A DNA stretch of 64,000 bases. Source: an uncultured Sporosarcina sp. Its GTDB lineage: Bacteria; Bacillota; Bacilli; Bacillales_A; Planococcaceae. The notes beneath the pieces were generated by a model, which worked only from the letters and a program-made list of their open reading frames with translations, had not been told where the DNA came from and did no database searches. How positions within the stretch are numbered: the first letter of the stretch is position 1; every line of letters begins with the position of its first letter. This document shows positions 1-64,000 of this stretch, in pieces. The stretch lies in NCBI GenBank assembly GCA_948469885.1, contig CAOKMT010000002.1:1-64000 (forward strand), given 5' to 3'. Position numbers and translations under genes: made by a program.

Positions 1-184
1 AGTGTCTCCCGCGCCCAAAGCTAAGATCTGGCGCCTAAAGTAGTGTCTCCCGCGCCCAAAGCTAGGATCTGGCGCCTAAAGTAGTGTCTCCCGCGCCCAA
101 AGCTAAGATCTGGCGCCTAAAGTAGTGTCTCCCGCGCTAAAGAATAGACCTAGCACCCAAAGTGAAAGTCCCCGCGCCCAAAGC
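1..184. repeat. Intergenic tandem array of 41-bp units built on GCGCCYAAAG
   Basis: A 41-bp unit starts at positions 1, 42 and 83 almost unchanged, with degenerate units to about 184. Each unit contains two copies of the core GCGCCYAAAG, about 20 and 21 bp apart, so the basic element is a half-unit. The array runs off the left edge of the window. The period is not a multiple of three and no reading frame runs through it. The same core makes up a second array at 33390-33630. Function unknown. Confidence 0.9.
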
Positions 185-307
185 TCAACAGATTGGCAGC
201 ACTGATTCTTTTCACTTCCAAATGTAATGATGGTTGTGGGACGGAATCTATACTGTTGAAGTCTAAATATGTGAAAGAATAGGATTCCTAAAATTATTCA
301 AAAAACA

Positions 308-336
308 TTGACCATAGACTGAAAATACGTTATATT
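308..336 (+). promoter_or_regulatory. Sigma-A promoter for the DDAH-like gene pair
   Basis: TTGACC at 308-313 is followed after exactly 17 bp by TATATT at 331-336. It lies 60-90 bp upstream of the first gene. It is the best -35/-10 pair in this stretch. Confidence 0.7.
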
Positions 337-397
337 AAATCTACAAACTTTCCTTTAGACGGAAGTGTTTTTCATTAAACGGAAAAGGGTGAAGGGA

Positions 398-1273
398 ATG
401 TCTTATTGTTCTTCCATGTTTAAACCATTGGACCGCGTCATCGTGAAACATCCAAGAGAAGCATTTCGAAGTCAAGAGCATCTTGGACAACAATGGAAAA
501 CATTCAACTATTTAGAAGAACCCAATTTTGATGAAGCAGTTCATGAATTTACTGAATTTATAAAGATTTTGGAGAAGCATGTACCTCATATTGATTATTT
601 ACCGGCTTCAGAAGAGGTGGGACTCGACTCTTTATATGCACATGATCCGGTCAAGTTTACACCGGCTGGCGCCATCATTTTAAAATCTGGAAAAGAACTC
701 AGACAGCCTGAAGCGGAAGTGTATAAGGCGTATCTCAAAGAGAACGAGATTCCTGTCATCGGCGAGTTGACTGGAGACGCGGTGGCAGATGGCGGCGATA
801 TCGTTTGGTTGGATGACCGGACGCTTGTAGTCGGACGCGGTTACCGGACGAATGATGAGGCGATCGAGCAACTAAAAGAAATGACGGCGCCATTTGTTGA
901 TGAATTTATCGTCGTCCAATTGCCGCATGATTTAGGGGAAGCAGAATGTCTGCACCTCATGTCTTTCATCAGTATGGTGGACGATGATTTGGCGGTTGTT
1001 CATTCAAGACTTATGCCGGTGTTTTTCCGTCAACTTCTCTTGGAGAGAGGCATACAGCTTATTGAAGTGCCGGAGGATGAATATACTAAAACGCTCGGAT
1101 GTAACGTGTTAGCGCTGGCACCTCGTGTTTGTGTCATCGTAGATGGTAACGCTTCCACTAAACAGCAATTGCTCGATGCTGGTGCAACCGTCTATGAATA
1201 TAAAGGCGAAGAAATTAGCGTGAAGGGGACAGGCGGTCCGACGTGTTTGACATGCCCAGTTGTTCGAAGATAA
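398..1273 (+). CDS. Dimethylarginine dimethylaminohydrolase / amidinotransferase-fold hydrolase (first of two)
   Basis: 291 residues of the guanidino-group modifying superfamily (DDAH, arginine deiminase, amidinotransferase). Members cleave or transfer the guanidino group of arginine derivatives through a Cys-His-Glu/Asp triad. Visible are the GGDIVW substrate-loop motif, a His in the ECLHLMSF segment, and a C-terminal GGPTCLTC segment carrying the candidate nucleophilic Cys. ATG 398 is chosen because GGGTGAAGGGA precedes it; a GTG at 365 would add 11 residues with a poorer site. It is followed 52 bp later by a second, shorter family member and then an amino-acid permease, suggesting methylarginine or arginine-derivative use. 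DDAH, arginine deiminase or agmatine deiminase-like activity cannot be separated by eye. Confidence 0.8.
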   Translation: MSYCSSMFKPLDRVIVKHPREAFRSQEHLGQQWKTFNYLEEPNFDEAVHEFTEFIKILEKHVPHIDYLPASEEVGLDSLYAHDPVKFTPAGAIILKSGKELRQPEAEVYKAYLKENEIPVIGELTGDAVADGGDIVWLDDRTLVVGRGYRTNDEAIEQLKEMTAPFVDEFIVVQLPHDLGEAECLHLMSFISMVDDDLAVVHSRLMPVFFRQLLLERGIQLIEVPEDEYTKTLGCNVLALAPRVCVIVDGNASTKQQLLDAGATVYEYKGEEISVKGTGGPTCLTCPVVRR

Positions 1274-1325
1274 ATAAATTTTATATGACAAAAAATAAAT
1301 TGAGATTACTAGGGGGAAATAGACA

Positions 1326-2093
1326 ATGACAATGTTTAAAAATGTAATTGTAAAAACACCAGGAAAAAGCTATTTGAATGGATTGACAACAACAGATATC
1401 GGAAAGCCGATTTTTGAAAAATTGATCGAACAACACGAAAATTATGTAGAAGCATTAAAAAAATGTGGTGTAGAAGTGACGCATTTAGGAGCGAGTGAAG
1501 AGTTCCCTGACTCTACATTTGTCGAGGATACAGCAGTCTTAACGCCTGAGTTTGCAGTCATTACAAACCCAGGGGCGGATTCACGCAACGGGGAGATTAA
1601 AGAAATTGAAGCAACTTTAAAAGACTTCTATGACAAATTCCATTACATCACATCACCTGGAACACTTGATGGTGGGGATATCCTTCAAGCGGAAAATCAT
1701 TTTTACATTGGTATCTCCGAGCGGACGAACGAAGAAGGAGCACGTCAATTGAAAGAGATCTTTGAAAAAGAAGGATACGAAGCAACAATTATTAAACTAG
1801 AAGAATTCTTCCATTTGAAAACGGGAATTGCTTATCTTGGCGATAACCGCATGGTCTTAGCGGGCGAGTTCATCGACAATCCATTGTTCGATCAGTACGA
1901 AAAAATCGTCATTGACAAGGAAAATGAGTACTCAGCGAACTGTATCCGTGTGAACGATTACGTCATTATTCCAGCGGGATATGAAAAGACGAAACAACAA
2001 CTACATGAAGCAGGTTACGAAACAATCGAGCTGGACATGTCTGAAGTTCGGAAGCATGATGGCGGATTAAGCTGCTTGTCATTAAGATTCTAA
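1326..2093 (+). CDS. Dimethylarginine dimethylaminohydrolase-like protein (second of two)
   Basis: 255 residues, the usual length of bacterial DDAH, which converts N-omega-methylated arginines to citrulline and methylamines. The N-terminus starts directly with the first beta-strand (NVIVKTPG). TLDGGDIL corresponds to the conserved GGD substrate loop, FHLKTGIAYL carries the candidate catalytic His, and GGLSCLSLRF at the C-terminus carries the nucleophilic Cys in typical DDAH context. AGGGGGAAAT precedes the start; ATG 1332 is a possible alternative. Co-transcribed with the preceding paralogue and followed by a terminator. This copy looks more like a genuine DDAH than its neighbour. Confidence 0.85.
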   Translation: MTMFKNVIVKTPGKSYLNGLTTTDIGKPIFEKLIEQHENYVEALKKCGVEVTHLGASEEFPDSTFVEDTAVLTPEFAVITNPGADSRNGEIKEIEATLKDFYDKFHYITSPGTLDGGDILQAENHFYIGISERTNEEGARQLKEIFEKEGYEATIIKLEEFFHLKTGIAYLGDNRMVLAGEFIDNPLFDQYEKIVIDKENEYSANCIRVNDYVIIPAGYEKTKQQLHEAGYETIELDMSEVRKHDGGLSCLSLRF

Positions 2094-2120
2094 TCGGTTG
2101 ATACGGGGGAGCGGCCATTG

Positions 2121-2162
2121 GCGATAAGATAAGCTGTTGCTTGTTTTATCGCTTTTGTTTTT
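2121..2162 (+). terminator. Intrinsic terminator after the DDAH pair
   Basis: GCGATAA (2121-2127) pairs with TTATCGC (2146-2152), with an inner AAGC/GCTT stem, followed by TTTTGTTTTT. Confidence 0.8.
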
Positions 2163-2210
2163 CGGAAGACAATTATTTTTAAGAATTATATTCAGGTAGT
2201 GCTCAATCTG

Positions 2211-2224
2211 TGTAAGCGCTTGCC
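2211..2224 (+). promoter_or_regulatory. Candidate CcpA cre site upstream of the permease
   Basis: TGTAAGCGCTTGCC fits the Bacillus catabolite-responsive element consensus (TGWAANCGNTNNCW) except at the last base. It lies 24 bp upstream of the permease start, where CcpA binding would block transcription. This suggests carbon repression of amino-acid uptake. Confidence 0.6.
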
Positions 2225-2247
2225 AAAAGGGATGTGAGGAGGATATC

Positions 2248-3681
2248 ATGTCAAACAACGGAGAGCTACTTCAAGATAATCAACTTAAACGTTCTATGAA
2301 AAGTCGACATTTGTTTATGCTTTCATTAGGAGGCGTAATTGGAACGGGCCTCTTTTTGAATGCAGGCTATACGATCAATCAAGCGGGTGCGGGAGGTGCC
2401 TTGCTTGGCTATTTAATCGGTGGACTGATTTTATATATGGTTATGGTTTGTTTAGGCGAACTGGCTGTCCATATGCCAGTGACAGGTTCTTTCCAAACGT
2501 ACGCGACCCGTTACATTAGTCCATCGGCTGGTTTTTCACTTGGCTGGATGTATTTTATCGGCTCGGCTGCAACAGCGGGGGTTGAATTTACAGCAGCGGG
2601 TATTCTTATGCAACATTGGTTTCCGGGTACGCCGATCTGGTTATGGTGTGCCGTCTTCATGGTCTTACTGTTCTCGTTGAATGCATTATCGACGAGAGGG
2701 TTTGCGGAAGCGGAATTTTGGTTCGCAGGTATTAAAGTATTGGCCGTTCTCGTCTTTATCGTCATTGGATTTGCTGCCATTTTCGGCATCATTCCGATGG
2801 AAGACCGGGCGACACCATTTTTGACGAATTTAGCGCCGACGGGATTATTCCCGGCAGGTATCGCGATCGTGTTTGTGACGATGATGAACGTCATCTTCTC
2901 TTATCAAGGGTCTGAATTGGTCGGTATCGCGGCAGGGGAGACTGAAAATCCAGAAAAGAATATTCCAAAAGCAATTAGGACCATCCTTTTCAGAATTATT
3001 ATTTTCTATATTTCTTCTATTATCGTGTTATCGGCAATTTTCCCGACGTCCGAACTTGGACTTTTAGCGAGTCCGTTCGTGACGATGATGGAAATTGCAG
3101 GAGTTCCATACGCAGCGGGTATTATGAACTTCATTATTTTAACAGCGATTTTGTCGGTCGGAAACTCTTGTCTTTATGCGTCAACTCGTCTTCTTTGGTC
3201 CATGGCAAATGAAGGGATGGCGCCTAAAGTATTCGGTCGGTTGTCCAAGCGTAGAATTCCGCTCAACGCGCTTATTTTCACGATGGTGTTTTCACTATTA
3301 TCGCTATTGACGAGTGTGATGGAAGCGGATGCGGTATTCGTTTTGCTCATGTCCATTGCGGGCATTTCCGTGACGATTTCATGGATGGGGATTGCGACAT
3401 CTCAATTAATGTTCCGGAAACGTTACTTGAATGCGGGCGGGAAGTTGGAAGACTTGAAATATAAAGTACCGTTATATCCATTTATCCCGCTTTTCTGTAT
3501 CGGTTTTTGTTTGCTCATTCTCGTTTTCTTGGCATTTGATCCGACGCAACGGATTGGTCTTTTCTGCGGTATTGGCTTTTTCGTCATCTGTATAGCGTTT
3601 TATAAATTACGGCTTGAAAAAAGAAGTGATGTTACTGTCGGTGTTGATGTGAAACCGGCCGATGTCAAACCCGTAGACTAA
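2248..3681 (+). CDS. Amino-acid permease, APC superfamily (AAT/RocC-RocE type)
   Basis: 477-residue membrane protein with about 12 hydrophobic segments. The N-terminal GGVIGTGLFLNAG stretch is the hallmark of the amino-acid transporter family, where an unwound TM1 binds substrate. GYLIGGLILYMVMVCLGELA and the SYQGSELVGIAAGETENPEK loop are typical of bacterial AAT permeases for arginine/ornithine, GABA, proline or aromatic residues. GATGTGAGGAGG precedes the ATG. It sits behind its own cre site and a terminator separates it from the DDAH genes, so it is probably a separate unit. Its position suggests an arginine-type substrate, which is inference. Confidence 0.85.
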   Translation: MSNNGELLQDNQLKRSMKSRHLFMLSLGGVIGTGLFLNAGYTINQAGAGGALLGYLIGGLILYMVMVCLGELAVHMPVTGSFQTYATRYISPSAGFSLGWMYFIGSAATAGVEFTAAGILMQHWFPGTPIWLWCAVFMVLLFSLNALSTRGFAEAEFWFAGIKVLAVLVFIVIGFAAIFGIIPMEDRATPFLTNLAPTGLFPAGIAIVFVTMMNVIFSYQGSELVGIAAGETENPEKNIPKAIRTILFRIIIFYISSIIVLSAIFPTSELGLLASPFVTMMEIAGVPYAAGIMNFIILTAILSVGNSCLYASTRLLWSMANEGMAPKVFGRLSKRRIPLNALIFTMVFSLLSLLTSVMEADAVFVLLMSIAGISVTISWMGIATSQLMFRKRYLNAGGKLEDLKYKVPLYPFIPLFCIGFCLLILVFLAFDPTQRIGLFCGIGFFVICIAFYKLRLEKRSDVTVGVDVKPADVKPVD

Positions 3682-3702
3682 ATGGAAATCAGAATGAATG
3701 GA

Positions 3703-3750
3703 ATGCTGCTTCGTGTCGGGATAAAAACCGATACGGGGCATTTTTGTTTT
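3703..3750 (+). terminator. Intrinsic terminator after the permease
   Basis: The arm at 3703-3719 pairs with CCGATACGGGGCAT at 3728-3741 (core CGTGTCGG/CCGATACG with a G-U pair), followed by a T-rich run. Confidence 0.7.
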
Positions 3751-3824
3751 CGGCGTGTAAGTATAAAAACTGTCCGTGCGATTGGGTACACTGTTAAGAT
3801 AAAAGAAAAGTGCGGGTGAATGGG

Positions 3825-4532
3825 ATGAAAGAGCAAATTTTAATTATCGAAGATGAAGAGAATATCGCACGTGTCCTTCAGCTTGAGCTTGAATTCGAAG
3901 GGTATGGCACAGGTATTGCGCATACGGGTCCAGACGGGCTCATTCAATACCGTGAACAGAAATGGGACCTGATTTTACTTGATCTTATGCTTCCCGGCAT
4001 GAATGGGCTTGATGTTTTGCGGCGGATTCGTACGACAGAAACGGCGACGCCGGTTATTTTACTGACGGCAAAAAGTGATGTGGCAGACAAGGTGGCAGGA
4101 CTTGACCTCGGAGCGAATGATTACGTGACAAAGCCTTTCGAAATCGATGAGTTGTTAGCAAGAATTCGTTCGGCCCTAAGGTTTTCAAAATCACAATCTC
4201 TGACCATGAAAAAAGATGAGCATTTACACGAATTTGCGGGACTCTCAATTCATGAGCAGACACGAGAAGTAAAGCGCGATGGACGCCCTATCGATTTGAC
4301 GCCGCGAGAGTATGACCTCATGCTTCATTTACTCAAGCATCCGAAGCAAGTGTTGTCGCGCGAACAGTTGCTGAATGCTGTTTGGGGGTATGATTATTAT
4401 GGGGATACAAATGTGGTTGACGTGTATATCCGATATATCCGAAAGAAAGTTGACAACGGGGAGAGAAATACGCTTATTCAAACGGTGCGTGGCATTGGGT
4501 ATGTATTGAAGGAAGAAACGCATGAAACTTAA
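3825..4532 (+). CDS. OmpR-family response regulator (YkoG-like)
   Basis: 235-residue two-domain regulator. The receiver domain (about 1-120) shows the acidic pair in IEDEEN, the phospho-acceptor Asp in LILLDLMLPG and the Lys in YVTKPF. The C-terminal winged helix ends in QTVRGIGYVLK. ATG 3825 follows GGGTGAATGGG; GTG 3810 or 3816 are possible longer starts. It overlaps the kinase gene by 11 bp. With two PepSY proteins downstream, the block corresponds to the ykoG-ykoH-ykoI-ykoJ type module of Bacillus, whose signal is not well defined. Confidence 0.9.
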   Translation: MKEQILIIEDEENIARVLQLELEFEGYGTGIAHTGPDGLIQYREQKWDLILLDLMLPGMNGLDVLRRIRTTETATPVILLTAKSDVADKVAGLDLGANDYVTKPFEIDELLARIRSALRFSKSQSLTMKKDEHLHEFAGLSIHEQTREVKRDGRPIDLTPREYDLMLHLLKHPKQVLSREQLLNAVWGYDYYGDTNVVDVYIRYIRKKVDNGERNTLIQTVRGIGYVLKEETHET

Positions 4533-5883
4533 AACAAAAATCCATCTATTTTCGACATTGTTGATGCTCATTGTTTTAACATTGACGAATATTGGGGTTT
4601 ATTTTTTATTCGAAAAGATGGCGTACGATACGGAGTATAACCAGTTAAGCCAGCGGTCTGATGAACTCACAGCTTCTCTTAGCCAAATGAACGGAAAGAC
4701 GGATCCATCAGCGGTACTTCGTGCATATATTCCGCCAAGCGGGGCAGTACGGATTATCGGGGCGAAAGAGGGGAAAAGTCCATCCGTCCAAAACGTAGAA
4801 GGCATTCAAAACTTTCAACCTCATTTACAGGGAAATCAACGTTACTCAATTGACCGTTATGAAGGAGTCCCTGTTTTGACGATTAGCGTTCCGGTCATTT
4901 GGACGGACGGCGAAGTAGTTGAGTTGCAAATGATTCATCTATTAAATGATGTCAAACAAAACTTGAAGACGCTCATTCTGATTCTTGTCGCCGTGACCTT
5001 GATTGCGATGATTCCGATTATAATGTCAAGTATCGCGCTTGGGCGTATTGTGACGCAACCGATAGAAAAACTGATGAAAACGATGACGCACAGCCGACAA
5101 TCGGGGACATACGAAAAAATCAAAGTGCCAACTGAAGGAAAAGACGAAATGGCGCAGATGGGCAGAACATTCAATGACATGATGGAGCAACTTGAGCGGA
5201 ATTTTAATCAACAAGAACAGTTCGTTTCCAATGCTTCTCATGAATTGAAAACTCCGCTTACGGTTATTGAAAGTTATGCGAGGCTCCTTACGCGACGAGG
5301 GTTTGATGACCGGGCAGTGGCGAAAGAGTCAATCGGAGCAATTTTGAGCGAATCCGTTCGGATGAAAGAGATGATTGAACAGCTTTTACAGCTCGCAAGA
5401 AACGATGAGCAAGTTGCATTTCAGTTTAAACAGGTGGATATTTATGAACAAGTTGAAATGACTTTGCAACCGATGCGGCAGGCATACGATAGGAAGTTCT
5501 TCTTGGCAGGTGAAGGGCCTGTCCTTACAATGACGGATCCGGAAAAGCTCAGACAACTGCTGTATATTTTGCTCGACAATGCAAGGAAATATAGCGAAAA
5601 GGAAATCACGATAAGCATTTCCGAAGATGAAGCGCATATTTCCCTTGCTGTCACCGATTATGGAAAAGGCATTCCCGAGGCGTCACTTCCGCGAATATTT
5701 GATCGATTTTACCGGGTGGATGAGGACCGAAACCGCAAAACAGGCGGTACTGGACTTGGTCTCGCGATTGCGAAAGAGCTTGCGAACGGACTCGGCGGAG
5801 AACTGCAAGTTGAGAGTGTCGTGGGAGTCGGCACGACTTTCCGCCTCTTACTACCAAAAGAACGGATTCTCACTGAATCTTAA
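4522..5883 (+). CDS. Sensor histidine kinase (YkoH-like)
   Basis: 453 residues. TM1 (about 9-31) and TM2 (about 152-174) flank an extracytoplasmic sensor of about 120 residues. A HAMP linker follows, then the H-box NASHELKTPLTVIESYARLL with the phospho-accepting His, and an ATPase domain with N box (LLDNARKYS), G1 (DYGKGIP) and G2 (GGTGLGLAIAK). All catalytic boxes are intact. It is translationally coupled to the response regulator. The next two genes encode PepSY proteins, plausible modulators of this sensor. Confidence 0.92.
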   Translation: MKLKTKIHLFSTLLMLIVLTLTNIGVYFLFEKMAYDTEYNQLSQRSDELTASLSQMNGKTDPSAVLRAYIPPSGAVRIIGAKEGKSPSVQNVEGIQNFQPHLQGNQRYSIDRYEGVPVLTISVPVIWTDGEVVELQMIHLLNDVKQNLKTLILILVAVTLIAMIPIIMSSIALGRIVTQPIEKLMKTMTHSRQSGTYEKIKVPTEGKDEMAQMGRTFNDMMEQLERNFNQQEQFVSNASHELKTPLTVIESYARLLTRRGFDDRAVAKESIGAILSESVRMKEMIEQLLQLARNDEQVAFQFKQVDIYEQVEMTLQPMRQAYDRKFFLAGEGPVLTMTDPEKLRQLLYILLDNARKYSEKEITISISEDEAHISLAVTDYGKGIPEASLPRIFDRFYRVDEDRNRKTGGTGLGLAIAKELANGLGGELQVESVVGVGTTFRLLLPKERILTES

Positions 5884-5920
5884 TGTTCGGATTGTATGAT
5901 GGAGGGAAGGAGGCGATCAT

Positions 5921-6631
5921 GTGAAGGGTATGAAAAAGCCGTGGCTTGTGACGATTTTACTGCTGGCTGTCATCATCGTTGCAGGTAGTTATTATGTAGG
6001 GAGTTCACTCATAAGAGAAGACCCTTTGTCTGAAAAGGATATCCGCACACAACTTGAAGAGAAATACGGGGGCACAGTCGACCAGATTTCACGGGACGGT
6101 CGTATTTATAGGACAGAAATGATGCGCCAAGGTGCTGTTTATGCGGCGGAAATCGATGCATTTACAGGACAAGTACTTTCCCTTAATCAGCTTAGTAAAC
6201 CGGAAAAAACATCACCGAAAATTCTTTCTGAAAAAGAAGTGCGTGACATCATTGCTGGAAAATACACCGGGGAAATTGAACGCATTTCATTAAATGAGAG
6301 CGAGGAAGTCCCCATGTATGAAGTGGAAGTCGCAAAAGAGCAAGCGCTTGTGACTGTTCGGATAGACGCGCTTGTCGGTGAAATCATTTCCGAAAAAGTT
6401 CAAGAAGAGCCGGCTGAAAATGTACTTATTACTAGAGAACGGGCGATTGAAATTGCGCTCGGACAATTGCAAGGTGAAGTGGAATATGTCACTTTCAAAC
6501 AGACGGATGATGGCGGTTATTACTTAGTCGAAATTGAACAAGACGATGAGGACGGTCACGATGATTTGGAAGCAATCTTTCAAATACATGCGATTTCAGG
6601 TGAAATTATGTCAGTTACATGGGACGATTGA
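5921..6631 (+). CDS. Membrane-anchored protein with tandem PepSY domains
   Basis: 236 residues. An N-terminal signal anchor (about 7-25) is followed by three PepSY-like repeats of about 60-70 residues. Each ends in a short strand-turn pattern: IDAFTGQVLSLNQ, IDALVGEIISEK and IHAISGEIMSVTW. PepSY domains are extracytoplasmic and often act as inhibitors of proteases or modulators of sensors. The GTG start is chosen because AAGGAGG precedes it with good spacing; the nearby ATG at 5919 runs straight into a stop. It follows the histidine kinase by 37 bp and is likely in the same operon. Confidence 0.85.
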   Translation: MKGMKKPWLVTILLLAVIIVAGSYYVGSSLIREDPLSEKDIRTQLEEKYGGTVDQISRDGRIYRTEMMRQGAVYAAEIDAFTGQVLSLNQLSKPEKTSPKILSEKEVRDIIAGKYTGEIERISLNESEEVPMYEVEVAKEQALVTVRIDALVGEIISEKVQEEPAENVLITRERAIEIALGQLQGEVEYVTFKQTDDGGYYLVEIEQDDEDGHDDLEAIFQIHAISGEIMSVTWDD

Positions 6632-6717
6632 TTTCTCATCAAATTCTAATACTCCTCTCAAAGTATTCTCATCTTCAACGCGTAAGATGAAAGTAAGTTA
6701 AAGAGGAGGAGATACAA

Positions 6718-7251
6718 ATGAAGAAATGGATGGCCATTCCGGCATTAGCTGGAGCAGTAGCATTAGGTGGAGTCGCGATGGTGGCAAATGCCGAAAAGGG
6801 TGAAGTTTTGACGTTGGAAGGACTGTTACCCATTGAGGATGTAAAAGCGAAAGCAGTCGAGGCGGTCGGCGGTAAAGTGACAGAAATTGAATTCGAACGA
6901 AAAAAGTCCGGTGAACAATATGAAGTTGAAGTGCAGTCGGACGGTGTGGAATATGATCTCGACATCGATGCAAAAACGGGTGAAATCTTGCGCACCAAAA
7001 CAGACGACCACGATGATGCTCCTATTGGACAATCACTTTCATCCAAAGAGAAGTTATTGACAGTTGAAGAAGCGGTGGCAATCGCGATGAAGCAAGCGAA
7101 AGGGCAAGTGACGGAAGTCGAATTGGACAAAGATGACGGGCGCCTGCATTATGATATTGAAATTGAAGATGGCACATATGAATACGATTTTGAAATCGAC
7201 GCGGTCACAGGCGAAGTGCTCGACTTTGAAAAAGAACGTGACGATGACTGA
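6718..7251 (+). CDS. Secreted PepSY-domain protein (YkoI-like)
   Basis: 177 residues with a signal peptide (about 1-25, hydrophobic core then ANA). Two PepSY repeats follow. Each starts with an acidic helix (EDVKAKAVEAVGGKVTEIE, then EEAVAIAMKQAKGQVTEVEL) and ends in IDAKTGEIL or IDAVTGEVLDF. The mature part is strongly acidic with a C-terminal EKERDDD. AAGAGGAGGAG precedes the ATG. It is the last gene of the kinase/PepSY group and is followed by a terminator. A stand-alone soluble PepSY protein next to a kinase suggests a periplasm-side ligand or inhibitor. Confidence 0.85.
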   Translation: MKKWMAIPALAGAVALGGVAMVANAEKGEVLTLEGLLPIEDVKAKAVEAVGGKVTEIEFERKKSGEQYEVEVQSDGVEYDLDIDAKTGEILRTKTDDHDDAPIGQSLSSKEKLLTVEEAVAIAMKQAKGQVTEVELDKDDGRLHYDIEIEDGTYEYDFEIDAVTGEVLDFEKERDDD

Positions 7252-7264
7252 TAAGTGAATGGCA

Positions 7265-7299
7265 ATCAGTAGAGGATTAAATCCTTTACTGATTTTTTT
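7265..7299 (+). terminator. Intrinsic terminator after the PepSY operon
   Basis: ATCAGTAGAGGA (7265-7276) pairs with TCCTTTACTGAT (7282-7293) over a 5-base loop and is followed by seven Ts. Confidence 0.9.
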
Positions 7300-7633
7300 G
7301 TGCTTTAAATCAAATTTATGATTGCTTATTTCAATATAAAACACGAACGTTATAATTATTTTTAACGTTACAATTCTCCTGTAAAGGATGCTCTGTTGAT
7401 TGGAGCGGACATCAACATTGTTCGTATTTTTAAGGAGTATAGCTGATTATGAAATTGACTCCTTTAAAATACATATAAGCTTTTAGTTTCGTAACTTGAA
7501 CTTGCATTTTGCGGTCGATCCTACTATATCCGCAAATGGATTGCTACAATGAAATATCAATAATAAAGAAACAATAAAATCAGATTTTAAATGAAAAAGG
7601 CGTGCTAGATTATACATACGGGAGGCGTTCGCG
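7300..7633 (+). other. Intergenic region with two inverted repeats upstream of the second two-component operon
   Basis: No gene seen. AACGTTA (7346-7352) is repeated inverted as TAACGTT (7363-7369). Further on, TTTTTAAGGAGT (7427-7438) pairs with ACTCCTTTAAAA (7458-7469) with one mismatch. Either could be an operator or leader hairpin for the regulator gene at 7634. Confidence 0.4.
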
Positions 7634-8335
7634 ATGCAATCGAAGCTATTGCTTGTGGAAGATGATCCTGAAATCGCACGGGTCATCCGTGATTTGTTTT
7701 TAACAGAAGGATATGAAGTGACGTGGGCGACGACTGGATTGGAAGGATGGGAAGATTTTCAACAAGACTTTTATGATTTAGTGCTCGTCGATTTGATGCT
7801 GCCAGAAATGGACGGTTTTACAGTTTGTCGCAATATTCGTTGGAAAAGTGATGTGCCGATCATCATTATTAGCGCCCGTAAAGAAGATGAGGACAAAGTG
7901 GAAGGACTTGACTTGGGGGCGGATGATTATATTGCGAAGCCGTTTAGTTTAGCGGAGTTGAAGGCGCGTGTTGAATCGCATCTTCGTCGCTGGCGGCGCT
8001 ATCATGGCGTACAGACAAATGACAATAAGACTGTCTACGCTGCTGGGTTAACAATTTATTGGGATAAAATCAAAGTGATGGTGCATGAAGAAGAAGTGGC
8101 ACTCACGGCGAAGGAATTTGATTTGCTGAAAGTGCTGGCAGAAAATCCAGAACGTGTATTTTCTAAAGGCGAGCTGTACCAGCATGTATGGCAACAACCG
8201 GACGCGGATGGTTTGCATACGGTCACTGTGCATATCAAATCATTACGTGGAAAGTTGGCAGACCCTGTGAAAGAACCGAGGTTCATCCAGACTGTTTGGG
8301 GAAAAGGTTATCGTTTCATCGGTGAACCATTATGA
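7634..8335 (+). CDS. OmpR-family response regulator
   Basis: 233 residues. The receiver has VEDDPE, the phospho-Asp in LVLVDLMLPEMDG and the Lys in YIAKPFS. The winged-helix DNA-binding domain (about 135-230) ends QTVWGKGYRFIG. The ATG follows GGGAGGCGTT. ATGA overlap couples it to the kinase gene. The operon continues into two lipoprotein genes, so this system probably deals with the cell envelope. Confidence 0.92.
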   Translation: MQSKLLLVEDDPEIARVIRDLFLTEGYEVTWATTGLEGWEDFQQDFYDLVLVDLMLPEMDGFTVCRNIRWKSDVPIIIISARKEDEDKVEGLDLGADDYIAKPFSLAELKARVESHLRRWRRYHGVQTNDNKTVYAAGLTIYWDKIKVMVHEEEVALTAKEFDLLKVLAENPERVFSKGELYQHVWQQPDADGLHTVTVHIKSLRGKLADPVKEPRFIQTVWGKGYRFIGEPL

Positions 8336-9804
8336 AAATAAAAACATGGCTGTTGTCTTCTTATTTGATTGTCATGATTCTCCCGCTTATGACAGCCTAT
8401 TTATTGTTTGCGTGGATCCATTCATACAACAATGATCAAAAAGTGAAAGAGTTTATTATGACTTCAGCTGAATTGTCGAATATCAAATCTGTGTTGGATA
8501 ATCCGTCGCTCTATACGGTGCATGGAGAACAGCCGGAAGTGGACCAGCTTATCAGTGATCAAGTGTCCGTTGTCCTTTACAACGAAGATGGGTTCGTCAT
8601 ATATTCTTCGGTTCCTGTGGCGCAGCCCGTTTCGGGCAAGGAAAGATTGTTTAAAGATTTATATACACTGGATCAAGGTTTTCGTACTTACACGTATAAG
8701 CAGCCTGTGTTTAACGGAAGTAGATTGGCCGGATTTTTTCAAGTGGAGCTTGCCCGCGATACTTGGGTGTCAGGCGTCTCGGACAGGACTTGGCTCACAT
8801 TCGGTCTATTCATCGCTCTGTTTTTATCGATCTACGCTGCGGTCATTTTATTTGTGAATCGAAAGCTGAACCGGCGACTTGTCCGTTTAAAGGAAGAGAT
8901 GACTGCATTTGCAGAAGGACAGCAGTTTGAGGAATCCGAGACGAATAAGGATGAAATCGGCGAATTACAACAGCATTTTTATAATATGAAGCATCAGATT
9001 GATACGGCGAGAGAAGTGATCGACAAGGAACAGCGGGCAAAAGAGTATATGATTGCGACGATTTCCCATGATTTGAAAACACCGCTGACGTCCATCCGTG
9101 CTTATGCAGAGTCTTTAGATGTCAATGAAAACTTATCTTTACAAGAACAAAGTGAGTACCGGAAAGTGATTGTGGAAAAGTCGAATTTCATGAAACAAAT
9201 GTTGGATGATTTATTAACGTATACGCTGCTGCAATCTACGACTTATGAAATGGAATTTGTGGAAGTGGAGGGCGGCGAGTTTTTCGATATGCTTGTGTCG
9301 GATTATGAGCCTTTATGCAAGGAAAAAGGAATTTCTCTTCATGTGCATGCAGATGTGCAAGGAATGTATGAAGTGAATCCAAAACAGATGATGCGTGTCG
9401 CTGATAATTTGATGAGCAACGCGATTCAGCATACGGATCGTAACGGAGAAATAGGGATTGCTGCGTTGTCGGAGAATGTGGAGCGGCTTCCATGGCTATT
9501 TGATTTTGTGACATTTGCGCATCCATTCGATTTTGATGGCTATATGTATTTCATTGTCCAAAATGGGGGAAAAGGGATTGCGCAAACGGAGCTGAACAAA
9601 TTGTTTGATCCGCTGTTCCAAGCGGATGAGTCGAGAAATAAGCGTGATGCGAAAGGGACTGGATTGGGTTTAAGCATTACAAAACAGATTATAGAAAAGC
9701 ACGGCGGCAACGTTCAGATTCTTTCGGAAACAGGGACCGGAACATGTATCATTTGCCGTCTGCCAAAAATAAAAGGAAAAGGTGAGTGTCTTGAAAGGGA
9801 TTAA
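8332..9804 (+). CDS. Sensor histidine kinase
   Basis: 490 residues. TM1 (about 5-28) and TM2 (about 150-172) enclose an extracytoplasmic domain of about 120 residues, followed by HAMP. The H-box reads TISHDLKTPLTSIRAYAESL. The ATPase domain has the N box (NLMSNAIQHT) and G2 box (GTGLGLSITKQI); between them is a longer than usual insertion (about 385-405, rich in aromatic residues), and the usual DxGxGI G1 box is changed to QNGGKGIAQ. The altered G1 box may affect nucleotide binding, though such variants occur in active kinases. The 3' end overlaps the next gene by 14 bp. Confidence 0.9.
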   Translation: MKIKTWLLSSYLIVMILPLMTAYLLFAWIHSYNNDQKVKEFIMTSAELSNIKSVLDNPSLYTVHGEQPEVDQLISDQVSVVLYNEDGFVIYSSVPVAQPVSGKERLFKDLYTLDQGFRTYTYKQPVFNGSRLAGFFQVELARDTWVSGVSDRTWLTFGLFIALFLSIYAAVILFVNRKLNRRLVRLKEEMTAFAEGQQFEESETNKDEIGELQQHFYNMKHQIDTAREVIDKEQRAKEYMIATISHDLKTPLTSIRAYAESLDVNENLSLQEQSEYRKVIVEKSNFMKQMLDDLLTYTLLQSTTYEMEFVEVEGGEFFDMLVSDYEPLCKEKGISLHVHADVQGMYEVNPKQMMRVADNLMSNAIQHTDRNGEIGIAALSENVERLPWLFDFVTFAHPFDFDGYMYFIVQNGGKGIAQTELNKLFDPLFQADESRNKRDAKGTGLGLSITKQIIEKHGGNVQILSETGTGTCIICRLPKIKGKGECLERD

Positions 9805-10876
9805 ACGAATGGGTGTAACGGTTGTACTCGCACTAGGGCTATTCGGTTGTGCGTATGAAGGAAGTCAGTATTCTCCAGAGCAAGTGATTCAAAACGCCAT
9901 GGAAGAAGTGGCAACGGTGGGCGCCTATTATTCAGAAGAGAAAATTGTCTCTATTGAAAATGGGGAAGAGACGGAGCGCTTCGTGATTAAAACTTGGCAC
10001 GGGGAAGACGGTAAAATAAGAACTGAAATGGAAAATGAAGACGGCGGGGACAAAACAATTTCCGTAAATGATGGTGCTTCGTTCACGACTTATTTTGTCG
10101 ACCAAAATGAAGTGTCGATCTTCGAAGATCCAGAACATTCATTTACACAACCTTCACCGAAAGAACAAGCGAGTTTTTTGCTGGAAACGATTAAAGATAC
10201 ACATTCATTATCGGTAAAAGGAACAGAAGAAGTGGCAGGTCGGACGGCTTACCATCTCGTGGCGAAAGCAAATGAAGAAAATGCATTATTGGGAGATTTG
10301 GAAGTTTGGGTAGATGAAGAGAATTGGATGGTTTTGAAAACAATTTCCAAGACTGCCGATATGGAAGTAGAGGCGGTTTATACGAAGATTGATTTTGAGA
10401 TGGAAATCCCATCGACGGTATTTACGCTTGAACTTCCAGATGATGTGAAAGTCCAAAACTTGGATGATCTTTATAAAACGACTGAACTGTCATTAGAAGA
10501 GGTTGCACAGGTGACGGGGAATCCTACCCTTCATTTTCCAGCAGTTGAAGGAATGGACATTTCAAAGATTGAAAGTTTTGAAATGGAAGGCGAAGTTGCA
10601 CGTAAAGAAGTGAGTATTGAGTATGAGAAGGAAGGGCTTCCTTTATTGACGCTTTCCATATTTCAATCATCAGAAGAGATAGAAGAAATTGACACACTTC
10701 CGGGAGAAAAAACAGCAGAAATCCGAGGACAGAAAGGCGGGACAATGGAATTTGGTGATTTTCGAGCAGTCACTTGGCAAGAAGGTGGGCTCAGTTATTC
10801 AATCATCATAGTAGATCCGAACTTAACGTTGGAAGAAGTGATTGAATGGGCAGCGGAAATGGAATTGATTGAGTAA
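9791..10876 (+). CDS. LolA-like lipoprotein with C-terminal DUF4367-like domain (copy 1)
   Basis: 361 residues. TTG 9791 is preferred over GTG 9782: it gives MKGIKRMGVTVVLALG followed by the lipobox LFGC, parallel to its paralogue at 11192, and AAGGTG precedes it. The middle (about 40-220) resembles LolA/YdcC-type lipoprotein-sorting folds, with a characteristic VWVDEENWMVLK strand. The last about 100 residues look like DUF4367 (FRAVTWQEGGLSYSIIIVDP, then an EEVIEWAAEMEL helix). It should be anchored outside the membrane. It overlaps the kinase gene, so it is part of the two-component operon and could be its sensor partner or output. Confidence 0.8.
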   Translation: MKGIKRMGVTVVLALGLFGCAYEGSQYSPEQVIQNAMEEVATVGAYYSEEKIVSIENGEETERFVIKTWHGEDGKIRTEMENEDGGDKTISVNDGASFTTYFVDQNEVSIFEDPEHSFTQPSPKEQASFLLETIKDTHSLSVKGTEEVAGRTAYHLVAKANEENALLGDLEVWVDEENWMVLKTISKTADMEVEAVYTKIDFEMEIPSTVFTLELPDDVKVQNLDDLYKTTELSLEEVAQVTGNPTLHFPAVEGMDISKIESFEMEGEVARKEVSIEYEKEGLPLLTLSIFQSSEEIEEIDTLPGEKTAEIRGQKGGTMEFGDFRAVTWQEGGLSYSIIIVDPNLTLEEVIEWAAEMELIE

Positions 10877-10913
10877 GTAAGGCGGTGAGATGACGAGTGG
10901 AGGAATATTCTAA

Positions 10914-11195
10914 ATGGGACTCTTACTTGATTTGTTTAACTTGATCGCTTATGGAATATTTTTGAAAGAAGTGAAGGAGGAAAAGATAGGGAGAAATATT
11001 GAGTTTCTAAAAAGATATGGTTGGTTTCAAAAGTGCCTTGCCAATGACGAATTGAGAGAACTCATTATCCATGATGCCGATGTTCGTCTAGTGATCGGGA
11101 AGTGTAATAGAAAGAAAATGAAACGACGTTTTTACCGTCGGAAATACCAGAAGAAAATTTATAAAGTGCTAATGAAAAAAGGTGGGGTATCTTGA
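10914..11195 (+). CDS. Small basic hypothetical protein between the two lipoproteins
   Basis: 93 residues, family not recognised. The N-terminus (about 1-18) is hydrophobic and the C-terminal half is strongly basic (KKMKRRFYRRKYQKK). GTGGAGGAAT lies about 8 bases before the ATG, and its stop overlaps the start of the next lipoprotein gene by 4 bp. Spacing and coupling support it as a real gene in the operon. It might bind the membrane surface or nucleic acid; there is no direct evidence for either. Confidence 0.6.
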   Translation: MGLLLDLFNLIAYGIFLKEVKEEKIGRNIEFLKRYGWFQKCLANDELRELIIHDADVRLVIGKCNRKKMKRRFYRRKYQKKIYKVLMKKGGVS

Positions 11196-12286
11196 AAGCA
11201 ATTAAGCGAATAGGAATGACAGTTGTGCTCGCAATGGGATTAGTTGGCTGTACCTCTGAAGGGAACCAGTATTCCCCAGAGCAAGTCGTCCAAAATGCAT
11301 TGAAGGAAACGACGGAGATGGGCGCTTATTATGCAGAATATGAAATGACGATTAGTGAAATGGGGCAAGAAATAGAGCGGGCTTTCACGAAAGAATGGCG
11401 GAGTGACGATGGGAAGATTAGATTGGAAACGGGAAATGAGGATGGTTCGGACAAAATGATTGCTGTGAACGATGGCAAGTCCTATACGATGTATCAAGTC
11501 GATCAGAAGCAGGCATTCAGTTTTGAAAGTGCGGAAGGTGAATTATTGAATGTCCCTTCACAGATGCAACAGGCTGAACAATTACTCACACTAATCGGTG
11601 ACACGCATACGATTTCGATTGAAGGGGAAGAGAAAGTCGCGGGTCGCGCCACTTATCATCTCGTTGCGAAAGCGACTGAGAAGAGCACAGTGCTTGGTGA
11701 CCAAGAGTTGTGGGTCGATAAAGAAAATTGGATGCTCTTGAAGTCGGTCTCAAATACGGGGGATATTATAATCGAAATGACGTATGTCAATATTGACTTT
11801 AACCGTGAAATCCCAACTGAAACTTTTACAGTTGAGCTTCCGGATGATGTAGAGGTGCAAATTGGGGATGGGATGGCGAATCTGACGGAGGTCACATTGG
11901 AAGAAGCCGCTGAAAATATCGAGATGCCATTCTTCTACTTTCCAGAAGCGGAAGGGATTGCAATCGATAAAATTGAAATGACGGAGCTAGGAGGCGAGTT
12001 GCAGCGAATAGAAGTGAATCTTGAATATACAAAAGACGATTTACCGCTTCTCACGCTTACAGTGTTTCGGTCGCCGGAAGATGATGAGGGGAAGGATGAT
12101 TTAACAATCCCTGGGGAGACGTCTGTCATGCTACGAGGTTTGGAAGGCTCCAAACTGGAAATGAATGATTTCCGTACGTTGTTCTGGCAAGAGGGCGGAT
12201 TCAACTACTCCATCGTGCTGATTGATCCCAATCTGACTTTTGATGAATTGATCGATATGGCAGAAGAGATGGAATTGGTCGAGTAA
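11192..12286 (+). CDS. LolA-like lipoprotein with C-terminal DUF4367-like domain (copy 2)
   Basis: 364 residues, clearly paralogous to the protein at 9791 along its whole length (shared NQYSPEQVVQNAL-type start, LWVDKENWMLLKS strand and C-terminal FWQEGGFNYSIVLIDPNLTF). TTG start after GGTGGGG. Signal peptide ends in the lipobox LVGC. The first half probably adopts a LolA/YdcC-like sheet that holds hydrophobic ligands. Last gene of the operon that starts at 7634. No clear terminator follows. Confidence 0.8.
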   Translation: MKAIKRIGMTVVLAMGLVGCTSEGNQYSPEQVVQNALKETTEMGAYYAEYEMTISEMGQEIERAFTKEWRSDDGKIRLETGNEDGSDKMIAVNDGKSYTMYQVDQKQAFSFESAEGELLNVPSQMQQAEQLLTLIGDTHTISIEGEEKVAGRATYHLVAKATEKSTVLGDQELWVDKENWMLLKSVSNTGDIIIEMTYVNIDFNREIPTETFTVELPDDVEVQIGDGMANLTEVTLEEAAENIEMPFFYFPEAEGIAIDKIEMTELGGELQRIEVNLEYTKDDLPLLTLTVFRSPEDDEGKDDLTIPGETSVMLRGLEGSKLEMNDFRTLFWQEGGFNYSIVLIDPNLTFDELIDMAEEMELVE

Positions 12287-12394
12287 CCCATTTCTATCCG
12301 AAGAATATGCACGCATCCTAAAAGACAAAGCCATTTAGCGGAATAGCTGTGTAAGAATGGAGGGTAAAGTATTGAGTTTTTCCTAGAGTTTCTT

Positions 12395-12592
12395 TTGATA
12401 AGTTTCTTTTCGATCGTCATTGTTTATATAACAATACGTTCGCTACTCCAAGTGTTTAATATTGCGATTAAAAGAAAAGAGATATCAAAACAAAGATATA
12501 GGTTTTTAGTTTATTCTTCTCTTGTGGCTGGTATATCAATAGCAACAGCCTTGCCGTTCGGGTATTACAAATTATTTGAGACGATTCAGTAA
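12395..12592 (+). CDS. Possible small membrane protein
   Basis: 65 codons from a TTG with two hydrophobic stretches separated by a basic loop (KRKEISKQRYR). No good ribosome binding site. An upstream TTG at 12372 after GGAGGGTAAAG runs into a stop after four codons, so the true start or an intact reading frame is doubtful. It could be a remnant. It lies in a row with two further small membrane proteins. Confidence 0.3.
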   Translation: MISFFSIVIVYITIRSLLQVFNIAIKRKEISKQRYRFLVYSSLVAGISIATALPFGYYKLFETIQ

Positions 12593-12622
12593 GAGTCAAT
12601 CTTCCGCAAATGGGGTGTGAAA

Positions 12623-12838
12623 ATGGATGGGTTACTTTGGATAACAGTTGGTTTCATCGTAATTGGATTTGTTGTTCTCGTCTCTATGAAAAAAAGTATG
12701 GAAAGAAAGGTAGCTTTAATAGTAGAAAACATGGAGGGTAAACAGATTTCAAATAAACCCGTTATCTGGTGGATAGTTGGAGCTACGGCATGGGGACTAG
12801 CAAGTATGTTTTTAATCGTATGGTCCTTTTCGAGTTAA
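12623..12838 (+). CDS. Small two-TM membrane protein
   Basis: 71 residues from ATG 12623 (GTG 12617 is possible). TM1 is about 3-22, then a charged loop (KKSMERKVALIVENMEGKQ), then TM2 at about 47-69 rich in Trp and Ala. The upstream GGGGTGTG is a modest binding site. No family recognised. The layout of two helices with a short cytoplasmic loop is common among small inner-membrane or immunity proteins. Confidence 0.5.
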   Translation: MDGLLWITVGFIVIGFVVLVSMKKSMERKVALIVENMEGKQISNKPVIWWIVGATAWGLASMFLIVWSFSS

Positions 12839-12948
12839 GACGAAGTAATTCATTGTTATGAAAGACTGCATTTAAGTAATCGGGCGCTTTATCAGCATTG
12901 AAGAGATTCCGATTTTCATTAGCGAGCCAGATTGTGGGGTGTGTATAA

Positions 12949-13128
12949 ATGAAGGAGATAACAGGGCTGTACGTTATTATAATTGCCATATTTCTTGTGA
13001 ATCATACAAATATCACATTGTTGAATGGCGAATGGAACGGTATAGCGATGTGGCTCAACATAGGGTTGTTTATAGCTGGCACTACTTATTTTTTAATGAG
13101 CAGAGATTCCCTTAAGAAAGATAAATAG
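12949..13128 (+). CDS. Small two-TM membrane protein
   Basis: 59 residues starting MKEITGLYVII, with hydrophobic helices at about 5-17 and 34-50 and a basic tail ending SLKKDK. The preceding sequence TGGGGTGTGTATAA resembles that before the gene at 12623. Family not recognised. Confidence 0.45.
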   Translation: MKEITGLYVIIIAIFLVNHTNITLLNGEWNGIAMWLNIGLFIAGTTYFLMSRDSLKKDK

Positions 13129-13285
13129 CGATTATTATAATCGGACGCCATTCTTGAATAAGAACCAGCGCTCTCTTTTGTGGAAAAGGGCCAAATCATT
13201 GGGCAGTGGATGGGAATGAATTTGGTCAAAACATACTGTATAATAGGGAAAAGAGAAAAATCATTTGGAGGTGTACTAAATCGCT

Positions 13286-13531
13286 ATGCAGGATATTCGG
13301 AAATTAGCTCATGAGATGTTAGAAGAATTAGATGATGAAGCAATCTCAGAAGTCATTCAAAACATACGCTCTATAAAGGAAAAACGAAATGGGATGCCTG
13401 ATAAAGACGTTTTTTCCGCTGAAGACCCAACTGGCGATGACTTAAGAGCGATTCGGAATGCGAAACAAGGATTTCAAAACGGTGAATTTCTCACTCATGA
13501 AGACGTCTTTGGTGAAGAAGATTATGTATGA
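13286..13531 (+). CDS. Antitoxin of a RelE/ParE-type toxin-antitoxin pair
   Basis: 81 residues, acidic, helical at the N-terminus (RKLAHEMLEELDDEAISEV), with an extended acidic C-terminus (HEDVFGEEDYV) of the sort that wraps the toxin. The gene overlaps the toxin start by 8 bp, the usual arrangement for co-translated antitoxin-toxin pairs. The DNA-binding type is not obvious. GGAGGTG lies about 12 bases before the ATG. Identification rests mainly on the downstream toxin. Confidence 0.7.
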   Translation: MQDIRKLAHEMLEELDDEAISEVIQNIRSIKEKRNGMPDKDVFSAEDPTGDDLRAIRNAKQGFQNGEFLTHEDVFGEEDYV

Positions 13532-13787
13532 ATTGCTATATTCAAAACAAGCGGCAAAATATATAAAGAAACAGGATCAGTTAACTAAAAAACGTTTGGA
13601 AGAAGCACTGCTTACTTTAGCTGAAAACCCTTATCATAGAGGGGTTCTAGATATTCAGTCACTAAAAGGTATAGACAATGCTTTTCGTTTGCGTGTAGGT
13701 AATTTCAGAATAATTTATGAAGTGAAAGAGGAAAAAATGATTATTCTCGTGATTGCTGCGGGTAGTCGGGGAGATATTTACAAGTAA
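13524..13787 (+). CDS. RelE/ParE-superfamily toxin
   Basis: 87 residues with the typical RelE/ParE plan: an N-terminal strand (YELLYSKQAAKYIKK), helical hairpin, a LAENPYHRGV turn, a LKGIDNAFRLRVGNFRIIYEV strand pair and a final IILVIAAGSRGDIYK strand. The family includes ribosome-dependent mRNA interferases (RelE) and gyrase poisons (ParE). The conserved RxGxxRxxY pattern is seen. ATG 13524 is preferred to the upstream ATG 13458, which lies inside the antitoxin gene. Confidence 0.85.
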   Translation: MYELLYSKQAAKYIKKQDQLTKKRLEEALLTLAENPYHRGVLDIQSLKGIDNAFRLRVGNFRIIYEVKEEKMIILVIAAGSRGDIYK

Positions 13788-13910
13788 GATTATTTGCGAC
13801 AGAGCGCGAGTGAAAGAAACTGCTTTGCAAGAATAGGACGCGACTGCGGATCCTGCTTTCATGCAATGAAAAGTGGATGCCGTTTCCACTTCGATAAGTG
13901 CAACATCAAA

Positions 13911-13962
13911 AACACTCCGCATCTAAGGGTTCAGTTCACCTTTCCGATGCGGGGTGTTTTTT
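13911..13962. terminator. Bidirectional terminator between the toxin gene and the sigma-54 activator
   Basis: AACACTCCGCATC (13911-13923) pairs with GATGCGGGGTGTT (13946-13958). T-runs follow on the plus strand and, on the minus strand, after GTG (from the AAAAA before 13911). Confidence 0.85.
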
Positions 13963-15346
13963 ATAATTCTTGTATTTTTTTAACGAGGAGGTCCTGGCAA
14001 TGCTCCCGAATCAATCTGGATGCTCTCGACTGACTAATATCAAGATCTTTCGCCACGCCTCGGGAAGAGGGATGCCTTTGGTAAGATTCTCGTATAAAAG
14101 ACCGTGTCACTTCTTTTAACGCATTATCTAAAGAATTTGCGTGGACGATTTGTGGGATATTTTCCGTATTCTCCAAGATGACTTGTGGTAAGTCCGCGAC
14201 TTGAATCGTCTCGTCACTGACGATGACAAGGCGTTCAATTAAGTTCTCAAGTTGCCTGATGTTCCCCGGCCAAGAATAGTAGTACAGCACATTCAGGCAT
14301 TCTGGTGAAATATCTTTGTTCATATTGTATTTGGCATTGAATTTATTTAAAAAACTGTATATGAATGGCACAATATCTTCTTTGCGTTCCCTAAGTGGTG
14401 GCGTTTGGATGTCAATTACATTCAAACGGTAAAACAAATCTTCCCGGAAGCATTTATTTTCCACCATTTCCTGTAAGTTTTGATTCGTTGCAGTAATAAT
14501 GCGGACATCCACTGTTTTGCTTTCATTGCTACCAATCGGGATAAACTGTTTATCTTGGATCACTTGCAATACTTTCGCCTGCAGGGGTAACGCCAACTCT
14601 CCGATCTCATCTAAAAAAATCGTCCCTTCATGTGCGGCTTCAAATAGCCCCTTTTTCCCCGTTTTCGACGCCCCTGTAAATGCGCCACCTATATAACCGA
14701 ATAGTTCTGACTCCAATAGTTCTTCCGGAATGGCTGCACAATTGATCGTCAAGAAGGGAGCATCTTTTCTTTGGCTGATGCGATGTAGATAATATGCCAA
14801 TACCCCTTTACCTGTTCCGGATTCCCCTTGGATTAAAATCGTAGAATTGGTGGGCGCAACTTTATTACAAAAGTTAAGAATGTTCCGGAATTTCTCGTTG
14901 TTCGTCACCATTGGGTCCGAAGGTTCTGTTTCTGCTCTCGTCAGTTCTTCAGATTCTTTTTTGGCAATAAGTCTTTTAAAACTTTGTAATTCAGTGGAGG
15001 TGATGAAGACAAACTCAATTTCTTGTTCATCGTTTAAAATAGGAACAGCCGTTGTCAGTAATTCAGCACCGATATAAGTTTGTTGTTTCAAATAGACTGT
15101 TTCTTTTTGAGCAAAGACTTCCGGCACGATGGATGGCTTCCAGTATCCTTTTTCAAACAATTCATCGTTTAATTTCCCCAATAACTCATCTTGTTTAAGC
15201 CCATAATGTTTTTCGCTATTCCGGTTCACATAGACAATTTTCTTTTCGCTATCCAGTACATAAATTTCATCGGAAGAATAGTCTAGCATTCTTAAAATCG
15301 ATTCTAAAGTAATTTCTGCCTTTTTCGTGACTGAATGATTATCCAC
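13961..15346 (-). CDS. PAS-containing sigma-54-dependent transcriptional activator
   Basis: 461 residues. A PAS domain (about 12-125) probably senses a small molecule. The AAA+ domain has Walker A GESGTGKG (174-181), the sigma-54 contact loop GAFTGA (221-226), Walker B GTIFLDEIG and the arginine finger segment FREDLFYRLNV. The C-terminal helix-turn-helix (about 425-455, SSRGVAKDLDISQSRASRL) is TyrR-like rather than Fis-like. It is transcribed away from an operon that has a perfect -24/-12 promoter, with a candidate enhancer of TyrR-box geometry between them. It is therefore almost certainly the activator of the Rieske operon. Confidence 0.95.
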   Translation of the reverse strand: MDNHSVTKKAEITLESILRMLDYSSDEIYVLDSEKKIVYVNRNSEKHYGLKQDELLGKLNDELFEKGYWKPSIVPEVFAQKETVYLKQQTYIGAELLTTAVPILNDEQEIEFVFITSTELQSFKRLIAKKESEELTRAETEPSDPMVTNNEKFRNILNFCNKVAPTNSTILIQGESGTGKGVLAYYLHRISQRKDAPFLTINCAAIPEELLESELFGYIGGAFTGASKTGKKGLFEAAHEGTIFLDEIGELALPLQAKVLQVIQDKQFIPIGSNESKTVDVRIITATNQNLQEMVENKCFREDLFYRLNVIDIQTPPLRERKEDIVPFIYSFLNKFNAKYNMNKDISPECLNVLYYYSWPGNIRQLENLIERLVIVSDETIQVADLPQVILENTENIPQIVHANSLDNALKEVTRSFIRESYQRHPSSRGVAKDLDISQSRASRLIREHCQDLLVKKIQEL

Positions 15347-15375
15347 ATTGTTCCCCTCCTAATCTTTTTAAAAAG

Positions 15376-15425
15376 TGAGTCTATTTTGAATAATAGTATG
15401 TATTGAGTGAGTCAATGAAGACTCA
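15376..15425 (+). promoter_or_regulatory. Candidate upstream activator sequence for the sigma-54 activator
   Basis: TGAGTC-N6-GACTCA forms a perfect inverted repeat at 15408-15425. A third copy of TGAGTC at 15376-15381 lies exactly 32 bp (three helical turns) upstream of the first arm. The 6-N6-6 geometry equals that of TyrR boxes, matching the TyrR-type HTH of the divergent regulator. The palindrome centre lies about 70 bp upstream of the -24 element, as expected for an enhancer. Confidence 0.65.
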
Positions 15426-15486
15426 GAAAGAGCTATTTAAAATAAAATTATTTTTGCAAATGCCGAAAATCCAAGCTTTTTAAAAG

Positions 15487-15503
15487 TTGGCACGGGAGTT
15501 GCA
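15487..15503 (+). promoter_or_regulatory. Sigma-54 (-24/-12) promoter of the Rieske oxygenase operon
   Basis: TTGGCACGGGAGTTGCA matches the sigma-54 consensus TGGCAC-N5-TTGCA at every position. The GG (15489-15490) and GC (15501-15502) dinucleotides are separated by exactly 10 bp. Transcription should start near 15513, leaving a leader of about 180 nt before the first gene. Confidence 0.92.
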
Positions 15504-15695
15504 ATTAGAGATAAGTGACGAGGCAAAGCACGTATTCTTGCTTTGGCCTTTAATTCTAACATTAAACTGATTGTAAAGAAATATGTGACATTTGAGTGGT
15601 TTAACAAACGTAAAAGAGGTGATTTTGAAAAAACAGGAGAAACCCGAAGCGCTTATGAGCGGATGAGCGTTAAACAATATTCAGGAGGAATCGAA

Positions 15696-17013
<1,318 letters not shown>

Positions 17014-17154
17014 TATAAAAGTCATCTATCAGTCGCTTACTGCGAATAAATTAAGGAACACATTTGTATGGTTTTTATTTGAGAGTTTGACAATAGAGAA
17101 CTCAACTTTGTTCCGATGATGAAATTAAAAAAATATGAATTGGGGGATTATAAA

Positions 17155-18246
17155 ATGGCTTACAACAAAGTGGAAAACGCAACGAACAGAACATTCGAAA
17201 GAACGATGACGTACGACATGTATACAGATCCGAAAGTATTGGACAAAGAAATGGAGTTAGTGTTCTCGAAGTCGTGGCAACTCGTTGGTCACGTTAGCCA
17301 AGTGGAAAAACCGGGGGAGTTTTTCACAGCGGAAGTAGCAGAGGAACCGATCATCATTATGAGAGGTACGGACGGTGTCTTGCGTGCTTTTTATAACGTC
17401 TGTCCACACCGTGCCACGAAACTGGAAAGAAGCGAGTCAGGCAAAAAGAAAATTTTACAATGCATGTATCATGGTTGGACGTTTAAAACGGATGGGAAAT
17501 TGAACAAAGCCCCTAACTTCCGCGGGGAAGAGGCGGCATGTGTGCAAGATGCTTGCTTACGATCCATTCGTATGGAAGTCATCGAGTCTTTAATTTTCGT
17601 CAACTTGGACGATCAAGCGACGCCGCTGATCGAGTCATACGGAGATTTCTTCGATCGCTTGAGCGAGTTTCCATTTTTAAGCGAATTAAAAAGAACGCAT
17701 CGCAAAACGCGTCATATTAAAGCGAATTGGAAAGCGTATATCGATAATTATTTGGAGTGTGACCACTGTCACGTTGCGCACCCAAGCTTTGTCGATACGC
17801 TGGATATGAAAGACTATCAAATTATTACGTGTGAAAATTACTCTATCCAAGGAACGGTCGTGAAGCCTGATAAGCAATACGGTGAAGTTGATTTGAATAA
17901 GGCGGAAATGCAAGGAGGTTCATTCTTCTGGTTGTGGCCGAACTTAATGTTGACCTTTTACCCAGGACCGGGAAATATGGCTTCTATTGAAATGATCCCA
18001 GTTGATGCCAACAACTCGATCGCTGTGTACACTTATTACTTCCGCGAAGACAGTTTAGATAAACTGACGCAAGAAGAAAAGGATCTGATGACATTTGCAG
18101 AACAAGTACGTGCGGAAGATATCGAACTTGTGGAATTGGAACAAATCGGTTTCCGTTCACGTGCATTTAACAAAGGGCGATATTCTTCTTCAGAACAGGC
18201 GATCGTACAATTTCATGACATGATGTTGGAGGCACTCGATGAATAA
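17155..18246 (+). CDS. Rieske non-heme iron oxygenase alpha subunit, probable quaternary-amine (carnitine-type) monooxygenase
   Basis: 363 residues. The Rieske 2Fe-2S ligands are C83, H85, C103 and H106 (CPH and CMYH motifs). The mononuclear iron ligands are H204, H209 and probably D322 (AEDIELVE). The residue bridging Rieske and iron sites between subunits is Glu201 in YLECDHCHVAHP. Ordinary ring-hydroxylating dioxygenases have Asp there, whereas carnitine monooxygenase CntA has Glu205, His208, His213 and Asp323, nearly the same spacing. Family members cleave carnitine, glycine betaine, choline or stachydrine. With an aldehyde dehydrogenase and BCCT transporter in the operon, carnitine to trimethylamine plus malic semialdehyde is my first guess; choline or betaine are alternatives. 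ATG 17155 follows GGGGGAT. Confidence 0.88.
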   Translation: MAYNKVENATNRTFERTMTYDMYTDPKVLDKEMELVFSKSWQLVGHVSQVEKPGEFFTAEVAEEPIIIMRGTDGVLRAFYNVCPHRATKLERSESGKKKILQCMYHGWTFKTDGKLNKAPNFRGEEAACVQDACLRSIRMEVIESLIFVNLDDQATPLIESYGDFFDRLSEFPFLSELKRTHRKTRHIKANWKAYIDNYLECDHCHVAHPSFVDTLDMKDYQIITCENYSIQGTVVKPDKQYGEVDLNKAEMQGGSFFWLWPNLMLTFYPGPGNMASIEMIPVDANNSIAVYTYYFREDSLDKLTQEEKDLMTFAEQVRAEDIELVELEQIGFRSRAFNKGRYSSSEQAIVQFHDMMLEALDE

Positions 18247-19690
18247 AATAGCGACTGAGCACCAAGTGGAGAAAAAGCATTTATTCATAAACGGGGAAAG
18301 GGTAGAGGCGGCAAGCTATGCCTCTCTCTACGCCCCGTATTCAGAAGAGAAAATTGCAGCGGTTGCAATGGCGGATGAACAGTTGACGAAGCGAGCAATC
18401 GATGCGGCCTATGAGGCTCAAGAAGTGATCGGCGACATGCCAGCTTTCGAGCGAGCGAAAATACTAGAAAAAGTCGTTGAATTACTTAAAGAACGTGCAG
18501 AGGAAGCAGCAAAAATCATTGCGCTTGAATCATCCAAACCGATGATGTTCGCGAAAGCGGAAGTTGACAGAACGATTGAAACGTATAAATTTGCTGCTGA
18601 AGAAGCGAAGCGAATTCAAGGGGAAATGATTCCGTTCGACGCCGCGAGTGGCGGTGTGGGAAGGATCGGTTATACGTTGAGAGAATCGATTGGAGTCATT
18701 GGGGCAATTACGCCGTTTAACTTTCCGTTAAATCTTGTCGCCCATAAAGTTGGTCCTGCAATTGCAGCAGGTAATTCGATTGTGTTGAAACCGGCTTCGC
18801 AAACACCGCTTTCGGCATTTTTCATCGCAGATCTATTTGAAGCAGCGGGTCTTCCGGCAGGTGTCCTCAATGTCGTGACAGGTCCCGGAAGCATTGTAGG
18901 TGATCAGATTGTACAAGATGACAGAGTGAGTATGGTTACCTTCACGGGAAGCCCAAGCGTGGGGACCGAGATTAAGAAAAAAGCGGGATTGAAAAAAACG
19001 ACGTTGGAGTTAGGGTCCAATGCTGCGCTTATCATCGACAAAGACATTGAAATCGATAGACTCCTAGACCGTTGTACAATGGGCGCTTTTTCGAATCAAG
19101 GACAAGTGTGCATCTCGTTGCAACGGGTGTATGTCCATGAGCAATTATATGATGAATTTATTGAAAAATTTGAACGGTCAGCGCGGCGGTTAAAGCTCGG
19201 AGATCCGCTCGATGAGGATACATATGTCTCATCGTTGATTGCGAAAGAAGAGTTGGAAAGGTCACTTCTTTGGATTGAGGAGGCGAAGCAAAATGGCGCG
19301 GAAGTTATTGCTGGCGGAAAGGTGCAAGGCAATGTGCTTGAACCGACGATCATTGTTAATGCGGATCGGGGATTGAAAGTGTCGTGCCAAGAAGTTTTCG
19401 CACCGCTCGTCGTTGTTAATTCAGTGACATCAGTGGAGGAAGCGGTGAACCTTGTGAATGACTCCCGCTTCGGTTTACAGGCGGGGATTTACACAAATAA
19501 TGTCAAACACGCTTTATACGCTTCTAAAAAGTTGCATGTCGGCGGGGTCATCATTAATGATGTACCGACGTATCGAGTTGACCAAATGCCTTATGGGGGC
19601 GTCAAGGATAGTGGGACAGGACGTGAAGGGGTGAAGTATGCAGTTGAAGAGATGACGGAGATGAAACTCGTTGTTTGGAATGAAGAATAA
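18239..19690 (+). CDS. NAD(P)-dependent aldehyde dehydrogenase
   Basis: 483 residues, full length for the ALDH superfamily. Catalytic Cys291 (GQVCISLQ), general base Glu257 (TLELGSNAAL), Asn161 (TPFNFPLN) and the cofactor loop FTGSPSVGTEI are present. It resembles the lactaldehyde/glyceraldehyde-type branch more than classical betaine aldehyde dehydrogenases. It overlaps the oxygenase gene by 8 bp with GGAGG before the ATG, so the two are translationally coupled. It would oxidise the aldehyde released by the oxygenase; for carnitine that is malic semialdehyde to malate. Confidence 0.9.
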   Translation: MNKIATEHQVEKKHLFINGERVEAASYASLYAPYSEEKIAAVAMADEQLTKRAIDAAYEAQEVIGDMPAFERAKILEKVVELLKERAEEAAKIIALESSKPMMFAKAEVDRTIETYKFAAEEAKRIQGEMIPFDAASGGVGRIGYTLRESIGVIGAITPFNFPLNLVAHKVGPAIAAGNSIVLKPASQTPLSAFFIADLFEAAGLPAGVLNVVTGPGSIVGDQIVQDDRVSMVTFTGSPSVGTEIKKKAGLKKTTLELGSNAALIIDKDIEIDRLLDRCTMGAFSNQGQVCISLQRVYVHEQLYDEFIEKFERSARRLKLGDPLDEDTYVSSLIAKEELERSLLWIEEAKQNGAEVIAGGKVQGNVLEPTIIVNADRGLKVSCQEVFAPLVVVNSVTSVEEAVNLVNDSRFGLQAGIYTNNVKHALYASKKLHVGGVIINDVPTYRVDQMPYGGVKDSGTGREGVKYAVEEMTEMKLVVWNEE

Positions 19691-19972
19691 GGAGTCAAAA
19701 TATGCTATAATTCTACTTCGAACGTTGATTCTATCGAATTTATGAATGTTGGTATGTGTTTCATACGCAGGCGTCAATCGCATAACGAAGGGTCCAATTT
19801 TGTATCATATTCTACCAACTCTGAGGTGATTATTAGATCACCTTGGGGCTTGGTGGAAAATCTCCTCTAGTGTCGCCGCGTCAACAAGAAATTTTGATCC
19901 CATACTATTCAGACGTTCACCACAAATGATGGAGGGCTCTCTCCATAACTGAATATTAACAGGAGGGTTTGC
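19691..19972 (+). other. Gap between aldehyde dehydrogenase and BCCT transporter genes
   Basis: No gene seen. Two inverted repeats lie here: AGGTGAT (19824-19830) with ATCACCT (19837-19843), and ATGGAG (19929-19934) with CTCCAT (19941-19946), the latter just before the ribosome binding site of the transporter. No -24/-12 element or clear terminator was found, so the transporter may be read from the upstream operon or from an unrecognised promoter. Confidence 0.4.
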
Positions 19973-21604
19973 ATGAATGGCAAGAAAACTGTGCTGTATT
20001 TTTCACTGGCCGCCAGTTTGGCCTTAATCAGTGTTGGTATATTTGCTCCGAATCAATTGGAGATGTTCTCTAATTCCGCACTTTCATTTATCTACAATCA
20101 TCTGGGCTGGTTCATTTTAGGAAGCGTTTTTACTTTTTTCATTTTTTGTATGTATCTTGGCCTTTCTAAATTTGGACATATCCGGTTAGGGGATGACGAT
20201 GATCGTCCCGAATATAAAACAGCTACTTGGATTGGCATGTTGTTTAGTGCTTCCATCGGGATTAGCCTTGTCTTTTGGGGTGTAGCGGAACCGGTTTCTT
20301 ATTATATTGATCCGCCATATGGTCAAGGGTCATCGGAACAATCAGCTAAACTCGCGATGCAATTTGTCTATTTGCATTGGGGCGTATCCGCTTGGGCTTG
20401 TTACGCAGTCGTAGGTGTCTCTCTAGCCTTTTTTCAATTTAGGAAAAAGCTTCCATCCTCTTTAAGCTCCGTTTTTTATCCTTTGCTAGGAGACAAAGTG
20501 AAAGGTTCTTTCGGCAAGTTTATCGATGTCGTTGTCATCCTTTCGATTGTCATTGGTATTGCGACGTCACTAGGTTTTGGAACATTACAAGTGAACAGTG
20601 GCATGAACTACTTATGGGGGCTGCCCGTCAGTTTTTCCACGCAAGCGATTATTATCTTGATTATCAGTCTAATTTACGTCGGTTCTACCGTTTCAGGACT
20701 TCAAGGAGCGATGAAACATTTATCGAATCTGAATATGTTGCTTGCGTTTGCTTTATTAGCTTTTGTGTTATTTCTCGGACCGACACAAACGATATTTCAA
20801 ATCTTTTTCCAAGGCATTAGCGATTACGCACAAAATTTTGTCGGGATGTCATTCCGAACGGAGCCGTACGGTGATGGATCTTGGATAGCGAGTTGGACAT
20901 TGTTCTACTTCGGTTGGTGGATTGCTTGGGCACCACTTGTTGGTAGCTTTGTAGCTAGAATTTCAAAAGGCAGAACGATTAAAGAATTTATGATGGGCGC
21001 TATTTTTATCCCTGTCCTTGGTTCGTTCTTCTGGTTTGCAGTGATGGGTGGCTCAGCCATTGCCCTCATACAAAATGCGGGTCAAACTGCGCTTGCGACA
21101 GCTGTATCAGCAGATGTCACTTCGGCGCTGTTTAAGTTTTTTGATTACTTTCCGATGAGTGTGTTTTTAAGCGTTTTAGCAATGGTCCTTGTGCTTATTT
21201 TCTTTATCACTTCAGCGAATTCGGCTGTTTTTGTATTAGGAATGATCAGTGAAAATGGGAATCCGAATCCTTCTCATTTTACAAAAGTTGTTTGGGGCAT
21301 CGTCATTGCGATCATCGCGGCAGTATTAATTATGACGGGTGGATTGGCAGGTTTACAGTCGATTCTTGTGGCCACCGCAATCCCACTGGCTATTTTGTTA
21401 CTCTTCATATGTTATTCCACATACCTAGGGTTGAAGGACGAATTGGCATCTCCTCGGACTGAGAAAAGTAAAGAGATCCAAGAAACAAAGAGAGTCGAAG
21501 AGCCAGAACGAAAAGAAAGCAAAGGGTTACAAGATGAATTGGTCCTTTCTATTTCCAAAAAGAAGAAAGCGCCTAAAAAATCGGTCGTCAACGTACCGAA
21601 GTAA
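19973..21604 (+). CDS. BCCT-family quaternary ammonium transporter
   Basis: 543 residues, 12 TM segments, with a charged C-terminal tail of about 70 residues (KSKEIQETKRVEEPERKESK) that may sense osmotic or ionic conditions. The aromatic box of the family is kept: W, W and Y in LHWGVSAWACY (TM4) and FYFGWWIAWAPLVG (TM8). The glycine stretch of TM3, AGMGIGL in sodium-coupled betaine carriers, reads ASIGISL here, a change in a region that sets substrate and coupling. AACAGGAGGG precedes the ATG. It probably imports the substrate of the upstream oxygenase. Confidence 0.92.
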   Translation: MNGKKTVLYFSLAASLALISVGIFAPNQLEMFSNSALSFIYNHLGWFILGSVFTFFIFCMYLGLSKFGHIRLGDDDDRPEYKTATWIGMLFSASIGISLVFWGVAEPVSYYIDPPYGQGSSEQSAKLAMQFVYLHWGVSAWACYAVVGVSLAFFQFRKKLPSSLSSVFYPLLGDKVKGSFGKFIDVVVILSIVIGIATSLGFGTLQVNSGMNYLWGLPVSFSTQAIIILIISLIYVGSTVSGLQGAMKHLSNLNMLLAFALLAFVLFLGPTQTIFQIFFQGISDYAQNFVGMSFRTEPYGDGSWIASWTLFYFGWWIAWAPLVGSFVARISKGRTIKEFMMGAIFIPVLGSFFWFAVMGGSAIALIQNAGQTALATAVSADVTSALFKFFDYFPMSVFLSVLAMVLVLIFFITSANSAVFVLGMISENGNPNPSHFTKVVWGIVIAIIAAVLIMTGGLAGLQSILVATAIPLAILLLFICYSTYLGLKDELASPRTEKSKEIQETKRVEEPERKESKGLQDELVLSISKKKKAPKKSVVNVPK

Positions 21605-21641
21605 AGATTTCGTTGAAAATGCGATTATCCATTGAAAATTC

Positions 21642-21655
21642 TGCAAACGCTTCCA
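21642..21655 (+). promoter_or_regulatory. cre-like CcpA site downstream of the transporter gene
   Basis: TGCAAACGCTTCCA matches TGNAANCGNTNNCA at every fixed position. It lies 37 bp after the transporter stop and well before the terminator at 21777, with no gene between except an 18-codon frame that I do not call. It could act as a roadblock or be chance. Confidence 0.4.
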
Positions 21656-21776
21656 TGTTAAAATGGAAAAGTGTAGAAAAGCAAGGGTGCAAGAGGAAAG
21701 CAATCACTTAAGAAAATGATAAAGGCTACTACGCCTTTGCGGAGTACTGCGTTATTTCATTACTTCACGTATATTC

Positions 21777-21822
21777 AAAAAAGTAGAGGAAGGAATTTAT
21801 TAAAATTCCCCTCTACTTTTTT
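21777..21822. terminator. Strong bidirectional terminator
   Basis: AAAAAAGTAGAGG-AA-GGAATTT pairs with AAATTCC-CCTCTACTTTTTT around a 4-5 base loop, with one 2-base bulge. It serves the transporter gene (plus) and the hydrolase gene at 21841 (minus). Confidence 0.92.
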
Positions 21823-21840
21823 ACTTTGTGAACAGATTCA

Positions 21841-22581
21841 TCAAATCTTATATACTTTACCGACTTGTGCGATTTCTGTGGCTCCTTTGTATTGACGCAC
21901 CGCCGCTTGAAGAATTTCATCTACCTCTCCATGTAAAGGTAAATGAGTGAGGAGAAGCCGTTTTACGCCTGCCAACTTCGCCAGCTTCCCGGCTTCGCTG
22001 CCCCCCATATGTCCAGGAGCAATCCCGATATGCTTTTCATACAAATTTGCTTCACTCACCAATAAATCTGCATCTTGTGCGAAAGGAATCAGCTTCGGTT
22101 GCCATTCGGTATCGGCGGTAAAGACGACAGAACGTTCGCCAATCTCGATTTTTATAGCGAGACAATAGACGGGGTGGATGGTTGGACAAAAAGAGACGGT
22201 GAAAGGACCTATCTGAACAATATCTTCTTCCGAAACCCCGACGCCGACTGTCCGTTCTTTGTAGGACAATTTTATAAAGTTCTCTGTATCGAGGATAGGG
22301 GCGTAAATCGGAAGAACCGGTGCCGGCTCACCAAGATGGTATTGAATGAGGCGGCTATATTGAAGGCTGCCGATGTCGGCAATGTGGTCCGCGTGATAAT
22401 GTGTCAAAAGGATCGCATCTAACTTTTCCAAAGGTAAGTAATTTTGTAAAGAAGCGAGGACGCCACTGCCACAGTCGATGAGGCAATGAAAGCCTTCATA
22501 TTCGAGTAAAAATGAAGACGTCGCTCCACCTGCTTTCGGATAGCCGCCCCAAATACCGATTGGAATGATTTGCAAGTTCAT
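21841..22581 (-). CDS. Metallo-beta-lactamase-fold hydrolase (YhfI-like, RNase Z-related)
   Basis: 246 residues. The metal-binding motif THYHADHIAD, a C-terminal Asp (VFTADTE) and further His residues (APGHMGG, LLTHLPLH) are present, so both zinc sites should be intact. Similar to Bacillus YhfI, an uncharacterised relative of RNase Z and cyclic phosphodiesterases. The internal ATG at 22581 is chosen because AAAAAGGAAGTG directly precedes it; ATG 22596 would add five residues. Monocistronic, between a terminator and a divergent transporter. Confidence 0.85.
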   Translation of the reverse strand: MNLQIIPIGIWGGYPKAGGATSSFLLEYEGFHCLIDCGSGVLASLQNYLPLEKLDAILLTHYHADHIADIGSLQYSRLIQYHLGEPAPVLPIYAPILDTENFIKLSYKERTVGVGVSEEDIVQIGPFTVSFCPTIHPVYCLAIKIEIGERSVVFTADTEWQPKLIPFAQDADLLVSEANLYEKHIGIAPGHMGGSEAGKLAKLAGVKRLLLTHLPLHGEVDEILQAAVRQYKGATEIAQVGKVYKI

Positions 22582-22793
22582 CACTTCCTTTTTCATTTTG
22601 TACGCAGATTAAGTATAGCGTCGGAAGACTTGATTGAAAAGTGGGAAGGTCGCGTGAATTCGGCATAGTTAGTCTTATCGTTTAGCTATTCATTCCTATC
22701 TGGAAATCTTATATACTAGGACATGGTTTACGATAAAACCCTATATTCTGAATATTAATTAACTTATTCAATAGGAGTTGGAAGGAGTATTTC

Positions 22794-24326
22794 ATGGAAA
22801 CGAAAAGAACAGGTTTTTTCCAAAAGTTTCTCAATATAGTGGAAACGACAGGAAATAAACTGCCGCATCCGGTTACATTGTTTGCGGGGCTTGCATTATT
22901 AGTGATCATTGTCTCATGGATTGTGTCCATGTTCGGGGTCAGTGTGGAGCACCCTGGACAAGCGGGTGAAATGATTACGGTAAAAAACTTGCTGAGCGCT
23001 GAAGGGATCGAATATATATTTACCCAAATGACTCAAAACTTTGTCGGGTTTGCACCACTTGGGGTTGTGCTCGTCACAATGTTGGGTATTGGGCTAGCAG
23101 AAGGCACGGGATTGATCAGTGCATTGCTCCGCGGATTTGTCTTATCTGTACCAAAAAGACTAATTACACTCGGACTTGTGTTTGCAGGTGTAATGTCCAG
23201 TGTCGCTTCTGATGCAGGATATGTTGTTTTGCCACCACTTGGGGCGGTTATATTCGCTGCGATCGGTCGTCATCCGCTTGCTGGCTTGGCTGCTGCCTTC
23301 GCAGGCGTCTCTGGGGGGTTCAGTGCGAACCTTTTCTTGTCGGGCACAGATGCGTTACTCGGTGAGTTGACGATTGCCGCAGCTGCCATCATTGATCCGA
23401 CCTATGCAGAAAACATGAATATTGCCATGAACTATTACTTTATTATGGTGTCGGTCATTGTCTTGACGTTTGTTGGTGCATGGGTAACAGAAAAAATTGT
23501 CGAACCACGTCTTGGAGAATACACGGGTGAATTCCGTGAAAAACTTGAAAAGTTAACGTCAGTGGAGAAAAAGGGGTTGCTATGGGCAACTATTTCTGTC
23601 GTTGTCACTGGGGTTCTTGTTTCTTTATTGATCTTACCAGAATGGGGACCGCTGCGCGGTGTCGAGGGTGAGATGCCGATCATCCGCTCGCCATTCATGA
23701 GTTCGTTAGTTCCGATTATTGCTTTACTATTCTTTGTCCCTGGACTTGTTTATGGAAGAGTGACGAAAGGGATTCGAGATGATAAAGATGTAGCGGCGAT
23801 GATGTCGGCGACGATGGCTTCGATGGGGATGTTCATCGTGCTATCTTTCACGGCGGGACAGTTCGTCGCATTTTTCTCTGAATCGAATATGGGGCTTGTT
23901 ATCGGTGTATACGGAGCCCAATTCTTAGAGAGTATTAATTTGACGGGAATTCCGCTTTTGTTGGTCTTCATTTTAATCGCCGCATTTATTAACTTGTTTA
24001 TCGGAAGTGCATCAGCAAAGTGGGCCATGATGGCGCCAGTTTTCGTTCCGATTATGATGCAGCTTGGCTACTCGCCTGAATTGACACAAATGGCGTATCG
24101 GGTTGCCGATTCGGCGACGAATATCATTTCGCCACTCATGACATACTTTGCGATTATTATTGCATTCGCGCAAAAGTACGATAAAAAGATGGGAATCGGA
24201 ACACTCATTTCCGTCATGTTCCCATACAGTATCTTTTTCTTAATCTTCTGGACGGCGACACTCATCGTCTGGATGTTACTCGGAATCGATCTTGGGCCTG
24301 GATCAGGCATCTACTATACAAATTAA
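22794..24326 (+). CDS. AbgT-family transporter
   Basis: 510 residues, multi-TM. The N-terminal VETTGNKLPHPVTLF segment and two re-entrant hairpin regions (VASDAGYVVLPPLGAV and FIGSASAKWAMMAPVFVP) are characteristic of the AbgT family. Members take up p-aminobenzoyl-glutamate or export antifolates. GGAAGGAG precedes the ATG. An inverted repeat TGAATA-N10-TATTCA (22749-22770) lies just upstream and might be an operator. No peptidase gene accompanies it, unlike abgAB-abgT. Confidence 0.9.
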   Translation: METKRTGFFQKFLNIVETTGNKLPHPVTLFAGLALLVIIVSWIVSMFGVSVEHPGQAGEMITVKNLLSAEGIEYIFTQMTQNFVGFAPLGVVLVTMLGIGLAEGTGLISALLRGFVLSVPKRLITLGLVFAGVMSSVASDAGYVVLPPLGAVIFAAIGRHPLAGLAAAFAGVSGGFSANLFLSGTDALLGELTIAAAAIIDPTYAENMNIAMNYYFIMVSVIVLTFVGAWVTEKIVEPRLGEYTGEFREKLEKLTSVEKKGLLWATISVVVTGVLVSLLILPEWGPLRGVEGEMPIIRSPFMSSLVPIIALLFFVPGLVYGRVTKGIRDDKDVAAMMSATMASMGMFIVLSFTAGQFVAFFSESNMGLVIGVYGAQFLESINLTGIPLLLVFILIAAFINLFIGSASAKWAMMAPVFVPIMMQLGYSPELTQMAYRVADSATNIISPLMTYFAIIIAFAQKYDKKMGIGTLISVMFPYSIFFLIFWTATLIVWMLLGIDLGPGSGIYYTN

Positions 24327-24333
24327 GCAAATC

Positions 24334-24368
24334 AACACCTTGGACAGCAATCGTTCAAGGTGTTTTTT
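24334..24368 (+). terminator. Intrinsic terminator after the AbgT transporter
   Basis: AACACCTTG pairs with CAAGGTGTT, followed by six Ts at 24362-24367. Confidence 0.88.
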
Positions 24369-24434
24369 GTTTGGAAGCTTGCGGAGGATTTTCTACTTCT
24401 AGATATGTAATTTTAAGAAAAATTAAAAATATGA

Positions 24435-24463
24435 TTGACAGAAAACGAAATGCTTGGTAAATT
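24435..24463 (+). promoter_or_regulatory. Sigma-A promoter of the oligopeptide importer operon
   Basis: Perfect TTGACA at 24435-24440, 17-bp spacer, TAAATT at 24458-24463. The binding-protein gene starts 80 bp downstream. Confidence 0.75.
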
Positions 24464-24481
24464 GTCACTAGTCGCTAATAA

Positions 24482-24494
24482 CCTAGTTAACAGG
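24482..24494 (+). promoter_or_regulatory. CCTAGTTAACRGG element, copy 1
   Basis: CCTAGTTAACAGG lies about 20 bp downstream of the -10 box. The same element, CCTAGTTAACGGG, recurs before the second binding-protein gene at 26213-26225. It contains the palindrome GTTAAC inside CC...GG. Either an operator or a relic of the gene duplication. Confidence 0.4.
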
Positions 24495-24543
24495 TAGGTA
24501 TAATATAAGTTTAGAGGAAAATGAGAGAAGAAGGGGTTGCAAA

Positions 24544-26154
24544 ATGCATAAGAAGGTTCGCTATCCATTTATACTATTCATTATAAGTTTGTTATCAATT
24601 GTAGGATTGGCCGGCTGCAGCGATGCGGGAACTAATGATGCCGTTAAAGACACTAAAAACGAAGCAGCAGGGGAACCAGTAACAAGTGGTACGCTGGAAG
24701 TTGCCATTGCATCAGATCCAGACACGATTGATTGGATGTACACAGGTGCCACAGTGACGAGAGACGTTGGCTGGCATATTTTCGAAACATTGTTTGCGTT
24801 GGATAAAGATTTTGCGACAAAGCCGATGATTGCAGAAGGGTTTGAAACGAACGATGAGGGAACTGTTTATACGATCAAACTTCGTGATGACGTGAAGTTT
24901 CATAATGGTTCGGTTGTGACCGCGGATGATGTAGTCGCTTCGCTGGAAAGATGGCGTAAAGTTTCCGCTGTCGGTGGGATTGCTGGCAACTATATCGAAG
25001 ATGTAAAGGTTATTTCAGATGTAGAGTTAGAAATTAAACTAAATGAACCTTATAGTTCGTTGTTGGCAGACATGTCTGCTCCCAAACAAGCGCTTATGAT
25101 TATTCCGGCTGAAATTGCGGAAGAAGCTGGTGAACAGCCGTTAGTTCCTGAACAACTTATTGGAACAGGCCCTTATCAATTTGAAAAATGGGAACGGGGA
25201 AATGAGATTTTGCTGACTCGGTTTGATGATTACGCAGCTCGTGAAGAAACAGATTGGGGCGGTTTAACAGGAGAGAAAATCGCCTATTACGAAGAACTCA
25301 AATTTCTCATTGTCAAGGATCCACAAGTAAGAGTGAATGGACTAAAAACGGGGTTGTATGACTATGCAGAAAACATTTCACCCGATTTGTACGAAGTTTT
25401 GGAAAGTACACCTAATATTGATTTAGTTACCTATATGAATGGGTATTCAACGGTAATTTTCGATAAGTCCGAAGCGCCATTTGATGACTTGAAAGTGCGT
25501 CAAGCGTTAAACCACGCACTTGATAAAAAGACAATCGCCGCAGCAACATATGGCAATGAACAATTTTACAGTTTTGATGGGGCACTTTTTGTGCCTGAAC
25601 AAACCGCACTCTACTCGGATAAAGGATTCGATCAATACTTGGCGTTTGACCAAGAAAAAGCAAAAAGTCTTTTAGAAGCGTCCAATTACAACGGCGAGCC
25701 GATTACAATTATGTACTCCAATAATAGTGAGAACTACAAAAAAATCTCGCAAATCGCAAAACAACAATTGGAGGAAGTTGGGTTCCAAGTGAAGTTAGAC
25801 CCTTACGAGTGGGCAACGTACCTTGAAAGATGGCAAGATCCTGCCAATTGGGACTTGGTCGTTGTTGGCTGGTCTACCCGATTTTCACCAAATGAGTTAG
25901 GGATGCTTGGGTTGGGCACTGCAAGCAGTGGGTGGTATGACAGTGAGCAGTGGGCAGACTCAGTGGCTCGTTGGGGAGTAGTCGAAACAGAAGAGCAGAA
26001 AAAAGAAGTGTTGACAGAGATGAACCAAATTGTCAATGATGAACTTCCATTTTTGAAAGTGGCCAACGAAACGCGACTTGATATAAAAAGTAATAAAATC
26101 ACTTATGATAGCTGGCTCGGTCAACGTCATTGGAACACATGGAAGAATGAATGA
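24544..26154 (+). CDS. Oligopeptide ABC transporter substrate-binding lipoprotein (copy 1)
   Basis: 536 residues, SBP family 5 (OppA/DppA). The lipobox LAGC ends a signal peptide at about residue 26. The conserved YTIKLRDDVKFHNGSVVTADDV family signature is seen around residues 100-120. It is about two-thirds identical by eye to the next gene. GAAGAAGGGG precedes the ATG. It captures peptide or similar substrates outside the membrane for the permease/ATPase genes at 27962-31869. Confidence 0.93.
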   Translation: MHKKVRYPFILFIISLLSIVGLAGCSDAGTNDAVKDTKNEAAGEPVTSGTLEVAIASDPDTIDWMYTGATVTRDVGWHIFETLFALDKDFATKPMIAEGFETNDEGTVYTIKLRDDVKFHNGSVVTADDVVASLERWRKVSAVGGIAGNYIEDVKVISDVELEIKLNEPYSSLLADMSAPKQALMIIPAEIAEEAGEQPLVPEQLIGTGPYQFEKWERGNEILLTRFDDYAAREETDWGGLTGEKIAYYEELKFLIVKDPQVRVNGLKTGLYDYAENISPDLYEVLESTPNIDLVTYMNGYSTVIFDKSEAPFDDLKVRQALNHALDKKTIAAATYGNEQFYSFDGALFVPEQTALYSDKGFDQYLAFDQEKAKSLLEASNYNGEPITIMYSNNSENYKKISQIAKQQLEEVGFQVKLDPYEWATYLERWQDPANWDLVVVGWSTRFSPNELGMLGLGTASSGWYDSEQWADSVARWGVVETEEQKKEVLTEMNQIVNDELPFLKVANETRLDIKSNKITYDSWLGQRHWNTWKNE

Positions 26155-26212
26155 CGTTAAACAGGAGGCTCCATCAGTAGACACTAAAGTAACAATTCTT
26201 TTATGTTAATAC

Positions 26213-26225
26213 CCTAGTTAACGGG
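26213..26225 (+). promoter_or_regulatory. CCTAGTTAACRGG element, copy 2
   Basis: CCTAGTTAACGGG, 12 of 13 bases identical to the copy at 24482. It lies 72 bp upstream of the second binding-protein start. No strong promoter precedes it here. Confidence 0.4.
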
Positions 26226-26284
26226 TGTGAATAATAAGGGATTGCTCAAGCGTAAGAACATGAATGAGGGAGATGGAAATAGAA

Positions 26285-27886
26285 ATGAAAAAGAGTTTCT
26301 ATTTATGTACAGTCATTGGATTGCTGCTAATGCTCGGCTTGGCCGGCTGTGCTCAGGAAGGGGCAGGTCCAACAGGGAAAGAAGAGGAGAGCCAGGCGAA
26401 GGGAGAACCGACAAAGGGCGGCACGTTTGAAGTGGCCCTCGCGTCCGAGCCAGATACGCTTGATTGGATGTATATTAGCGCCACGGTAACAAGAGATGTC
26501 AGTTGGCATATTTTTGAAACTTTATTTGCATTGGATCATGACTTTGCTATAAAACCGATGATTGCAGAGAAATATGAAACGAATGAAGAGGAAACAGTTT
26601 ATACAATTACGCTCCGCGAAGATGTGAAGTTTCATAACGGTGCCGTTGTAACAGCCGCCGATGTAGTGGCATCGGTTGAACGGTGGAGAAAGATCTCTTC
26701 AATCGGCCAGGCAGCAAGTGAGTATATCGATGAAGTGGTAGCCACTTCAGATACGGTACTTGAAATCAGACTAAAAGAACCTTATAACGCATTGATGGAT
26801 GATATCGCGGCATCGAAATCAGCGCTTATGATCATCCCAGCGGAAATTGCAGAAGCTGCAAATGAACAGCCGCTCCTACCTGAACAAATTGTCGGCACAG
26901 GTCCTTATCAGTTTGAAAGTTGGGACAGAGGCAAGGAAATCGTGTTATCGCATTTCGAAGAATATTCTTCTCGTACAGAAACAGATTGGGGTGGATTGAC
27001 GGGAGAAAAAGTCGCTTATTACGATGAACTCAAATTCCTGATCGTCAAAGATCCGCAAGTCAGAATGAACGGACTAAAAACGGGTTTGTACGATTATGCT
27101 GAAAATATTTCACCTGACTTGTACGAAGTATTGGAAAGCTCACCAAACATTGACAGAGTCACCTATATGAATGGTTACTCTACAATCACGCCCAATAAAG
27201 CGAAAGCGCCATTTGACGATTTGAAGGTGCGCCAAGCATTGAACCACGCGTTGGATAAAAAAACAATTGCAGAAGCGACCTATGGGAATGAAGCATTTTA
27301 TAGTTTGGATGGCGCGTTATTTGCTCCAGAACAAACAGAACTTTATTCGGAAGAAGGGACCGATCAATATTTAGCGTATGATCCGGAAAAGGCGAAAAGC
27401 CTTCTAGCAGACTCGAACTATAATGGCGAGCCAATTACGATCATGTTCTCCAATGACAACGAAAACTATAAAAAAATCGCCCAAGTTGCCAAACAGCAAA
27501 TGGAGGAAGTTGGCTTTAAAGTCGAGTTGGATCCCTATGAATGGGGCACATATTTGGAAAGATGGCTCGAGCCTGAAAACTGGGATTTGGTTGTCATCGG
27601 TTGGTCCACCCGTTTTTCTCCAAATGAATTAGGTCTACTCGTATTAGATACCGCAAGAAGTGGATGGTATGACAGTGACCGTTGGGCAGAAGCGATCGAA
27701 CGTTGGGGAGCAGCACGGTCATCCGAAGAGAGAAAAGAAATCCTGACAGAAATGAATCATACGGTGAACGATGAACTGCCATTCTTCAAAGTTGTGAATG
27801 AAACACGGCTCGATATAAAAAGTGACAAAGTCACATATGACAGCTGGCTTGGCCAACGCCATTGGAATACATGGAAAAGTGAATGA
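26285..27886 (+). CDS. Oligopeptide ABC transporter substrate-binding lipoprotein (copy 2)
   Basis: 533 residues, paralogue of the preceding gene along its full length (same DTLDWMYISATVTRDV start of the mature domain and the same WLGQRHWNTWK C-terminus). Signal peptide with lipobox LAGC. ATG 26285 is used because MKKSF begins a proper signal peptide and GGGAGATGG precedes it; ATG 26264 would add seven residues. Tandem duplication inside one importer operon suggests two substrates sharing one permease. Confidence 0.92.
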   Translation: MKKSFYLCTVIGLLLMLGLAGCAQEGAGPTGKEEESQAKGEPTKGGTFEVALASEPDTLDWMYISATVTRDVSWHIFETLFALDHDFAIKPMIAEKYETNEEETVYTITLREDVKFHNGAVVTAADVVASVERWRKISSIGQAASEYIDEVVATSDTVLEIRLKEPYNALMDDIAASKSALMIIPAEIAEAANEQPLLPEQIVGTGPYQFESWDRGKEIVLSHFEEYSSRTETDWGGLTGEKVAYYDELKFLIVKDPQVRMNGLKTGLYDYAENISPDLYEVLESSPNIDRVTYMNGYSTITPNKAKAPFDDLKVRQALNHALDKKTIAEATYGNEAFYSLDGALFAPEQTELYSEEGTDQYLAYDPEKAKSLLADSNYNGEPITIMFSNDNENYKKIAQVAKQQMEEVGFKVELDPYEWGTYLERWLEPENWDLVVIGWSTRFSPNELGLLVLDTARSGWYDSDRWAEAIERWGAARSSEERKEILTEMNHTVNDELPFFKVVNETRLDIKSDKVTYDSWLGQRHWNTWKSE

Positions 27887-27902
27887 AGTTGTCACTTTGC
27901 AT

Positions 27903-27934
27903 AGCCCGTTAGCGATGATGTCTAGCGGGCTTTC
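27903..27934 (+). terminator. Hairpin between binding protein and permease genes
   Basis: AGCCCGTTAG (27903-27912) pairs with CTAGCGGGCT (27922-27931), followed by a short TTTC run. Probably a leaky terminator or mRNA-stabilising hairpin that lets binding proteins exceed the permease subunits. Confidence 0.7.
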
Positions 27935-27961
27935 TTCATCAAATAGTTGCGGGGAGGGAAA

Positions 27962-28909
27962 ATGATGCTGCAATATACCATTCGCCGATTGCTGTCGTTA
28001 GTTCCTGTGATGCTCATCGTCAGTATCATTGTCTTCATGATCGTTCATTTGACACCGGGAAACCCTGCTTTCCTTATTTTAGGAGAAGATGCTTCAGCGG
28101 AAAGCGTTGCCCAATTAGAACAGCAGTTAGGGTTAGATAAACCGATTGTCGTGCAGTTTTTTGATTGGTTGAAAAATATCGTGACGGGAGATCTGGGGCA
28201 GTCGGTCTATTCTTCTGAGCAAGTAAAAACGATTATTGCGAGTCATATTGGCCCCACTTTTAGCGTGACATTACTCGCGATTTTTATAATTCTCTTGATT
28301 GCGATCCCAGTTGCCTTGTTCGCTGTTTGGCAAAGGAAAACGCTTTTAGATCCTATTTTCATTTCCGTATCCTTACTCGGAGTATCGATACCGGAATTTT
28401 GGTTTGCGATGCTATTGGTGCTCGGATTTGCTGTTACCATTCCTATTTTTCCGGTTGCCGGATATATACCATTTGCTGAAGGATGGTTCGAATGGCTGTA
28501 TCATCTGATTTTACCAGCGTTTGTCCTTGCGGCTGTTGAAATTGGACTTGTCGCCCGGATGTTGCGGGATGGCATGCTCGAAGCGGTCAACCAAGATTAT
28601 ACGAGGACAGCGCGGGCAAAAGGAATTCGGGAAAGTGTTGTATTGATGAAGCATGTGTTTTCGAATGCGCTCATTCCGACGGCGACAGTCATTGGTGTTA
28701 TGATTGCCGGTTTGCTCGGTGGGGCGATTATTATCGAGACGATGTTCACGATTCCAGGAATGGGGTCTCTTCTTATCGATTCTATTCATCGTCGGGATTA
28801 TCCGGTGATTCAAGGTGTCATTTTATTTATTGCCGCCATTTACGTATTGGTAAACTTATGCGTGGATCTGTTGTATGCGTTTTTAGACCCAAGAATCCGA
28901 TACGATTGA
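27962..28909 (+). CDS. ABC transporter permease, DppB/OppB type
   Basis: 315 residues with six TM segments. The N-terminus RRLLSLVPVMLIVSIIVFM and VHLTPGNPA loop are typical of OppB/DppB, and the EAA coupling loop reads DYTRTARAKGIRE. GGGGAGGG lies close before ATG 27962; ATG 27965 has better spacing and may be used instead. First permease of the importer, pairing with the product of the next gene. Confidence 0.93.
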   Translation: MMLQYTIRRLLSLVPVMLIVSIIVFMIVHLTPGNPAFLILGEDASAESVAQLEQQLGLDKPIVVQFFDWLKNIVTGDLGQSVYSSEQVKTIIASHIGPTFSVTLLAIFIILLIAIPVALFAVWQRKTLLDPIFISVSLLGVSIPEFWFAMLLVLGFAVTIPIFPVAGYIPFAEGWFEWLYHLILPAFVLAAVEIGLVARMLRDGMLEAVNQDYTRTARAKGIRESVVLMKHVFSNALIPTATVIGVMIAGLLGGAIIIETMFTIPGMGSLLIDSIHRRDYPVIQGVILFIAAIYVLVNLCVDLLYAFLDPRIRYD

Positions 28910-28924
28910 AAAGGAGATTTCACT

Positions 28925-29848
28925 ATGTTCAAAAGTAAACGAAATATACTAGCCGCAAGTATACTTGTTTTGATGACGGTCGCCACGCTTACTGCTTCAC
29001 TTTGGTTGCCGACGTCTCCTGCTCACATCGATCCGAGTGAACGGTTGTTGAGTCCTTCCGGTCAGCATTGGTTTGGCACAGATCATTTTGGTCGGGATAT
29101 TTTTGCTTTGACGATCGTGGCGGCTCGGATTTCTTTGCTCGTTGGCATCGTTGTCGCATTTTTGGCGACCTTATTAGGAACGGCGACGGGGCTCATCGCC
29201 GGTTATTATAAAAAAGCGGACGCGATTGTCATGCGTATTATTGACGGTATGTTAGCGTTTCCGGCTTTGTTGCTTGCGTTGGCACTTGTGGCAGCCCTTG
29301 GTGGAAATGTGAAAAACATTATCATTGCCCTGACATTTGCTTTTTGGCCTGTCATGACACGTATCGTTCGTTCTGCGGTGTTGCAGGTGAAAAATATTCA
29401 ATATATTGAAGCGGCAAAAACGACAGGTACGAGCGATTTCGTTATTTTAACGCGTTATGTTTTGCCGAATGCGCTATCACCGATTATTGTGCAAGGGACC
29501 TTCATTTTTGCCAAAGCAATTTTGGCGGAAGCAGCGCTTAGCTTTTTAGGTTTGGGTGTTAACCCGGCGACGCCTACATGGGGCAGCATGTTGCAAGAGT
29601 CGCAAATCTACATTTCGATCGCACCGTGGTTCTCCATTTTCCCGGGGCTTGCGATTGTCATCACCGTCTTGTCTTTGAATATGTTGGGTGACGGTTTGAG
29701 AGATGCATTCGATCCTCATGCGGTCAAGCAAAAAAGGGTTAAAAAGGTATGGCCATTGTGGCGAGCGCGGAAAACGCAAAAACAGTGGGCGCGTGAAAAG
29801 GAACAAAAATCGGTTGCTGAAAATGAATACATGGGCAAGGAGGTGTGA
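28925..29848 (+). CDS. ABC transporter permease, DppC/OppC type
   Basis: 307 residues. After TM1, the HWFGTDHFGRDIFA motif is the signature of the DppC/OppC N-terminus; the EAA loop reads YIEAAKTTGTSD. The C-terminal 40 residues after the last TM are highly charged. Good AAAGGAG site and 15-bp gap to the previous gene. Confidence 0.93.
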   Translation: MFKSKRNILAASILVLMTVATLTASLWLPTSPAHIDPSERLLSPSGQHWFGTDHFGRDIFALTIVAARISLLVGIVVAFLATLLGTATGLIAGYYKKADAIVMRIIDGMLAFPALLLALALVAALGGNVKNIIIALTFAFWPVMTRIVRSAVLQVKNIQYIEAAKTTGTSDFVILTRYVLPNALSPIIVQGTFIFAKAILAEAALSFLGLGVNPATPTWGSMLQESQIYISIAPWFSIFPGLAIVITVLSLNMLGDGLRDAFDPHAVKQKRVKKVWPLWRARKTQKQWAREKEQKSVAENEYMGKEV

Positions 29849-29851
29849 GTG

Positions 29852-30871
29852 ATGTTGGAAGTGAAAGATTTGAAAGCATATTTGGACACATCAACAGGCG
29901 TCGTCAAAGCTGTCGATCAAGTGTCATTTACAGTGAAAGCTGGAGAGACGGTCGGGATTGTCGGGGAATCGGGAAGTGGAAAAAGTGTCTTGGCCCTATC
30001 TTTGATGCAACTGAATCCGACACCCCTCACATTCTATCCCCAAGGCGAAATCCTCTTTGAAGGACGGAATTTGCTCGGATTACGAGAACGCGCGTTACGC
30101 AAAATGCGGGGAAATGAAATTTCGATGATCTTTCAAGATCCGATGTCCAGTTTGAATCCGATATTCAAAATCGGCAATCAATTGATCGAAGCGATTCGTT
30201 CCCATAAAAAAATGCCCCGTCACAAGGCGGAAGCGGAAGCGATTGAATTATTACAAGATGTGGGGATTCCGGATGCAGAACGACGTATGCATGAGTATCC
30301 GCATGAGTTTTCGGGCGGAATGCGACAACGGGTTATGATTGCGATCGCGTTGGCATGCCGGCCCAAATTACTCATTGCCGACGAACCGACGACTGCCTTG
30401 GACGTAACAATTCAAGCGCAAATATTGGAGATGCTCCGTACAATTCAAAATAAGTATGGGACTGCGATTTTAATTATTACACATGATTTAGGTGTCGTTG
30501 CGCGATTGGCAGATAGGGTCATGGTGATGTATTCGGGCAGGATTGTTGAGGAAGGAAGTACGGCGGATATTTTCTACCGTACTTCGATGCCTTATACGTG
30601 GTCATTATTACGGTCGATCCCAAGGCTTGACGAAGCGGGGCAAGACCGGTTGATCCCGATTCAAGGGCAACCACCTAATCTTGTCACGCCGCCAAAAGGT
30701 TGTAATTTCAGCCCGCGCTGTCCATTCGCGACACCAGAGTGTGCGGAGATCGATCCGGCATTAACGGAAAGAAGGCATGGACATCGCGTCGCCTGTATTT
30801 TATCTGAAATGGAATTTGAAGAACAAAAACAACTGTTGGAAGCGGTTGATAGGAAAGAGGTGCTCGCTTAA
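29852..30871 (+). CDS. ABC transporter ATP-binding protein, DppD/OppD type
   Basis: 339 residues. Walker A GESGSGKS, signature FSGGMRQR, Walker B LLIADEPTTALD and the His switch ITHD are all present. The C-terminal oligopeptide-transporter extension has the cysteine cluster CNFSPRCPFATPEC that binds an iron-sulfur cluster in some homologues. ATG 29852 follows AAGGAGGTG; GTG 29849 is also possible. Confidence 0.94.
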   Translation: MLEVKDLKAYLDTSTGVVKAVDQVSFTVKAGETVGIVGESGSGKSVLALSLMQLNPTPLTFYPQGEILFEGRNLLGLRERALRKMRGNEISMIFQDPMSSLNPIFKIGNQLIEAIRSHKKMPRHKAEAEAIELLQDVGIPDAERRMHEYPHEFSGGMRQRVMIAIALACRPKLLIADEPTTALDVTIQAQILEMLRTIQNKYGTAILIITHDLGVVARLADRVMVMYSGRIVEEGSTADIFYRTSMPYTWSLLRSIPRLDEAGQDRLIPIQGQPPNLVTPPKGCNFSPRCPFATPECAEIDPALTERRHGHRVACILSEMEFEEQKQLLEAVDRKEVLA

Positions 30872-31869
30872 TGTCTCAGAACCTGCTTGAAATTCGTAAT
30901 CTGGCTGTCCATTTTCCGATAAAGGAAGGGTTATTCAAAAAAACGACGAATTACGTAAAAGCTGTGAATGACCTCAGTTTAACGGTGAGAAAAGGGGAGA
31001 CATTGGGCATCGTCGGTGAATCGGGATGCGGGAAAAGTACGTTAGCGCGGGCAATATTAGGGCTTAATAAGCCGACATCGGGCGATATTTTGTTTGAAGG
31101 GGAAAGTATTCTTGATTATAACCCGAAGCAAATGCATCAGCTACGGCGTGATATTCAAATGGTTTTTCAAGACCCGTTTACAAGTCTTAACCCACGTATG
31201 CCTATCGGAGAAATTATTGCAGCACCGCTGAAAGCCTATAAAACGACGGTCAATGTGGAACAACGTGTCAAAGAACTGATGGAGCTGGTCGGCTTGAAGC
31301 CAGAGTATTACCACCGGTTGCCCCATGAATTTTCGGGCGGACAACGACAGCGCGTCGGCATAGCGAGAGCCATCGCATTGGAACCGAAGTTGATCGTCTG
31401 TGACGAACCGGTAAGTGCGCTCGATGTTTCCGTTCAAGCCCAAGTGATTAACTTACTCGAAGATTTACAAAAGGAATTGAACTTGACGTATGTATTTATC
31501 GCACATGATCTATCAGTTATCAAACATATCGCAGATAAAGTGGCTGTCATGTATTTGGGGAAGGTGATGGAAACCGCTGAACGGGATTCGTTTTATCAAA
31601 GTGCCCGTCATCCTTACACAAACGCATTGTTGTCTGCAATCCCTTTGCCTGATCCGGAAAAAGAGAAAAAGCGTGAAAGAATCGTTTTACAAGGCGATTT
31701 GCCTTCCCCAGCAAATCCACCAACTGGCTGCGTTTTTCATACGAGATGTCCAAAAGCGCAACCCATCTGTAAAGAAAAATTGCCTCGGTTGGAACAGATG
31801 GAGGAGGAACATTTCGTCTCTTGCTTTTTTCCAATAGAGGAAGAGCAAAAAAGAGCATTGAATACATGA
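30871..31869 (+). CDS. ABC transporter ATP-binding protein, DppF/OppF type
   Basis: 332 residues, second ATPase of the importer. Walker A GESGCGKS, signature FSGGQRQR, Walker B LIVCDEPVSALD and switch IAHD are intact; the C-terminal motif CVFHTRCPKAQPIC mirrors the partner. TAATG overlap with the preceding stop couples their translation, consistent with equal dosage in a heterodimer. Last gene of the operon. Confidence 0.94.
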   Translation: MSQNLLEIRNLAVHFPIKEGLFKKTTNYVKAVNDLSLTVRKGETLGIVGESGCGKSTLARAILGLNKPTSGDILFEGESILDYNPKQMHQLRRDIQMVFQDPFTSLNPRMPIGEIIAAPLKAYKTTVNVEQRVKELMELVGLKPEYYHRLPHEFSGGQRQRVGIARAIALEPKLIVCDEPVSALDVSVQAQVINLLEDLQKELNLTYVFIAHDLSVIKHIADKVAVMYLGKVMETAERDSFYQSARHPYTNALLSAIPLPDPEKEKKRERIVLQGDLPSPANPPTGCVFHTRCPKAQPICKEKLPRLEQMEEEHFVSCFFPIEEEQKRALNT

Positions 31870-31970
31870 GGTTTTTGTAGAAACTTAAATGTAAAAGCGG
31901 AATATTCAAAAGAGTATTGACATCGTTTGAGGTAAGATGTATTATAGTTTCTAATAACTTAATAAGCGAC

Positions 31971-32127
31971 TTTCTTATCCAGAGAGGTGGAGGGACTGGC
32001 CCTTTGAAGCCTCAGCAACAGACTTTTTAAAAAGAACTGTGCTAATTCCAGTAGCGAAATGCTTGGAGATAAGAAGAGTGAACGTTATAAATGCCAAACT
32101 CTTCTTATTTATAAGAAGGGTTTTTTT
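31971..32127 (+). promoter_or_regulatory. SAM-I (S-box) riboswitch with terminator
   Basis: The P1 strands TTTCTTATC (31971-31979) and GATAAG (32068-32073) enclose the conserved S-box core (AGAGAGGTGGAGGGACTGG, GAAGCCTCAGCAACAG, GTGCTAATTCCAG). The expression platform is a terminator: ACTCTTCTTAT (32098-32108) pairs with ATAAGAAGGGT (32111-32121), followed by Ts. The 3' P1 strand AAGAAGAG can pair with the terminator 5' arm as antiterminator. SAM binding should stop transcription of the methionine synthase gene downstream. Confidence 0.95.
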
Positions 32128-32172
32128 CCTTATTACAGTTACTTAAAAATAATTGGAAAGAGGGAATGAGAC

Positions 32173-33279
32173 ATGACAAAAACATTGACGAAGGCACCAT
32201 TTAAAGCGGATCACGTGGGGAGCTTATTGCGACCGGAGATTTTACACGAAGCAAGGCAATTGTTTAAAGACGGCGAGATTACGGCTGAACAGTTACGAAA
32301 AGTTGAGACAGAGGAAATTAAACGGATCGTGGACAAGCAAATTGAAGTTGGTTTGGAACTTGTGACTGACGGAGAATTTAGACGGACTTGGTGGCATCTT
32401 GACTTCTTAGAACATCTGAATGGATTCGAAGGGTATGTGCCGGAAGAAGGGTATCAGTTCTCTGGCGGAGTGGAAACGGAAAGATACAACGTGCGCAACA
32501 CGGGGAAGATTTCTTTTAATGCTGAACATCCTTTCATTCAAGATTTCATCGACTTCAATAAGATTGTGGATGGTCGTGCAGTTGCGAAGCAAACAATCCC
32601 GAGTCCGAACCAGTTGTTCCATCCGAACGTGATTAATACTGAGATTTACCCAGACATTGAAGAATACGCGAAAGACATTATTCAAACATATCGTGATGCA
32701 TTGCAAGCTTTCTATGCGGCTGGGGTGCGCTACTTGCAGCTGGATGACGTGTATATCGCAGGCTTGGCGTCGACAACGATTCCATTGGATGATGGTAAAT
32801 ATACAAGGGAGCAATTAATTGATTTAGCTGTTCGTGTCGTCAATGGCGTGTTAGAAGGTAAACCGGAAGATCTCTTTGTGACAACTCATCTATGCCGTGG
32901 CAACTATCAATCGACTTGGGCGTTTGCAGGGGGTTATGATGTTATCGCGCCAACTTTGCTAGGAAAAGAAAAAGTCGATGGATTTTTCTTGGAGTATGAT
33001 GATGAGCGTTCCGGAGACTTTAACCCGCTGCAACATGTGCCAAAAGGCGGCGCACAAGTTGTGTTAGGTGTTGTGACATCGAAAAATGGCGAGTTGGAAA
33101 ATAAAGAGCATATTAAAGCGCGTATTAAAGAAGCGTCCAAATACGTTCCGTTAGAGCAACTTTGCTTAAGTCCGCAATGCGGGTTTGCTTCCACACATCA
33201 TGGCAATAAGTTGACGGAAGAACAGCAATGGGAGAAATTGAAGTTTATCGTGGACGTATCGAAAGAAATTTGGAGATGA
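32173..33279 (+). CDS. MetE-like 5-methyltetrahydropteroyltriglutamate-homocysteine methyltransferase family protein (YxjG/YxjH type)
   Basis: 368 residues, corresponding to the catalytic C-terminal half of cobalamin-independent methionine synthase, as in Bacillus YxjG/YxjH. Candidate zinc ligands are H and C in THLCRGNYQSTWA and C in SPQCGFAST. In other species these enzymes take methyl groups from donors other than methyl-folate. AAAGAGGGA precedes the ATG. The SAM riboswitch in front confirms a role in methionine/SAM homeostasis. Monocistronic. Confidence 0.92.
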   Translation: MTKTLTKAPFKADHVGSLLRPEILHEARQLFKDGEITAEQLRKVETEEIKRIVDKQIEVGLELVTDGEFRRTWWHLDFLEHLNGFEGYVPEEGYQFSGGVETERYNVRNTGKISFNAEHPFIQDFIDFNKIVDGRAVAKQTIPSPNQLFHPNVINTEIYPDIEEYAKDIIQTYRDALQAFYAAGVRYLQLDDVYIAGLASTTIPLDDGKYTREQLIDLAVRVVNGVLEGKPEDLFVTTHLCRGNYQSTWAFAGGYDVIAPTLLGKEKVDGFFLEYDDERSGDFNPLQHVPKGGAQVVLGVVTSKNGELENKEHIKARIKEASKYVPLEQLCLSPQCGFASTHHGNKLTEEQQWEKLKFIVDVSKEIWR

Positions 33280-33310
33280 CATAAAGTAAGCTAGCAGAAA
33301 CGATCTACTA

Positions 33311-33370
33311 GAAGCGAAAGCCGGAAAGTGGCTGCCAACTGTCAGGCAACCTTCCGCGCTTTCGCTTTTT
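33311..33370 (+). terminator. Intrinsic terminator after the methionine synthase gene
   Basis: AGCGAAAG (33313-33320) pairs with CTTTCGCT (33359-33366), extended by CGGAAAG with CTTCCG, followed by a T-run. Confidence 0.85.
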
Positions 33371-33389
33371 GTTGAACTTACCCATCGTT

Positions 33390-33630
33390 CGCGCCTAAAG
33401 AGGGAGATTCCGCGCCCAAATTTCCTTGTTTCGCGCCTAAAGAGTGAATCCCCGCGCCTAAAGTTATTTGTTTCGCGCCTAAAGAGTGAATCCCCGCGCC
33501 TAAAGTTATTTGTTTCGCGCCCAAAGAAGGAGTCCCCGCGCCTAAAGTTCCTTGTTTCGCGCCTAAAGAGTGAGATTCCGCGCCCAAAGTTACTTAATTC
33601 GCGCCTAAATAGAGAGATTTCACCCCAAAG
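33390..33630. repeat. Intergenic tandem array of 21-bp half-units (42-bp period) with core CGCGCCYAAAG
   Basis: Eleven consecutive half-units of exactly 21 bp, each starting CGCGCCYAAA, followed by a degenerate one. Two kinds alternate: one continues with AGAGTGAATCC, the other with TTATTTGTTT, giving a 42-bp period. Because 21 is a multiple of three, the minus strand stays open for 70 codons as a low-complexity LGAKQ/LGAG repeat; I do not regard that as a gene. Same core and orientation as the array at the left edge. Confidence 0.92.
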
Positions 33631-33680
33631 TCACACCCTTAGCGCGTAACTCAAGAGTTATCTGCTAAGAAATTACTTAT

Positions 33681-35060
33681 TTATAGTTTCTGTAATGTCT
33701 TTCTATAAGCTTCTAATGTTTTTTCAATTTCTTTTTCGCCGTGAACGGTGGATAGGCTGTATCGATTTAGCGGTTTTGTGTAAATGCCTTGCGCTAGTAA
33801 ATGATAATCGATTTCTTTTCTTAATGCGAAATTGGATTTTTGTAGGTCACGGTAATTTTTGATGTTTTCCTTGTCCGTAATGATTAAGTTGAAAATCGAG
33901 CCCCGCCCGACGGTTTTTGAGTGAATGCCTTTGGCGGACAACAACTTATTTATGCCTTTTTTTAATTGGGTGGTGCGCTTAAAAACTTGTTGAATTTCCT
34001 GTTCTAAAATTTCAATGGTAGCAAGTCCGGCGGCAAGTACGGTTGGATGGCCGTTATATGTGCCACTATGGAATAAAACGTCGCGTGCTCCAGAATGTTT
34101 GCTTTGACTGCTATCAAAAACATCGGCCGCCGCAGAAGGGGCACTCCTATTCAAAATCTCTTCTTTCCCTCCGACAATGCCGAAAGGAAACCCGCCACCA
34201 ACCACTTTACCTAAAGCGGTTAAATCAGGTTTTATCCCATAAAGTTCCTGTGCGCCTCCTAAACTTAACCGGAAACCGGTTTTCACTTCGTCGAATATGA
34301 GAAGAATGCCTAAATCGGCAGTGATCTTCCGTAACCCGTCCATAAATTCTTGTTCGGCAGGGATGTATCCAGCTTGGATAGGTTCTAGTATAACGGCTGC
34401 AATTTGATCTTGCGCTGTCGTTAAGATGTCATTCGTCGCCTCAAGGTCATTGAAAGGTAAAATGATCGTATTTTCCAAATGATTGGGATGTAAACCTTGC
34501 GATTCTGAAATCGCCTTTGGCTTCCGTGGAGGCCCAGCCTGATCGACCGGCGGGTTAACGCTTAGCAATACTTGATCATAACCGCCATGATAATGCCCTT
34601 CGAATTTTGCTATTTTGTATTTTCCCGTATAAGCGTACGCCAGTCGGATTGAAAGCAGGGTAGCTTCAGTCCCTGAGTTTGTATAGCGTATTTTTTCCAT
34701 ACTGGGGTATAATGACTGGATTTTTTGCCCCATTTTCACTTCTAGATGATGAGGCGTTCCGAATAAAAGAGTGCCATCCTCTTGCATTTGCTTATGAATG
34801 GCATCCAACACTTTTGGATGTCCATGCCCAGTCATAAGTGCGCCATAAGAAAGTAAGTAATCAATATATTCATTTCCGTCAATATCGGTTAAATACGCAC
34901 CGGTTCCTTTTTTCATTACAACTGGATATGGTTCGAAAAACTTAATGTTTGCGGTCACCCCGCCAGGCATTACATGTTGAGACACTTTGGAGAACTCCAG
35001 TGACTTAGGCGTCTTTTGGACATACGCATCCATTCCAGTGGAACATTTACGTTTACTCAC
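33681..35060 (-). CDS. Glutamate-1-semialdehyde aminotransferase-like class III aminotransferase
   Basis: 459 residues, PLP fold type I. The pyridoxal-binding Lys is in LTALGKVVGGGFPFG, preceded by the conserved LIFDEVKTGFR Asp. GHGHPKVLDAI and NSGTEATLLSIRLA are typical of the HemL/GSA group. It is about 30 residues longer than HemL and is not next to heme genes, so it may be a paralogue with a different amino substrate. GTG start after GGGATGGGTGA; ATG 35033 is an alternative. Stands alone, with the 21-bp repeat array just past its 3' end. Confidence 0.85.
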   Translation of the reverse strand: MSKRKCSTGMDAYVQKTPKSLEFSKVSQHVMPGGVTANIKFFEPYPVVMKKGTGAYLTDIDGNEYIDYLLSYGALMTGHGHPKVLDAIHKQMQEDGTLLFGTPHHLEVKMGQKIQSLYPSMEKIRYTNSGTEATLLSIRLAYAYTGKYKIAKFEGHYHGGYDQVLLSVNPPVDQAGPPRKPKAISESQGLHPNHLENTIILPFNDLEATNDILTTAQDQIAAVILEPIQAGYIPAEQEFMDGLRKITADLGILLIFDEVKTGFRLSLGGAQELYGIKPDLTALGKVVGGGFPFGIVGGKEEILNRSAPSAAADVFDSSQSKHSGARDVLFHSGTYNGHPTVLAAGLATIEILEQEIQQVFKRTTQLKKGINKLLSAKGIHSKTVGRGSIFNLIITDKENIKNYRDLQKSNFALRKEIDYHLLAQGIYTKPLNRYSLSTVHGEKEIEKTLEAYRKTLQKL

Positions 35061-35192
35061 GACTCACCCATCCCGTATTTTTATATTGTTATTAAACGAT
35101 ATGACGGAATTACTTCAAAAATACTTTACAAATGAGACAAGTATATAGAATATCGTAAAGATTTGTAGTCTATCGCTGTCACAACGTGAAAA

Positions 35193-35220
35193 AGCACCTT
35201 CCACTGCCGAGGAAGGTGCT
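35193..35220 (-). terminator. Terminator of the Opu-type operon
   Basis: AGCACCTTCC and GGAAGGTGCT form a perfect 10-bp stem over 8 bases; on the minus strand it is followed by TTTTT. Located 20 bp after the binding-protein gene. Confidence 0.88.
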
Positions 35221-35240
35221 ATCCATTCATAAAACTTCAT

Positions 35241-36143
35241 TCATTTTTTATCAATCAATCCTGCTTCGATCAAAAATTCTTCTGCGACCCGTTCGACCAT
35301 CATCCCGTCGTTGTCGACTTTTCCGTTCATGACTTGCATCGTTTCTTCGTTAATGGTCCCTTCGAGTGATTTTAGAATCTCTTCAATCTCAGGGTATTCT
35401 TCAAGTATTTCTTTCCGTACGAGCGGAAGGGCATGGTACGGAGGGAAGTAGGATTTGTCATCTTCCAACACCCGCAAGTCGTACACTTGGAGCTGACCGT
35501 CTGTCGTGTAGGAGTTGATAACGTCTACTTCACCTGCGTTGATAGAACGGTACATCATGCCGTGGTCCATCCCTTTGACATCTTTAAAGGAAAGGTCATA
35601 TTCTTTTTGGAAGCCTGGCAACCCATCCGGCCGGTCTATAAATTCAAACACCGCACCTAAAGTGAAGTCTTGGGAGAACTTGGAGAAATCACTGAACGTC
35701 ACAATATCATTCTCTTCAGCAATTTTTTCATCAAGCGCAAGTGTATACGTATTGTTGAAACCGAATGTGTTGAAAGCGACGATGCCATCATCAGCAACGA
35801 GCCGTTTCGTTGATTCTAATGTTTCTTCCGCCGTTCCCGGTTCTTCGTGGTAATAAGTTAAGACGATTGTGCCTGTATAGTCGGGAATGATGTCGATATG
35901 TCCATTGGTCATGGCATTCCAAACGACAGAAGAACCGCCTAGGTTTTCTTTATAGATTACTTTGATATCCGTTTTGTCTGCAATCAATTGACCGATGACG
36001 TGGGATAAGATGATACTTTCCGTATTGTTACGCGAACCGAGTCTTAAAGATTCTTTTTCAATGAAAATACAACCTGCGAGCATATTGACGAGAATGACGA
36101 TGATGCCTAATGTCATAAGATTTTTTCGCATATTCATCATCAC
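35241..36143 (-). CDS. Glycine betaine/choline/carnitine-type ABC transporter binding lipoprotein (OpuCC-like)
   Basis: 300 residues. Signal peptide with lipobox LAGC. The mature domain starts RLGSRNNTESIILSHVIGQL, typical of the OpuAC/OpuCC family; DIIPDYTGTI and MYRSINAGEVDVINSYTTDG are family signatures. It captures compatible solutes or other quaternary amines outside the cell. Its start overlaps the permease gene by 4 bp. Last gene of the operon read from 37922 leftwards. Confidence 0.9.
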   Translation of the reverse strand: MMMNMRKNLMTLGIIVILVNMLAGCIFIEKESLRLGSRNNTESIILSHVIGQLIADKTDIKVIYKENLGGSSVVWNAMTNGHIDIIPDYTGTIVLTYYHEEPGTAEETLESTKRLVADDGIVAFNTFGFNNTYTLALDEKIAEENDIVTFSDFSKFSQDFTLGAVFEFIDRPDGLPGFQKEYDLSFKDVKGMDHGMMYRSINAGEVDVINSYTTDGQLQVYDLRVLEDDKSYFPPYHALPLVRKEILEEYPEIEEILKSLEGTINEETMQVMNGKVDNDGMMVERVAEEFLIEAGLIDKK

Positions 36144-36793
36144 TTCAGTCCTTCCGGCGTTGTCCAGCGTTCAACAGCACTGAAGAACGTTTCTAGGATA
36201 ATCGCAAGAAGTGCTGCTGGAATGGCGCCAAGTAAAATCAAACCGTCAATGCCGCGTGTGATACCGAGAAAAATGAAATCTCCGAGTCCGCCCGCCCCGA
36301 TGAAAGCTGCGAGCGTCGCATTTCCGACGTTAATGACAGCGGCTGTCCGAATGCCGGCCATGATGACGGGAATGGCGAGTGGCAGTTCGACTTTAAACAA
36401 GATTTGCATATTCGTCATGCCGACGCCTCTTGCGGCTTCAATCGTTGCACTGTCGACATCTTTAATACCTGTGTACGTATTTCGCATAATCGGAAGTAAC
36501 GAGTAAAGGAACAGTGCTGCAATAGCCGTTTTAACGCCGATGCCGAATATCGGAATCATAAAGCCGAGGACTGCCAAGCTTGGAATCGTTTGCATAATTC
36601 CTGCTGACCCAAGGACGCCGGTGACGAGCGAAGGGAAGCGCGTAATGACAATGCCAAGTGTAACGGCGATAATGACTGCAAGAAGCATTGAGAAAAATAC
36701 GAGTTGAATGTGGACGGAAGTCGCTTCCAATACTTCTCTCCAACGTAGCTGGGATTGCTCTACGAGTTGTTGCCATATATTCATATTATTCAT
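36140..36793 (-). CDS. Osmoprotectant ABC transporter permease (OpuCB-like)
   Basis: 217 residues with about six TM segments. The EAA-type loop reads SATIEAARGVGMTN, and AAFIGAGGLGDFIFLGI near the C-terminus is characteristic of OpuCB/ProW-type permeases. ATG 36793 follows CGGAGGAAA and overlaps the ATPase gene by 8 bp; upstream in-frame residues to 36859 lie inside that gene and are not credible. Only one permease is encoded, so the channel should be a homodimer, whereas OpuB/OpuC operons carry two. Confidence 0.92.
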   Translation of the reverse strand: MNNMNIWQQLVEQSQLRWREVLEATSVHIQLVFFSMLLAVIIAVTLGIVITRFPSLVTGVLGSAGIMQTIPSLAVLGFMIPIFGIGVKTAIAALFLYSLLPIMRNTYTGIKDVDSATIEAARGVGMTNMQILFKVELPLAIPVIMAGIRTAAVINVGNATLAAFIGAGGLGDFIFLGITRGIDGLILLGAIPAALLAIILETFFSAVERWTTPEGLK

Positions 36794-37922
36794 TGTGATT
36801 TTCCTCCGTTTCCGTCCATTGACTGGACATAGCGGAGAGCAAAGAGCCACGCGTAACAAGTCCCATTACTTTATGGTTTTCATCGACGATTGGAATCATG
36901 CCGAATGGCGCTTCGTCCATCATGACAATTGCATCTTTGGCAGTTGCCGATGCAAGTAAATAAGGGACTGCGGGTTCCATGATGTCATCGACCTTTGTAA
37001 TGGAATCGAATCTTCTAATTAAGTCATAGGCAGAAACGAAACCTAGTAGTTTTTGATCGTCGTCTGTGATGACTAGATTCGTAATCTTACGTTGGCGGAT
37101 AAGAGAAAGTGCTCTTTCCGGAGAACGCTCGGGAGGAGAGGTGACGATAGTTTCTGACATAATTTCAGTAACTGGCATAAGCTCAGGATTTTGGATAATA
37201 CGGTGTTTGCCGATAAACTCCTCCACAAATCCATGTGCCGGTTCATGTAGTAATTTTTCTGGGGTGTCTAACTGAAGTAACTTGCCATCTTTCATAATGG
37301 CGATGCGATCGCCCATTTTTAAAGCTTCGTCAATATCATGGGTGACGAAAACAATCGTTTTTTTCAATTTTTTATGCAAGGTGATCATTTCGGCTTGCAA
37401 CTGTTCGCGTGTAATCGGATCGAGCGCACTAAACGGTTCATCCATCAAGATGATGTCAGGGTTGGATGCCAAAGCTCTTGCGATGCCCACTCTTTGTTGT
37501 TGTCCGCCTGAAAGTTCTTTAGGGTAACGGGTCGCATGGATTTCTGGGTCCAGTCCGACCATTTCAAGCAGTTCTTTGACGCGAGGTTGAATATCTTTCG
37601 GATCCCATCCTTTCAGTTGCGGGACGATCGCGATATTCTTTTCGATGGTGTAATGTGGAAAAAGACCGATTTGTTGGATGACATAGCCGATGTTACGTCG
37701 CAGTTCGGCGGCATTGTAGGATTTGATGTCTTTGCCATCGATTGAGATGGTTCCGCGTGTGTGTGGAATGATGCGGTTGATCATTTTCATCGTAGTCGAT
37801 TTTCCTGAACCACTCGGACCGATCAGAACGAGCAATTCCCCTTCCTCAATTTCAAAATTGACCGATTTGACGGCTTGGAATCCGCCATCATACGTTTTTG
37901 TTACATTTTCAAACTTAATCAT
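36786..37922 (-). CDS. Osmoprotectant ABC transporter ATPase with CBS domains (OpuCA-like)
   Basis: 378 residues. The ATPase domain (about 1-240) has Walker A GPSGSGKST, signature LSGGQQQR, Walker B IILMDEPFSALD and switch VTHD. Two CBS domains (about 255-370) follow; in OpuA-type importers they sense ionic strength and gate transport. First gene of the operon. Supplies quaternary amines such as glycine betaine or carnitine from the medium. Confidence 0.93.
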   Translation of the reverse strand: MIKFENVTKTYDGGFQAVKSVNFEIEEGELLVLIGPSGSGKSTTMKMINRIIPHTRGTISIDGKDIKSYNAAELRRNIGYVIQQIGLFPHYTIEKNIAIVPQLKGWDPKDIQPRVKELLEMVGLDPEIHATRYPKELSGGQQQRVGIARALASNPDIILMDEPFSALDPITREQLQAEMITLHKKLKKTIVFVTHDIDEALKMGDRIAIMKDGKLLQLDTPEKLLHEPAHGFVEEFIGKHRIIQNPELMPVTEIMSETIVTSPPERSPERALSLIRQRKITNLVITDDDQKLLGFVSAYDLIRRFDSITKVDDIMEPAVPYLLASATAKDAIVMMDEAPFGMIPIVDENHKVMGLVTRGSLLSAMSSQWTETEENHNE

Positions 37923-38350
37923 GTGTGCCTCCTGTATTTAGTTGAAAACCATATTTATTTTGAATGAAAAGTGACCGCAATCCCCCTTTGTTTAATTGAT
38001 AGAAAAGTCCGACTTACTGAGTATAACATATTCAGAAAATTATTGCAGAAGAGGTCAAAAGCGGAGAACATAGAAGTCTATTGAGTATAGCGAAAGAAAC
38101 CGGAAGAAAGAATCATATGAACAATCAAAGCGGAAGGGGGATTAGGGTGAATGGAATCACATCAAACGCATGGAATGACCTCATGACAAATGTTAGGTAG
38201 ATACACCTTAGGTGAATAAAATGGCAGGTAGAGGGATCCATCGATTGGATAGAAGTTTGAAAGTGACGCATTCTATTCTTGCTATTTTAAGTCAAAGGGT
38301 GGTATGTATGGATTGACAATTAGGCAGCTTAGGAAAGGGTGTAGATTCAT
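37923..38350. other. Divergent intergenic region between the Opu operon and the Bce regulator
   Basis: No convincing gene. A 27-codon frame starts at an ATG near 38117 but lacks support. CACCT-T-AGGTG (38204-38214) is a perfect odd palindrome and a candidate operator. No canonical sigma-A pair was clear for either direction. Confidence 0.35.
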
Positions 38351-39034
38351 TTGGACATGACAGTTTTCATCGTCGAGGACGATGTCGCGATTTTTGATTC
38401 TTTGAAAGAGAGATTGGGGCAATGGTCATTCAACGTGGTTGGCCCAGCTGATTTTCATGATGTCATGCAAACATTTGTCGGGGCGCAACCGCAACTCGTC
38501 ATTCTCGATATCCAGTTGCCGGCGTATGATGGATTTCATTGGTGCCGTGAAATCCGAGCGGTGTCGAATGTGCCGATTCTCTTTTTGTCTTCACGCGACC
38601 ATCCGATGGATATGGTGATGGCGATGAATATGGGCGCGGATGATTACATACAAAAGCCGTTTCATACGGACGTATTGCTTGCCAAAGTACAAGCAATCTT
38701 AAGGCGCACTTATGCGTATGGTGAAGAAGCGCCGGATATCCTTGAATGGAATGGAGCAGTCATAGATATGAAAAAAGGCGTCATTCGGCTGGAAGGCAAT
38801 GAAGTCGAATTGACGAAAAATGAATTTTTCATTCTTGCAGTGCTGGCACAGTCCAACAATGAAATTGTGTCAAGGGATGATCTGATTCGAAAGTTATGGG
38901 ACGATGAGCGATTCGTGAACGACAACACGCTTACGGTGAATATTACAAGACTTCGCCAAAAGCTTGGGGAAATCGGGCTTGATGAAGCCATTGTCACGAA
39001 AAAAGGGCTGGGCTACATGGCAATCACTTTGTAG
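38351..39034 (+). CDS. BceR-like response regulator
   Basis: 227 residues, OmpR-type. The receiver has VEDDVA, phospho-Asp in LVILDIQLPAYDG and Lys in YIQKPFH. The winged helix ends VTKKGLGYMAITL. TTG 38351 is favoured by the spacing to AAAGGGTG; ATG 38357 is possible. Followed by a BceS-type kinase and BceAB-type transporter. These modules detect and resist antimicrobial peptides such as bacitracin. A matching operator precedes the transporter genes. Confidence 0.9.
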   Translation: MDMTVFIVEDDVAIFDSLKERLGQWSFNVVGPADFHDVMQTFVGAQPQLVILDIQLPAYDGFHWCREIRAVSNVPILFLSSRDHPMDMVMAMNMGADDYIQKPFHTDVLLAKVQAILRRTYAYGEEAPDILEWNGAVIDMKKGVIRLEGNEVELTKNEFFILAVLAQSNNEIVSRDDLIRKLWDDERFVNDNTLTVNITRLRQKLGEIGLDEAIVTKKGLGYMAITL

Positions 39035-39048
39035 GAGAGGGATCGACA

Positions 39049-40071
39049 ATGTTCATAAGTTATTTGAACGAGATGAAGAGTTGGATCATTTTTTTCGTCC
39101 TCGCAATTGGGTTTGTGGACGGCTTAATTTGGCTTGACATGGGAATCGGTGTGGAAATTTCCGCACTTTTATATATGAATGTATTATTGCTTATATTGTT
39201 CGCTGTATTTTTAGTATGGCGGTTCAGTAGGGAAATGAAATATACGAAGGAACTTATAATACTCGTTGAAGACCAAGCAGCAAACGAGCAGGAGTCATTA
39301 CCGAGGCCAAGGTTTTTTCGAGAACGGCAAGTTGATCTTGCATTACACAAGACAATTCAATCTTTGGCACAAGAATTAGCCGATGTGAAAAATAATAATA
39401 TGATGGAAAATGAATATACGGCGGCTTGGGTTCATGAAGTGAAAGCACCGTTGACCGCGATGAAACTAGTGATCGATGCAAATCGGCATGATCCCCTTAT
39501 CCGTAAAATTGAATCGGAATGGCTCCGCGTCCATTTATTGATCGACCAACAATTATCCATTTCGCGTCTTCCCTCATTGGAGTCCGATTATGTATTGGAA
39601 AGGACTGGTATACAGCGGCTCGTGACACAAGAAATACGTGAACTTGCCTCTTGGTGTTTAGAAAAAAACATTGCTGTCGAATTTGAAGGACGCGACGGAG
39701 AAGTGGTGACAGATACGAAATGGTGTCGGTTTATCATCCGGCAATTTTTGACGAATGCAGTGAAATACAGTCCAGTTGGTGGAACCATCGCCATCTCCAT
39801 GACAGTAAAGCAGAACGACCAAATGCAGCTTGTCATTGCAGATGAAGGCCCGGGGATCAAACCGCATGATCTTCCTCGTATTTTTGACAAAGGATTCACA
39901 GGCGGCACCGGAAGAATCCATAATGCTGCCACGGGTCTAGGTCTACACCTTGCCAATACGGTTGCTGACAAAATAGGGGTTGCGCTTACTGCAAGTTCTG
40001 AAGAAGGTGTGGGTACGACTATGCATATCACATTTTCGAATGAAAATGCATTTGATAAAACACTAAGATGA
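39049..40071 (+). CDS. BceS-like intramembrane-sensing histidine kinase
   Basis: 340 residues. Two TM helices (about 12-33 and 37-58) are separated by only a few residues, so there is no extracellular sensor; the kinase senses through the BceAB transporter. The H-box is WVHEVKAPLTAMKL, typical of the BceS group. The ATPase domain has NAVKYSP, DEGPGIKP and GLGLHLANTVADK. The gap to the regulator is 14 bp. Confidence 0.92.
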   Translation: MFISYLNEMKSWIIFFVLAIGFVDGLIWLDMGIGVEISALLYMNVLLLILFAVFLVWRFSREMKYTKELIILVEDQAANEQESLPRPRFFRERQVDLALHKTIQSLAQELADVKNNNMMENEYTAAWVHEVKAPLTAMKLVIDANRHDPLIRKIESEWLRVHLLIDQQLSISRLPSLESDYVLERTGIQRLVTQEIRELASWCLEKNIAVEFEGRDGEVVTDTKWCRFIIRQFLTNAVKYSPVGGTIAISMTVKQNDQMQLVIADEGPGIKPHDLPRIFDKGFTGGTGRIHNAATGLGLHLANTVADKIGVALTASSEEGVGTTMHITFSNENAFDKTLR

Positions 40072-40170
40072 GTCGGCGTGATTTTATCCGTAAGTTAGAC
40101 ATAGATATCTGTACTTTGGACTCTATTGGATTCGAAAATAATCGTGCCAAGATGGAATCATTTCGAAAAG

Positions 40171-40186
40171 GTGACAACAATGTCAC
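40171..40186 (+). promoter_or_regulatory. BceR-type operator upstream of the transporter genes
   Basis: GTGACA-ACAA-TGTCAC is a perfect inverted repeat with a 4-bp spacer. It agrees with the known BceR-type binding pattern TNACA-N4-TGTNA. It lies 155 bp upstream of the ATPase gene, so BceR should induce the transporter on peptide stress. Confidence 0.8.
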
Positions 40187-40256
40187 ATTGCACGACCTGT
40201 TTGTCATGACAATCAAACGACCGCCGTTTTTTCACACGCTATGATAAGCGTATAAC

Positions 40257-40318
40257 AAAAGCGCAAGGCGCCTGATTAGAAGTGATTGGAGTGTCTGGCG
40301 CCTGGAGTCTAGACATGA
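40257..40318. repeat. GGCGCC-rich intergenic repeat
   Basis: Two copies of the palindrome GGCGCC lie about 35 bp apart, within AAGGCGCCTGA and TCTGGCGCCTGGAGTCTAGAC. The same GGAGTCTGGCGC word appears in the hairpin at 47415-47448. It resembles dispersed GCGCC repeats of Bacillales intergenic regions; that link is from general impression. Confidence 0.4.
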
Positions 40319-40340
40319 ACAAAACAGGGAGGCAATTTCG

Positions 40341-41129
40341 ATGAAAGAAACATATACAATGGGAAAAACCGTTTTACATGCACAAAATGTCAGGAAATCC
40401 TACGGTACACGGGGGAATGTCCAGCAAGTGTTAAAAGGCATCGATCTGCGTGTCAACAAAGGCGAATTTGTCGGGATTATGGGCCCTTCCGGGGCGGGGA
40501 AGACGACATTACTTAATGTGTTGGCAACGATCGATCGTGCGTCAGCTGGGGCGATCCTGATTGACGGGGATGATATTTCGAAGATGAAAGACGCTAAGTT
40601 GTCCGCATTTCGTCGTGACAAGTTAGGGTTCATTTTTCAAGATTATAATCTCTTGGATACATTGACAGTGAAGGAAAATATTTTGTTGCCGATTTCACTT
40701 GGAAAAGTGAAAAAGAAAGAAGCCGAGCAACGTTTTACAGAAATTGCGACAATTTTAGGCATCGAAGAGATTGCTCACAAATACCCGCATGAAATTTCGG
40801 GGGGACAAAAACAGCGTACCTCAGCGGCCCGAGCACTTATTAACGAGCCTTCCATGGTTTTTGCGGATGAGCCAACGGGTGCCTTGGATTCGAAATCAGC
40901 ATCCTCTCTTTTAAATACAATGGAAGATGTGAATAAACAGCGTGGTGTGACGATCATGATGGTGACACACGATGCGGTCGCATCAAGTTATTGTAGCCGT
41001 GTTGTTTTTTTGAAAGACGGAACGATTTACTCGGAACTATATCGTGGTGACAAAACGAGACAAGCCTTCTTCCAAGACATATTGAAGGTTCAAGGCGTTC
41101 TCGGGGGTGACAATGTTGACGCTCTTTGA
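40341..41129 (+). CDS. BceA-like antimicrobial-peptide ABC transporter ATPase
   Basis: 262 residues. Walker A GPSGAGKT, signature ISGGQKQR, Walker [13 protein letters not shown] and switch VTHD are intact. The strongest relatives are BceA/YxdL/VraD-type ATPases. The operon is separately controlled from bceRS by the operator at 40171. GGGAGGC lies 6 bp before the ATG. It powers the large permease encoded next. Confidence 0.93.
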
Positions 41130-43065
41130 CTTAGTGATCCGTAGTATGCGGAAAAATATTAAACATTATTATTTGTATTTCTTCGCACTTATTTTCAGTG
41201 TTGTGTTGTACTTTGTCTTTGCAACACTGCAATATGACTCGGCAGTTGTCGAAGGGGCCGGTCAGTCGATGAGATTCGCAGCTGCTTTTAAAGTGGCAGG
41301 TATTTTGCTTATCATCATTGCAGGCGTCTTCATCATTTATGCCAATGCAATTTTTCTCAAACGGCGAAGCCGCGAAATTGGTTTGTATCAATTGATTGGG
41401 TTGAATAAAGGTGCCGTAGCGCGTCTTCTGATTATCGAGAATACAATCTTGAGTGCAGGCGCGCTTGTGATAGGCATTGCGATTGGAATGCTCGTTTCCC
41501 GGGTATTTTTGCTTCTCCTTATGAAACTTGTCGGCCATGATGGGTTTATCGCCTTATCGTTTTCGACAGCGGCTGTCATTCAAACAGCAGTCGTGTTCGT
41601 AGCTATTATTTTGTTGACATCTGTGCAAATGTTATACACGGTCTACCGCAATACATTGCTTGGACTGTTCAATGCGGAGAAAAAAGGGGAACACCCGAAA
41701 AAGCCGAGAACCGCGATCTCGTCTATTTTGGCGCTGCTCGGTGTCGGCCTGATCGGGTTCGGTTATTGGTTATCGGGCAACATGTTGAATGATTTGATTT
41801 TTTTCAATATGCTGGCCGTACTTGCGTCCACGATCTTGGGAACGTATCTTGTCTTCCGTGTGACGATTAGTTGGTTGTTATATCAAATCCGAACGCGGAA
41901 ACAAGGGCATCTTGGATTGAATAATAGTTTGTCAATTGCGTCCCTTATGCACCGGATGAAAGGGAATGCCAATTCGTTGACAATTATTACCGTTTTGTCT
42001 GCGATGACACTTGCGATGCTTGGTGGTTCTTATTCACTCTATTATTCAACGGAAAAAGAGACACGTTATGTGATGCCGTTTGATTTTATGTTTGAAGAGG
42101 AATCGTCGATCTGGTTTGACAGATACGATCTATCGGTTCAAGACTTTGAAAAAGGTTTGAAAGAAAATGGCATTGATTATACAACAGAAACAATTGAATT
42201 GCTCGATGTGGGAGGTACCTATGAAAAAGGTGTTTTCCCTGCATTTCTTGGCCAAATGGAAGGACTTTACAATGCCTCTATCGTAAATGCAGAGCAACTT
42301 CAAAAAGCAGGACTTCAAATGGAAACGCCAAAAAATGGTACGCTCATTTTCCATAGTGCATCGCTGGGAACTGTGGCAAAAGATACGAAAATACCGTTTA
42401 AGATATACGTTGCAAGCGGCGATAAGGAACGTGTCTTTACCGCTGTGAAATTCGGAGAAGGGGACGTTGTGAACGCAAGCTTTGGTCCTCAACTGGTGGT
42501 CAATGATGCAGATTTTACAGAGTATAAAAGAATGATGCATCCAGAAAACGAAGTGCGCAATGTCCAAGTTTTTACCATAACGAATAAAGATCAACTTGCA
42601 CTTGCGTCAGAAATCCGCCATAAAAACAAGGATGAGGAGACGTGGTCATATGGGTTTGATTATTATTCAATGTATGAGTCTTCCATTCAATCAAATGGCC
42701 TTCTCATCTTCATCGCTGGTTTCTTAGGCTTGGTGTTTTTAATTTCAACTGGCAGTATTTTGTACTTCAAACAAATGACTGAGGCGGAACAAGAAAAACA
42801 AAGTTATGCAACTTTACGCCAACTTGGCTTTACAGTGAAAGATATTATGCGCGGGATTATGCGGAAACAAGTCTTTGTCTTCGGCTTGCCATTGATGATT
42901 GGGCTTCTGCATTCGATCTTCGCCATTAAAGCTGCGTCATTCCTCTTTATGTCGGATATTACCATTCCTGCATCCATTGCGATGGGGGTCTATGGCTTGA
43001 TTTACCTTATGTTTGCGGTTCTCACGGTTGGGTATTACCGGAAAACAGTGAAGGCGGCTTTGTAA
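41113..43065 (+). CDS. BceB-like antimicrobial-peptide ABC transporter permease
   Basis: 650 residues with about ten TM segments: one at the N-terminus, three near 60-170, two near 200-250, one near 290, and the last three near 525-645. Between TM7 and TM8 lies an extracellular domain of about 200 residues, the hallmark of BceB where peptide antibiotics are recognised. ATG 41113 follows GGGGGTGAC and overlaps the ATPase gene by 17 bp. The exact peptide cannot be read from sequence. Confidence 0.93.
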
Positions 43066-43089
43066 TACGGCTTTAGGAATAGACGACGA

Positions 43090-43122
43090 CATCAGAACTT
43101 TATATGAGTTCTGATGTTTTTT
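43090..43122 (+). terminator. Intrinsic terminator after the Bce transporter
   Basis: CATCAGAACT (43090-43099) pairs perfectly with AGTTCTGATG (43107-43116), followed by six Ts. Confidence 0.93.
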
Positions 43123-43176
43123 GAATTTAAAAACAGGAGAAGGAAGTTCCTTTCCTGTTTGCCAAGTTTCCTTGAT

Positions 43177-45240
43177 TTATTTTCGGTCCCAAAAGCGTAT
43201 TTGTGCAATGGCTGAGACAAATTCTTTTCCAAAGTTGGGATTATTCGCCGCAAAAACGACCCCGGCTAAGTTATTTTCATCGGATGCACGAATATAGGAC
43301 TGGCCAGATGAAGCGACGCCAATCGGTTTATAATGTTTATAGGCCACGCTTACAAAACTTTTAACGTCAGCATTAAACTTCTTTTGATTGCGGGAACTTC
43401 CACCTACAATCAAGAGGGAGTCCATCAAATAAGGGCTTGTCGTTAGGAAAGTATCATCGACTTTCAATTCCATGCCATTGGCCCCGGTGACAGTTCCAAG
43501 CATCTCACTGATAATGACGACAAAGACGCCGTACTCTTCCAAAGTTTGAAGGGTTGCATTCACTTCGGCTTCGTTAAATCCGTCACCAATCAATACACCG
43601 ACTTTCAACGAATATGCATACTTGGGCGTGTTTGCTTGGCTAAGGGAAGGGTAACTTGTGGATACCGGGACATTCGTGCCGCTCGGACGATTCACACCGA
43701 TGTTATCCGCAACAATGTTGGCCAGTTCCTTATCCACATTGACGAGCATATCGATGTTTTGTTGGCGTACAGATTCGCTTTTCACTTTGCCGAGTTGGTA
43801 GCAAAGCGCTTCAATCGTGTGTTGCTTTTCGACGGGTGTCAGGCTATTCCAGAATATTCTTGGTTGCGAAAAGAAGTCATTGAATGATTCGCTGCGGGCC
43901 CGTATGGCATGCCCATCAATTTTTTTAGGGTAGGATTCATAGCCGCCTTCTTCGGGGGGCGTTGTGTACGGTGTATTATCCGCCAAAGAGTTTTGATGGT
44001 AGCTGACTTCATCCACATCGATTCGATATCTCATAAAGCCTTGCCGTGTATTATTGTGGAATGGACAAATCGGGCGGTTGATCGGCAAATCCTGAAAGTT
44101 TGCACTGCCCAGACGATGGTATTGTGCACTTTGATAAGCGATCAATCTTCCTTGCAGGACGGGGTCATTGGAAAAATCAATTCCTGGTACGACGTTTGCA
44201 GGATTGAACGCCACTTGCTCCAATTCGGCAAATTCATTGTCCACATTCCGGTTCAATGTCATCTTGCCGATCAGTTGAATGGGAATTAGTTCTTCGGGCC
44301 AGAATTTTGATGGGTCGAGAATATCAAAGTCGTATTTGAACTCATCTTCCAGCGGAATGAGCTGGACGCCTAATTCATATTCGGCGTAAGCTCCGCGATC
44401 AATTGCTTCTCTTAGGTCGCGCCGATGGAAATCCGGATCGATCCCGCCGATTTTTTGCGCCTCATCCTGCAGTAAGGAATGGACACCAAGGACCGGCTTC
44501 CAAACAAATCTAACAAAGGTCGCCACCCCTTGTGCATTGACAAACAGGTATGTGTTGATCGACCATGATTCGATCATCCGATAACTTCTTACGATGCCTC
44601 GGTCAGACATGATCCACAATACCATGTGAAGTGACTCCTGGTTATTCGCGACATAATCCCAAAAAGTATCATGGGCCGCTGCGGCAGTTGGCATTCCAGT
44701 GCGCGGCTCGGGTTGGTACGCATGCATGACGTCGGGGAACTTCATCGCGTCTTGGTTGACCAATACAGGCATCGCAATCGTCGTTAAGTCGTAATTGCCC
44801 TCTTCTGTATAAAACTTAACACCCTTGCATCGTAAATCCCTTGCCGTATCCTTGGAACCTCTGCTTCCTTGAACAGTGGAAAACCGGACAAATACAGGGG
44901 TTTTTTTTCCGGCTTCCTGTAAGAATCCGGCTTTTGTAAACTGTTCCATTGACTGGTAACATTCAAACTCCCCATGTGCTCCATAACCCCTTGCATGAAC
45001 TTTTCTTTCCGGTATCGGCTCATGAACAAAATGCGTCATTTTTTCGAGGAATTCGTAATCCTGCCTCAATGATGGACCACGTACACCGGCCTTTAATTGC
45101 TCTGAATCATTGGATAGTTTTTTGGACTGGTTCGTTGTTAATGGCTTTCCTGTATTTTGGATACGAAATTGCTCCAATTGCTCATTTTTACTATTTTCAT
45201 CAATGTGTTTTTTATTTCTTGACGCGGAATTCTCGTCCAT
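43177..45240 (-). CDS. Large-subunit catalase-like protein (KatE/HPII type) with divergent active site
   Basis: 687 residues, the size of large-subunit clade 2 catalases, including a C-terminal flavodoxin/DJ-1-like domain (about 545-687). His82 (KVHARGYGAHG) matches the catalytic His, and Tyr368 (GRLIAYQSAQYHRLG) the heme ligand. The distal Asn, found in a VGNN(I/T)P motif in family members I remember, is replaced: residues 153-158 read TTIAMP. The usual RGFA(V/T)KFYT reads RCKGVKFYT, and the SYTDTQ around the heme Tyr reads AYQSAQ. It may be a catalase with altered rate, a peroxidase, or inactive. Stands next to stress-type genes. Confidence 0.85.
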   Translation of the reverse strand: MDENSASRNKKHIDENSKNEQLEQFRIQNTGKPLTTNQSKKLSNDSEQLKAGVRGPSLRQDYEFLEKMTHFVHEPIPERKVHARGYGAHGEFECYQSMEQFTKAGFLQEAGKKTPVFVRFSTVQGSRGSKDTARDLRCKGVKFYTEEGNYDLTTIAMPVLVNQDAMKFPDVMHAYQPEPRTGMPTAAAAHDTFWDYVANNQESLHMVLWIMSDRGIVRSYRMIESWSINTYLFVNAQGVATFVRFVWKPVLGVHSLLQDEAQKIGGIDPDFHRRDLREAIDRGAYAEYELGVQLIPLEDEFKYDFDILDPSKFWPEELIPIQLIGKMTLNRNVDNEFAELEQVAFNPANVVPGIDFSNDPVLQGRLIAYQSAQYHRLGSANFQDLPINRPICPFHNNTRQGFMRYRIDVDEVSYHQNSLADNTPYTTPPEEGGYESYPKKIDGHAIRARSESFNDFFSQPRIFWNSLTPVEKQHTIEALCYQLGKVKSESVRQQNIDMLVNVDKELANIVADNIGVNRPSGTNVPVSTSYPSLSQANTPKYAYSLKVGVLIGDGFNEAEVNATLQTLEEYGVFVVIISEMLGTVTGANGMELKVDDTFLTTSPYLMDSLLIVGGSSRNQKKFNADVKSFVSVAYKHYKPIGVASSGQSYIRASDENNLAGVVFAANNPNFGKEFVSAIAQIRFWDRK

Positions 45241-45530
45241 GGAATCACCTATCCCATCTTTATTTTTTCACACCTTTCAAAGCCTATGCATTTTTTCTTC
45301 GGCTTATACTTTTGAAATCGTGTATGACTTTTATTTACTAGGCTTCTAAATACAAGTCTAAGTTTGGAACAAGGTTAATCGAATTCCTTTGCTGCATGTA
45401 TAAAAAATAAGGTCGCGCAAAAGATAATATGGATTCTACGCAGAAGGAGGAGGGAAATTGGACGAGGGATCAGGTTACATTTAGTCACATTGAAGAGTGT
45501 GAAGCCAATTGGAACGGAGGGACGTCAAAA

Positions 45531-46052
45531 ATGAGATTTCTAAGCGCCTTGGTTATAAAGTTTGTCATGGTGACAACTGTCCTATGGATAGTTTTGGGCA
45601 TGTTTGGTGTGTCGTTCGGTGATATCTTGCTGACAAGTGTCTTATTGACGATAATTTCTCTAATTGGAGATATGTTTGTTTTACCGAGAATTGGAAACGT
45701 GGCTGCTACGATTGCCGATGTTGGACTGGCTTTCGTGCTGATCTGGTTGGTCGGTTCTTTTATATACGAGCAGCCGGTACGGGTCGTGTCGGCTGCTTTC
45801 ATATCAGCGATTATATTAGCTGTGGGCGAATTTCTATTTCATAAATACATGAAGAACCAATTTTTTGCGAGTGAAAAACCGAGGCAGGAAAATAATTTAA
45901 CCTCCTTTCAAGAAGATAATTTACAGACGGAATTCGGTACGGAGTTCGATATCGAAGAGCCTGTTCAGAAGAAACCGTCGAAATTGGATGCAAAGGGGAA
46001 GAGTAAGGCCGTCATCAGGCCTAAAAAGAGGAGAAAGAAGAATCCGTATTGA
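45531..46052 (+). CDS. DUF2512-family membrane protein (YndM-like)
   Basis: 173 residues. Four TM helices (about 3-105) are followed by a hydrophilic C-terminal tail of about 65 residues, acidic then highly basic (RPKKRRKKNPY). Similar to YndM-type DUF2512 proteins, function unknown. ATG 45531 is chosen because GGAGGGACG precedes it; an in-frame ATG at 45429 would add 34 residues of unlikely sequence. Convergent with the SDR gene via a shared terminator. Confidence 0.78.
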   Translation: MRFLSALVIKFVMVTTVLWIVLGMFGVSFGDILLTSVLLTIISLIGDMFVLPRIGNVAATIADVGLAFVLIWLVGSFIYEQPVRVVSAAFISAIILAVGEFLFHKYMKNQFFASEKPRQENNLTSFQEDNLQTEFGTEFDIEEPVQKKPSKLDAKGKSKAVIRPKKRRKKNPY

Positions 46053-46070
46053 TTTATTTACATTGTTAAG

Positions 46071-46108
46071 ACGCGAGTAGTCCCGATCAGAGACTATTCG
46101 CGTTTTCT
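46071..46108. terminator. Bidirectional terminator
   Basis: ACGCGAGTAGTC (46071-46082) pairs with GACTATTCGCGT (46092-46103), followed by TTTTCTTT. Between convergent DUF2512 and SDR genes. Confidence 0.82.
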
Positions 46109-46121
46109 TTGTGTGTGGACT

Positions 46122-47033
46122 TTAGGATGTTATGAATTGGCCACCATTCACATGAAGGGTTTGCCCCGTAACGAACCGGGAATCATCCGAGGCCAGATAG
46201 ACAAAGGTCGGTGCCACTTCAAAAGGTTGACCTTGGCGCTGCATCGGATTTCCCGCTTGGGTTACTTCATCTGCTGAAAAGCTAGCTGGGATGAGTGGGG
46301 TCCATATCCTGCCGGGGGCGATGGCGTTGACGCGGATTCCTTTTGCGACGAGACTGTTGGCTAGGGCCCGTGTAAAGCCGACGATCGCTCCTTTTGTTGC
46401 AGTATAATCAATTAGCTGGTCATTTCCATCATAGGTGACAACGGAAGTCGTATTGATGATGGAACTGCCAGCTTGTAAATGGGGAAGCGCAGCACGAGTT
46501 GTATAGAAGTGGGAATAGACGTTCACCTTGAACGTATCATCGAATTGCTGGTCGCTAATGTCCAACAGGCTCAGCTGCTGGAATTGGATGCCGACATGGT
46601 TGCAAAGGACGTCCAACTGACCGAATGTATGGATCGTTTTTTCTACAATGTCGATGCATTGCTGCTTTTTCCTTAGGTCACCTGGTAATAGCAAACATCG
46701 TTTTCCAAGTTCTTCAATCCGTATCTTAGTCCGGTGTGCATCTACGTGTTCATCCAAATAAGAGATTGCTACATCTGCACCTTCCTTTGCGAAAGCAATT
46801 GCGGCTGCGGCGCCCATCCCACTATCGCCGCCTGTTATAAGTGCAACTTTTCCGGTCAACTTTCCACTCCCTTTATAATTCGGATTTTCAATAAGAGGGG
46901 GTGGATCCATCAAGTCCTCGACACCCGGCTGGCGCAATTGGCGCTGTTCAGGAACAGTAATCGGCACCTCTTGGTACTTGGTGATCTTACCAAAGTTGGG
47001 ATACATCGGATAATCTTCTCTACCTTTTGCCAC
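46122..47033 (-). CDS. Short-chain dehydrogenase with N-terminal extension (YhdF/YdaD stress-type)
   Basis: 303 residues. The first 55 residues ([29 protein letters not shown]) form the extension found in Bacillus general-stress SDRs. The Rossmann motif is TGGDSGMG and the catalytic Ser and Tyr-x3-Lys are in [11 protein letters not shown] and DYTATKGA. The usual NNAG motif after strand 4 is changed to CNHVG, an unusual substitution that may affect cofactor positioning. Substrate unknown. AGGAGGTTCT-type site before the ATG. Confidence 0.88.
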
Positions 47034-47553
47034 AGAGAACCTCCTTCAGCGTTCATTCAGTTACACTATGCCGGACGTGCTCTGCCGATGAATGACAAGT
47101 GGGAGGGCGTTTGAATAAGGTAAGAGGAATATAAAACGTAGGAAGGATGATTGTTTGCAAGATGTGATTTTCGCTCCTAACGCAGAGACATTACTGATAA
47201 ACCACTCCGATGAAAAGCTGGCACTCCTTTATAATTCAAATTCAACTCCTTTTCAAGTACCGAAAATCGGAAAAAGGCCGCCCTTTTATTGTAATCCCCG
47301 ATTTGTTCCATACATGCCGGTCACCTGACTTGCACAATTGAATCTGCATATAACTAGCATGGAATATGAAAGAAGCATGGATCGAAAGCGAATGGAAAAA
47401 GGGTTATCCTAGCGAAGCGCCAGACCTTCAAAATGGAGTCTGGCGCTTTCTTGTTGTGGACATGCGTGTCGTTGATCTTGTGTACGCACCTCTCCAGTTA
47501 GGAGGAGTGCCGTTTTTTACTTTCACGATATATTGGCGATACTGGAGGGAAAG
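47034..47553. other. Intergenic region with GCGCC hairpin; no supported gene
   Basis: A 57-codon frame from TTG 47155 to 47328 follows AGGAAGGATG but matches no family I know. AAGCGCCAGAC (47415-47425) and GTCTGGCGCTT (47438-47448) form a perfect 11-bp hairpin with a T-rich tail, a terminator-like structure with no clear gene in front. It shares the word GGAGTCTGGCGC with the element at 40257. Confidence 0.4.
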
Positions 47554-48070
47554 TTGAAAGGGGAATCTGAAAATCAATTCTCAGAAAAAGAATTCAAAAC
47601 ATGAAGCACGTTGGACCTATTCATCTCGCAACTTATGGTCGGGCATTTTATTCGGGCTCGGCATGGTCGCATTTCTCGACGAGGCCGTTTTCCATCAACT
47701 TCTTCGATGGCATCATTTCTATGATAAATCCACAACAGACATCGGTCTGATTTCAGATGGTCTATTCCATGCGTTTAGCTGGTTTGCGACAGTTGGCGGG
47801 TTGTTCATGATGGCTGACCTTCGCCGGCGGGGCGCATTTTGGCCGACAAAGTGGTGGGGAGGGAAGTTTCTCGGGGCAGGAGTGTTCCAGTTATACGACG
47901 GTATTATCCAACACAAGCTGATGGGTATCCATCAAATTCGCTATGACGTCAATATCCTTCCTTATGATTTGGTATGGAACGGACTTGCGGTAGTTTTGAT
48001 TGTAATCGGTATCATTCTGCTTGCCCGTACAAAGCGTTCTGCCATAAGTGAAAGGGGTGTCGTTACTTGA
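47554..48070 (+). pseudogene. DUF2243 membrane protein gene with apparent frameshift
   Basis: TTG 47554 is well placed after GGAGGG and starts a frame (MKGESENQFSEKEFK) that hits TGA at 47602. Skipping one A in the AAAA run at 47596-47599 joins it to a frame with HEARWTYSSRNLWSGILFG, which runs through ATG 47663 to 48070. That segment (WSGILFGLG, EAVFHQLLRWHHFYDKS, FQLYDGIIQHKLMGIHQIR) is a complete DUF2243 protein. No ATG/GTG/TTG lies in that frame before 47663, and ATG 47663 has no binding site. So the gene is frameshifted, uses programmed shifting, or the run is a sequencing error. It overlaps the CtaG-like gene by 4 bp. Confidence 0.75.
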
Positions 48071-48822
48071 GCGGTAGTGATTTCTTCTGGATGCTGCTTT
48101 TCATGCTTTTAATAGGGGCTTATCCTGTTGCCGCGATCCGATCAAGTAGGTCTTTCAAGCAATGGCCTCATTACCGGACGGCCTTTTGGATTTTGGGTAT
48201 GGTCTGTGTGGCTGTCACGGTTAAAGGGCCTTTAGCTGAGCAGGGCCACACGAATTTTATTGTGCATATGATTATTCATTTACTTCTCGGCATGCTTGCG
48301 CCGCTTCTGTTTGCACTGGCGGCGCCGGTTACACTTATATTAAGAACAGTAAATGTGAAAACAGGCCGCCGTTTGTCACGCCTACTAAGAAGCCGGCCGA
48401 TCAGTGTCTTCAGCAACCCAATCATCGCTTCCATTCTTAACATCGGAGGCTTATGGATACTTTACACAACCGGGTTATTTTCAGCAATGCAACATAGCGC
48501 ACTTCTTCATGTACTCATACACATTCACGTATTCCTTGCAGGCTATCTATTTACCATTTCTTTAATTTATATTGATCCAACACCTCATCGATTCAGCTAT
48601 AAATACCGGACGCTCGTCTTTATCATCGCTTTGGCCGGTCACGGTATTTTATCGAAGTACATTTATGCTTATCCACCTGAAGGAGTATCCCGGGCGGAAG
48701 CTGAAGTTGGCGGAATGCTTATGTACTACGGTGGAGATGCCATTGACATCTGTATAATCATCGTACTCTTTTATCAGTGGTATAGAACAAGTAGGCCTAA
48801 GAGAGTGCTATCGTTAGGATAA
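48067..48822 (+). CDS. CtaG-family (caa3-type cytochrome oxidase assembly) membrane protein
   Basis: 251 residues with about seven TM helices. Conserved His-rich helices (FIVHMIIHLLLGMLAPLLFA; ALLHVLIHIHVFLAGYLF) fit the caa3 CtaG family, implicated in copper delivery to cytochrome oxidase. TTG start overlaps the DUF2243 gene by 4 bp; the two families often occur together. It is not near oxidase genes here, so it may be an accessory paralogue. Confidence 0.85.
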   Translation: MSGSDFFWMLLFMLLIGAYPVAAIRSSRSFKQWPHYRTAFWILGMVCVAVTVKGPLAEQGHTNFIVHMIIHLLLGMLAPLLFALAAPVTLILRTVNVKTGRRLSRLLRSRPISVFSNPIIASILNIGGLWILYTTGLFSAMQHSALLHVLIHIHVFLAGYLFTISLIYIDPTPHRFSYKYRTLVFIIALAGHGILSKYIYAYPPEGVSRAEAEVGGMLMYYGGDAIDICIIIVLFYQWYRTSRPKRVLSLG

Positions 48823-48888
48823 TGAAATAATTATCGCTTGGCCGTATGAATGAAAGCCATTAGAGTCGGATTCAAAGAACCTGTATCG

Positions 48889-48922
48889 CGATGCTGAATA
48901 GCCTGTGATACAGGTTTTGTTT
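48889..48922 (+). terminator. Intrinsic terminator after the CtaG-like gene
   Basis: ACCTGTATC (48889-48897) pairs with GATACAGGT (48907-48915), followed by TTTGTTTT. Confidence 0.8.
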
Positions 48923-48938
48923 TGCTGCTGGCAGATTT

Positions 48939-49655
48939 TCATCTCTGCTGATACACTTTAGCCCCTTCACGGAAATAGATTATATACATGATGAACCATA
49001 GAACACTGACGGCCGCAATGGCAAGGAATTGCGGACTGGAGAAGATGGAAATGATGAATAACAAGGTAAGGGCTGCCGGAAACAGAAGATGCATCGAGTA
49101 AAAGGATTTGTAGGCGGCCCGGTATTCTTCAAATTTCTCCCCTTCGTCCAGCTTCTTGAAATATTCTTCGTATCCATCCGTTTTCTTCAAGTTTATGGGC
49201 ACTTCAGGATTATGTTTATTGTGAAACTTGATCGCACGCATCTGTGCGGAAAATCCGTAAAAAACCAAGATGGCTGTAAGCGACAAGGCATAAGTGATCG
49301 GACCGGAAAACAAATCTCCACTTTCTTTCCACTCAAGTATCATGGTGAATAGGGCACCGAATCCGACAATCAGAAACAAAGACGTAGAACCGATAAAGTT
49401 ATGGGCGAGTTTTTCACGGTACAAAGTCAATTCATCGACATCCATCGCTAAATCATCCGGTTTCGTTGAACGTATCCATAATACACTGATCCGGAAAGTC
49501 ATCAGCAGCAAAACGACGAGGAGCGCATACGTGATCCATTCCCTTTCCAAAGGCGCGAGCGGCATAATATCGGCTAGTAAAGCAGTGATGCCCCCGATAG
49601 CCGCGCCAATTCCGAAAGTAAATAAAATACTTCTAGATCTTTTTCTTTTTTTCAT
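48939..49655 (-). CDS. DUF3169-like membrane protein
   Basis: 238 residues with about six hydrophobic helices in three pairs (about 10-30 and 40-60; 90-112 and 122-142; 185-205 and 208-230) and a charged loop (EEYFKKLDEGEKFEEYRAAY). Similar to DUF3169 proteins of Bacillales, which commonly follow a small XRE regulator, as here. Function unknown. Its start overlaps the regulator stop by 4 bp. Confidence 0.7.
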   Translation of the reverse strand: MKKRKRSRSILFTFGIGAAIGGITALLADIMPLAPLEREWITYALLVVLLLMTFRISVLWIRSTKPDDLAMDVDELTLYREKLAHNFIGSTSLFLIVGFGALFTMILEWKESGDLFSGPITYALSLTAILVFYGFSAQMRAIKFHNKHNPEVPINLKKTDGYEEYFKKLDEGEKFEEYRAAYKSFYSMHLLFPAALTLLFIISIFSSPQFLAIAAVSVLWFIMYIIYFREGAKVYQQR

Positions 49656-49867
49656 TCTCCCTCTTCCTCCTTCATGGAAAATACATCATCCACAGGCATT
49701 TTGAACACTTTGGCAATCTTCATCGCTATTAAAATCGACGGTAAATAATCGCCTCGTTCAATCAGACTGATTGTTTGTCTTGAAGAGCCTGTCAGTTTCG
49801 CCAATTCTGTCTGACTAAGCCCGTCTCTAGCTCGCAGCTCTTTCAAACGATTAAGTAATATCGCCAT
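49652..49867 (-). CDS. Small XRE-family transcriptional regulator
   Basis: 71 residues, almost entirely a helix-turn-helix domain (LSQTELAKLTGSSRQTISLIERG) plus a conserved PSILIAMKIAKVFKMPVDDVF tail. Similar to YozG/YgzD-type regulators. ATG 49867 follows GAGGAGGGCATGTG; a longer ATG at 49891 is less likely. It probably represses its own operon with the membrane protein. Confidence 0.9.
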   Translation of the reverse strand: MAILLNRLKELRARDGLSQTELAKLTGSSRQTISLIERGDYLPSILIAMKIAKVFKMPVDDVFSMKEEEGE

Positions 49868-50106
49868 CACATGCCCTCCTCTTATGATCATTGTATGCCA
49901 TCATGGTCAAAATGACAATGATAGTAGTCAAGTTGACATTAAAGATAGTCACGTAATCTAAAGTGAATGACTTTCTCCTTCATTTAAATTATTTTTCAAC
50001 AATTAGTGTCTTGACACTAGGCAAGACTAGAATGATAATTTAAGGGATGATTGAATAATAAGATGATTCGAATTCATAACAATCCACACGAATGGGGAGA
50101 GTAAGG

Positions 50107-51447
50107 ATGTATGGACGAAAAAAACTGAAGATCGGAACGATGATCCACGGAGTGGGGGAAAAGTTTTCAGATTGGCGGCATCCCGATATGCCAGCAGATG
50201 CGAGTGTCAGTTTTGAATTTTATAAAGAGCAGGCGAAACTATCTGAACGGGGTAAGTTCGATTTTGTGTTCATTGCAGATGCTTTATATATAAATGAAAA
50301 ATCGAATCCGCACTATTTGAACCGATTTGAACCATTGACAGTTTTGTCAGCACTGGCGGCAGTTACATCGAACATCGGACTTGTCGGCACATTATCGACT
50401 TCTTATAGTGAACCGTTTTCGGCGGCTCGTCAATTTGCATCGCTCGACATGATAAGCGGGGGACGAGCGGGTTGGAATGCAGTGACGTCTGGATTGGAAA
50501 AAACGGCATTGAATTTCAGTAAGAGAGTAGCCGATCATCCCGATCATGCAACACGCTACAAGATGGCATCGGAATTTGTTGAAGTAATGAAAGGCTTATG
50601 GAATTCTTGGGAAGATGATGCATTCATTCGCAATAAAAAGACGGGACAATTTTTTGATCCCGAAAAATTACATAGATTGAATTACGAAGGGGAGTTCTTC
50701 TCGGTGCAAGGCCCATTGAATATTGGTCGATCGCCCCAAGGACAGCCTGTCATATTTCAAGCGGGCTCTTCAGAGGCAGGGAAAGCATTTTCTGCGCAAG
50801 AAGCGGACGTCGTTTTCGCCATTATGCCTACTTTGGAAGAAGCACAGCAATATTACGCAGATGTGAAAAGACGGGCGGCTGCACTTGGTCGTCATCCTGA
50901 TGAGGTGATTGTTATACAAGGAATTAGCCCAATTATTGGAGAGACAGAAGAGGAGGCGGTACGGAAGTACGAAGAGCTCGCAAGTTTAGTAACGACTGAA
51001 CAAGCCCTTGCATTCTTAGGCCGTCATTTTGAGCACCATGACTTTTCACAATACCCTTTGGATGAACCTTTTCCAGACATAGGCACATTAGGAGAAAACA
51101 GTTTCAGAAGTGATTCGGATCGCATTAAAAGGGAGGCAAGAGAGCAAAACTTGACACTTCGCCAAGTTGCATTACGGGAAGCGACCCCGCGTACGCCTTT
51201 TATGGGTACACCGGAGCAAGTGGCTGATCTCATTCAAACATGGTACGCGAAAAATGGAGTGGACGGAGTTATGCTGATTGCCAATCTTCCAAGTGAATTG
51301 GCCGCATTTGTAGATAAAGTTGTGCCGATTCTTCAAGAGCGCGGGATTTTCCGAATGGAATATGAGGGCGGCACATTGCGGGAAAACTTGGGATTGCTAT
51401 CTGGAGAAAATTGTTATGCGGGACAGCACCAACTCATTTTAACTTGA
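50107..51447 (+). CDS. LLM-class flavin-dependent monooxygenase (NtaA/SnaA/DszA family)
   Basis: 446 residues, TIM-barrel flavin monooxygenase that uses FMNH2 from a separate reductase. [35 protein letters not shown] and [19 protein letters not shown] are signatures of the NtaA/DszA group, which oxidises nitrilotriacetate, sulfur heterocycles and similar compounds. GGGGAGAGTAAGG favours ATG 50107 over ATG 50092. No flavin reductase gene is adjacent. Substrate cannot be assigned. Confidence 0.9.
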
Positions 51448-51614
51448 CGCCGCAGAAGTCCTCATATTGATCTTTTGGAAGGGAAAAATGTTCTGATACG
51501 TTAGGTAGACTTTTTTATGAACAGATGATGGTCAAGTATAGGCGCGACTACCTTGTATAAGGTTCGATTTTAAGAACAACATAATGACGATTGTCCAAGA
51601 AGGAGTTGAGGCTG

Positions 51615-52460
51615 ATGGACGAGCGTCTATCATATGGAGAAGATCATAAATTCATTCCTGCAACATCGATCGAAAGCGGTTCGGGTGTAGAGGTTTTGCC
51701 GGATATATATAGTCATACGATACAAATTGTCAACATATGTTTTGTTGGCAATCGGCATGAAGAAGACTTTGTATTAATCGATGCAGGCATGCCTTATTCG
51801 GCGAAAGACATCATAGCTGTGACGGAGAGCCGATTTGGCGAGAATAACCGACCGCAAGCGATTATTTTGACTCATGGGCATTTTGATCATATCGGTGGCA
51901 TTATCGATTTGGTAAAATATTGGGATGTGCCCGTCTATGCCCACGAACTGGAACTACCATTTCTGACCGGGCAAAAAAAGTATCCTGATCCCGATCCGAC
52001 GGTGGAGGGAGGAATGGTTTCTAAAATGTCTCCGATATTTCCAGTAGAACCGATCGATTTAGGCAATCATATCGAAGTGCTCCCAGATGATGGAAGCGTT
52101 CCGCATCTACCCGAGTTCCGGTGGATCCACACACCCGGACATTCACCAGGACATGTATCGTTTTTTCGAGACGAAGATCGCGTTTTAATAGCGGGAGATG
52201 CTTTTGTGACAGTTAAGCAGGAATACCTCTATAAAGTTTTGACCCAAGAACAGGAAATAAGCGGGCCGCCGAGGTATTTAACGACGGACTGGTCGGCTGC
52301 TTTGGAGTCAGTGAAAAAATTGGAAGCATTAAAGCCTTCCGTTGCGGTTACTGGGCATGGGTTGCCGATGACAGGTGAATTGTTGAAAGACAGCTTACGG
52401 ACACTCGTCGACGAATTCGAGGAAATTGCTGTTCCCACTTATGGGAAGTACGTTCAGTAA
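51615..52460 (+). CDS. Metallo-beta-lactamase-fold hydrolase
   Basis: 281 residues. THGHFDHIGG supplies the first metal site, HTPGHSPGH the third His, LIAGDAF the bridging Asp and VTGHGLPM the last His, so both zinc sites look complete. Similar to glyoxalase II-like and lactonase-like proteins of Bacillales. ATG 51615 follows AGAAGGAGTTG. No operon partner. Confidence 0.87.
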   Translation: MDERLSYGEDHKFIPATSIESGSGVEVLPDIYSHTIQIVNICFVGNRHEEDFVLIDAGMPYSAKDIIAVTESRFGENNRPQAIILTHGHFDHIGGIIDLVKYWDVPVYAHELELPFLTGQKKYPDPDPTVEGGMVSKMSPIFPVEPIDLGNHIEVLPDDGSVPHLPEFRWIHTPGHSPGHVSFFRDEDRVLIAGDAFVTVKQEYLYKVLTQEQEISGPPRYLTTDWSAALESVKKLEALKPSVAVTGHGLPMTGELLKDSLRTLVDEFEEIAVPTYGKYVQ

Positions 52461-52614
52461 GCTTCAAATCATGTAATTGGACTGTACAGAACTTGGATCA
52501 GTTGTAAAGAATAAAGTTCATTTTCTTCTTGTTTTACGATTTCTCTATCTTTATGCGAACAAATTGTATGATAGGAACAACTAAAAATGCATACCGGTTT
52601 TCTTGCCGATTGAC

Positions 52615-52662
52615 AGAGACGATTTATCCTAGCTCCATGTAGGATCAATCGTCTCTTTTTTT
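52615..52662 (+). terminator. Intrinsic terminator upstream of the ECF sigma gene
   Basis: AGAGACGATT-TATCCTA (52615-52631) pairs with TAGGATC-AATCGTCTCT (52640-52656) with one mismatch, followed by seven Ts. It lies 155 bp after the hydrolase gene. Confidence 0.88.
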
Positions 52663-52738
52663 ATTTGTACGAAATAGTTGAATCGTTTTGATGATTACTT
52701 TTATCTAATAGGTGAGAGAAGGAAAGGAGGCTGTCCGA

Positions 52739-53287
52739 TTGGCAACTCAACGCAAGCTCGTGGCGCGTGCGAAAAAAGGGGATGCGGAAGCGTTTCAAGC
52801 ACTTATTCACGAAGAGAAAGAGAAGTTGTACAAAATGGCATATGTCTATGTGCAGAATGAAGACGATGCGCTGGAAGTGTTTCAAGAAACCGTTTATAAA
52901 GCGTTCAAGTCGATCACTACACTTAAAAACAATGATTATTTTTCTACATGGGTGACACGAATTTTAATAAATGCTGCCATTGCGTTATTAAAAAAGAAGC
53001 AAAAGATTGTGCCGCTAAGCCATGAAATACTCGAGAATATGGGAGAGACGTGGCATATGAAAAGGGAGGAACAGCTCGATTTACTCGAAGCGATGGATGA
53101 AATCGAAGAAAAGTATAAAACTGTTCTGCTGTTGCGTTTTTATGAAGATTATACGATACCACAAATCTCCAATTTTTTGAATTGTCCTGAAGGAACAGTG
53201 AAGACGAATATTCGTCGAGGACTGGCGTCGCTAAAGCAAAAAATGAAAGGGGTATATACAGATGACAGACAAAATTCCCATGTTTAA
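52739..53287 (+). CDS. ECF-type RNA polymerase sigma factor
   Basis: 182 residues. Region 2 (AYVYVQNEDDALEVFQETVYKAF, then YFSTWVTRILINAA) and region 4 (LLLRFYEDYTIPQISNFLNCPEGTVKTNIRRGLASLK) are both complete. TTG 52739 is placed 8 bp after AAAGGAGG. A GTG at 52712 would add nine residues. It overlaps its presumed anti-sigma gene by 26 bp. Closest in style to SigV/SigX-like sigmas; the stress it answers is not shown. No autoregulatory -35/-10 was recognised. Confidence 0.93.
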   Translation: MATQRKLVARAKKGDAEAFQALIHEEKEKLYKMAYVYVQNEDDALEVFQETVYKAFKSITTLKNNDYFSTWVTRILINAAIALLKKKQKIVPLSHEILENMGETWHMKREEQLDLLEAMDEIEEKYKTVLLLRFYEDYTIPQISNFLNCPEGTVKTNIRRGLASLKQKMKGVYTDDRQNSHV

Positions 53288-54329
53288 AGAAGAGATTGAT
53301 GACATTCCAGTGCCAGTTGACAAGTTGGATGCGATCATTGCAAAAACGATACAAGAAAGCGTACAGAAAAGAAAACGGTCTATTGGAAAAAAATTAATGA
53401 TGAGTGTAGGTGCCGCTGTTGCGACGTTTGCCCTGCTCATCGGTTCAGCGACTGTTTCACCGGTGATGGCTGACTTTGTGTCACAAATTCCAGTCGTTGG
53501 TTCTATTTTTAGCGAATCTGGAGACCGTGGATTGAAGCAAGTCAGTGATCTAGGGTTGACGCAAGTGATTGGGGAGTCAAAGACGGTCAAAGGAAATACG
53601 ATTACGATCGATGAAGTGTTTTTTGATGGCACACGTTTAACCGTCGGCTATTCGCTCACATCGGAGGAACCGCTTGAGGAATTTTACGTGGATCCAGGCA
53701 TGAAAGTTACCATTGACGGAAAAAACTTTTCATTCGGAGGAAGTAGCGGAGAAACAGAGATAACGCCGACCTATCGAACGGGCATCTATCATATTGAGCC
53801 TTCGGATATTGAGGTTCCAGAGAAGTTTAAACTGGGATTATTCTTTGAAGGGAAGGGGGGCGAACGATGGAAGTTTACCCTACCTGTAAAAACGCAGACT
53901 GGCGCGGAGCTTGTCACAATTAACGAGACGCAGCAAGCAGGGAATATCGGGCTGGATATCTCGAATCTTGAAGTGAGCCCAGTTGGCCTTCGACTTACGT
54001 ACAATACAGTAGTGGAAGAAAGTGAATTTCCGTTAGGCGCTTATATAAAGTTCCGAGCAGTCGATTCTTCGGGCGCTGAACTTGCTGTCAGTTCAGAAGG
54101 CGGAGGTTATGGAGAGCATGTGAATGGCAAAGTATATATAAAAGGGAATTCCCTATTTGAACCGATTGATGAAAATGTCACAACGTTAACCATTACGCCT
54201 TATGTTGATTTGCCATCAGAAGGAGGCGGTGTAGAATTCGATGCGGCTGGTAATGAAAAACCAATTGATTTCGAGCCGTATAAAGGAGAAGAAATTAAGT
54301 TTGAAAGCTTCACGGTGCCCCTCCCTTGA
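53262..54329 (+). CDS. DUF4179-containing membrane anti-sigma factor
   Basis: 355 residues. The cytoplasmic N-terminus (about 1-45, acidic then basic) should bind the sigma factor, followed by one TM helix (about 46-66). DUF4179 and DUF5643-like beta-rich extracellular domains (about 75-355) follow. The overlap with the sigma gene and this domain plan are typical of Bacillus sigma/DUF4179 pairs. AAAGGGG precedes the ATG. It holds the sigma factor at the membrane until an envelope signal. Confidence 0.85.
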   Translation: MTDKIPMFKEEIDDIPVPVDKLDAIIAKTIQESVQKRKRSIGKKLMMSVGAAVATFALLIGSATVSPVMADFVSQIPVVGSIFSESGDRGLKQVSDLGLTQVIGESKTVKGNTITIDEVFFDGTRLTVGYSLTSEEPLEEFYVDPGMKVTIDGKNFSFGGSSGETEITPTYRTGIYHIEPSDIEVPEKFKLGLFFEGKGGERWKFTLPVKTQTGAELVTINETQQAGNIGLDISNLEVSPVGLRLTYNTVVEESEFPLGAYIKFRAVDSSGAELAVSSEGGGYGEHVNGKVYIKGNSLFEPIDENVTTLTITPYVDLPSEGGGVEFDAAGNEKPIDFEPYKGEEIKFESFTVPLP

Positions 54330-54403
54330 AGTGAAGTTTCGGATTTGGATAATTGATAATTTCCTAAGGATTGAAAGATGATGAACCGCCATGAATAATA
54401 GAG

Positions 54404-54445
54404 AAATGTGTCAGATATAAAATTTTTTATATCTGACACATTTTT
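54404..54445. terminator. Long perfect bidirectional terminator
   Basis: AAATGTGTCAGATATAA (54404-54420) is exactly complementary to TTATATCTGACACATTT (54427-54443) around six bases, with T-runs at the 3' side on the plus strand. It ends the sigma/anti-sigma operon. Confidence 0.88.
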
Positions 54446-54516
54446 ATTTTTCGATCAACGCCTGTTTATAACTTGTTTGCATTTTACAGGGGGGATGATG
54501 AGGGCGGCTAGCATCC

Positions 54517-54548
54517 TGTGGACATTTTATCTGTGGATATGTGGACAA
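54517..54548 (+). promoter_or_regulatory. Cluster of three DnaA-box-like 9-mers upstream of the ribonucleotide reductase promoter
   Basis: TGTGGACAT (54517-54525), TGTGGATAT (54532-54540) and TGTGGACAA (54540-54548) each differ by one or two bases from the DnaA box TGTGGATAA and point the same way. They lie 30-60 bp upstream of the promoter. DnaA control of nrd genes is known in other bacteria; here it is inferred. Confidence 0.5.
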
Positions 54549-54576
54549 TTAATTTATCGAAAGTTCGGCAAACTTT

Positions 54577-54644
54577 TTGCCTATTTACGATTAAAATACT
54601 ATATGTTAGGGTATTCATAATAAGTGATACACAATATATAGTAT
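54577..54644 (+). promoter_or_regulatory. Ribonucleotide reductase promoter with tandem NrdR-like boxes
   Basis: TTGCCT (54577-54582), a 17-bp spacer and TATATG (54600-54605) form a likely promoter. A weak NrdR-like box covers the -10 (54596-54611, about 10 of 16 positions of ACACWATATATWGTGT). A strong one lies at 54629-54644, ACACAATATATAGTAT, matching at about 15 of 16. Box starts are 33 bp apart, three helical turns, the usual NrdR arrangement. NrdR would repress when dATP is high. Confidence 0.7.
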
Positions 54645-54649
54645 TGAAC

Positions 54650-54960
54650 GATAATGTGGTACCGATTGTGGTTTAAAAGGGAATCCGGAAATTTGGAGCT
54701 GTCCCCGCAACTGTAAGCGCAAATCGCCATCACTGACTTGCCACTGTGGAGCAATCTACGGGAAGGCTCGGTGGACAATGGATGCGTGAGCCAGGAGACC
54801 TGCCAATTCATCGTCGAGCGACACTTTCTTCGGGGGTTGAGGAGTGGAAGCGAACGGGTTTGATGGCTTCCTTCCATTTGAAGGGGTTCCCGGTCAGTTT
54901 CCAATCTTAAAATCCATGAGCGATAGCTCTGCCGAAGAGGCGGAGCTATCGATTTTTTAC
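54650..54960 (+). promoter_or_regulatory. Cobalamin riboswitch with intrinsic terminator
   Basis: Conserved pieces appear in order: GGGAATCCGG, GCTGTCCCCGCAACTGTAAG, GCCACTG, GGGAAGG, and the B12 box GAGCCAGGAGACCTGCC (54788-54804). The expression platform is a terminator: CGATAGCTCTGCC (54921-54933) pairs with GGCGGAGCTATCG (54939-54951), then six Ts. Adenosylcobalamin should switch off the class I reductase operon, sparing it when a B12-dependent enzyme can work. Confidence 0.93.
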
Positions 54961-55104
54961 GTCTAGGTAACCTGCTTCTCTAAACGAAATAATTGAAATC
55001 ATATAATTGGGTAATGTCCAGCGTAGGCATAGACGCCTTGTCGGATGAATATTGACACCCATCTTTAAGCAAAAGAAAGATAAATGGAAGGAGACGAATA
55101 ATGA

Positions 55105-57327
55105 ATGACAATGAAAATAGAAGTGACGGCTATTGAACGGATGTTCCAACAATTAGAAACTGAATTCGGAAAAGAGGAGATCGCCACATTACGCCGGGCG
55201 AGTGATCTGTGGGAGGAAAGACATCCCAATGGAAGCGACGCAGAATGGGCGAAAAAGATGGTGCTGGAAGCGATCAGTTACATCGCCGAAGATGAAACGT
55301 ATTGGACATATGTCGCTGCGCGGATTTACTTGAATGAAGTATACAAAAATGAAGAAGAACAGCGTGATACTGATGTATATGCTGATTTTGCTCGACATGT
55401 CGAACGGCTTGTAGAGAAAGGTCTATACACGCCCGTTCTGCTTGAGAAATATTCAAAAGAAGAGCTTCGTACATTCGGACAACTTATCGTCCCAGAACGG
55501 GATAAGTTATTTACATACATCGGTTTGAAGACTTTTATGGATCGCTATGTCGCGGTTGACTTTGATAAGCGTCCAGTTGAATTGCCGCAAGAGCGTTGGC
55601 TCATCATTGCGCTTACACTCATGCAAGACGAAACAGAAAAACGGGAAGAAAAAGTGGCGGAAGCGTATTGGGCGATGAGTAATTTGTATATGACCGTTGC
55701 TACACCAACATTATCAAATGCTGGAAAACCGCACGGACAACTATCGAGCTGCTTTATCGATACTGTCGATGATTCATTGCAAGGGATTTACGACAGCAAC
55801 ACCGACATTGCCAATTTGTCGAAGTATGGCGGGGGTATCGGTGTTTATATGGGGAAAATCCGAAGCAGAGGCTCTGCAATTCGCGGATTTAAAGGCGCAT
55901 CGAGCGGTGTGCTTCCTTGGATCAAACAATTGAATAACACGGCGGTTAGTGTAGACCAACTTGGTCAACGACAAGGCGCTATTGCTGTGTATCTTGATGC
56001 TTGGCATAAAGATATTTTGACATTTTTGGATTTAAAGTTGAACAACGGCGATGAGCGGATGCGTGCGCACGATATTTTCACAGGCATTTGTTTGCCGGAT
56101 ATTTATATGGAACAAGTGGACGCGCGTGGCGAATGGCATTTATTCGACCCACATGAAGTGCGTGAAGTGATGGGCTTCTCGTTGGAAGACTTTTATGATG
56201 AAAAGCGGGGAGAAGGTTCATTCCGTGAAAAGTATGAAGCCTGTGTCAATCATCCGGAACTAAGTCGTACAACGATTCCGGCGATCGAGTTGATGAAGCG
56301 GATTTTACGGAGCCAACTCGAAACGGGTGTACCGTTCATGTTTTACCGCGACGAAGTGAACCGTGCCAATGCGAATAAGCATGAAGGGATGATTTATTCA
56401 TCGAATCTATGCTCAGAAATTGCGCAGAACCAAAGCGCGACGCAATTTGAATCAGTTACATTGGAAGATGATATTGTCGTCACTCGTTCCAAACCTGGTG
56501 ATTTCGTCGTTTGTAATTTATCTTCCATCAATTTGGGGCGTGCAGTTCCGGCGGATGTATTGGAACGACTCATTAAAATCCAAGTGCGCATGCTCGACAA
56601 TGTAATCGATTTGAATAAAATCCCGGTCGTTCAAGCGGCGCGGACAAACGCGCGGTATCGGGGGATCGGACTCGGTACATTCGGATGGCATCACTTGCTT
56701 GCCCTTGAAAATATCCACTGGGAATCGGATGAAGCGGTAGATTATGCAGATCAATTATATGAAAAAATCGCTTACTTCACGATTATGGCTTCAATGGAAT
56801 TGGCGCAAGAAAAAGGGGCTTATCCATTATTTGAAGGATCGGATTGGCAGACAGGCGATTACTTTGACCGCAAAGGCTATGATTCAAAAGCATGGCGTGA
56901 ACTTCGCATCGATGTGGCGACAAATGGGATGAGGAACGGCTATTTGATGGCTGTCGCTCCGAACTCTTCGACATCCGTCATTGCGGGCTCCACAGCAAGT
57001 ATCGATCCGGTTTTCAAACCGTTTTATCATGAAGAAAAGAAAGATTACAAACTACCTGTCGTCGCTCCAGATCTCGATCATAATACGTATGATGTGTACC
57101 GTCGTTCCGCATATATTGTCGACCAAAGATGGTCAGTTAAGCAAAATGCTGCAAGACAACGCCATATCGACCAAGCAATCTCATTCAATCTGTATGTACC
57201 GAATACGATCCGTGCTTCTGTATTGCTAGATCTACATTTACAGGCGTGGAAATCGGGTATGAAGACGACTTACTACACCCGTTCGACAGCGACGGACATC
57301 GAAGAGTGTGAATGGTGTCATTCTTAA
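55105..57327 (+). CDS. nrdE: Class I ribonucleotide reductase, alpha subunit
   Basis: 740 residues, catalytic subunit that reduces ribonucleotides to deoxyribonucleotides. Redox and radical cysteines are C216 (LSSCFID), C436 (NLCSEI, with E438) and C470 (VVCNLSSIN). The tyrosine pair of the radical pathway is YY at 723-724, and the C-terminal CEWC (C735, C738) relays reducing power. The N-terminus lacks the KRDG-type ATP cone of NrdA, as in class Ib enzymes. The ATG lies 11 bp after AAGGAG; an out-of-frame ATG at 55101 is nearer to that site. First gene of an overlapping three-gene operon. Confidence 0.93.
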   Translation: MTMKIEVTAIERMFQQLETEFGKEEIATLRRASDLWEERHPNGSDAEWAKKMVLEAISYIAEDETYWTYVAARIYLNEVYKNEEEQRDTDVYADFARHVERLVEKGLYTPVLLEKYSKEELRTFGQLIVPERDKLFTYIGLKTFMDRYVAVDFDKRPVELPQERWLIIALTLMQDETEKREEKVAEAYWAMSNLYMTVATPTLSNAGKPHGQLSSCFIDTVDDSLQGIYDSNTDIANLSKYGGGIGVYMGKIRSRGSAIRGFKGASSGVLPWIKQLNNTAVSVDQLGQRQGAIAVYLDAWHKDILTFLDLKLNNGDERMRAHDIFTGICLPDIYMEQVDARGEWHLFDPHEVREVMGFSLEDFYDEKRGEGSFREKYEACVNHPELSRTTIPAIELMKRILRSQLETGVPFMFYRDEVNRANANKHEGMIYSSNLCSEIAQNQSATQFESVTLEDDIVVTRSKPGDFVVCNLSSINLGRAVPADVLERLIKIQVRMLDNVIDLNKIPVVQAARTNARYRGIGLGTFGWHHLLALENIHWESDEAVDYADQLYEKIAYFTIMASMELAQEKGAYPLFEGSDWQTGDYFDRKGYDSKAWRELRIDVATNGMRNGYLMAVAPNSSTSVIAGSTASIDPVFKPFYHEEKKDYKLPVVAPDLDHNTYDVYRRSAYIVDQRWSVKQNAARQRHIDQAISFNLYVPNTIRASVLLDLHLQAWKSGMKTTYYTRSTATDIEECEWCHS

Positions 57328-57752
57328 TCGCTTACGCATCATGGAGTGGCAATACGCAGGAAGTTGCGGAATTAATTGAAGAGACGTTGAAGTATCATCA
57401 AATTGAAGTAACTACGTATCGAATCGGCATGGGCATTATTCCAAATCCTGCCGATTTCGATGCGATGCTTATCGGTTCATTTACGTGGGATCAAGGCTCG
57501 ACACCAGACGAAGTGAAAGATTTCGTTGCCGACGTTGGCTACAAACCTGAAAATGTGTATGTCTTTGGAACCGGAGACACACAATTTGGGGGCGACGCAT
57601 TGTTTTGCGGCGCAGCAGTGAAGCTGGCCCGATTTTACGAATCGGCCTATCCACCGTTAAAAATTGAACAAAGTCCAAGAGGCACGCAAGAAGCGAGTGT
57701 CAAGGAATGGACGGAAGGAGTTATTCAGCATTGGCTACACTTACACGAGTAA
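57312..57752 (+). CDS. Flavodoxin-like protein, probable NrdI-type activator
   Basis: 146 residues. The FMN phosphate loop is YASWSGNTQEVAE; further flavin loops are SFTWDQGSTPDE and GTGDTQFGGDAL, typical of short-chain flavodoxins. It sits between the alpha and beta reductase genes, overlapping both (16 bp and 22 bp), so synthesis is tightly coupled. In class Ib systems NrdI, a flavodoxin, makes the oxidant for the dimanganese cofactor of NrdF; this protein may do that, or deliver electrons to the reductase. Confidence 0.85.
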   Translation: MVSFLIAYASWSGNTQEVAELIEETLKYHQIEVTTYRIGMGIIPNPADFDAMLIGSFTWDQGSTPDEVKDFVADVGYKPENVYVFGTGDTQFGGDALFCGAAVKLARFYESAYPPLKIEQSPRGTQEASVKEWTEGVIQHWLHLHE

Positions 57753-58768
57753 AAGTATTAGATCCAGCAAATCCAAATAAATCGACCGCGATATTTGGTG
57801 GGAAAGCGAGCGGAATTTTGAATTGGAACGACCTGGCACATCCTCATTTTTATACATTGCGTCAGCGGATCAGATCGTTGTTTTGGACAGCAAATGAAGT
57901 TGATATGACGCAAGACGTTAAGCAATTTTCAACATTAAGCGAACCGGAACAAGATGCATTTTTGAAAATAATTGGGCTGCTTGCAACATTGGATGGTCCA
58001 CAAACAACCATTGCGTTAAAGCTTTCAGACTTCACAACGGATCCATCTGTCAAGTCATTAATGGCGACAATTGCTGACCAAGAAAGCGAGCATAATCATT
58101 CGTATGCATATGTACTTTCTTCTGTAACGACATTTGATAAACAGATCGAGTCGTTTGAAATGGGCCGGACGGATGAAGTGTTAATGCGCCGTAACGATCG
58201 AATCGTTGAAGTGTACAACGAATTTGCAGAGCATCCGACTATCGAATCAGCATTGAAAGCAATGGTCTATACAACGCTGTTAGAAGGTTTGTTCTTCTAT
58301 AGTGGTTTTGCCTTTTTCTACAACTTGGCGCGAAATCAAAAAATGGTTGGTACGTCAACGATGGTTTCTTATATAAACAGGGATGAATTACAACACGGTA
58401 AAGCGATTAGCGATATATTCAGAGCGGCTCTTGCGGAAAACCCGGAATATAATACAGACGAATTCACAGAGTGGATTTACGATCAGTTCCGCCATTCTGT
58501 TGAACAAGAAGTAGCATGGAGCCGTTATGTCCTTGCTAATATTGAGGGAATTGACCTTGAAGAGATGGAAGGGTATATCAAATACCGTGCAAACAAAATG
58601 TTGCGCATGCTCGGTCTAAGCGAAATCTATCCGGAATTCACGGACAACCCGATGCGTTGGATCCGTGCATATGTGGACAGTTTCGACGACACGAAAACGG
58701 ACTTCTTCGAACAGGCATCGCGCCAGTATGTGAAAACGAGTGATTTGAACGGGTTCGATGATTTGTAA
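57731..58768 (+). CDS. nrdF: Class I ribonucleotide reductase, beta (radical) subunit
   Basis: 345 residues. Metal ligands D58, E118, H121, E185, E219 and H222 and radical Tyr125 occur with the spacing of known tyrosyl-radical enzymes (E-x2-H-x3-Y in DQESEHNHSYAY; RDELQH). Thus it is not a tyrosine-less subclass. TTG 57731 follows AAGGAG and starts MATLTRVKVL; an earlier ATG at 57707 lies before that site. It houses the stable radical used by the alpha subunit. Followed by a strong terminator. Confidence 0.93.
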   Translation: MATLTRVKVLDPANPNKSTAIFGGKASGILNWNDLAHPHFYTLRQRIRSLFWTANEVDMTQDVKQFSTLSEPEQDAFLKIIGLLATLDGPQTTIALKLSDFTTDPSVKSLMATIADQESEHNHSYAYVLSSVTTFDKQIESFEMGRTDEVLMRRNDRIVEVYNEFAEHPTIESALKAMVYTTLLEGLFFYSGFAFFYNLARNQKMVGTSTMVSYINRDELQHGKAISDIFRAALAENPEYNTDEFTEWIYDQFRHSVEQEVAWSRYVLANIEGIDLEEMEGYIKYRANKMLRMLGLSEIYPEFTDNPMRWIRAYVDSFDDTKTDFFEQASRQYVKTSDLNGFDDL

Positions 58769-58781
58769 AATATAAAGACTT

Positions 58782-58820
58782 AAAAAAGTGAGCTGAGATC
58801 CATTTCAGCTCACTTTTTTT
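58782..58820 (+). terminator. Intrinsic terminator of the ribonucleotide reductase operon
   Basis: AAAAAAGTGAGCTGA pairs with TCAGCTCACTTTTTT around a loop of about eight bases, with a T-run of seven. Confidence 0.93.
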
Positions 58821-58889
58821 GTGCAATCAGTTAGATGCAGATCATTGAAAGTACGACTATGTGCTGACTCGTTAGGATAATAAACTATG

Positions 58890-59354
58890 TCACTGATTAT
58901 AATCCCACAAAATCCGCCATTCCCCTTCTTCCTCCACTGCAAAAACTTGTTGATAAATGGTGAAATTCCCGTATTTACTTTCATAGAATTGGGCGACTGT
59001 CATACAGTAAGCCAATTCAAAAACAGGAGCCCCGCCCGCCATTTGCCAATCTTTCACTTTTTTCGGTTTACTCACATCAAACGTGAACGTCTCAACGTCA
59101 AATTGATTCATAAATACGTGGGCACGATCTTCCATATATGGCCCTTTTGCCAATTTGTTTTGCATAAGGGAGTGGAATAGCGACCAAGAAGAATAGAAAT
59201 CACCGTCTTGTTCAAAGGTGTAAAATTGATTCACTGCTGCACTCGCCTGCTGCTTTGGAGAAGCGAAGAACAGCTTTCCGATGAACAGAAGCCCGAGGAT
59301 GATGAAGAAGATGAGAAGGATGAGCCGAATGGCTGCTGTTGGTTGTTTTTTCAT
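58890..59354 (-). CDS. Membrane-anchored hypothetical protein
   Basis: 154 residues from ATG 59354 (164 from ATG 59384). One TM helix near the N-terminus (IRLILLIFFIILGLLFIGKL) is followed by an extracytoplasmic domain of about 120 residues (AAVNQFYTFEQDGDFYSSWSLFH; a QVFAVEEEGEWRILW end) resembling NTF2/SnoaL-like folds. The start is unsure: a GGAGG lies between the two ATGs but far from 59354, and 59384 has no site. Family and function not recognised. Confidence 0.65.
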   Translation of the reverse strand: MKKQPTAAIRLILLIFFIILGLLFIGKLFFASPKQQASAAVNQFYTFEQDGDFYSSWSLFHSLMQNKLAKGPYMEDRAHVFMNQFDVETFTFDVSKPKKVKDWQMAGGAPVFELAYCMTVAQFYESKYGNFTIYQQVFAVEEEGEWRILWDYNQ

Positions 59355-59384
59355 CGGTCCCGTCTGTACCGCCTCCTTTCGCAT

Positions 59385-59823
59385 GAGGCATTCTTTTATA
59401 TTATTCTACTATCCCATCATTCATGAATGATCAAGAGTTGAACTTCCCATTATATTTTCCTTCTCCCTTAATATAATTCCTAATATTCAGATATACCGTT
59501 TGGTGATGATATAGAAAGGGTAAAAGAACAAGAAAGATTGATTAAAACTATGGGGTGGCATTTGTATGTCGATTTTTAGCAAGTTTCGTTGATTTGGAGC
59601 GGAAAGCAAGCTAGGTCGTCTCTTACTTTTCAAGAAAAACAAGATGAATGGAGTTGTTTTCGCAATTAGGGGATTCGGTAAAAGATATAGGTTATTCCCT
59701 AATGGGAGAATCCTTTGTCTTTTCGTACACTTGTAAGTATACGAATGAACTTATTGATTCCCAACAATCGAGGAGTGAGTGGGCTCCCTCCCATCGTCAC
59801 TCTCAAAAGGAGCTGTTTGTTCT
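59385..59823 (+). other. Upstream region of narG with several inverted repeats
   Basis: No credible gene; an 8-codon frame MSIFSKFR follows GGGGTGG at about 59565. Three symmetric elements are seen: a perfect 16-bp palindrome ATCATTCATGAATGAT (59416-59431), a hairpin ATTAGGG/CCCTAAT (59665-59671 with 59697-59703), and TCGTACACTT-GT-AAGTATACGA (59723-59744, 9 of 10 pairs). No clear FNR box (TGTGA-N6-TCACA or TTGAT-N4-ATCAA) was found. The long leader suggests post-initiation or unusual control of nitrate reductase. Confidence 0.5.
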
Positions 59824-62800
59824 ATGCAGAGGCAAAAAAAGAGGAAGTTTGGCCTGAATTATTTCAAACCAATTGAACGTTTTTCAGGAAATTGGTCGAT
59901 TTTAGAAGAAAAAAATCGAGATTGGGAGAATATGTATCGACAACGGTGGTCCCATGACAAGGTTGTTCGTACAACACATGGCGTGAACTGTACAGGGTCC
60001 TGCAGTTGGAAAGTGTTTGTCAAAAACGGCATTATCACTTGGGAAAATCAGCAAATTGATTACCCTTCTTGTGGTCCCGACATGCCTGAATTTGAACCGC
60101 GTGGCTGTCCTAGGGGCGCCTCGTTTTCTTGGTATGAATACAGCCCGCTTCGAGTGAAATATCCATACATACGCGGGAAACTATGGCGAATGTGGAACCA
60201 GGCACTTTCGGATTTGAAAGATCCTGTGAAAGCGTGGGCGAGCATCGTTGAAGATCCCGTAAAAGCTGAAGAATATAAGAAAGCACGTGGGAAAGGCGGA
60301 CATGTTCGCGTCAATTGGCGTGATGCGACGATCCTTATTTCAGCCCAACTTATTTACACGATTCAAAAGTATGGGCCGGACCGGATTGCTGGATTTACGC
60401 CGATTCCTGCAATGTCGATGGTCAGCTATGCATCCGGTGCTAGATTCATATCGTTATTGGGTGGAGAAATGCTCAGTTTTTATGATTGGTATGCTGATCT
60501 GCCCCCTTCCTCACCGCAAATTTGGGGTGAGCAGACGGATGTCCCCGAATCGAGTGACTGGTACAATTCGGGATACATTATTATGTGGGGATCAAACGTT
60601 CCACTGACAAGAACGCCTGATGCCCATTTCTTGACCGAAGTCCGATATAAAGGGACGAAGGTTGTTTCAGTAGCCCCAGACTATGCGGAAAGTGTCGTGC
60701 ACGCCGACGACTGGATTGCGGCTCATCCCGGAACAGACGCGGCGGTTGCTCAAGCGATGACACACGTCATTTTAGATGAGTTTTATATGAAACGTAAAGA
60801 GCCATTGTTTCTTAATTATGCAAAGCAATATACGGATATGCCGTTCCTGATTACGTTGGATGAGCATGATGGGGCCTATAAAGCCGGTCGTTTCTTGCGA
60901 GCGAGTGACCTTGGGATGGAGATTGGGCATGCGGAATGGAAGCCGGTTATTTTCGATGAAGTGATAGATGATATTATCGTTCCCAATGGGACAATGGGGC
61001 AAAGATGGGAAGAAGGTGCAAAGTGGAACCTCATTCTGGATAACGAGGATGGTAGCCGCGTTGAACCGGCTTTATCGATTGCCGAACATGATGCCGAATG
61101 GGAAGAAATCGTATTTCCGTACTTTGATAATGTGAAAAATGGAACGTTTAAAAGACCGATTCCCGCTAAGAAAGTGAAATTGGCGGATGGGACGGAAAGG
61201 CTTGTCACGACTGTGCATGATTTGATGTTAAGTCAATATGGCGTGAATCGGATTGGTAGTGAACTCGAGGCATCTGGCTATGATGATGTCGATTCGTTCT
61301 ATACGCCAGCATGGCAAGAGGAAATTACGAACGTAAAGCCTGAACTGGTGACGCAAATTGCGCATGAATTTGCACAAAATGCGATTGATACAGGTGGGCG
61401 CTCAATGATTATTATGGGAGCAGGCATTAATCATTGGTTCAATAGTGATACGATTTACCGGGCTATTTTGAATCTTGTTACGTTGACAGCTTCTCAAGGC
61501 GTGAACGGAGGGGGCTGGGCTCATTATGTCGGGCAGGAAAAATGTCGTCCGATTGAAGGATGGAGTACGATCGCCTTTGCGCGTGATTGGCAAATGCCGC
61601 CTCGGTTGCAAAATGCGACTTCATTTTTCTACTTCGCCACAGATCAATGGAAGTACGAAGAAATGGGCGCTGATTTGCTCATGTCACCTACCGGAGGAAA
61701 AGCACGATATGAACATCCAGCCGATTATAATGTCTTGGCTGCCCGTTTAGGATGGCTTCCGTCATATCCGCAATTCAATAAGAACAGTTTGACGTTTGCC
61801 GAAGAGGCGGCGCAGCAAGGAAAGCAAACGACCGAAGAGATTATTGAACATACACTGGCTCAATTGAAATCGGGAGAAACGCAGTTTGCGGTTGAAGATC
61901 CGGGAGCGCCGGAAAACTTTCCGCGATCCTTGTTCGTTTGGCGCTCGAACCTTGTTTCCAGTTCGGCGAAAGGGCAAGAGTATTTCATGAAGCATCTTTT
62001 CGGAGCTTCGGATGGCCTGCTTGCGACGCCGAACGAAGAAGTAAAACCAGAAGAAATGGCATGGCGAGAAGAAGTTGAAGGAAAACTTGATTTGCTTGTC
62101 GCACTTGATTTCCGGATGACGGCAACGCCGATGTATGCAGATATTGTGCTGCCGGCAGCGACATGGTACGAAAAAGTCGACTTGTCTTCGACAGATATGC
62201 ATCCGTTCGTTCATCCATTCAATCCAGCTGTCGATCCATTATGGGAATCCCGTTCGGATTGGGATATTTACAGATCGCTCGCAGAAACATTTTCTGAAAT
62301 GGCCAAAGTGCATCTTCCTGGTGTCTACAAAGATGTCGTGACAACACCACTCGCGCATGATTCCATTCAAGAAATTGCCCAACCTTACGGCGAAGTGAAA
62401 GATTGGAAAAAAGGCGAGGTAGAAGCGATTCCGGGTAAAACGATGCCCGCCATAACGGTTGTGGAGCGGGATTATGCAAAAGTATACGACAAATATGTCA
62501 CACTGGGGCCGAACTTGGCGACAGGCAAGGTCGGTGCACATGGCGTAAGCTTCTCTGTACAAGAGGAATACGAGCAAATGAAGCGTATAAATGGGACTTA
62601 TTTCGATGACACAATCAAAAATGGCTTGCCGAAATTGCATACTGCAAAGCATGCGGCTGAGGCAATGTTGACGTTATCGTCCGCCACGAACGGCCGCGTC
62701 TCTCAAAAAGCATTCGAGGCAGCTGAAATGGATACGGGTGTGGAACTGAAAGATATTTCTGCCGACCGAGCCGCTGAACAATTCACTTTTGCGGGGATTA

Positions 62801-63510
62801 CAGCACAACCGCGAGAAGTGATCCCGACACCGGTATTTTCAGGATCAAACAAACTCGGTCGCCGTTATTCACCATTTACGACGAACATCGAACGACTTGT
62901 CCCGTTCCGAACATTGACGGGAAGGCAGCATTTTTATATTGATCATGAATTGTTCCTAGAATTTGGAGAGGCATTGCCTGTTTACAAACCAACATTGCCG
63001 CCGATGGTGTTCGGACCGCGGGACAAACAGATTATCGGTGGTCAAGATTCACTCGTACTCAGGTATTTGACACCACATGGCAAATGGAATATTCATTCGA
63101 CGTACCAAGATAACCAACATATGCTTACATTATTCCGCGGAGGGCCGACCGTATGGATATCAGATGTAGACGCGGCGGAGCATGACATTGCAGATAACGA
63201 ATGGCTAGAAGTGTACAACCGGAACGGCGTCGTCACAGCGCGGGCGGTCGTCAGCCATCGGATGCCACAAGGAACGATGTTCATGTACCACGCACAGGAC
63301 AAGCATATTCAAGTACCAGGCTCTGAAATTACGAACGAACGTGGAGGGAGTCATAATGCACCGACCCGTATTCATATGAAACCGACACAAATGGTCGGAG
63401 GGTATGCACAACTAAGTTACGGCTTCAATTATTACGGACCGATCGGAAATCAGCGTGACGTTTACGTTGCTGTCCGCAAGATGAAGGAGGTTAACTGGCT
63501 TGAAAATTAA
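59824..63510 (+). CDS. narG: Respiratory nitrate reductase alpha subunit
   Basis: 1228 residues, the length of Bacillus NarG. Reduces nitrate to nitrite on the cytoplasmic side during anaerobic respiration. The FS0 iron-sulfur ligands are in HGVNCTGSCSW and GCPRG; the Asp ligating molybdenum is expected in the YIIMWGSNVPLTRTPDAHF segment. ATG 59824 follows AAAAGGAGC and gives the family-typical MQRQKKRKFGLNYFKPIERF start; an earlier GTG at 59779 is not credible. It overlaps narH by 11 bp. The reading frame is intact. Confidence 0.96.
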   Translation: MQRQKKRKFGLNYFKPIERFSGNWSILEEKNRDWENMYRQRWSHDKVVRTTHGVNCTGSCSWKVFVKNGIITWENQQIDYPSCGPDMPEFEPRGCPRGASFSWYEYSPLRVKYPYIRGKLWRMWNQALSDLKDPVKAWASIVEDPVKAEEYKKARGKGGHVRVNWRDATILISAQLIYTIQKYGPDRIAGFTPIPAMSMVSYASGARFISLLGGEMLSFYDWYADLPPSSPQIWGEQTDVPESSDWYNSGYIIMWGSNVPLTRTPDAHFLTEVRYKGTKVVSVAPDYAESVVHADDWIAAHPGTDAAVAQAMTHVILDEFYMKRKEPLFLNYAKQYTDMPFLITLDEHDGAYKAGRFLRASDLGMEIGHAEWKPVIFDEVIDDIIVPNGTMGQRWEEGAKWNLILDNEDGSRVEPALSIAEHDAEWEEIVFPYFDNVKNGTFKRPIPAKKVKLADGTERLVTTVHDLMLSQYGVNRIGSELEASGYDDVDSFYTPAWQEEITNVKPELVTQIAHEFAQNAIDTGGRSMIIMGAGINHWFNSDTIYRAILNLVTLTASQGVNGGGWAHYVGQEKCRPIEGWSTIAFARDWQMPPRLQNATSFFYFATDQWKYEEMGADLLMSPTGGKARYEHPADYNVLAARLGWLPSYPQFNKNSLTFAEEAAQQGKQTTEEIIEHTLAQLKSGETQFAVEDPGAPENFPRSLFVWRSNLVSSSAKGQEYFMKHLFGASDGLLATPNEEVKPEEMAWREEVEGKLDLLVALDFRMTATPMYADIVLPAATWYEKVDLSSTDMHPFVHPFNPAVDPLWESRSDWDIYRSLAETFSEMAKVHLPGVYKDVVTTPLAHDSIQEIAQPYGEVKDWKKGEVEAIPGKTMPAITVVERDYAKVYDKYVTLGPNLATGKVGAHGVSFSVQEEYEQMKRINGTYFDDTIKNGLPKLHTAKHAAEAMLTLSSATNGRVSQKAFEAAEMDTGVELKDISADRAAEQFTFAGITAQPREVIPTPVFSGSNKLGRRYSPFTTNIERLVPFRTLTGRQHFYIDHELFLEFGEALPVYKPTLPPMVFGPRDKQIIGGQDSLVLRYLTPHGKWNIHSTYQDNQHMLTLFRGGPTVWISDVDAAEHDIADNEWLEVYNRNGVVTARAVVSHRMPQGTMFMYHAQDKHIQVPGSEITNERGGSHNAPTRIHMKPTQMVGGYAQLSYGFNYYGPIGNQRDVYVAVRKMKEVNWLEN

Positions 63511-64000
63511 AGCACAAGTTGCAATGGTGATGAATCTGGACAAATGTATCGGTTGTCACACGTGTAGTGTCACATGCAAATCGACTTGGACGAATCGTGA
63601 AGGTGCGGAGTACATGTGGTTTAATAACGTTGAAACAAAGCCGGGGATTGGCTATCCGAAGCGATGGGAAGACCAAGAGTTGTACAAGGGCGGTTGGCAT
63701 ATTAATCAGAAAGGGAAACTTGAATTGAAATCCGGTTCAAAACTATCGAAGATCGCACTCGGTAAAATATTTTACAATCCCGATATGCCAGAAATGAAAG
63801 ATTACTACGAACCGTGGACATACGATTATGAAAAGCTGACAATGGCTGGAGACAGTGAACATACACCGGTTGCTCGTGCGAAATCAGCTGTGACGGGAGA
63901 ATATATGGACCTCGAATGGGGCCCGAACTGGGAAGATCAATTAGCAGGTGCTCACATAACAGGGCCGAAAGACCCGAATATTGAGAAGATAGAAGAAGAG
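63500..64000 (+). CDS. narH: Respiratory nitrate reductase beta subunit (3' end outside window)
   Basis: First 167 codons only. TTG 63500 lies 9 bp after AAGGAGG and overlaps narG. The N-terminus MKIKAQVAMVMNLDKCIGCH, followed by CSVTCKSTWTNREG, carries the first ferredoxin-type cysteine cluster of the electron-transfer subunit NarH. The reading frame is open to the window edge. narJ and narI are expected beyond. Confidence 0.95.
   Translation, partial: MKIKAQVAMVMNLDKCIGCHTCSVTCKSTWTNREGAEYMWFNNVETKPGIGYPKRWEDQELYKGGWHINQKGKLELKSGSKLSKIALGKIFYNPDMPEMKDYYEPWTYDYEKLTMAGDSEHTPVARAKSAVTGEYMDLEWGPNWEDQLAGAHITGPKDPNIEKIEEE

Follow-up and report, generated by a model that had tools for sequence, protein, structure and literature searches.

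A predicted sigma-54-controlled operon of Bacilli encodes a probable carnitine monooxygenase together with a separate ferredoxin–NADP reductase and ferredoxin

We analyzed 64,000 nucleotides of an uncultured Sporosarcina sp. genome (contig CAOKMT010000002.1; hereafter, the window) and found at 13961–21604 six genes that probably belong to an inducible, aerobic catabolic operon of Bacilli for L-carnitine and, probably, gamma-butyrobetaine. In the proposed route, carnitine would be imported by a BCCT protein; electrons from NADPH would pass through a YumC-type ferredoxin–NADP reductase (FNR) and a [4Fe-4S]-type ferredoxin to a Rieske oxygenase, without the use of CntB. The oxygenase would oxidize the carbon adjoining the quaternary nitrogen, yielding trimethylamine and malic semialdehyde; the latter could then be oxidized to D-malate by an aldehyde dehydrogenase (ALDH), and D-malate converted to pyruvate and CO2 by a dehydrogenase of the D-malate/tartrate family. 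A PAS-AAA+ activator would sense the substrate or redox state and turn on a sigma-54 promoter. The substrate, products, electron order, and inducer are the parts of this scheme that we infer.

Organization and conservation of the locus

The first-pass annotation of this DNA described an activator divergent from reductase, ferredoxin, Rieske oxygenase, ALDH, and BCCT transporter genes, and all six are present in that arrangement, each preceded by a ribosome binding site-like sequence. What is directly observed is the set of genes, the promoter sequence, the families to which the proteins belong, their conservation, and the lack of CntB at the loci. The same gene order, sought in the neighborhood survey that the annotation had proposed, was found again in the Bacillaceae and their relatives (40 loci compared), and Sporosarcina relatives also carry the system. 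In-frame TGA codons were noted in five relatives; in the four read in the correct frame (L077, L078, L080, and L081), they lie upstream of the likely start and were discounted.

The activator gene (13961–15346, minus strand) encodes PAS_4 and Sigma54_activat (6e-67) Pfam domains, a GAFTGA motif at residue 221, and a Walker A motif, GESGTGK. The TyrR-type helix–turn–helix claimed for it is seen weakly, HTH_50 being matched at E 5e-4, which does not reach the curated cut-off. Homologues of more than 45% identity occur in 37 of the 40 loci, and two more loci have homologues of 40–42%. The divergent gap contains a perfect sigma-54 (−24/−12) core, TTGGCACGGGAGTTGCA, at 15487–15503 on the plus strand. 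For 39 of the 40 loci, the region 5′ of the first operon gene lies inside the contig, and in all 39 a TGGCAY-N5-TTGC core occurs no more than 420 bp upstream of that gene; this recurrence, together with that of the gene order, argues that the window's core is not a chance match. The TGGCAC form accounts for 27 of these cores and TGGCAT for 12. Across 133 loci (1.43 Mb, both strands; the window not among them), 26 of 31 TGGCAC cores are the operon ones, against 12 of 30 TGGCAT cores, and the TGGCAT form is therefore the less specific. With a GG-N10-GC core, a GAFTGA-bearing activator, and an RpoN domain (PF04552, E 6e-57) found in the window's own genome, the sigma-54 control proposed by the annotation is well founded at the sequence level, and the operon is predicted to be under such control. 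The window has one further TGGCAC core, at 3905; it lies within a response-regulator ORF and was taken as chance.

The Rieske oxygenase

The oxygenase (17155–18246, plus strand, start refined; 363 aa) has CntA (6y8j, 2.3e-65) as its best PDB match, and both PF00355 and PF00848 score above their cut-offs. It carries the Rieske motifs CPHR at 83 and CMYH at 103, and the mononuclear iron ligands His204, His209, and Asp322. These ligands and Glu201, which the annotation had likened to CntA, are confirmed in the 363-aa numbering, and Tyr199, Cys202, and Cys205 extend the match. In the tree, the protein joins YeaW with support of 96/88, apart from Stc2/GbcA-like rows and aromatic enzymes, which agrees with the placement anticipated for it; among the references used, the nearest is this E. 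coli carnitine monooxygenase, at 35% identity. All 45 main-clade rows, which are not independent of one another, retain ten CntA residues (Tyr203, Glu205, Cys206, His208, Cys209, His213, Phe216, Tyr225, Tyr295, and Asp323). The pairing that defines group Va, an aromatic residue at CntA position 203 with the bridging Glu205, is present as Tyr and Glu in all 45. By these sequence criteria the enzyme is a CntA-like, group Va quaternary-amine Rieske oxygenase, and it is probably a carnitine monooxygenase.

An aromatic-ring hydroxylating system is suggested by a generic annotation ("ring-hydroxylating oxygenase subunit alpha") in one relative, and we give it almost no weight: the tree position and the bridging Glu, in place of Asp, speak against it, and the operon shows no aromatic pathway gene. 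It is also very improbable that the enzyme is a group Vb N-demethylase of glycine betaine or proline betaine. In support of that reading, GbcA is the top NCBIfam model for the oxygenase, at 152.7 bits against a cut-off of 670, yet E. coli YeaW scores equally (154.3 bits); because YeaW matches no CntA model either, NCBIfam names are uninformative for this protein. Further, all 45 rows have Tyr, not the Asn of group Vb, at position 203, and the Stc2/GbcA-like rows stand separately in the tree. That tree includes no authenticated GbcA, Stc2, or choline monooxygenase sequence; its Vb side consists of four plasmid proteins, of which L112 adjoins a gene annotated stc4, and L115, L116, and L118 matched the GbcA model at scores under its cut-off. 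One of these, L118, itself has Tyr at position 203, against the strict Asn rule.

Four CntA pocket residues are nonetheless exchanged in every one of the 45 rows (Gly at Phe258, Thr at Asn270, Ala at Tyr315, and Val at Phe319), and these conserved substitutions leave the substrate unproven. They favor a reading in which the same chemistry serves a different trimethylammonium or onium compound (foremost gamma-butyrobetaine, then D-carnitine, an acylcarnitine, or another betaine) and carnitine is a minor substrate. Gamma-butyrobetaine is also accepted by CntA itself (PMC7948474), and L139, a sister system in another genus, has the same regulator–FNR–ferredoxin–oxygenase order with a betaine aldehyde dehydrogenase (BADH)-like ALDH (602 bits, cut-off 668.6), so that substrate swaps may occur within this architecture. 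Gamma-butyrobetaine would, however, yield succinate and require no D-malate dehydrogenase, a gene of whose family is present in 38 of the 40 loci, and we regard this reading as unlikely, if the most serious of the alternatives.

Dehydrogenases and transport

It is this tartrate/D-malate dehydrogenase-family gene, which accompanies the operon in all but two loci, the window being one of the exceptions, that offers the best clue to the substrate, as it would fit a route from L-carnitine to trimethylamine and malic semialdehyde, then D-malate, then pyruvate. D-malate is the product expected from L-carnitine, and the pathway through D-malate to pyruvate has been reconstituted for Acinetobacter (PMC11353897). 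Against TIGR02089, a tartrate dehydrogenase model with a cut-off of 470.4, all 11 linked dehydrogenases scored, out of 38, pass (485.8 to 559.3 bits), as does E. coli DmlA (565); eight of the 11 also pass PRK03437, a 3-isopropylmalate dehydrogenase model with a cut-off of 393, if with lower scores than for TIGR02089, and the family name therefore does not prove D-malate as substrate. In the two near relatives examined, the linked enzyme is 51.5% identical to DmlA. Eight loci with paralogous oxygenases of 40–46% identity provide a contrast: none has a linked-type dehydrogenase and none an ALDH above 36% identity (a ninth paralogue, at the edge of L012, is left out), which indicates that the ALDH–dehydrogenase pair travels with the main-clade oxygenase.

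The ALDH gene (18239–19690, plus strand) shares its first 8 bp with the end of the oxygenase gene, and its product (Aldedh, 1e-153) is a probable malic semialdehyde dehydrogenase. Among the proteins of solved structure closest to it are ALDH21 and a lactaldehyde dehydrogenase. A homologue is present in 39 of 40 loci, in keeping with the dedicated dehydrogenase proposed by the annotation. Arg111 is conserved in all 38 operon copies and Arg446 in 37 of them; they align with Arg121 and Arg457 of ALDH21. ALDH21 is reported to oxidize succinic semialdehyde (PMC7823795). Mapped through E. coli GabD, the catalytic Cys290/Glu256 of the A. baumannii malic semialdehyde dehydrogenase (MSA-DH) are kept in 38 of 38 copies, and its carboxylate set has no match (Arg166 to His and Ser for Arg284 in 38 of 38, Ser447 to Arg in 37 of 38).

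The annotation's claim of a complete import-to-malate route is supported for the ALDH and the transporter and needs correction at the last enzyme: D-malate dehydrogenase is needed, the family gene is missing from the window's cluster, and the cluster is therefore not complete. No remnant of it was found in the window's 282-bp gap. Contig 24 of the same genome encodes a 48% identical homologue (450.5 bits, under the 470.4 cut-off of TIGR02089), beside what read from sequence as a GntR-like regulator, an SDR, and another ALDH; perhaps this homologue supplies the step.

The transporter gene (19973–21604, plus strand) encodes a BCCT protein (6e-178 in Pfam) predicted to carry a quaternary amine. 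Its NF047988 score of 586.9 bits is under that model's cut-off of 650, and its TIGR00842 score of 483.8 is over the 407.55 required. Transporter type varies, with BCCT in 21 of 40 loci and a sodium:solute symporter in 17; this alternation, like the unmatched carboxylate set of the ALDH, counts against the carnitine reading.

A BCCT-family transporter would also suit a choline monooxygenase making betaine aldehyde and then glycine betaine for osmoprotection, and the plant choline monooxygenase, which we compare by description rather than by sequence, is likewise a group Va Rieske enzyme fed by a separate ferredoxin, if one that acts on choline in chloroplasts (PMC6157903, PMC7948474). But the window's ALDH reaches only 346.5 bits against the BADH cut-off of 668.6, and the linked D-malate/tartrate-family dehydrogenase would have no role with choline or betaine, which makes these substrates, the annotation's alternative, less likely. 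Because that dehydrogenase is linked and the BADH and GbcA models score low, choline and betaine were dropped as first choice, and we hold a choline monooxygenase, against a tree containing no such sequence, to be improbable.

Electron supply

The separate FAD reductase and 4Fe-4S ferredoxin that the annotation described are both supported at the sequence level. The first (15696–16739, plus strand, start refined; 347 aa) is a TrxR-like FNR of the FNR2/YumC type, with PDB matches to 6gas (5.5e-163) and 3lzw (4.5e-157), no CxxC, and the His of PHST at residue 324. The second (16765–17013, plus strand, start refined; 82 aa) has a CxxCGxC ... CP pattern, with cysteines at 12, 15, 18, and 62, and matches Fer4_13 (1.5e-17) and the ferredoxin 1iqz (1.4e-29). 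Bacillus FNR2 (YumC) and the 1iqz ferredoxin are general redox proteins; the window's carriers belong to the same families but are encoded inside an oxygenase operon. No CntB homologue was found in any of the 40 loci at E 1e-6, and the sole match in the window's genome, at 27% identity, reads as a flavohaemoglobin. An FNR adjoins the operon in 24 of 40 loci (a detached fragment in L033 is left out) and a ferredoxin in 26, while 16 have no adjacent FNR and 14 no ferredoxin, gaps that speak against the proposed scheme. Judged by gene content, a YumC-type FNR and a ferredoxin take the place of CntB in most loci.

A similar pair adjoins phenylacetyl-CoA epoxidase genes in the family, where six genomes score 108 to 119.5 bits against the PaaE model (cut-off 420.8), a model that E. 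coli also matches only below cut-off. It may be, at a little under even odds in our estimation, that Bacilli often run oxygenases without one-piece flavin/[2Fe-2S] reductases such as CntB and PaaE, and instead insert a portable cassette of YumC-type FNR and [4Fe-4S]-type ferredoxin into unrelated oxygenase operons (group Va Rieske, di-iron phenylacetyl-CoA epoxidase); aerobic conversion of carnitine to trimethylamine in Bacilli would, on that reading, have been overlooked because syntenic cntB served as a criterion.

Relation to known systems

A 2017 survey of trimethylamine producers excluded 34 cntA-like sequences of Bacilli, partly for want of a syntenic cntB (PMC5433236), and a 2024 paper mentions a cntA operon of Sporosarcina newyorkensis (PMC11353897). 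Both are possibly the same system as the window's, given that Sporosarcina relatives carry it; in the portions of these papers available to us they are uncharacterized and their electron donors not identified. The annotation's impression that the gene set was undescribed thus stands in part: cntA-like genes of Bacilli are in print, but our search of partly accessible literature found no description of the unfused FNR and ferredoxin chain for this operon. The two-protein electron supply may be why Bacilli were left out of the list of trimethylamine producers. If so, this loose end of the 2017 survey would have its reason, and Bacillaceae and Sporosarcina-type bacteria would join the aerobic carnitine-to-trimethylamine guild. 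For orphan oxygenases in Bacilli, a suggested annotation rule is to seek an FNR–ferredoxin pair rather than a one-piece reductase, and the separately encoded proteins may lend themselves to work on how electrons reach group V Rieske enzymes.

By its predicted proteins, the operon resembles the known Gram-negative carnitine-splitting set and differs in electron supply, ALDH residues, and regulator. A homologous group Va oxygenase and a BCCT transporter are common to it, the A. baumannii CntA/CntB operon, and E. coli dmlA-yeaVWX. The DmlA-family dehydrogenase of the E. coli and A. baumannii type is present in the window's relatives but absent from its own cluster. A dedicated ALDH is shared with A. 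baumannii, although the window's lacks the substrate residues of MSA-DH. Where A. baumannii and E. coli have a CntB-type reductase, the window has a separate YumC-type FNR and [4Fe-4S]-type ferredoxin; and where the known system has the LysR regulator CarR, the window has a PAS-AAA+ sigma-54 activator.

Gene content and host genome

The six genes that the first-pass annotation described at window 13961-21604 were found there in the stated order: a divergent activator, then FNR, ferredoxin, Rieske oxygenase, aldehyde dehydrogenase (ALDH) and BCCT transporter, with an 8-bp overlap between the oxygenase and ALDH genes. Its interpretation, a sigma-54-controlled quaternary-amine oxidation system completing a route from import to malate (or serving betaine or choline), is mostly right and can be narrowed to L-carnitine via D-malate; the claim of completeness falls, as the D-malate dehydrogenase gene is missing from the window cluster. 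An operon of S. newyorkensis has been named as a possible substantial trimethylamine maker (PMC11353897), and Bacillus smithii as a cntA carrier (PMC9508527); a full-text literature search, covering titles and abstract openings with subscription papers mostly outside it, returned no description of the electron chain or sigma-54 control of this operon. The source genome is a draft (3.59 Mb, 225 contigs, 88% complete), and the closest named relatives of the window oxygenase, by protein scan of genome contigs and by tree, are Sporosarcina and Bhargavaea.

Affiliation of the oxygenase

CntA, the carnitine monooxygenase oxygenase, is the top solved relative of the window oxygenase in a structure-database comparison. 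A phylogeny, of the kind proposed as a check on the original reading, comprised 53 rows, with several long branches flagged by the tree program and uncharacterised plasmid proteins as its Vb-side rows. It does not group the window oxygenase with aromatic enzymes; together with other Bacilli rows, the protein adjoins E. coli YeaW and two proteobacterial relatives (support 96/88), set apart also from Stc2/GbcA-like rows. Group Va enzymes are reported to carry an aromatic residue at 203 and a bridging Glu205 (PMC7948474), and CntA a cysteine pair (PMC10952381). Because this signature and the cysteine pair are kept in 45/45 rows, while CntA Phe258, Asn270, Tyr315 and Phe319 are every one replaced in all 45, the window oxygenase is, judged by these residues, of group Va, its ammonium site resembling that of CntA and the rest of its pocket changed. 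Oxygenases at twelve loci from Chloroflexota, Planctomycetota and Balneolota (L042-L047, L049-L054) have Tyr203 and Glu205, with Gly for Cys206 (12/12); at a guess, these may be choline-type enzymes.

Conservation of the operon

Scanning genome contigs with the oxygenase protein yielded 62 loci. The 38 Bacillota loci among them, one Priestia megaterium plasmid locus and the window make up a 40-row neighbourhood survey, likewise suggested at the outset, whose rows are not independent, several strains of one genus being included. The gene set recurs across it: the oxygenase is present in 40/40 loci, ALDH in 39/40, and a homologue of the linked dehydrogenase, a tartrate/D-malate dehydrogenase-family (TIGR02089) gene, in 38/40, one (L020) a fragment. 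An activator homologue exceeds 45% identity in 37/40 loci, with two more at 40-42%; ferredoxin occurs in 26/40 and FNR in 25/40 (24 adjoining, one a detached fragment at L033). The transporter is of BCCT type in 21/40 loci and a sodium:solute symporter in 17/40. The operon at L048 is cut off by the contig end, and that at L020 (7465-12087) is a broken second copy in Sporosarcina sp. P2, where a full-length copy (L014) is also present. No comparable neighbourhood was seen in the 24 other loci inspected (other phyla, 22-38% identity); the non-Bacillota loci L059 and L062 gave an isolated regulator or ALDH match only. Within the window's family the trait is patchy, since an oxygenase match at E 1e-60 occurs in only 24/261 genomes, 19 of the 24 being of this type (at least 66% identity).

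Predicted substrate

Two linked genes, the D-malate/tartrate-family dehydrogenase of relatives and the ALDH, argue for L-carnitine as the predicted substrate. All 11 linked dehydrogenases scored exceed the TIGR02089 cut-off, as does E. coli DmlA; 8 of the 11 also exceed the 3-isopropylmalate dehydrogenase model cut-off, with lower scores. Those of two near relatives of the window are 51.5% identical to DmlA. In A. baumannii, L-carnitine is reported to pass through malic semialdehyde and D-malate to pyruvate via D-malate dehydrogenase (PMC11353897). The window organism would have to draw its D-malate dehydrogenase from elsewhere, perhaps the contig 24 homologue (48% identity, below the TIGR02089 family cut-off), or else its pathway would end at D-malate.

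Judged by substrate residues, the window-type ALDH is not of the A. baumannii malic semialdehyde dehydrogenase type. Two of its arginines align with Arg121 and Arg457 of ALDH21. ALDH21 itself is reported to be a succinic semialdehyde dehydrogenase (PMC7823795). Paralogous oxygenases of 40-46% identity were compared at eight loci, and there a linked-type dehydrogenase was found in 0/8 and an ALDH above 36% identity in 0/8. One of these, L139, has a betaine-aldehyde-dehydrogenase-like ALDH instead, and this swap suggests that oxygenase and dehydrogenase may co-vary with substrate. L139 (6957-16455) belongs to another genus; its regulator-FNR-ferredoxin-oxygenase order is identical to the operon's, and besides the ALDH it has a sodium:solute symporter gene and one for a thiamine-pyrophosphate enzyme.

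Electron chain

No protein resembling CntB, the one-piece reductase, was detected at E 1e-6 in any of the 40 loci; in the window's genome (88% complete) the sole match, at 27% identity, is an ORF that reads as a flavohaemoglobin. The window ferredoxin belongs to the Bacillus [4Fe-4S] type, and the reductase to the TrxR-like FNRs. The latter lacks CxxC and shares with FNR2/YumC enzymes a C-terminal His, presumably the FAD-stacking His of FNR2. A His stacked on FAD is described for FNR2 enzymes (PMC10294844). Ferredoxin supply to a group Va enzyme has precedent, since plant choline monooxygenase, like the window oxygenase as predicted here, belongs to group Va and is reported to be ferredoxin-fed (PMC6157903).

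The window's genome holds additional FNR and ferredoxin genes outside the operon, and a pair lies near the contig 3 paralogous oxygenase. On contig 34 of the same genome (L148, about 7071-12074), an FNR-ferredoxin pair adjoins phenylacetyl-CoA epoxidase genes. PaaA occurs in 56/261 family genomes; PaaE above cut-off was found in 0/261, with weaker matches in six, by a search without a positive control above cut-off. Among 30 PaaA loci out of the 56 PaaA genomes (L155-L184, 3.9 kb each), FNR adjoins in 20, FNR and ferredoxin in 14 and neither in 10, and a CntB-like gene lies within 3.9 kb of PaaA in 0/30. That such pairs adjoin PaaA in the family, without PaaE above cut-off or a CntB-like gene, suggests that FNR and ferredoxin may form a portable cassette.

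Putative sigma-54 promoter

The sequence TTGGCACGGGAGTTGCA sits between the divergent activator gene and the FNR gene of the window, and the genome encodes an RpoN DNA-binding domain. Where the region ahead of the first operon gene lies inside the contig, the 420 bp before that gene contain TGGCAY-N5-TTGC in 39/39 loci, the core being TGGCAC in 27 and TGGCAT in 12. Over a background of 1.43 Mb from 133 loci, 26 of the 31 TGGCAC cores and 12 of the 30 TGGCAT cores are operon cores. The contig 15 paralogous oxygenase likewise has a TGGCAT-type core.

Paralogous oxygenases and neighbouring genes

At comparison locus L005 (6799-11630), a second oxygenase of group Va (46%) has a CaiT-like BCCT transporter beside it; the activator there is divergent and 56% identical, and ALDH and D-malate dehydrogenase are absent from that interval. 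At L006 (6008-15146), a third group Va oxygenase (42%) has its own FNR-ferredoxin pair and neighbours an amino-acid permease, a thiamine-pyrophosphate enzyme, an amidohydrolase-like gene and a CdaR-type regulator. Window 22794-28909 holds an AbgT-family transporter, then two similar peptide-binding lipoproteins and an ABC transporter permease gene, with no evident link to the operon. At window 9782-12286, behind a two-component system, two similar 364-aa lipoprotein-like ORFs flank one small ORF.
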